Source: a virus
Direction: 5' to 3' (one strand)
Virus record (IMG/VR): IMGVR_UViG_3300046368_000086
Location: 1 to 21,599 of that record
Length of the DNA: 21,599 nt
The notes beneath the pieces were generated by a model. The model had not been told where the DNA came from, ran no database searches, and saw only the letters and a program-made list of their open reading frames with translations. The position numbers and the translations under genes are program-made. Positions 1-21,599 of the stretch are shown one piece after another; position 1 is the stretch's first letter; the number at the start of each line of letters is the position of its first letter.

Positions 1-65
1 GTAACTCTACGGAAACTATTTCTGGTAACTTGGATATTGATGCTGCAAGGATTGATCTGAACTAA
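1..65 (+). CDS. C-terminus of probable gp5-like baseplate hub/needle protein (partial)
   Basis: The reading frame is open from base 3 to a TAA at 63-65 and gives about 20 residues ending in DIDAARIDLN. Short alternating polar/hydrophobic residues of this kind (ISGNLDIDAARIDL) are typical of the C-terminal beta-helix needle of gp5/VgrG-type hub proteins. A PAAR gene lies just downstream, which fits, because PAAR caps that needle. The stop overlaps the next start as TAATG. Only the tail end is visible, so the assignment rests on a short motif plus context; another beta-rich tail protein is possible. Confidence 0.5.
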   Translation, partial: NSTETISGNLDIDAARIDLN

Positions 66-262
66 TGAAGGGATTGTTTCTAATTAAAGATGGTGTCAAC
101 TATATGGAGTTTCATAACTATGATGACATACCTATGTCCTTTGACAACCTCATAAGATTTGAACCAGAAGTTATTCCAGAACCTCACACAGAAGAACAGC
201 ATGAGTTAATGGAATCATATAACGATAAACTAAAAGAACTAATGAAGAGGGAGCGGATGTAA
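65..262 (+). CDS. small hypothetical protein between the hub and PAAR genes
   Basis: This 65-residue protein matches no family I recognise. It is acidic in the middle (EPEVIPEPHTEEQHE) and ends in a charged, probably helical stretch rich in K, E and R. It has no signal peptide, membrane segment or cysteine. It starts in a TAATG overlap with the preceding gene and ends in another TAATG overlap with the PAAR gene, so it is probably translationally coupled to both. An AGGA at 48-51 is a weak, rather distant ribosome site. Its place inside the spike operon suggests a small baseplate component or assembly factor, but nothing in the sequence proves this. Confidence 0.7.
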   Translation: MKGLFLIKDGVNYMEFHNYDDIPMSFDNLIRFEPEVIPEPHTEEQHELMESYNDKLKELMKRERM

Positions 263-552
263 TGCCTGCAGCAACTAGAGTTGGTGACGCAGATGTAGCA
301 CATTGTTCTGGTATGACTAGAGCTGTTGGAAGTCCAAATGTATTTGTTAATGGTATTGCATGGAGTAGACAGGGAGATGTAAACACAGGTCATCTTCTTC
401 CGCCTGCACCATGTCCATCTCATTCTGCACCTATCGCTTCTGGGTCTTCTACAGTTAAAGTAAATGGAAAAGGAGCGGGAAGAGTAGGAGATGGTATTAG
501 TGGTTGCACTTCAGTTGCCGCTGGTTCTCCTAATGTATTCGCTGGAGGATAA
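262..552 (+). CDS. PAAR-domain spike-tip protein (T4 gp5.4-like)
   Basis: The 96-residue protein is a single PAAR domain with its usual two related halves: VGDADVAHCSG near the start and GSPNVFVNGIAW, then VNGKGAGRVGDGISGC and GSPNVFAGG at the end. PAAR proteins fold into a zinc-stabilised cone that sharpens the tip of the gp5/VgrG needle in contractile tails and type VI secretion. His14, His44, His54 and Cys82 are the likeliest metal ligands; Cys15 and Cys51 are alternatives. The length is normal for a stand-alone PAAR protein without an effector extension. The start overlaps the upstream stop, and a GAGGG lies about 10 bases upstream. Confidence 0.92.
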   Translation: MPAATRVGDADVAHCSGMTRAVGSPNVFVNGIAWSRQGDVNTGHLLPPAPCPSHSAPIASGSSTVKVNGKGAGRVGDGISGCTSVAAGSPNVFAGG

Positions 553-555
553 AAA

Positions 556-966
556 ATGTATGAGTATAGATGCACAGTCGTAAAGATTATTGACGGCGAT
601 ACAGTTGATGTAGATATTGACTTAGGTTTTGGTGTATGGTTAAAGAAGGAACGTATTCGTCTTTACGGTATCGACACACCAGAATCACGCACAAGAGATT
701 TAGAAGAAAAGAAGTATGGACTTGCCGCAAAGGAATTCCTAACTGGTATGTTGGATGATGAGGGTGGAGTTGTTCTCAAAACACATAAGGATGCAGAAGG
801 AAAGTTCGGTCGTATTCTTGGGGAACTATGGAGAACCACAGACTATACTGATAAATCAATCAACGAATATTTAATTGAGAAACATCATGCAGTTCGTTAT
901 ATGGGACAATCCAAAGAATTGATTGAAGAGGAACATATCAAAAATCGTTCCTACCACAATCTCTGA
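556..966 (+). CDS. staphylococcal nuclease-fold (thermonuclease-like) endonuclease
   Basis: This 136-residue protein has the SNase core: VVKIIDGDTVDV (residues 8-19), RIRLYGIDTPES (33-44) and GKFGRILG (82-89). The expected metal ligands Asp15, Asp40 and Thr41 and the catalytic Arg35, Glu43 and Arg86 are all present, so it should be an active calcium-dependent phosphodiesterase on DNA and/or RNA. There is no signal peptide, so it acts in the infected cell or is carried in the virion. A strong GGAGG at 544-548, inside the end of the PAAR gene, sets the ATG at 556. It sits between the PAAR spike gene and gp25. Host DNA breakdown or a delivered tail nuclease are both possible; the sequence does not decide. 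Confidence 0.9.
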   Translation: MYEYRCTVVKIIDGDTVDVDIDLGFGVWLKKERIRLYGIDTPESRTRDLEEKKYGLAAKEFLTGMLDDEGGVVLKTHKDAEGKFGRILGELWRTTDYTDKSINEYLIEKHHAVRYMGQSKELIEEEHIKNRSYHNL

Positions 967-973
967 TTATCGT

Positions 974-981
974 TATAAATA
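974..981 (+). promoter_or_regulatory. T4-type late promoter box before gp25
   Basis: TATAAATA is an exact match to the T4 late promoter consensus recognised by the gp55 sigma factor. It lies in the 32-base gap before the gp25 gene, 17 bases upstream of its start, and is followed by a good ribosome site (AGGAG, 987-991). The location between genes supports it, but no transcription data are available. Confidence 0.7.
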
Positions 982-998
982 GATTTAGGAGATTATAG

Positions 999-1442
999 AT
1001 GGCAGCAAATCCAACAGCATTTAAAGATGCAGAAGCAACAAATGATTCTAATAGAAGTGCAGTCATATTCAAAGACTTTAACTTCAACTTTGCAAGACAT
1101 CCTGTAACTGGTGACATTGCAAAGGTAACAGATGTTTCTGCTGTGAAGACTAGTGTAAAGAACCTAGTGTTCACAAACTTTTATGAGCGTGGGTTTAATC
1201 CATCACTTGGGTCGAATGTTCGTTCGGCTCTATTTGAACCAGTTACACCTTTGGTTGCTGCAAGACTTGGAAGAAACATTGAAGATGTGATTGTGAACTT
1301 TGAACCAAGAGCAGAACTGATTAGTGTTATTGTTCGTGCAGACTTGGATAGGAATGCGTATGAGGCAACTATCAAATTCAATGTGGTAAATACTGAAACA
1401 GAAGAACAGACATTGGATTTATTTTTAGAGAGACTAAGATAA
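999..1442 (+). CDS. gp25: baseplate wedge subunit gp25
   Basis: This 147-residue protein belongs to the GPW/gp25 family. It has the conserved glutamate-proline-arginine motif (EPR, residues 102-104, in VNFEPRAEL) and the preceding LFEPVTPLVAARLGRNIEDVI helix region. In T4, gp25 binds gp6 in the wedge core and helps nucleate sheath assembly from the baseplate. The length is slightly above T4 gp25 because of a short polar N-terminal extension. The start follows AGGAG at 987-991 with 7-base spacing and lies directly downstream of a late promoter box. The stop directly abuts the gp6 ATG, as in many T4-like genomes where 25 and 6 are neighbours. Confidence 0.95.
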   Translation: MAANPTAFKDAEATNDSNRSAVIFKDFNFNFARHPVTGDIAKVTDVSAVKTSVKNLVFTNFYERGFNPSLGSNVRSALFEPVTPLVAARLGRNIEDVIVNFEPRAELISVIVRADLDRNAYEATIKFNVVNTETEEQTLDLFLERLR

Positions 1443-3278
1443 ATGGCAACAAAATTACAAGTCACTGAGTTGGACTTTGATGATATCAAAGCAAACCTAA
1501 AGACATACATGAAAAATCAAACAGAGTTTTCAGATTATAACTTTGAAGGTTCTGCACTATCTACACTCATTGATCTACTTGCATACAATACTCACTACTT
1601 GGGTATGAATGCAAACATGGCACTTAACGAAGCATACTTGGATACTGCAACCATTCGTTCTTCAGTAGTCTCTCATGCAAAGACACTTGGTTACACTCCT
1701 AGTTCTGCTCGTGCGCCTGTTGCTTATCTTAACGTCACTATTAATAACTCTTCACTTCTTTCTGCCACTGTCGCAAAGGGAACTAAGTTCACAACAACAG
1801 TTGATGGAGATCAATATGCATTCGTAGTTAATGATGCAGTGACAACCATACCAGTTAATGGTGTTCTTCGTTTTTCTAATCTTCCTGTATATGAAGGAAC
1901 TCTTGTTACCGCAAAGTATACAGTAGACAGTTCTAATATTGAGAAACAATATTTACTTACAGACAATCGTGCAGACACAACAACTCTTAGAGTATCAGTT
2001 CAAAACTCTGCAGCCGATTTGACTACAACAACTTATACACTTGCAACCGATATATCACAAGTTACTGCAACATCAAATGTTTACTTCCTACAAGAAGTTG
2101 ACGGTGGAAAGTTTGAAGTATACTTTGGAGATAATGTCGTTGGTAAAGCTCCAACTGATGGTAACATTGTTATTCTAGAATATGTCGTTACTAATAAGAG
2201 TTCAGCAAATGGTGCGAAAGTATTTGCTGGAACTTCTGTTGCTGGAGAAACAAATATTACAATTGCAACAGCATCTGCTGCTGTCGGTGGTGCAGAACCA
2301 GAAACAATTCAGTCGATTAAATACAATGCACCTTTAGACTTTGCATCACAAGGTCGTGCAGTAACTACTGATGACTATAAAGTTATTATTCCTAAAGTTT
2401 ATGCAGATACTCAAGCAATTCAAGTTTGGGGTGGTGAGGATAATGATCCCCCAATCTTCGGACAAGTCTTTGTTTCAATCAAAACAACTTCTGGAATTAA
2501 TCTAACACAGGCACAGAAAGATACTATCGCTGCTTCATTGGATAGATATAATATTGCATCTGTTCGTCCTACGATTGTTGATCCAGAAATAGTTAAGATT
2601 AAACTAAACACAAGTTTTAAATTTAATTCTAATCAAACAACAAAGACTTCCTCATCTTTAGAGACTCTTATAAGAACTACTATCTCAAACTACAATGCAT
2701 CTGATTTGGAAAAGTTTGATGGTATCTTTAGATTCTCAAAACTATCTCGTTTGATTGATGCAACAGACCCATCAATCTTATCAAACATAACAACAGTTCG
2801 TATGCAGAAAACATTTACACCAACTTTAAATGCTGCAACAAAATATGAACTCAAGTTTTCTAATCAACTCTATCATCCTCATGCTGGACACAACTCAGCG
2901 ATGGGTGGTATTACTTCTTCTACTGGTTTCAATATTAATGGACAGAGTGGAGAGTTCTTTATGGATGATGATGGTAACGGAAATGTCAGAGCCTACAGTT
3001 TGGTTGGTGGAACAACAAGAACATACTTGGACACAAATATTGGTTCTATAAACTACACCACTGGTTTAATTACATTAGACTCTTTGAATGTTACTGCATC
3101 TTCTGAAACTTCTGGCATTACAATCACAGTTATTCCAAGTTCAAATGACATTGTTCCAGTTCGTAATCAGTTGTTGGAGATTGATTTGGCAGGACTAAGA
3201 GTTACTGGTGAAAACGATACTATTGAATCTGGTGGTTCTTCTGCTGGAACTGGTTATACAACCTCATCCTCATATTAA
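1443..3278 (+). CDS. gp6: baseplate wedge subunit gp6 (baseplate J-like)
   Basis: The 611-residue protein matches gp6 of marine T4-like phages. The N-terminus carries STLIDLLAYNTHY (residues 40-52) and a helical segment up to about residue 90, followed by a beta-rich region. The conserved core includes GRAVTTDDYKVIIP (about 304-317) and VWGGEDNDPPIFGQVFVSI (about 328-346). Gp6 dimers form the inner ring of the baseplate and hold the wedges together around the hub. The size is a little below T4 gp6 (660). Residues of about 470-560 (NINGQSGEFFMDDDGNG and after) look like an added beta domain, and the tail end is Gly/Ser/Thr-rich. Translation starts on the base after the gp25 stop, so coupling is likely. 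Confidence 0.94.
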   Translation: MATKLQVTELDFDDIKANLKTYMKNQTEFSDYNFEGSALSTLIDLLAYNTHYLGMNANMALNEAYLDTATIRSSVVSHAKTLGYTPSSARAPVAYLNVTINNSSLLSATVAKGTKFTTTVDGDQYAFVVNDAVTTIPVNGVLRFSNLPVYEGTLVTAKYTVDSSNIEKQYLLTDNRADTTTLRVSVQNSAADLTTTTYTLATDISQVTATSNVYFLQEVDGGKFEVYFGDNVVGKAPTDGNIVILEYVVTNKSSANGAKVFAGTSVAGETNITIATASAAVGGAEPETIQSIKYNAPLDFASQGRAVTTDDYKVIIPKVYADTQAIQVWGGEDNDPPIFGQVFVSIKTTSGINLTQAQKDTIAASLDRYNIASVRPTIVDPEIVKIKLNTSFKFNSNQTTKTSSSLETLIRTTISNYNASDLEKFDGIFRFSKLSRLIDATDPSILSNITTVRMQKTFTPTLNAATKYELKFSNQLYHPHAGHNSAMGGITSSTGFNINGQSGEFFMDDDGNGNVRAYSLVGGTTRTYLDTNIGSINYTTGLITLDSLNVTASSETSGITITVIPSSNDIVPVRNQLLEIDLAGLRVTGENDTIESGGSSAGTGYTTSSSY

Positions 3279-3288
3279 GGTTTAATAA

Positions 3289-6192
3289 ATGTCTGGACAT
3301 GACCCAACATTAAAGAATAAAGTATCTCCACATATTGAGAGTCAGTTGCCTGAGTTTGTTCAGAGCGACAATCCTTTATTTGGTCTGTTCTTAAAATACT
3401 ATTATGAATTTCTAGAGGCTGGTGAACTTACTGTCACTGGTTCTAACAACTATGTTATTGAAGAAACAATTACTAAAAACTTTATTCTAGATGAGAATGA
3501 AGAAAATATTGTTCTAGAAGATTCTGTTGGAAAGTTTACTGTTGGCGAAACAATCACTGGACAGACAACTGGTGCGACTGCTCGTATTCTTGTTGATGAC
3601 TTTGATGACAACAAACGACTATTCATTACATCTCAACAAAGATTTCAAACTGGTGAAACGGTAACTGGTAATACTTCTGGTGCAACTACAACTGTAGCAT
3701 CTTATCGTGCAAACCCTGTTCAGAACATTCAACAACTTCTTGCATATGCAGATGTTGATAATACAGTCTATGACTTCTTAGATAAGTTTAGAGATTCCTT
3801 TATGGACTCTCTTCCTAATACTCTTGCTGATGGTATTGCAAAACGCAAACTCATTAAGAACATTAAGGATATGTATGCCGCAAAGGGAACGAGAGATGGA
3901 CACAAACTATTCTTTAGAATTCTCTTTAATGAAGAAGCAACTATAATCTATCCTCGTGATAATATGCTTCGTGTATCAGATGGTCAATGGTCTACAGATA
4001 GAGTTATTCGTGTCATTGAGGCAGGAACTTCCGATTTTACAAAAGCAATTGGACAAAGACTTACAGGTTCAACATCTGGTGCAACAGCACTTATTGCGAC
4101 CGTTGTAAAGTTCAGAGAAGGTAACGATTTAATCGCAGAGATTAATGTTGATGCAAACTCTGTTACTGGAACTTTTGTTGCAGATGAAATTGTTACAACA
4201 GTAGATACAACATTAGATTTACAAATCTCTGCAACGGTTAAAGGTGTAGTTACTGGTGGAGTTGTCACATTAGGTGGTGCGTATTATGATACCAATGATC
4301 CAGTAGTTCTTACTGGTGGTAATGGTAACAACGCTGCAACTGCTCGTGTTGAATCTGCTGGTGCTGGTTCTATTGATGAGATTGTTATTGAGAATGGTGG
4401 TAGTGGATATACTGTTGGTGAAGAACTTCGTTTCGACTTAACAAACACTGAAGGTAAAGATGTTCGTGCAAAGATTGCTGTCGTTGGTGGTGGGTTCTTA
4501 TTAGAACCATCAACATCACCAGACAACATCATTACAGAAGATGGTGACTTGATTGTTACTGATGATGACATTCAGTATATTAGTAAGGAACAAACAGTAG
4601 GCGAACTCGATCATCTTGTATTAGAAGATGGTGATCAGATTGTTATTGAAGAAGAGACATTTAGAGATATTGCAACCAACCAAACATCTGGCGGAGCTCA
4701 CGATATCGCAATGGGATATTGGAGTGCTTCAATTGCTGATGAGATTGGTGAGATTACTAAAGTTCATATGATTAACAGTGGTAATGGTTTTATTAAACTG
4801 CCTACCACAAAACATGATTTAAATTTTGTTAGTAGTCCAACACCATTACCAACTGATCAAAGTAACCCAACAACTGGTTCTGGTTCAAGACTCTTTGCCG
4901 CATCAACTGTTTCTCCAATGGTAGGACACGTTGAGGGTATTTCTATTACTAACTTTGGATTGCGTTATACTACAAATCCACAAGTTGTTCTTAATAGAAA
5001 TATTCTTGTTCAAAATGTTTCTGGTGCTTTTGCTGCTGGGGATACCTTAACAAGTCATACTGGAACAGTAGTTGACTTTGATAGTGCAAGAAATATTTTA
5101 GAAGTTCAAACCTCTGTTGATTTTAATGAAGGCGATAGTATTACAACAATTACTGGAGCCACTGCAACAGTTTATCAGGCAAGTGCCTCAGAGGCAACTT
5201 CAACTGTTGGTGTTATCGGAACAAAGGTTGGAAACTTTGTATCTGATAGAGGTAAGGTTTCTGTTGATACAATGCGTATCCAAGATTCACTTTACTACCA
5301 AGACTATTCTTATGTGGTTCGTATCGGACAATCTATCAATCAGTGGAGAGAAAGTATTAGACGTTCTGTTCACCCTGCTGGTTGGAACGTGTTCGGTGAA
5401 GTATCTTTTGCATCACAAGTTGCAGCAAGAATTCAAAACCCTGCTGCTGGTTCTGTTACAGACAGTGGTTCACCAGATACATTCACTCCAGAACTTGCAT
5501 CGACATTTACAAACCTCTTTACTGTAGTATTTGGAAGAAGACTAGGAACAAATTCTGACGGAACTTCTGTTGTATCTGCACCAACTAGAGGTGTTCCTGC
5601 TGGGACTCCACTAGACACTGGTAGGGATGTTACACTATCAAGTGCAGTTCATGTTCAAATGAAAACAGGTAGAGGTTCACATTTAACTGGGCCTACTTTA
5701 GAAAATTTTGCAAAGTATGCTATGGCAGTTCATCCTACAACAACTTCTGAGGTAATTCCTAATTACCCAGGCATTAGTAGAACTGCAACTGCTGGAGATA
5801 ACTTCTCTCGTGATCAGTATACAATCGCACAATTTGGTTATCTAAATATCAGAGATGTATGTCTCGCAGATGGTTCTATACCAGCAAGTGCATATACAAC
5901 TCGTATCAACGTAATGCCTCCATCCGAAATTATTCTTGATAGGGGTGCATTGGTTAATGCATTTGATAATAACTATGTAACATTTGATGATGGAGTAACA
6001 CATTTTGATGAAAGTGATCCTCGTGCAAGAGATACCTCTGGACGATACGCAACATCTTTCGATCAAGGCGGATTTAAGTTTGATGAAGACGTTTCAACAT
6101 TCGATATATCTGCTGGGCCCGTCCCTGTAACTATGGATGGACTTGGAAATTCATTTGATGAAACTTCAAATACCTTTGACAAAAACTTATAA
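3289..6192 (+). CDS. large baseplate/virion structural protein in the gp7 position
   Basis: This 967-residue protein resembles the large structural protein that follows gp6 in marine T4-like phages. T4 has gp7 (1032 residues) here, but I see no clear sequence likeness to it. The N-terminus (HIESQLPEFVQSDNPLFGLF, residues 15-34, then KYYYEF) is helical. Modules of the type GEtITGxTSGATA appear at about 80-101, 119-140 and 254-273, with weaker ones near 583-600 and 614-631, and a GSGYT module lies near 375. Residues 680-720 (YYQDYSYVVRIGQSINQWRE) look like a conserved core. The last 80 residues contain at least eight Phe-Asp pairs in a repeating pattern. The ribosome site is weak (AAGG). A late promoter box overlaps its stop codon. 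Wedge function is inferred from position. Confidence 0.8.
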   Translation: MSGHDPTLKNKVSPHIESQLPEFVQSDNPLFGLFLKYYYEFLEAGELTVTGSNNYVIEETITKNFILDENEENIVLEDSVGKFTVGETITGQTTGATARILVDDFDDNKRLFITSQQRFQTGETVTGNTSGATTTVASYRANPVQNIQQLLAYADVDNTVYDFLDKFRDSFMDSLPNTLADGIAKRKLIKNIKDMYAAKGTRDGHKLFFRILFNEEATIIYPRDNMLRVSDGQWSTDRVIRVIEAGTSDFTKAIGQRLTGSTSGATALIATVVKFREGNDLIAEINVDANSVTGTFVADEIVTTVDTTLDLQISATVKGVVTGGVVTLGGAYYDTNDPVVLTGGNGNNAATARVESAGAGSIDEIVIENGGSGYTVGEELRFDLTNTEGKDVRAKIAVVGGGFLLEPSTSPDNIITEDGDLIVTDDDIQYISKEQTVGELDHLVLEDGDQIVIEEETFRDIATNQTSGGAHDIAMGYWSASIADEIGEITKVHMINSGNGFIKLPTTKHDLNFVSSPTPLPTDQSNPTTGSGSRLFAASTVSPMVGHVEGISITNFGLRYTTNPQVVLNRNILVQNVSGAFAAGDTLTSHTGTVVDFDSARNILEVQTSVDFNEGDSITTITGATATVYQASASEATSTVGVIGTKVGNFVSDRGKVSVDTMRIQDSLYYQDYSYVVRIGQSINQWRESIRRSVHPAGWNVFGEVSFASQVAARIQNPAAGSVTDSGSPDTFTPELASTFTNLFTVVFGRRLGTNSDGTSVVSAPTRGVPAGTPLDTGRDVTLSSAVHVQMKTGRGSHLTGPTLENFAKYAMAVHPTTTSEVIPNYPGISRTATAGDNFSRDQYTIAQFGYLNIRDVCLADGSIPASAYTTRINVMPPSEIILDRGALVNAFDNNYVTFDDGVTHFDESDPRARDTSGRYATSFDQGGFKFDEDVSTFDISAGPVPVTMDGLGNSFDETSNTFDKNL

Positions 6193-6195
6193 ATA
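6188..6195 (+). promoter_or_regulatory. T4-type late promoter box before the first fibre cassette
   Basis: TATAAATA matches the T4 late consensus exactly and overlaps the stop codon of the preceding gene. It is part of an 18-base sequence (6187-6204) repeated without change at 17745-17762. It lies 37 bases before the ATG at 6233, so it could give the fibre cassette its own late transcript. Confidence 0.72.
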
Positions 6196-6232
6196 AAGGT
6201 ATAATAGGAATTTTAACTAGGGGAAACCGAAA

Positions 6233-7174
6233 ATGGCATATCAATCAATCGGGCGTGGAACTACTGCGAATGATGGCACTGGTGACGATCTTCGCACAGG
6301 TGCGGGCAAAGTCAACGCCAACTTCGTAGAAGTATACACTCTGTTGGGTGATGGTTCTACACTAACTACTGACACAGTAACACTAAACACTGCAACTCAG
6401 ACACTAACCAACAAAACAATAACAGGAACTTTCACTGGTAATATCACAGGGGATGTTACTGGAAACGTAACAGGTAATGTTACTGGAGACTTGACAGGTA
6501 ATGTCACTGGTGCTGTTACAGGTAATGTTACTGGAGACTTGACAGGGGATGTCACTGGTGCTGTTACAGGTAATGTTACTGGAGACTTGACAGGGGATGT
6601 AACAGGTAATGTTTCAACATCATCTGGTAATTTACAGTTGACTGCTGCAACTCAAATCGTTGAAGTGCGTGGTGATGGTTCTGCAACAGAAGGTGCAATT
6701 GTTCTTAACTGTGAAACTAATGCACACGGACAGACAATCAAACCACAACCACACAGTGCGGCAGTAACAAATGAATTGTTACTTCCAGCTGGTGCCAACT
6801 CAACTCTTGTATCAGAAGTTGCAACACAGACACTAACTAACAAGACATTAACTGACCCTACTATTACTGGAACAGGTGCAATCGCTGGTGTATTTACTGG
6901 TGATATTACTGGTAACGTAACTGGTAATGTATCTGGTAATGTATCTGGTAACGTAGATGGTATCGTTGGTGGAACAACTCCTGCTGCTGGAACATTCACA
7001 GACTTGACTGCAAGTGGTGCTGTTCAATTGGCAGTCTATGCAGATACAACTGCAAGAGATGCCGCAATTACAAGTCCTGCTGCTGGTATGATTGCTTTCG
7101 TAATAGATGGTGACGGTGGTGGAACTGCTCAATTCCAAGGGTATGACGGTTCTGCTTGGGTTGTATTGAATTAA
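6233..7174 (+). CDS. tail-fibre-like protein with GNVTGDVT repeats
   Basis: The 313-residue protein starts with a module common at the front of marine T4-like fibre proteins (TTANDGTGDDLRTGAGKVNA and NFVEVYTLLGDG, about residues 10-42), probably for baseplate attachment. It then has ATQTLTNKTITG followed by about 60 residues of 4-residue repeats (GNVT, GDVT, GDLT, GAVT), a pattern expected of an elongated beta-helical shaft. A central domain (about 128-200) precedes a second TNKT/TGNV repeat block (about 198-243). The C-terminal module (YADTTARDAAITSPAAGMIA) ends in FQGYDGSAWVVLN. AGGGG lies upstream of the ATG. It heads a fibre cassette followed by the glycine-rich protein. The exact structural role, long or short fibre, cannot be told. 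Confidence 0.85.
   Translation: MAYQSIGRGTTANDGTGDDLRTGAGKVNANFVEVYTLLGDGSTLTTDTVTLNTATQTLTNKTITGTFTGNITGDVTGNVTGNVTGDLTGNVTGAVTGNVTGDLTGDVTGAVTGNVTGDLTGDVTGNVSTSSGNLQLTAATQIVEVRGDGSATEGAIVLNCETNAHGQTIKPQPHSAAVTNELLLPAGANSTLVSEVATQTLTNKTLTDPTITGTGAIAGVFTGDITGNVTGNVSGNVSGNVDGIVGGTTPAAGTFTDLTASGAVQLAVYADTTARDAAITSPAAGMIAFVIDGDGGGTAQFQGYDGSAWVVLN
6473..6600 (+). repeat. 48-bp tandem repeat in the fibre shaft
   Basis: Copies start at 6473, 6521 and 6569 with the word GGTAATGTTACTGGAGACTT. The first two are full length (48 bases) and differ only in GGTA versus GGGG inside the unit; the third matches for 32 bases. Each unit encodes four 4-residue repeats, so gain or loss of a unit changes shaft length by 16 residues without changing frame. 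Shorter 12-base repeats of the same kind flank it (6436-6472) and recur at about 6897-6960. Confidence 0.9.
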
Positions 7175-7192
7175 CGGATAGGATAAAGAAAC

Positions 7193-8698
7193 ATGGCAAT
7201 TGATAAAATTACAGCAAGTGGACTTGGGGATGGTGGAGTATCAACTGCTGACTTGGCAGACGGTGCGGTTACTACTGCAAAGATTACAGATGGTGAAGTT
7301 ACGTTTGCAAAATTGAATGCAGATGCACAACCTACACCAACTCAAGTTTCAGACCAACCTAATACTTCAACTGGTGGATTCAGTATGCCTGCTGGGACAA
7401 CTGCACAAAGGCCAGGCACTCCAGATACAGGTGAATCAAGATATAATTCTGAAACTGGTTCTCTAGAATTCTATGATGGAGCAAACTGGATTACAACAAA
7501 CTTAATCCCTACAGTTGATTCTGTTTCTGGAACAATTTATAACGGAATTGCATCTGACTTAACACTTTCTTTATCCAACGCAACAGATTCTATTGATGTA
7601 GTATTTAAAGAGGGTGTAACAACTTTAGCAACAGTTTCTAGTGTTTCAGTATCATCTGGTTCTGCTACGGTAACAGTTCCAAGTGAAGTTTATGGACAGA
7701 CTGTTGGTGACACGATTACAATTAATATTAATAATACTGATGGAACTCCATCCTCTAATTCACAAACCAAAACTGTTATTGCAACACCTACTGGTGGAAC
7801 AATAACATCTGTTGGTGGTGATAGAGTTCACACATTTACTACATCATCTAGTTTTGTTGTTCCCGCTGGAATTTCTCTTTCTAATGTTGACTTTTTGGTT
7901 CTCGCTGGCGGCGGCGGTGGTGGAACACACAACGCTGGTGGCGGTGGTGCTGGTGGACTACGAACTTCATTTGGAAGCACTTCTGGTGGTGGCGCATCTG
8001 CACAATCTGCTATTTCTACAATGGGAGCTGCAACTTATACTGTAGTTGTGGGGCCGGGTGCTGGACGAAAAGGTGATGCTGGAAACGGTAGGAGAGGGGA
8101 CAGCGGAACTGGTTCTTCAATCTCTGGAAGTGGAATTACAACAATCTCCACATCTGGTGGCGGTGGTGGGTGTTCTGGCAATGATGGAACGGCTGGACTA
8201 ACTGGTGGATGCGGTGGTGCTGGATATAATAATGGCAATAATGGACAGGGAACTACTGGTGAAGGATATGCCGGTGGAGCTGGTAACTCAACACAAGACA
8301 TAGGTGGCGGTGGCGGAACTGCTGCGCTTGGCCAAGACGGTTCTGATGGGAATTATGCTGGTGACGGCGGTGCTGGACTCCAAGTAAACATTGATGGTAA
8401 TAACTACTATTGGGGTGGCGGTGGAGGCGGCGCTGGTTATGAACCGAGTGACCCATCTGGTGATGGTGGGATTGGCGGCGGCGGTGGCGGCGCTGGTGGT
8501 GACAGTTCTCCAGGCGGCGCTGGTGGCGGCTCTGCAATTAACTCTGGTGCAGCTGGAAACAGTGTTTCTCAAACCGGCGGACAAGGCGGTGACGGTGGTG
8601 CAAACTCTGGCGGTGGAGGCGGTGGCACTTCAAGGCCTGGCAGTTATGGTGGTGCTGGTGGAAAAGGCATTGTCATTTTAAGATATACATTATCATAG
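7193..8698 (+). CDS. glycine-rich adhesin-like tail fibre protein, copy A
   Basis: The 501-residue protein has four parts. Residues 1-45 carry the repeat DGAVTTAKITDGEVTFAKL. Residues 60-100 carry a common fibre module (RPGTPDTGESRYNSETGSLE then FYDGANW). Residues 100-205 form a beta-rich, Ig-like stretch (VSVSSGSATVTVPSEVYGQT). From about 207 a beta segment (HTFTTSSSFVVPAG, then VDFLVLAGGGGGG) leads into about 250 residues very rich in glycine, closing with GKGIVILRYTLS. Such glycine-rich tips are known from T-even gp38-type adhesins, where they pack as polyglycine II helices and bind host receptors; that role here is inference. AGGATA precedes the start. Copy B lies at 18957-20321. Confidence 0.85.
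   Translation: MAIDKITASGLGDGGVSTADLADGAVTTAKITDGEVTFAKLNADAQPTPTQVSDQPNTSTGGFSMPAGTTAQRPGTPDTGESRYNSETGSLEFYDGANWITTNLIPTVDSVSGTIYNGIASDLTLSLSNATDSIDVVFKEGVTTLATVSSVSVSSGSATVTVPSEVYGQTVGDTITININNTDGTPSSNSQTKTVIATPTGGTITSVGGDRVHTFTTSSSFVVPAGISLSNVDFLVLAGGGGGGTHNAGGGGAGGLRTSFGSTSGGGASAQSAISTMGAATYTVVVGPGAGRKGDAGNGRRGDSGTGSSISGSGITTISTSGGGGGCSGNDGTAGLTGGCGGAGYNNGNNGQGTTGEGYAGGAGNSTQDIGGGGGTAALGQDGSDGNYAGDGGAGLQVNIDGNNYYWGGGGGGAGYEPSDPSGDGGIGGGGGGAGGDSSPGGAGGGSAINSGAAGNSVSQTGGQGGDGGANSGGGGGGTSRPGSYGGAGGKGIVILRYTLS
7376..7446 (+). repeat. dispersed near-identical repeat, copy 1 (partner 19077-19147)
   Basis: These 71 bases match 19077-19147 with only two differences (G7396 to A, and T7432 to C at the matching sites). 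They encode the GFSMPAGTTAQRPGTPDTGE module shared by the two glycine-rich fibres. Similarity continues at a lower level to about 7730. The stretch could serve as a site for homologous recombination between the two adhesin genes. Confidence 0.9.
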
Positions 8699-8711
8699 GA
8701 GAAGAATTAAT

Positions 8712-9116
8712 ATGTCATATTTTGCAAAAGTTAAAGATGGTAAGGTGATTGATATGTTGGTTGCTGAGCAAGATTTTGTTGATTCATACAGTGACGGTAA
8801 AGCTGGTGTTTGGATTCAGTGTTCGTATAATGTTATTGGTGGGGTGTATTATGACCCATCAACAGGAGAACCTGCTGAAACTCAATCTGATTTTATCAAC
8901 GATGAAAATCCAGCAAGAAAAAGAAAAAATTATCCAAGTGTTGGATGGAACTATGATGTCACAAGAGATGCGTTCTATGATATTCAACCATATCCAAGTT
9001 GGACATTAAATGAAACAACTTGTAATTGGGAAGCGCCTGTTGATAGACCAGATTACGATAATATTTACACTTGGAATGAAGAAACCCAAACTTGGGATGC
9101 TGTAGAAGCAGAATAA
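8712..9116 (+). CDS. conserved small protein following the glycine-rich fibre, copy A
   Basis: The 134-residue protein is paralogous to the one at 20335-20730. They share the start (FAKVKDGKVIDMLVAE here, FAKVINGKVVNVVVAE there), a WIQ.SYN..GGV.YDP.TGEP block at about 34-54, DYD/NYD..RDAF near 80-88, a NETTC.W.APV block at about 100-110, and a tail of WNEETQTWDAV. Proteins like this are common in marine T4-like phages, usually beside fibre genes, with no known function that I can name. Many Trp/Tyr residues and no signal or membrane segment suggest a compact soluble domain. An AGGAGAAG at 8698-8705 gives strong initiation. A fibre accessory, capping or assembly role is inferred from the repeated pairing. 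Confidence 0.85.
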   Translation: MSYFAKVKDGKVIDMLVAEQDFVDSYSDGKAGVWIQCSYNVIGGVYYDPSTGEPAETQSDFINDENPARKRKNYPSVGWNYDVTRDAFYDIQPYPSWTLNETTCNWEAPVDRPDYDNIYTWNEETQTWDAVEAE

Positions 9117-9119
9117 ATA
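9112..9119 (+). promoter_or_regulatory. possible weak late promoter before gp8
   Basis: AATAAATA differs by one base from the T4 late box TATAAATA and overlaps the stop of the preceding gene, 18 bases before the gp8 ATG. The same near-match occurs at the same place after the paralogous gene (20726-20733), so it may be only shared gene-end sequence. Confidence 0.3.
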
Positions 9120-9137
9120 ATATTATAGGAAAAAACA

Positions 9138-10604
9138 ATGGCAGCGATTATTACTGAAAATTTCAGACAACATAATGCAGAACAGTTTTTTGAGTCATTC
9201 TCAGAAGCTGCTGCATCAACATACTATTTGTTCATTGGTAAGAGCTCCCCTTTTACTAATTCAACATCTGGTGGCGATGACAACTCACCTCCTGTTCCAA
9301 AGGATGATGTGACTACAGAATTTTATAAATGGGATTCAATGCTCGCTGCTAAGTTGATCTCATCTTCTGATGTATCTTATGTTATCCCTCGTAGAAACTG
9401 GACAAACAATACAGTATACGATATGTATGAACACGACATTAGTAGTTCAAATACGACTACTTCTGGTGCATCAAACTTGTATGACGGAACATTCTACTTT
9501 ATGACTTCAGAATATAAAGTCTATAAAGTGCTTGACAATAATGGTGGAACTGCATATAGTGGTTCTGAACCAACTGGAACAGATACCTTCCCTGTAGAAA
9601 TTGGTGGATATACAATTCAGTATATGTATTCCATTTCTACATCAGAAATTCAAAAGTTTCTAACCTCAGATTTTATTCCAGTATCTACTGAAACTGCTGT
9701 AAGTAATCAAGCAGTTGATGGTTCTATTGACGTAGTTCGTGTTACTGTTGGTTCTGGTTATACAGACGGAACTTACTATGCTGCAATTGATGGTGACGGA
9801 ACTGGTGGTGTTGTAGAAATTTTAGTTTCTGGTGGCGCAATTGTCAAACAGGGTTCTGCTGGAACTAATGTGACAACTCCAGGCTCTGGTTACACATTTG
9901 GTAATGTTGACTTGACAGATGTTTACACAACAAGTGCTTTGACGGTATCTGATAATATCGGTTCAGGCACAGGTGGTTCAGTCGTTCCAATCATTTCACC
10001 AAAGGGTGGACATGGTAAAGATGCTGTTGCAGAACTTGGTGGACATTATGTTATGATGAACTCTAAGTTAGAACAGGCAGAAGGTGATGATGTTACAGTT
10101 GCAAACGATTTCAGAGAAGTAGGAATTATTAAAGATCCATACAACTTTGGAACAACAACTATTTCTTCTGCATCTACTCGTAGACAGTCACTTGCAATTA
10201 AGATGGCATCTGCTCCTGTTAGTGCATATGAGATTGATGAAAAAGTTACTCAGTCAACAACTGGTGCAGTAGGTAGAGTTGTAGAATGGGACGCAACAAA
10301 TAACATCCTATATATTCTACAAGAAAGATTTACAGACTATGGTATTGCTGCTTCTGGCAATCAAGTTGCATTTAGTGGTGCAAATACTATCACTGGTGCT
10401 ACCTCTGGTGCTGCTGCAATTCCTTCTGCTACTGCAAGTGAGACTGTAACTCTTGCTGGGGGAACAGTTCTTACATTTACTTCTGGTTATAACAATCCAG
10501 AACTAGAACCAAACAGTGGTAAAATTCTTTATATAGAAAACAGACGCCCAATATCTCGTGCTTCTGACCAAACAGAAGATATCAAAATCGTAGTGGAATT
10601 CTAA
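9138..10604 (+). CDS. gp8: baseplate wedge subunit gp8
   Basis: The 488-residue protein matches T4 gp8 at both ends. Near the start are IITENFRQHNAEQFFESF, YYLFIGKSSPFTN and IPRRNW (83-88; T4 has IPRRDW). At the end ILYIENRRP (463-471) and DQTEDIKI (477-484) correspond to T4 IYMENRPP and DQTEEINI. Gp8 is an outer wedge protein that bridges gp7 and gp10 in T4. It is about 150 residues longer than T4 gp8. The extra length falls in a GSGYT-type segment (about 205-262) and in a TGAVGRVVEW / ITGATSGA segment (about 367-430), both modules also found in the neighbouring large proteins. It follows AGGA at 9127-9130. It is separated from gp6 and the gp7-position gene by a fibre cassette. Confidence 0.9.
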   Translation: MAAIITENFRQHNAEQFFESFSEAAASTYYLFIGKSSPFTNSTSGGDDNSPPVPKDDVTTEFYKWDSMLAAKLISSSDVSYVIPRRNWTNNTVYDMYEHDISSSNTTTSGASNLYDGTFYFMTSEYKVYKVLDNNGGTAYSGSEPTGTDTFPVEIGGYTIQYMYSISTSEIQKFLTSDFIPVSTETAVSNQAVDGSIDVVRVTVGSGYTDGTYYAAIDGDGTGGVVEILVSGGAIVKQGSAGTNVTTPGSGYTFGNVDLTDVYTTSALTVSDNIGSGTGGSVVPIISPKGGHGKDAVAELGGHYVMMNSKLEQAEGDDVTVANDFREVGIIKDPYNFGTTTISSASTRRQSLAIKMASAPVSAYEIDEKVTQSTTGAVGRVVEWDATNNILYILQERFTDYGIAASGNQVAFSGANTITGATSGAAAIPSATASETVTLAGGTVLTFTSGYNNPELEPNSGKILYIENRRPISRASDQTEDIKIVVEF

Positions 10605-10607
10605 ACA

Positions 10608-13600
10608 ATGGAAAAAACCAATCTTAATGTGTCACCATACTATGATGACTTTGCTGAAAACAAAGATTTTCATAGAGTTCTCTTTCGTCCAGGCTTTGCC
10701 GTTCAGGCAAGAGAACTAACTCAACTACAGTCTATCCTACAGAATCAAATTGAAAGACATGGACGCCATGTATTCAAAGAGGGAACAGTAGTTATCCCTG
10801 GCGCAGTTGGTTTTACAAATGAATACTATGCAGTTAAACTACAGTCTACTATTTCATCTACGGATATCTCTACTCAAATCCAAGATTATGTTGGTAAGAG
10901 AATTACTGGAACAACCTCTGGCGTTGTTGCAGAAGTTATTCAGGCAGTCGCTGCAACTACAGAAGACCCTATTACACTATTTGTAAAGTATATTAGAACT
11001 GGTTCTGATAACGTAACAACTGTATTCCAAAACGGAGAAAGAATCTCTGCAAACGGAACAGTGGGTTCTTTTGGAAGTGGTATTGATAGTGCTGTTCTAC
11101 AAACAGCAAATGCTACTGCAACTGGTTCTTCTGCAAATATTGAAGAGGGTGTCTACTTTATTCGTGGACATTTTGTTCGTGTTGCAAATCAAAGATTGGT
11201 TCTAGACAAATATACTGACACACCATCTTATCGTGTTGGACTTACTATTACAGAGGCCCTAGAGACTCCAGAAGAAGATGCGACCCTATTGGACAACGCA
11301 CAAGGAACTTCTAACGTAAACGCAAAGGGCGCTCACAGACTCAAGTTTACACTAACCCTTGCAAAACTAGAACTCACTTCTACTGCCGATGAAAACTTTG
11401 TTGAACTTATTCGTGTCAATAATGGAATTATTGAAAAGAAGGCAAGGAATACAGAATACTCAGTTCTGGGCGAAACTCTTGCTCGTAGAACAAATGATGA
11501 GTCTGGTGATTATACAGTTCGTGATTTTCAATTTGATATTCGTGAGAATGCAAATGATGGTTTAAACAATGGTATCTATGCTATCGGTGCAACCACTGAT
11601 GATGGAAACATTGCATCTGATGATTTTCTTTCTATTCAAGTATCGCCTGGTAAGGCATATGTTCGTGGATATGAGATTGAAACGGTTTCACCAAAATATA
11701 TTGATATTCCTAAACCAAGAAGTTTTGAAAATTACAATGGTTCAATTACTCCTGTTGAAGTGGGTAACTATGTGGTAGTCAAGAAAGTTCATGGACAACC
11801 AGAGATATCCCCAGAAATTTCTGGTGAGATTGATGAACCATATCGTGAGATTGAACTTTTTGATACTCAGACTGCTACTCGTGGTTCGTCATCTGGAACT
11901 AAGATTGGTTTTGCTCGTGCAAGGGCATTTGAACATTTTGAAGGAAACACTGGTTCTGGTGTTGACTTAGTAGTTGATTCTACAAACACCGATACAAAAT
12001 ACAAACTCTATTTGTTCGACATTCGTATGTTTACAGATATTACTTTGAGTGGAACTCCAGGCTCTGGACAAGTTCCTCAAGGTGCAAAAGTTACAGGTGT
12101 GAATTCTGGTGCATATGGATATGTTGCAAGTTCATCTACAGGAACAAAACTTGTTCTTACATCTGTTGTTGGAACATTTACAAATGGCGAAAAATTAAAA
12201 TCAACTTCATCTATAGCCTCTGACGAGATTATTGATGATAACGCAACTGCTGGTTCTGGAACAGACTTAACTATTAGTTCTTTTGTTACACAGGATTTCA
12301 GTTCTGTAAAACAAGTTTACATGAATGACCCAGATACAGGCGATGCAGATTTCTCTGCTGACGTTGATCTTAGTAACACAATTAATATTACTGGATTGGT
12401 TTCATATACTTCAAGCACAACAGTCAACGGTTTTCAAACAGACTTTACAACTGAACTTAAAGTTGGTGATATTATTTCTCTTCCAACTGGTGCCGCTGGT
12501 ATATTGGAAGAAAGAAGAGTTACTGCTGTAACAGATAATACAACACTAACTGTTGCTTCTGCATTCAGTAATGCTGTTACTTCTGTTACTGCAACAAGAC
12601 TAAGAGCTCAACTTACTGATCAACAGAAAAATATTCTTCTTCGTAAGTTGCAGAAGAGTGGCATTAAAACATTAAAGACAGATAGTAATGGTGGAGTATC
12701 AGATACTAGTCTTGTAATTCGCCGTTCGTTTGAAGATAGTTCTTCAAGTGGTTCTGTATCATTCCTCGCTGGTTCTAACGAAACATTTAATGCAGTTGAC
12801 AATGAAGATTATGTTCTTATCATCGTTACTGCTGGTTCGGGAACAGGTGCAACTGGTGACATTGTGAACCTTAATAGTTCTAATGTAACTGTATCTGGAG
12901 CCGGAACAAACGCACTAACAATTACTTCTGCAAGTATACTTGGTAATGGTGCTGAGGTTCGTTTAATTGCAACTCTAACAAGAACTGTTGCTGGTGAAAA
13001 AATTAAAACAAGAACTCGTATGCACCAAGTCGTTGTTGATAATGACGGAATTGCTGGTGGTGCTGAATACGGAACATCTGCACATCATAAAGATGTTTCT
13101 TTGGGTGTTGCTGATATTCACAAACTATATGCAATCTATGATTCTGAAGATAGTTCTGCAAATCCATCTTTGCCGCAATGGACAATTACTGGTGCCTCTG
13201 GTTCGTTTACCAAAGGTGAATTAATTACTGGTGCAACATCTGGTGCAATTGGAAGAATTATTAACCCAATTTCTCCTATAACATTCATTCCAGTAAATGG
13301 TGCAAGTTTTATATCTGGTGAAACAATCACTGGTGCAGAAAGTTCACAGTCTGCTACACTTGATACCTTTACAGATGGTTCTCGTGACATTACTTCAAAT
13401 TTTGTTCTTGACAATGGACAGAGAGATAACTATTATGATATAGGACGTATTGTTCGCAAAGCTTCTGCGACTTCTCCTACTGGTAGGCTCTTGATTGTCT
13501 GTGATTATTTTGAACATGGTTCTGGTGATTTCTTTACTGTAGATTCTTATGCATCTATTAGTTACAAAGATATTCCAACTTATACTGCTACTCGTGTTGA

Positions 13601-16600
13601 TCCAGAGGTTGCAGAACCTACTGGTGAATATGATTTGAGAGATGCTGTTGACTTCAGACCTCGTGTTGCTGATGCGACTACATCAACTGTAACAATACAA
13701 TCTCAAACAGTAAGTAAAGTTACTTCAATGTCATTTAACTTTGAGGATCGTTCTTTTGCTGGAACTGGTGCTTCTACAATTGATATTCCAAAAGACAACT
13801 CAAACTTTGCATATGATTTTGATTTCTATATTGGTAGAATAGATTCTTTATTCCTAACACCAGAAGGCAAATTTAAACTCATTACTGGTGCCGCATCAGA
13901 AAATCCAGTTGAACCAAAACCATTAGATAATGCGATGCATCTTGCTAAAATTAATTTGAACCCATATATCTTAGATATATCGGATGCAGATTTTACAAGA
14001 ACTAATAATCGCAGATACACAATGCGTGACATTGGTAAACTTGAAACTCGTATTAATAATATTGAATATTATACTGCACTCTCTCTTTTAGAGAAAGAGG
14101 CACAAGGACTTGAGATTCAAGATTCAAACGGATTGAATAGATTTAAGTCTGGTATTCTTGTCGATAACTTTAGAGGACACGCTACTGGTGATGTTAAACA
14201 TCCAGACTATCGTGCTGCTATTGATATGCAGGCAAGTGAACTTCGTCCAAAATATTATATGAAGGGCGTAACTCTTATTGAAGAGAACACCACTGATGCA
14301 GAAAGAACAGTCGATCAGTATCAAAAAACTGGTGACGTTCTAACTCTTCCTTATGCACATAAGGTTACTGCATCACAACCATATGCAACTAGAATTGAAA
14401 ACCTAAACCCTGTTCTAAACTTTGCATGGGCTGGTATTTGTGTATTGTCACCATCTGGTGATGAATGGTTTGAAGTCAATAAACTTCCAGATATTGTTAT
14501 TAATAGAGAAGGAAACTTTGACACCGTATTTGCACAGAATAGAAATGCTATCGGAACTATTTGGGGTGCATGGCAATCGCAGTGGGGTGGAACAGTTCAA
14601 AGTAGAACAGAAACATTTAGAGACACCTCTTGGGCTCGTGCAAGAAGTCGTGTTCCTTTCCGACCAATTATTAGAAGAACTACACTAACATCCTCTGACG
14701 GTGGCCCACTTGTAAGACAAGGTGTTCAGACTTCTGTTATTCCACAGATTGATGTTGAGTCACAAGGAAATAAAGTATTATCTCGTGCATTGATTCCATT
14801 CATTCGTGCAAGAAATGTTACCTTTACTGTTACTGGTATGAAACCTTTAACTAAGGTATATCCTTTCTTTGATAAAACTAATGTTACCAGATATGTTACT
14901 CCTTCTGGTGGTTCTTTGGGTGGAGACTTGATAACTTCTGCTGCTGGTAAGATAGAGGGAATATTCTCAATTCCAGACCCTAATACTAGAGGCAATCCTC
15001 AGTTCAGAACTGGTGATAGACTCTTTAGGTTGACTTCTTCATCTACAAATGCAGAAACTCCTCAACCAGAAACATTCGCACAGGCAATCTATTCTGCAAC
15101 TGGTATTCTTACAACAACACAAGAAACCTTTATTGCAACTCGTAATGCTCGTGTAGAAGTTAGAAATGTTCAACAGACTGCCAATCCGGCTATTCGTGAT
15201 GAGATTGTTGGTTGGTGGGATCCGCTTGCACAATCATTTATGCCACAGGCAGAGGGTGGAGAATTTATCACTAAAGTTGATGCATACTTCCAAGGTAAAG
15301 ATGAAGATTTGCCAGTAACCTGTCAGATTAGAGAAATGCAGAATGGTTATCCTACAACAACTGTTCTTCCATTTGCATCAAAGGTTCTAGAACCTTCTGA
15401 AGTAAGTCTATCTGATGACGCTTCTGTTGCAACAACATTCTCGTTTGACCAACCTGTCTATGTGAAGAATGGAGTAGAATATTGTATTGTTCTACAAACA
15501 GATTCAAACAAATATTTTGCATGGATTTCACGAATGGGTGAAACAGATGTTGGTGGCTCTCGTTTGGTTTCTGAACAACCATATCTTGGGGTTCTCTTTA
15601 AGTCACAGAACAATACGACTTGGACTGCATATGACTTTGAAGATTTGAAGTTTAATCTTTATCGTGCTCAGTTTGATACGTCTAAGACAGGAACGATTAC
15701 TTTAAACAATGATGCTATTTCATCTAAGAACTTAGAACCAAATCCGATTAGAACAATCAATGGACAGTCACTTGTTAAGATAACACATCGTGATCATCAT
15801 ATGTATGACATAGATAATAATGTAGTTATTAGTGGTGTAAGTTCTGGTATTAATTCAACATTGTCAACCACACTTGCTGCTGCTGGTTCTTCAATTTCAT
15901 TATCCTCAACCTCTGGTTGGCCTTCATCTGGAACAGTCTATGTTAAAATTGAAGATGAGGTTATTGAGGGAACTATTTCTGGTGCAACTATTACCGTTGT
16001 AACTCGTGGAGTAGAAGGTAGTGATGTGGAACACGCAAGTGGAACTACAGTTGAATATTATGTTTTGAATGGTATTCCTTTGACAGAGGTAAACAAAACA
16101 CACAACGCTATTGCAAATATTGGTATTGACTCATATACTGTTGCAACAACCGCTGCTGCATCTTCTGATGGAACTGGTGGTGGTAGTAACGTCTATGCCT
16201 CTGAAAACGCACAGGCAGATGTGTTCCAACCTTTTGTTCCTACAATCGAATTCCCAGATACTTCTCTTACTGCAAAAGTAAGAACTACAACTGGAACATC
16301 TCCAAGTGGTTCTCAGAACTCATTTACAAAACAAACACTATCACAGGCAATTAGTATTCCTGTTGATGATGAATACTATTTTGCTAATCCAAAGATTATT
16401 GCATCATCAATAAACGAAACATTAGAACTTGCTGGTGATAAGTCACTCAATCTCATATACACAATTACATCTAGTTTAGATAATCTATCTCCTGTAATTG
16501 ATTTGGATAGAAGGACTGCTGTGATGATTGCAAACCGTTTGGATAATATTGATAGTTCTGCTGATGTATATCCTACAGAGGACTATGTATCTCCAACAGA

Positions 16601-16973
16601 CCCAGACGGTGATAACAATGAAGTAATTTATTGCACTCGTAAAGTTACATTGAAAACTCCTGCTACTGCAATTAAATGTTATTTGGATGCAGTTAAGTTT
16701 GATAGTGCTGAAATTCAAGTCATGTATAAGATACTTCGTTCTGATGATGCATCAGACTTTGATGAAATTGGTTGGACATACTTTAATGGCACTGGAACTC
16801 CAGACAACGCCGTTAACTCTTCAGTAGATACAACAGACTTTATTGAAAGAGAATACACTGTAGATGGATTGCAAGAGTTTATTTCTTTCGCAATTAAGAT
16901 TCGTATGCAAGGAACAAATACTTCAGAAGTTCCTCGTATCAAGGATCTAAGAGCGATTGCATTGGCGACATAA
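10608..16973 (+). CDS. giant DUF4815-type virion structural protein
   Basis: This 2121-residue protein opens with the DUF4815 signature: LNVSPYYDDF then GFAVQARELTQLQSILQNQI (29-48) and FKEGTVVIPG. Family landmarks continue with LYLFDIRMFTDI (about 467), YDLRDAVDFRPRV (about 1010), FYIGRIDSLFLTPEGKFKL (about 1073), a TMRDIGKLETRINNIEYYTA helix (about 1140) and WDPLAQSFMPQAEGG (about 1535). GE.ITG.TSGA modules sit near 96-111, 491-508, 869-887 and 903-922. A TSGWPSSGTVYVKI / VTRGVEGSDVEHASG module (about 1765-1810) looks inserted. It is a virion protein next to gp8 in related phages and may do the work of T4 gp7 or gp10, but that is inference. It starts three bases after the gp8 stop with no strong ribosome site, which suggests coupling. 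Confidence 0.88.
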   Translation: MEKTNLNVSPYYDDFAENKDFHRVLFRPGFAVQARELTQLQSILQNQIERHGRHVFKEGTVVIPGAVGFTNEYYAVKLQSTISSTDISTQIQDYVGKRITGTTSGVVAEVIQAVAATTEDPITLFVKYIRTGSDNVTTVFQNGERISANGTVGSFGSGIDSAVLQTANATATGSSANIEEGVYFIRGHFVRVANQRLVLDKYTDTPSYRVGLTITEALETPEEDATLLDNAQGTSNVNAKGAHRLKFTLTLAKLELTSTADENFVELIRVNNGIIEKKARNTEYSVLGETLARRTNDESGDYTVRDFQFDIRENANDGLNNGIYAIGATTDDGNIASDDFLSIQVSPGKAYVRGYEIETVSPKYIDIPKPRSFENYNGSITPVEVGNYVVVKKVHGQPEISPEISGEIDEPYREIELFDTQTATRGSSSGTKIGFARARAFEHFEGNTGSGVDLVVDSTNTDTKYKLYLFDIRMFTDITLSGTPGSGQVPQGAKVTGVNSGAYGYVASSSTGTKLVLTSVVGTFTNGEKLKSTSSIASDEIIDDNATAGSGTDLTISSFVTQDFSSVKQVYMNDPDTGDADFSADVDLSNTINITGLVSYTSSTTVNGFQTDFTTELKVGDIISLPTGAAGILEERRVTAVTDNTTLTVASAFSNAVTSVTATRLRAQLTDQQKNILLRKLQKSGIKTLKTDSNGGVSDTSLVIRRSFEDSSSSGSVSFLAGSNETFNAVDNEDYVLIIVTAGSGTGATGDIVNLNSSNVTVSGAGTNALTITSASILGNGAEVRLIATLTRTVAGEKIKTRTRMHQVVVDNDGIAGGAEYGTSAHHKDVSLGVADIHKLYAIYDSEDSSANPSLPQWTITGASGSFTKGELITGATSGAIGRIINPISPITFIPVNGASFISGETITGAESSQSATLDTFTDGSRDITSNFVLDNGQRDNYYDIGRIVRKASATSPTGRLLIVCDYFEHGSGDFFTVDSYASISYKDIPTYTATRVDPEVAEPTGEYDLRDAVDFRPRVADATTSTVTIQSQTVSKVTSMSFNFEDRSFAGTGASTIDIPKDNSNFAYDFDFYIGRIDSLFLTPEGKFKLITGAASENPVEPKPLDNAMHLAKINLNPYILDISDADFTRTNNRRYTMRDIGKLETRINNIEYYTALSLLEKEAQGLEIQDSNGLNRFKSGILVDNFRGHATGDVKHPDYRAAIDMQASELRPKYYMKGVTLIEENTTDAERTVDQYQKTGDVLTLPYAHKVTASQPYATRIENLNPVLNFAWAGICVLSPSGDEWFEVNKLPDIVINREGNFDTVFAQNRNAIGTIWGAWQSQWGGTVQSRTETFRDTSWARARSRVPFRPIIRRTTLTSSDGGPLVRQGVQTSVIPQIDVESQGNKVLSRALIPFIRARNVTFTVTGMKPLTKVYPFFDKTNVTRYVTPSGGSLGGDLITSAAGKIEGIFSIPDPNTRGNPQFRTGDRLFRLTSSSTNAETPQPETFAQAIYSATGILTTTQETFIATRNARVEVRNVQQTANPAIRDEIVGWWDPLAQSFMPQAEGGEFITKVDAYFQGKDEDLPVTCQIREMQNGYPTTTVLPFASKVLEPSEVSLSDDASVATTFSFDQPVYVKNGVEYCIVLQTDSNKYFAWISRMGETDVGGSRLVSEQPYLGVLFKSQNNTTWTAYDFEDLKFNLYRAQFDTSKTGTITLNNDAISSKNLEPNPIRTINGQSLVKITHRDHHMYDIDNNVVISGVSSGINSTLSTTLAAAGSSISLSSTSGWPSSGTVYVKIEDEVIEGTISGATITVVTRGVEGSDVEHASGTTVEYYVLNGIPLTEVNKTHNAIANIGIDSYTVATTAAASSDGTGGGSNVYASENAQADVFQPFVPTIEFPDTSLTAKVRTTTGTSPSGSQNSFTKQTLSQAISIPVDDEYYFANPKIIASSINETLELAGDKSLNLIYTITSSLDNLSPVIDLDRRTAVMIANRLDNIDSSADVYPTEDYVSPTDPDGDNNEVIYCTRKVTLKTPATAIKCYLDAVKFDSAEIQVMYKILRSDDASDFDEIGWTYFNGTGTPDNAVNSSVDTTDFIEREYTVDGLQEFISFAIKIRMQGTNTSEVPRIKDLRAIALAT

Positions 16974-16974
16974 G

Positions 16975-17202
16975 ATGGCAGAATATATTCAAGTAAAAGA
17001 TCATCCCGACCTTGTAAGAGACACACAGTCTCATGCAATAGTCAACACGAATATGAAAGCATATCAGGCTGCGGTTGAGCGCTCTCGTTCTGCACAAAAA
17101 CAAAGAGATGAACTAAGGGATGCAGTAAGAGACATAAATAACTTAAAGTGTGAAATGCACGAAATTAAAAGTCTTTTACTAGAATTAGTGGATAAGAAAT
17201 AA
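16975..17202 (+). CDS. short coiled-coil protein
   Basis: The protein has 75 residues when started at the ATG at 16975, one base after the previous stop. An in-frame ATG at 16957 would add six residues but overlaps the upstream gene, and MAEYIQVKDHPDLVRDTQSH is the more natural start. Residues of about 30-75 are almost all helix formers with regular hydrophobic spacing and many charges (AAVERSRSAQKQRDELRDAV), so a coiled coil is likely. Similar small proteins starting with a KDHPDLVRD motif occur beside structural genes in marine T4-like phages. It has no signal or membrane segment. The stop overlaps the next start as TAATG. Its function is unknown; an oligomerising adaptor or chaperone is possible. 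Confidence 0.8.
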   Translation: MAEYIQVKDHPDLVRDTQSHAIVNTNMKAYQAAVERSRSAQKQRDELRDAVRDINNLKCEMHEIKSLLLELVDKK

Positions 17203-17741
17203 TGGCAGATCGTAACGCACCAGCAAGTTTTACCTTTGAAGAGTGGAGAGTTGAGTTCAATGAACTGGCAACAGATGTCGGTGATATTGGAAACCTTCCA
17301 GCAACTATCAATGGTAATGCAGTCACAGATATTGTAGAGGCAGTTCAACAGTTAGAAAGCGCAATTTCAACTGTCCTCTTCCCTAATGTGATTGATTTTG
17401 ATGATTCGACAGGTGTATCCAGTGAAAGAATTAAACTGGGCACAGATGACGATATGCAAATTTTTCATGATGGGTCAAATTCAAAACTAACCCATGATGG
17501 TTCTGGTGACTTACAAATTGACTCTACATCTGATGTAACAATTGATGCAGTAACAGGTGTTAATCTTCAGTTTAATGGCTCAACAAAATTGGATACAATT
17601 AATACGGGCATTAATGTCACAGGTGATGTCCAACTTGATGGTGATATCACAGACGGTTCAACAGTTTTGTCTGTTGGAAACACAAGTGGAACAATTGCAA
17701 CACAAGGTTTCTCTGTGGCAATGGGTATTGCACTTGGATAA
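17202..17741 (+). CDS. short tail-fibre-like protein
   Basis: The 179-residue protein has a helical front (FTFEEWRVEFNELATDVGDI, residues 10-29, then DIVEAVQQLESAIS) that is common at the N-terminus of marine phage fibres and probably anchors to the baseplate or a coiled-coil partner. The module ERIKLGTDDDMQIFHDGSNS (75-94) and short beta repeats follow (DLQIDSTSDVTIDAVTGVN, INVTGDVQLDGDI). It ends in SVAMGIALG, close to the ALAIALG end of the fibre at 20762-21397. Both of these fibres are followed by a small MAN.FKN protein. The short shaft suggests a truncated or adaptor fibre rather than a full receptor-binding fibre. Its start overlaps the preceding stop. Confidence 0.8.
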   Translation: MADRNAPASFTFEEWRVEFNELATDVGDIGNLPATINGNAVTDIVEAVQQLESAISTVLFPNVIDFDDSTGVSSERIKLGTDDDMQIFHDGSNSKLTHDGSGDLQIDSTSDVTIDAVTGVNLQFNGSTKLDTINTGINVTGDVQLDGDITDGSTVLSVGNTSGTIATQGFSVAMGIALG

Positions 17742-17745
17742 TCAT

Positions 17746-17753
17746 TATAAATA
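17746..17753 (+). promoter_or_regulatory. T4-type late promoter box inside the second fibre region
   Basis: TATAAATA is an exact late-consensus match in the 39-base gap before 17781. The surrounding 18 bases (17745-17762) are identical to 6187-6204, the box before the first fibre region. It is followed by an AAAGGAAAA ribosome site. Confidence 0.72.
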
Positions 17754-17780
17754 AAGGTATAAACAAAGGAAAAAATCAGA

Positions 17781-18125
17781 ATGGCAAACAATTTTAAAAA
17801 TTCATTCGCAACAAGTGTTAGCACTTCTAGTGGGTCTCCTACTACAGTCTACACTGCGAACAATGGTTCTGCCGTCAACTCAATTCTGATTGAACTTGAT
17901 GTTGCAAACACAGGTTCATCTGCGGTTCAAGTGACTGTTATGATTTATGACAGTTCAGCAACCACAGAATATCACATTGTAAAAAATGCTCCTGTCCCTT
18001 CTGGCGGCGCATTGAAAGTGGTATCTGGTCAGAAAGTCGTGTTGAACGGTGACGATGAAGTTCGTGTATATGCAACTGCCGCTACAGTTGATGTAATATG
18101 TTCAATTCTAGAAGATGTATCGTAA
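17781..18125 (+). CDS. small beta-rich virion-associated protein, MAN.FKN family, copy 1
   Basis: This 114-residue protein starts MANNFKNSFATSVSTSSGSP and is rich in Val, Ser and Thr with alternating beta pattern (ILIELDVANTGSSAVQVTVM, then LKVVSGQKVVLNGDDEVRVYA). A paralog begins at 21413 (MANTFKNAALADV, then SSSAVTVKVQFGDTSATT). The alternating pattern and size fit a single beta-sandwich domain. It follows its own late promoter box and precedes a GDGST-repeat fibre. It has no signal peptide and no catalytic motif. A decoration or fibre-linked role is a guess from context; I do not recognise a named family. Confidence 0.78.
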   Translation: MANNFKNSFATSVSTSSGSPTTVYTANNGSAVNSILIELDVANTGSSAVQVTVMIYDSSATTEYHIVKNAPVPSGGALKVVSGQKVVLNGDDEVRVYATAATVDVICSILEDVS

Positions 18126-18138
18126 GGGGTAGAATATA

Positions 18139-18957
18139 ATGTCTGACGCATATATCGGTGTTCCATTTATAAACCAAGTCTCTACTACATTTCCTAAAGA
18201 GGATTTCAGTGGTAGTGCATTTGGTTCTGTTACTGGCGCTCACGGAACGTATTCAAATGCGATTGAGTTGAGTATTGACGTTCCAGGCAGTGAAGCAGGT
18301 AATATTGAAGTTCTTTATGACAATGTTCGTCAAGAACCCGATGTTGCATATTCAGTTCATGAAGACAGTTCTAACCGTCCAAGAATTTTAAACTTTTCAG
18401 AATCGGTTTCATCTTCTGCATCTATCTATGTAATTCATAAGGGTATCGGCCCTTATAACATGACTCCCCCAAACAATTCGATTACTGCAACTCAGTTATC
18501 GGAAGCAATGAAAACCTTCACTACAGATACTTTCTCTGGTGATGGTTCTACAACAGGTTTTACTCTATCAGAAACTCCACCAAATGTCAACACTCTTTTG
18601 GTGATGGTTGATGGTATCGTTCAGAAAGCAACGACTAACTATACTCTTTCTGGAACAACTCTTACATTCACTTCTGCTCCAGACAGTGCTGCAGAAATTG
18701 AAGTTAAACATTTAGGTGTTCGTGGTATTGTTCGTAGAGGCCCAGATTGGTTGATTGACAACTTTACTGGTGACGGCTCTACAACTACATATACACTGAC
18801 AACTGCTGGTGTTTCCACCAACAGTGCATGGGTTTATTATAACGGTGTGATGATGAAACCAACTACGGACTATACAGTAAACACATCCACAGGTGTTGTA
18901 ACATTTACATTCGCACCAGTTAGTGGAATGGAAATAATGGTGAGGTATCAAAACTAA
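18139..18957 (+). CDS. GDGST-repeat tail-fibre-like protein, copy 1
   Basis: The 272-residue protein contains two clear copies of a domain of about 77 residues, starting at FSGDGSTTGFTL (132) and FTGDGSTTTYTL (209). Each runs through a V.V(D/Y)(G/N)(I/V).(Q/M) strand, an NYTL/DYTV turn and TF(T/A)P/SAP to a closing beta strand (IEVKHLG, IMVRYQN). A worn-down third copy may occupy about 45-105 (IEVLYDNVRQEPDVAYSV). The N-terminus, MSDAYIGVPFINQVSTTF, is different and may attach it. The same domain appears twice in the fibre at 20762-21397. AAGGGG at 18124-18129 precedes the start, and the stop overlaps the glycine-rich fibre start as TAATG, tying the two together. A fibre or fibre-connector role is likely. 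Confidence 0.82.
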   Translation: MSDAYIGVPFINQVSTTFPKEDFSGSAFGSVTGAHGTYSNAIELSIDVPGSEAGNIEVLYDNVRQEPDVAYSVHEDSSNRPRILNFSESVSSSASIYVIHKGIGPYNMTPPNNSITATQLSEAMKTFTTDTFSGDGSTTGFTLSETPPNVNTLLVMVDGIVQKATTNYTLSGTTLTFTSAPDSAAEIEVKHLGVRGIVRRGPDWLIDNFTGDGSTTTYTLTTAGVSTNSAWVYYNGVMMKPTTDYTVNTSTGVVTFTFAPVSGMEIMVRYQN

Positions 18958-20321
18958 TGCCCAGTAAATCAAAAACAATTGCAGAAATTATTGAATTAGA
19001 TGGTGATATTGTCGTAAGTGCATTGGACAATGTTGACCCATCATATGTTTCCGATAAATCAAACTCATCTACAGGCGGATTCAGTATGCCTGCTGGAACA
19101 ACTGCACAAAGGCCAGGCACTCCAGATACAGGCGAATCAAGATATAACTCTACTACTGGTTCTCTAGAATTTTATGATGGAACGGCATGGATTGCAACAA
19201 ACTTGATTCCTACAGTTGATTCTGTTACAGGAACAATTTATAATGGACTTGCAACCGACTTAACTCTATCATTATCTAATGCAACAGATTCTATTGATGT
19301 TTTATTTAAAGAAGGCGCAACAACCCTTGCAACGGTTACTGGGGTCTCAGTATCATCTGGTTCTGCAACAGTAACAGTTCCAAGTGCAGTCTACGGTCAG
19401 ACTGTTGGTGATACAATTGCAATTAGTGTTAAAAACCAAGATGGAACTCCATCTGGCAATTCACAAACTAAAACTGTCATTGGATTGCCTACTGGTGGAG
19501 ATGAATATACTTCTGGTAATTATAAGTATCATAAATTTACTAACAACTCTCAAACACTAGTTGTTCCTACTGGATTCACAACGAGCGCTGAATATCTAAT
19601 CATAGCCGGTGGCGGCGGTGGTGGTGATAATGAAGGCGGCGGAGGCGGTGGTGCTGGTGGAGTTCGTAACGGCAATGTTACAATCACTGCACAAACTTAT
19701 ACTGTTGGAATTGGTGGCGGTGGTGGAGTTAATACTAATTTTGGGGCTGGTTCAGATGGTGGAGATTCCCAAATGTTTGGTATCCTTGCAACCGGCGGTG
19801 GTGGCGGCGGTGGTGGCGGTCAATCTGGCTCTGCTGGTGTAGAATTTGGACGTGATGGCGGCTCTGGTGGCGGCGGTGGGGGTGATGTAAACCAAACCCA
19901 AACCTCAGGCGGTTCTGGAACTGCTGGACAAGGTAATGCCGGCGGTTTCGGTTTTCATTATGGTGGTTCTCATATTTCTGGTGGAGGCGGCGGTGGTGCC
20001 GGTGCTGTTGGCGGCAATGGTTCTACCACAACTACTGGTCAAGGTGGCGCTGGTGGCACTGGAACTAATTCTTATTCTGCATGGGCAACTGCAACATCTT
20101 CTGGTGCATCTGGTTATTATGCCGGCGGTGGTGGTGGCGGTATGCACGCTTCCGGCACAGGGCCTGGCGCTGGTGGTGCTGGCGGTGGCGGCGGCGGTGG
20201 TGACGGTGGAAGTGCTGGAACTGCATTCACTGGCGGCGGCGGTGGAGGCGGCGGTAACGGAGACGCTTATAGTGGTGGTTCTGGAATCATCATTGTCAGA
20301 TATGACACAACGGCACTTTAA
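18957..20321 (+). CDS. glycine-rich adhesin-like tail fibre protein, copy B
   Basis: This 454-residue protein is a paralog of 7193-8698. Residues of about 40-180 are nearly the same as in copy A (RPGTPDTGESRYNSTTGSLE, FYDGTAWIATNLIPTVDSV, VSVSSGSATVTVPSAVYGQT). The first 35 residues differ (SKTIAEIIELDGDIVVSALD) and lack the DGAVTTAKI repeats of copy A. From about 190 a beta entry (YHKFTNNSQTLVVPTGF, then YLIIAGGGGGG) leads into about 230 glycine-rich residues with their own loop sequences, ending GSGIIIVRYDTTAL. As with copy A, a gp38-like polyglycine II receptor-binding tip is the best reading but is inferred. It is coupled by TAATG to the preceding fibre and followed by the 131-residue partner. 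Confidence 0.85.
   Translation: MPSKSKTIAEIIELDGDIVVSALDNVDPSYVSDKSNSSTGGFSMPAGTTAQRPGTPDTGESRYNSTTGSLEFYDGTAWIATNLIPTVDSVTGTIYNGLATDLTLSLSNATDSIDVLFKEGATTLATVTGVSVSSGSATVTVPSAVYGQTVGDTIAISVKNQDGTPSGNSQTKTVIGLPTGGDEYTSGNYKYHKFTNNSQTLVVPTGFTTSAEYLIIAGGGGGGDNEGGGGGGAGGVRNGNVTITAQTYTVGIGGGGGVNTNFGAGSDGGDSQMFGILATGGGGGGGGGQSGSAGVEFGRDGGSGGGGGGDVNQTQTSGGSGTAGQGNAGGFGFHYGGSHISGGGGGGAGAVGGNGSTTTTGQGGAGGTGTNSYSAWATATSSGASGYYAGGGGGGMHASGTGPGAGGAGGGGGGGDGGSAGTAFTGGGGGGGGNGDAYSGGSGIIIVRYDTTAL
19077..19147 (+). repeat. dispersed near-identical repeat, copy 2 (partner 7376-7446)
   Basis: This is the second copy of the 71-base stretch shared by the two glycine-rich fibre genes, with two mismatches. It is the best conserved part of a longer similarity of roughly 350 bases at about 85% by eye. 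Confidence 0.9.
19794..19820 (+). repeat. GGN glycine-codon microsatellite in copy B
   Basis: Nine consecutive glycine codons use only GGC and GGT. Similar runs are at 20232-20255 (eight Gly codons) and, in copy A, 8474-8491 (six). They are in-frame triplet runs, so slippage would change the number of glycines without a frameshift. Confidence 0.85.
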
Positions 20322-20334
20322 GGAGATTATGTAA

Positions 20335-20730
20335 ATGGCACATTTTGCAAAAGTAATAAATGGTAAAGTTGTTAATGTCGTGGTTGCTGAACCAGAATGG
20401 TTAGACACATTTGTTGATACAACTCCAGGCGAATGGATTCAAACTTCTTATAATACTAGAGGTGGTGTTCACTATGACCCCGAAACTGGTGAACCAAGTT
20501 CAGACCAAACAAAGGCACTAAGAAAAAATTTTGCTGGTAAAGGTATGGATTACGATAGAGAAAAGGATGCGTTTATTCCAGTTAAACCTTTTGAATCATG
20601 GAATTTTAATGAAACAACTTGTCTTTGGGATGCGCCTGTAGAAATTCCAGCAGACTCTACTCGCAACGGTGGAGAGGTTAGATATAATTGGAATGAAGAA
20701 ACCCAAACATGGGATGCAGTAACCGAATAA
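20335..20730 (+). CDS. conserved small protein following the glycine-rich fibre, copy B
   Basis: This 131-residue protein is the paralog of 8712-9116 and sits in the same place, directly behind a glycine-rich fibre. Shared blocks are FAKV.(N/D)GKV near the start, WIQTSYNTRGGVHYDPETGE (34-53), DYDREKDAF (72-80), FNETTCLWDAPVEIP (91-105) and a WNEETQTWDAV tail. LRKNFAGKGMDYD is the common form in related marine phage proteins; copy A has diverged there. A strong AAGGAGATT overlaps the upstream stop. It has no known function. The repeated pairing suggests it folds, caps or modifies the adhesin, or is itself part of the fibre tip. Confidence 0.85.
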   Translation: MAHFAKVINGKVVNVVVAEPEWLDTFVDTTPGEWIQTSYNTRGGVHYDPETGEPSSDQTKALRKNFAGKGMDYDREKDAFIPVKPFESWNFNETTCLWDAPVEIPADSTRNGGEVRYNWNEETQTWDAVTE

Positions 20731-20733
20731 ATA
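20726..20733 (+). promoter_or_regulatory. possible weak late promoter before the last fibre
   Basis: AATAAATA has one mismatch to the late box and overlaps the stop codon of the preceding gene. The AAAGGTAG before the next ATG is the ribosome site. The matching near-box after the paralogous gene (9112-9119) may reflect shared ancestry rather than function. Confidence 0.28.
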
Positions 20734-20761
20734 TGATTAAGAAATTTAAAGGTAGAAACTA

Positions 20762-21397
20762 ATGGCATATATTGGAGCAGAACCGTCCTACGGTGTATTT
20801 GAAAGACAGGTGATTACTGGTGATGGTTCAACCACACAGTATGCACTTGACCATACAGTTGCGTCACCAACTCAGTTGTTGGTGGTTCTAGGTGGTATTG
20901 TCCAAGAGCCTGAGTATTCCTACTCTACCTCAACAACTAGTGGTGTTTCGTATATCAACTTCTCTGAGGCACCAGATGCCGCAGATAGAGGTTCTATTGT
21001 TTATATGGGTAGACAGTTACTTACTGCTGCCGCAACGAATTCAAATACTCATATTGATGAGTTTAATGGTGATGGTTCTACAACTGCCTTCACTCTAACA
21101 GAGGTTCCAGCTTCAAATACGGCAGAGAACTTTATGGTATTTGTTGATAATGTTTACCAGAGAAACGGTGCATCTTATGCTTACACTGTTGCTGGTTCAA
21201 CCTTGACATTTACTTCTGCTCCTTCAAGTGGAACAAATAATATTCAAGTCATTCAACTGAATGGAGTGAACACACTAAATAGTGTTGCAGATGGAAGTAT
21301 TACAACTGCAAAGATTCAAAACACTGCGGTCACAAGAGCGAAACTAGACTTTGACCCAGAAGACGATGCAACTGCATTGGCAATTGCTTTAGGATAA
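20762..21397 (+). CDS. GDGST-repeat tail-fibre-like protein, copy 2
   Basis: The 211-residue protein begins MAYIGAEPSYGVFERQVITG and has two GDGST domains starting near residues 18 (ITGDGSTTQYAL) and 101 (FNGDGSTTAFTL). Each continues through a V(V/F)(L/V)(G/D)(G/N) strand with a Q residue and a TFTSAP or NFSEAP turn, the same fold pattern as in 18139-18957. The C-terminus has VADGSITTAKIQNTAVTRAK, the module found at the N-terminus of glycine-rich copy A, then ends ALAIALG. Its front end resembles the MAYIG starts seen on many marine phage fibre or connector proteins. It is followed at once by another MAN.FKN gene, as is the short fibre at 17202. It is likely a fibre or fibre connector. Confidence 0.82.
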   Translation: MAYIGAEPSYGVFERQVITGDGSTTQYALDHTVASPTQLLVVLGGIVQEPEYSYSTSTTSGVSYINFSEAPDAADRGSIVYMGRQLLTAAATNSNTHIDEFNGDGSTTAFTLTEVPASNTAENFMVFVDNVYQRNGASYAYTVAGSTLTFTSAPSSGTNNIQVIQLNGVNTLNSVADGSITTAKIQNTAVTRAKLDFDPEDDATALAIALG

Positions 21398-21412
21398 CAT
21401 AGGAAAAAAAAC

Positions 21413-21599
21413 ATGGCGAACACTTTCAAAAATGCTGCTCTTGCTGATGTGAATGATAGTGCATATGATACTCTTTATACTGCACCGGCATCTACACAAG
21501 TAGTTGTTCTTGGACTCGCAATCGCAAATAAATCAAGTAGTGCGGTGACAGTCAAAGTTCAATTCGGTGATACATCTGCGACAACAACACACCAACTTT
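21413..21599 (+). CDS. small beta-rich virion-associated protein, MAN.FKN family, copy 2 (partial)
   Basis: The gene starts at 21413 after AGGAAAAA and stays open to the window end (62 residues seen). The start MANTFKNAALADVNDSAYDT, then VVVLGLAIANKSSSAVTVKV and FGDTSATTTHQL, lines up with the protein at 17781-18125 (MANNFKNS; VANTGSSAVQVTVM; DSSATTEYH). About 50 more residues would be expected beyond the window. Function is unknown, as for copy 1. Confidence 0.8.
   Translation, partial: MANTFKNAALADVNDSAYDTLYTAPASTQVVVLGLAIANKSSSAVTVKVQFGDTSATTTHQL

Follow-up and report, generated by a model that had tools for sequence, protein, structure and literature searches.

Two probable copies of an exchangeable adhesin cassette with a putative tip-class chaperone at two fibre positions of a T4-like phage related to Melnitz

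The closest described system to the locus analysed here is the fibre gp24 and the small dedicated chaperone gp25 of cyanophage Pam3 (PDB 7YPX, 7YFW; PMC9608196). Pam3 gp24 ends in a C-terminal TNF-like and glycine-rich head, and the N-terminal domain of gp25 binds this head in a 3:3 arrangement (PMC9608196). Expressed alone, gp24 is mostly insoluble, and co-expression with gp25 yields a soluble 3:3 complex. In Pam3 virions, gp24 was detected and gp25 was not (PMC9608196). Pam3 gp25 also carries a helical trimerisation domain at its C-terminus, and its sequence places it in the TFA group. Travelling modules of a fibre and its chaperone have been described for the marine Alteromonas phages A5 and V22 (PMC10579305, PMC7289586), where distantly related phages have a fibre with its cognate chaperone in common. 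The chaperone of these phages is a DUF4376 protein with beta-hairpin tentacles and a helical body, and the fibre heads are lectin-like. Both the travelling module (PMC10579305) and a glycine-rich fibre with a chaperone (Pam3) are thus already known.

Genes of the families Caudo_TAP (PF02413) and Phage_tail_APC (PF16778) also lie directly behind fibre genes. In Salmonella phage S16 and T-even phages, a glycine-rich receptor-binding lattice is placed at the fibre tip by gp38 (PDB 6F45), a separate glycine-rich protein that caps gp37. Finally, PMC7029224 describes a hypervariable host recognition cluster downstream of VrlC in pelagimyophages and cyanomyophages.

The window, a stretch of 21,599 nucleotides from the virus record IMGVR_UViG_3300046368_000086, covers some of the baseplate/tail genes of a T4-like myophage. 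Its relative Melnitz, an OM43 methylophage, matches at about 76% DNA identity across half of window positions 6000-21599. The window contains two glycine-rich fibre genes, each followed after 13 nt by a small gene, hereafter the partner (Table 1). The original prediction, made from the letters alone, had described these two pairs in the same gene order, and all four open reading frames were found exactly where it had placed them. We refer to the site between the gp10-like and gp8-like genes as slot 1 and to the site between the 272-aa and 211-aa proteins as slot 2. The giant protein between the slots is a putative VrlC by its position and size, after the pelagimyophage layout in PMC7029224. 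Slot 2 lies at the start of the hypervariable region described there, whereas a slot between gp10-like and gp8-like genes and an exchange of cassettes between two slots are absent from the consulted passages of that account.

Table 1. Annotated features of the two fibre loci and their flanks, in window positions.
Feature	Position	Strand	Basis
Gene with T4 gp9/gp10-type N-terminus, slot 1 left flank	6233..7174	+	Pfam PF07880, E 5e-4; weak PHROG 677/958 matches; syntenic in relatives
Fibre 1, whole (501 aa)	7193..8698	+	ORF
Fibre 1, slot-1 N-terminal anchor, about the first 40 residues (MAIDKITASGLGDGG...)	7193..7312	+	Slot-specific on anchor tree
Fibre 1, middle (shaft), common to fibre 2	7346..7792	+	DNA block match; protein match to fibre 2
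Fibre 1, TNF-like/glycine-rich tip	7793..8698	+	Gly content; alignment; Gly_rich_2 below cut-off, E 0.001
Partner 1 (134 aa), PHROG 7759 family, probable tip chaperone	8712..9116	+	phrog_7759, E 9e-19
gp8-like baseplate wedge protein, slot 1 right flank	9138..10604	+	PF09215, E 2e-17; PHROG 438, E 1e-136
VrlC-like giant baseplate protein between the slots	10608..16973	+	Synteny; 69% identity to Melnitz gene
272-aa protein with T7-tail-fibre-like N-terminal domains, slot 2 left flank	18139..18957	+	PF03906, E 1e-7
Fibre 2, whole (454 aa)	18957..20321	+	ORF
Fibre 2, slot-2 N-terminal anchor (MPSKSKTIAEI...)	18957..19076	+	Slot-specific on anchor tree
Fibre 2, middle (shaft)	19047..19493	+	DNA and protein match to fibre 1
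Fibre 2, TNF-like/glycine-rich tip	19494..20321	+	AF2 model; Pam3 gp24 match; PF21722 above cut-off
Partner 2 (131 aa), PHROG 7759 family, probable tip chaperone	20335..20730	+	phrog_7759, E 3e-26; AF2 model
211-aa protein, slot 2 right flank	20762..21397	+	92% identical in Melnitz

The two fibres resemble each other most in the middle. At the DNA level, positions 7346-7957 match 19047-19661 at 78%, and the middle block includes 300 nt at 83% identity. At the protein level, 125 of 146 residues of the middle core are identical (86%), as are 84% of its nucleotides. This part, which had been called nearly unchanged, is thus closely related in both fibres but not identical. The fibres do differ at both ends as had been described, with 30% identity in the N-terminal parts (first ~35 residues) and 43% in the tips, and the two partners indeed share about half of their residues (51-53% identical). 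Glycine accounts for 38% of the last 250 residues in fibre 1 and 43% in fibre 2, and the distal C-terminal end of the Pam3 fibre is similarly rich in glycine (39%). The presence of glycine-rich tips of adhesin type at two fibre positions was supported. Both tips may serve in receptor binding, each for a different receptor.

An AF2 model of the fibre 2 tip (pLDDT 90.5, pTM 0.90) matched Pam3 gp24 (7ypx_A) with a Foldseek E-value of 1.9e-6 and a Z-score of 15.5 (3.0 A over 183 residues, 30% identity). The next fold matches were tail-tip proteins of Bxb1 (Z 14.8), followed by the glycine-rich domains of ALK/LTK (Z 7.8). The predicted fold of this tip is thus that of the TNF-like/glycine-rich head of Pam3 gp24. 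The analogy with gp38 drawn in the original prediction is not the closest one, given this match to a head that forms the C-terminal end of its own fibre chain. The gp38 structure 6F45, with its three-layer polyglycine lattice, was absent among the fold matches listed for the tip, which may nevertheless have such a lattice. The window fibres share with gp38 a glycine-rich, presumably receptor-binding tip, but in the window the glycine-rich part ends the fibre ORF and the separate small partner is not glycine-rich. They differ from Pam3 in that Pam3 has a single fibre, whereas the window has two slots with long shafts.

The pairing of the two genes extends well beyond the window. Melnitz (Melnitz-3) encodes a glycine-rich fibre and a partner at both slots, as in the window, and roughly 100 further records and contigs show the same two-gene order. 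Therefore, the pairing is not due to chance, and the two-slot layout is old. In a sample of named phages and 80 viral contigs, a glycine-rich gene (defined by a glycine content of 25% or more among the 250 C-terminal residues of its product) lay immediately upstream of 95 of the 104 partner genes, compared with 60 of 906 other genes, so that the linkage to glycine-rich fibres on which the original prediction depended was found. The gap to the upstream fibre was mostly between -3 and 20 nt. In the named phages, which infect SAR11, roseobacters, OM43, cyanobacteria and the actinobacterium Pontimonas, the gene immediately upstream of the partner is mostly a glycine-rich one; across these paired phages the fibre N-termini differ and the tip is the common part. 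Most partner genes found in bacterial genome assemblies showed the same context. In the few exceptions, the gene before the partner encoded a 2OG-Fe(II) oxygenase or one of two non-glycine tail proteins. Thirteen partner genes were preceded by two to five consecutive glycine-rich fibre genes, with a single partner for them.

Because the 104-partner sample had been selected by the partner, we also surveyed the slots of relatives with queries that did not involve it (the gp8 and the 272-aa protein), which gave 65 dereplicated slot fibres. The partner was present behind 21 of 31 glycine-rich tips and behind none of 34 other fibres (Fisher’s exact test: p = 7e-10). When tips were classified by their endings, the rule became sharper: 21 of 22 tips ending in RY or YTA had a partner, with one RY tip lacking it, compared with 0 of 43 for all other slot fibres. 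None of the six KY tips had a partner or any small ORF. The three EEY tips likewise had no partner, and all three were followed by an ORF of 116-117 aa carrying PF16778 (E-values 6e-15, 6e-13 and 3e-18) in the exact place of the partner at slot 1 of relatives. A recognised tail-assembly chaperone therefore stands in the partner’s place behind a related tip. On a tree of tips, the label (partner, TFA or none) required 3 changes, against a mean of 9.2 after shuffling. Of 66 PF16778 proteins sampled, 46 follow non-glycine fibres and 16 follow EEY-type glycine tips, and none was found behind an RY-type glycine tip. PF16778 is thus mostly found behind non-glycine fibres, whereas PHROG 7759 occurs almost only behind glycine-rich ones. 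A natural replacement of the cassette is seen in the relative L020. Starting at the 3′ edge of slot 1, L020 and the window share 98.8% identity for 8.4 kb, but slot 1 of L020 contains a different glycine-rich fibre with a KY tip and no partner. The existence of glycine-rich tips without a partner of their own (KY tips, one RY tip and the tandem genes with one partner) indicates that the partner is not universally needed.

PHROG 7759, the family of the partner, is annotated as ‘unknown function’, and no family match was found for the partner in Pfam, NCBIfam or PDB sequences, consistent with the earlier statement that it has no assigned role. A literature search for PHROG 7759 by name found no paper. 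The profiles of PF02413 and PF16778 did not match any of 71 members of the partner family even at an E-value of 5, the DUF4376 profile did not match the window partner, and a whole-length profile comparison with a diverse PF16778 set gave no match. For the N-terminal domain of EEY-type chaperones, a subset chosen post hoc, the profile score against the partner was 24.0, compared with at most 22.3 in 150 column shuffles. A BFVD search returned mostly unnamed phage proteins, which probably belong to the same family as the partner. A ‘tail assembly chaperone’ and a DUF4376 protein each appeared once, with E-values that were not significant. Weak OCRE matches were treated as chance.

The AF2 model of partner 2 (pLDDT 92.7) had only one match to a solved structure at Z of 2 or above, namely the Pam3 chaperone gp25, over residues 3-56 (Z 4.9, 2.4 A, 53 residues). 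Pam3 gp25 was also at the top rank in Foldseek, but with an E-value of 0.56. Z-scores under 8 can reflect a common arrangement, and the match is weak and limited to the N-terminal domain. It gains weight because the N-terminal domain of gp25 holds the very type of head to which the partner is linked. The two proteins differ in two respects: they have no detectable common sequence family, and the partner model has no counterpart of the C-terminal helical trimerisation domain of gp25, as it contains only short helices (residues 22-25 and 58-62) and a strand-rich C-terminus.

These observations suggest that the two pairs are probably copies of one exchangeable adhesin cassette at fixed baseplate fibre positions, with the partner serving as a folding chaperone for its class of tip. 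Within this reading, the PHROG 7759 protein is most likely a tip-class-specific folding chaperone and not an adhesin. By analogy with Pam3 gp24, the fibre would be a trimer with its C-terminal TNF-like/glycine-rich head as the receptor-binding tip, and the partner may act as an intermolecular assembly chaperone. The N-terminal beta domain of the partner would clasp the head at its conserved stem and keep this grip while the long glycine-rich loops fold without tangling and the three chains come into register; the partner might afterwards be released or loosely kept. It would be fitted to one tip class and not to the individual tip, which would explain why the partner gene tracks its tip class and vanishes with another tip type. 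A contact with the conserved stem rather than with the variable end would be consistent with the class rule. A wider generalisation, for which we consider the case evenly balanced, is that PHROG 7759 forms a separate class of tip-class-specific chaperones that fold TNF-like/glycine-rich heads without a helical trimerisation domain, and that tip and partner together form a mobile cassette in phages of many aquatic bacteria. In Melnitz-like phages the cassette would sit at either of two fixed fibre positions, and one virion would thus have two independently exchangeable tips.

The unit of exchange could be delimited by comparison of relatives. In trees of 20-21 cassettes, the slot label required one change on the anchor tree, six on the shaft tree, and seven each on the tip and partner trees. 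Slot 1 of Melnitz and slot 2 of L218 have 1,700 nt in common at 87%, from fibre nt 126/75 to nt 1823; the match starts just past the anchor and stops at the 3′ end of the partner gene. Slot 1 of L167 and slot 2 of L210 showed the same block limits (to nt 1822) at 73%. Slot 2 of the window is 94% identical in DNA to slot 2 of L208 up to fibre nt 159 and divergent beyond. The tree changes and the block edges therefore define an exchange unit of shaft, tip and partner that crosses slots while anchors stay put: the first ~40 fibre residues remain at their site, and shaft, tip and partner gene are transferred jointly, even from one slot to the other. Co-transfer of tip and partner is partly expected from their adjacency alone.

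Of the other explanations, we first consider that the partner is a permanent part of the virion, capping the fibre tip or serving there as a second adhesin subunit, and contributes to receptor binding. Precedents are Tfa of Mu, for which this was proposed, and gp38 capping gp37 in T-even phages; chaperones stay on the fibre in Mu and Ur-lambda (PMC9608196), A5 gp9 stays on the fibre in high salt (PMC10579305), and both the downstream position of the partner and the co-transfer of the cassette would fit equally. However, the nearest structural precedent, Pam3 gp25, escaped detection in virions in which the Pam3 fibre was detected. Moreover, similar partners occur with pairs of very different tips, for example in L167 slot 1 and Melnitz slot 2 (partner 0.69, tip 0.46), the opposite of what is expected from a specificity subunit. 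We thus regard a permanent place of the partner in the virion as unlikely.

A matched specificity unit, with every partner co-adapted to the particular tip beside it, had been favoured by the original prediction. In the window, both the partners (52%) and the tips have diverged between the two pairs, tip and partner are transferred together, and their distances are correlated (Mantel test: r = 0.27, p = 0.007). This correlation is weak, however, and that between shaft and partner is as strong (r = 0.29; anchor and partner, r = 0.03). The thirteen partner genes behind tandem fibre genes also argue against it, as up to five glycine-rich genes have one partner in common. The earlier claim of a partner that must match each tip thus goes too far: what the partner tracks is the class of the tip, strict one-to-one matching is unlikely, and co-adaptation to individual tips appears quite improbable. 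That the partner is a passenger without tip-tied function, hitch-hiking beside an often-exchanged fibre end, would agree with neighbour co-transfer as predicted by proximity, with the weak tip-partner correlation and with the few partners behind other genes, but is highly improbable given the strict tip-class rule in fixed slots, the recurrence of the pairing with differing fibre N-termini in phages of SAR11, roseobacters, OM43, cyanobacteria and an actinobacterium, the replacement of the partner by a Pfam tail-assembly chaperone behind another tip class and the fold match to Pam3 gp25.

As far as the literature searched shows, the function proposed for PHROG 7759 and its restriction to one tip class are new, as are the replacement by PF16778 in the same slot and the exchange between two slots with fixed anchors. 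The folding-chaperone reading proposes a function for a widespread phage family that has had no assigned role; one viral-contig scan contained at least 571 of its relatives. Sequence comparison also identifies which unit these ocean phages exchange in host recognition, namely tip and partner, moving between two fixed anchors. This may make receptor-binding proteins easier to find, and to express together with the partner, in phages whose host receptor is unknown. A tblastn search at an E-value of 10 added only distant members of the family, from cyanophages and pelagiphages. The pair is also carried by phage S-SM1 (SSM1_049, fibre; SSM1_050, partner), whose annotated record marks the proteins detected in virions inconsistently, and Melnitz-3 has a third fibre and partner pair farther downstream of its two slots.

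Related copies of two genes, one for a 114-aa protein and one resembling the N-terminal part of the T7 tail fibre, lie on both sides of the second cassette of the window (glycine-rich fibre gene plus partner gene), and the region is therefore composed of several paralogous units. Other arrangements of the cassette were found elsewhere. One partner closes arrays of three to five successive glycine-rich fibre genes in seven compared records (L012, L017, L053, L057, L086, L093 and L244; in L086, upstream of position 5001), and Melnitz-3 carries a third pair, directly followed by one more glycine-rich gene. The partner of this third pair is 115 aa long and belongs to the same family as the other partners.

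At slot 1, the fibre site between the gp10-like and gp8-like genes, no small gene at all lies downstream of the glycine-rich tips whose last residues are VKY (L020, a near twin of the window, and relatives L132, L137, L145, L160 and L168); these tips are akin to tips that do have a partner. In the alignment including the fibre tips, the strand GGTVTSSGGYTIHTFTSSGTF follows the glycine-rich domain, rather than preceding it, in some tips (e.g. L054, L059, L071 and L091), as if its place had been permuted or it had been swapped between chains.

Seven of 17 phage records and seven of 80 contigs have genes resembling 2OG-Fe(II) oxygenases at most 3 kb away from the partner (records and contigs concerned: L011-L014, L016-L018, L068, L083, L107, L111, L120, L125, L128 and L329); none of the 101 contigs surveyed at the slots without the partner as query does. 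In some cyanophages, such a gene is immediately 5′ of the partner. The glycine-rich fibre may conceivably be modified.

A glycine-rich gene followed by the partner was also observed in bacterial assemblies of Microvirga alba (L230) and Rhodopseudomonas (L241, a MAG). These are possibly prophages; therefore, the cassette is not restricted to lytic aquatic phages.

Coordinates of features in the window and in two related phages
Record	Position	Feature
Window	262-552	Candidate PAAR-type spike-tip protein, judged by eye
Window	556-966	Candidate thermonuclease-fold protein, judged by eye
Window	6398-6979	12-nt tandem repeat within the gene of the gp10-like protein, in two blocks, giving TGNVTGDV-type repeats
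Window	17781-18125; 21413-21599	114-aa gene and related copy
Window	18139-18957; 20762-21397	T7-tail-fibre-N-like gene and related copy
L003 (Melnitz-3)	22697-25746	Third pair and additional glycine-rich gene
L020	1381-2946	VKY-ending fibre, slot 1
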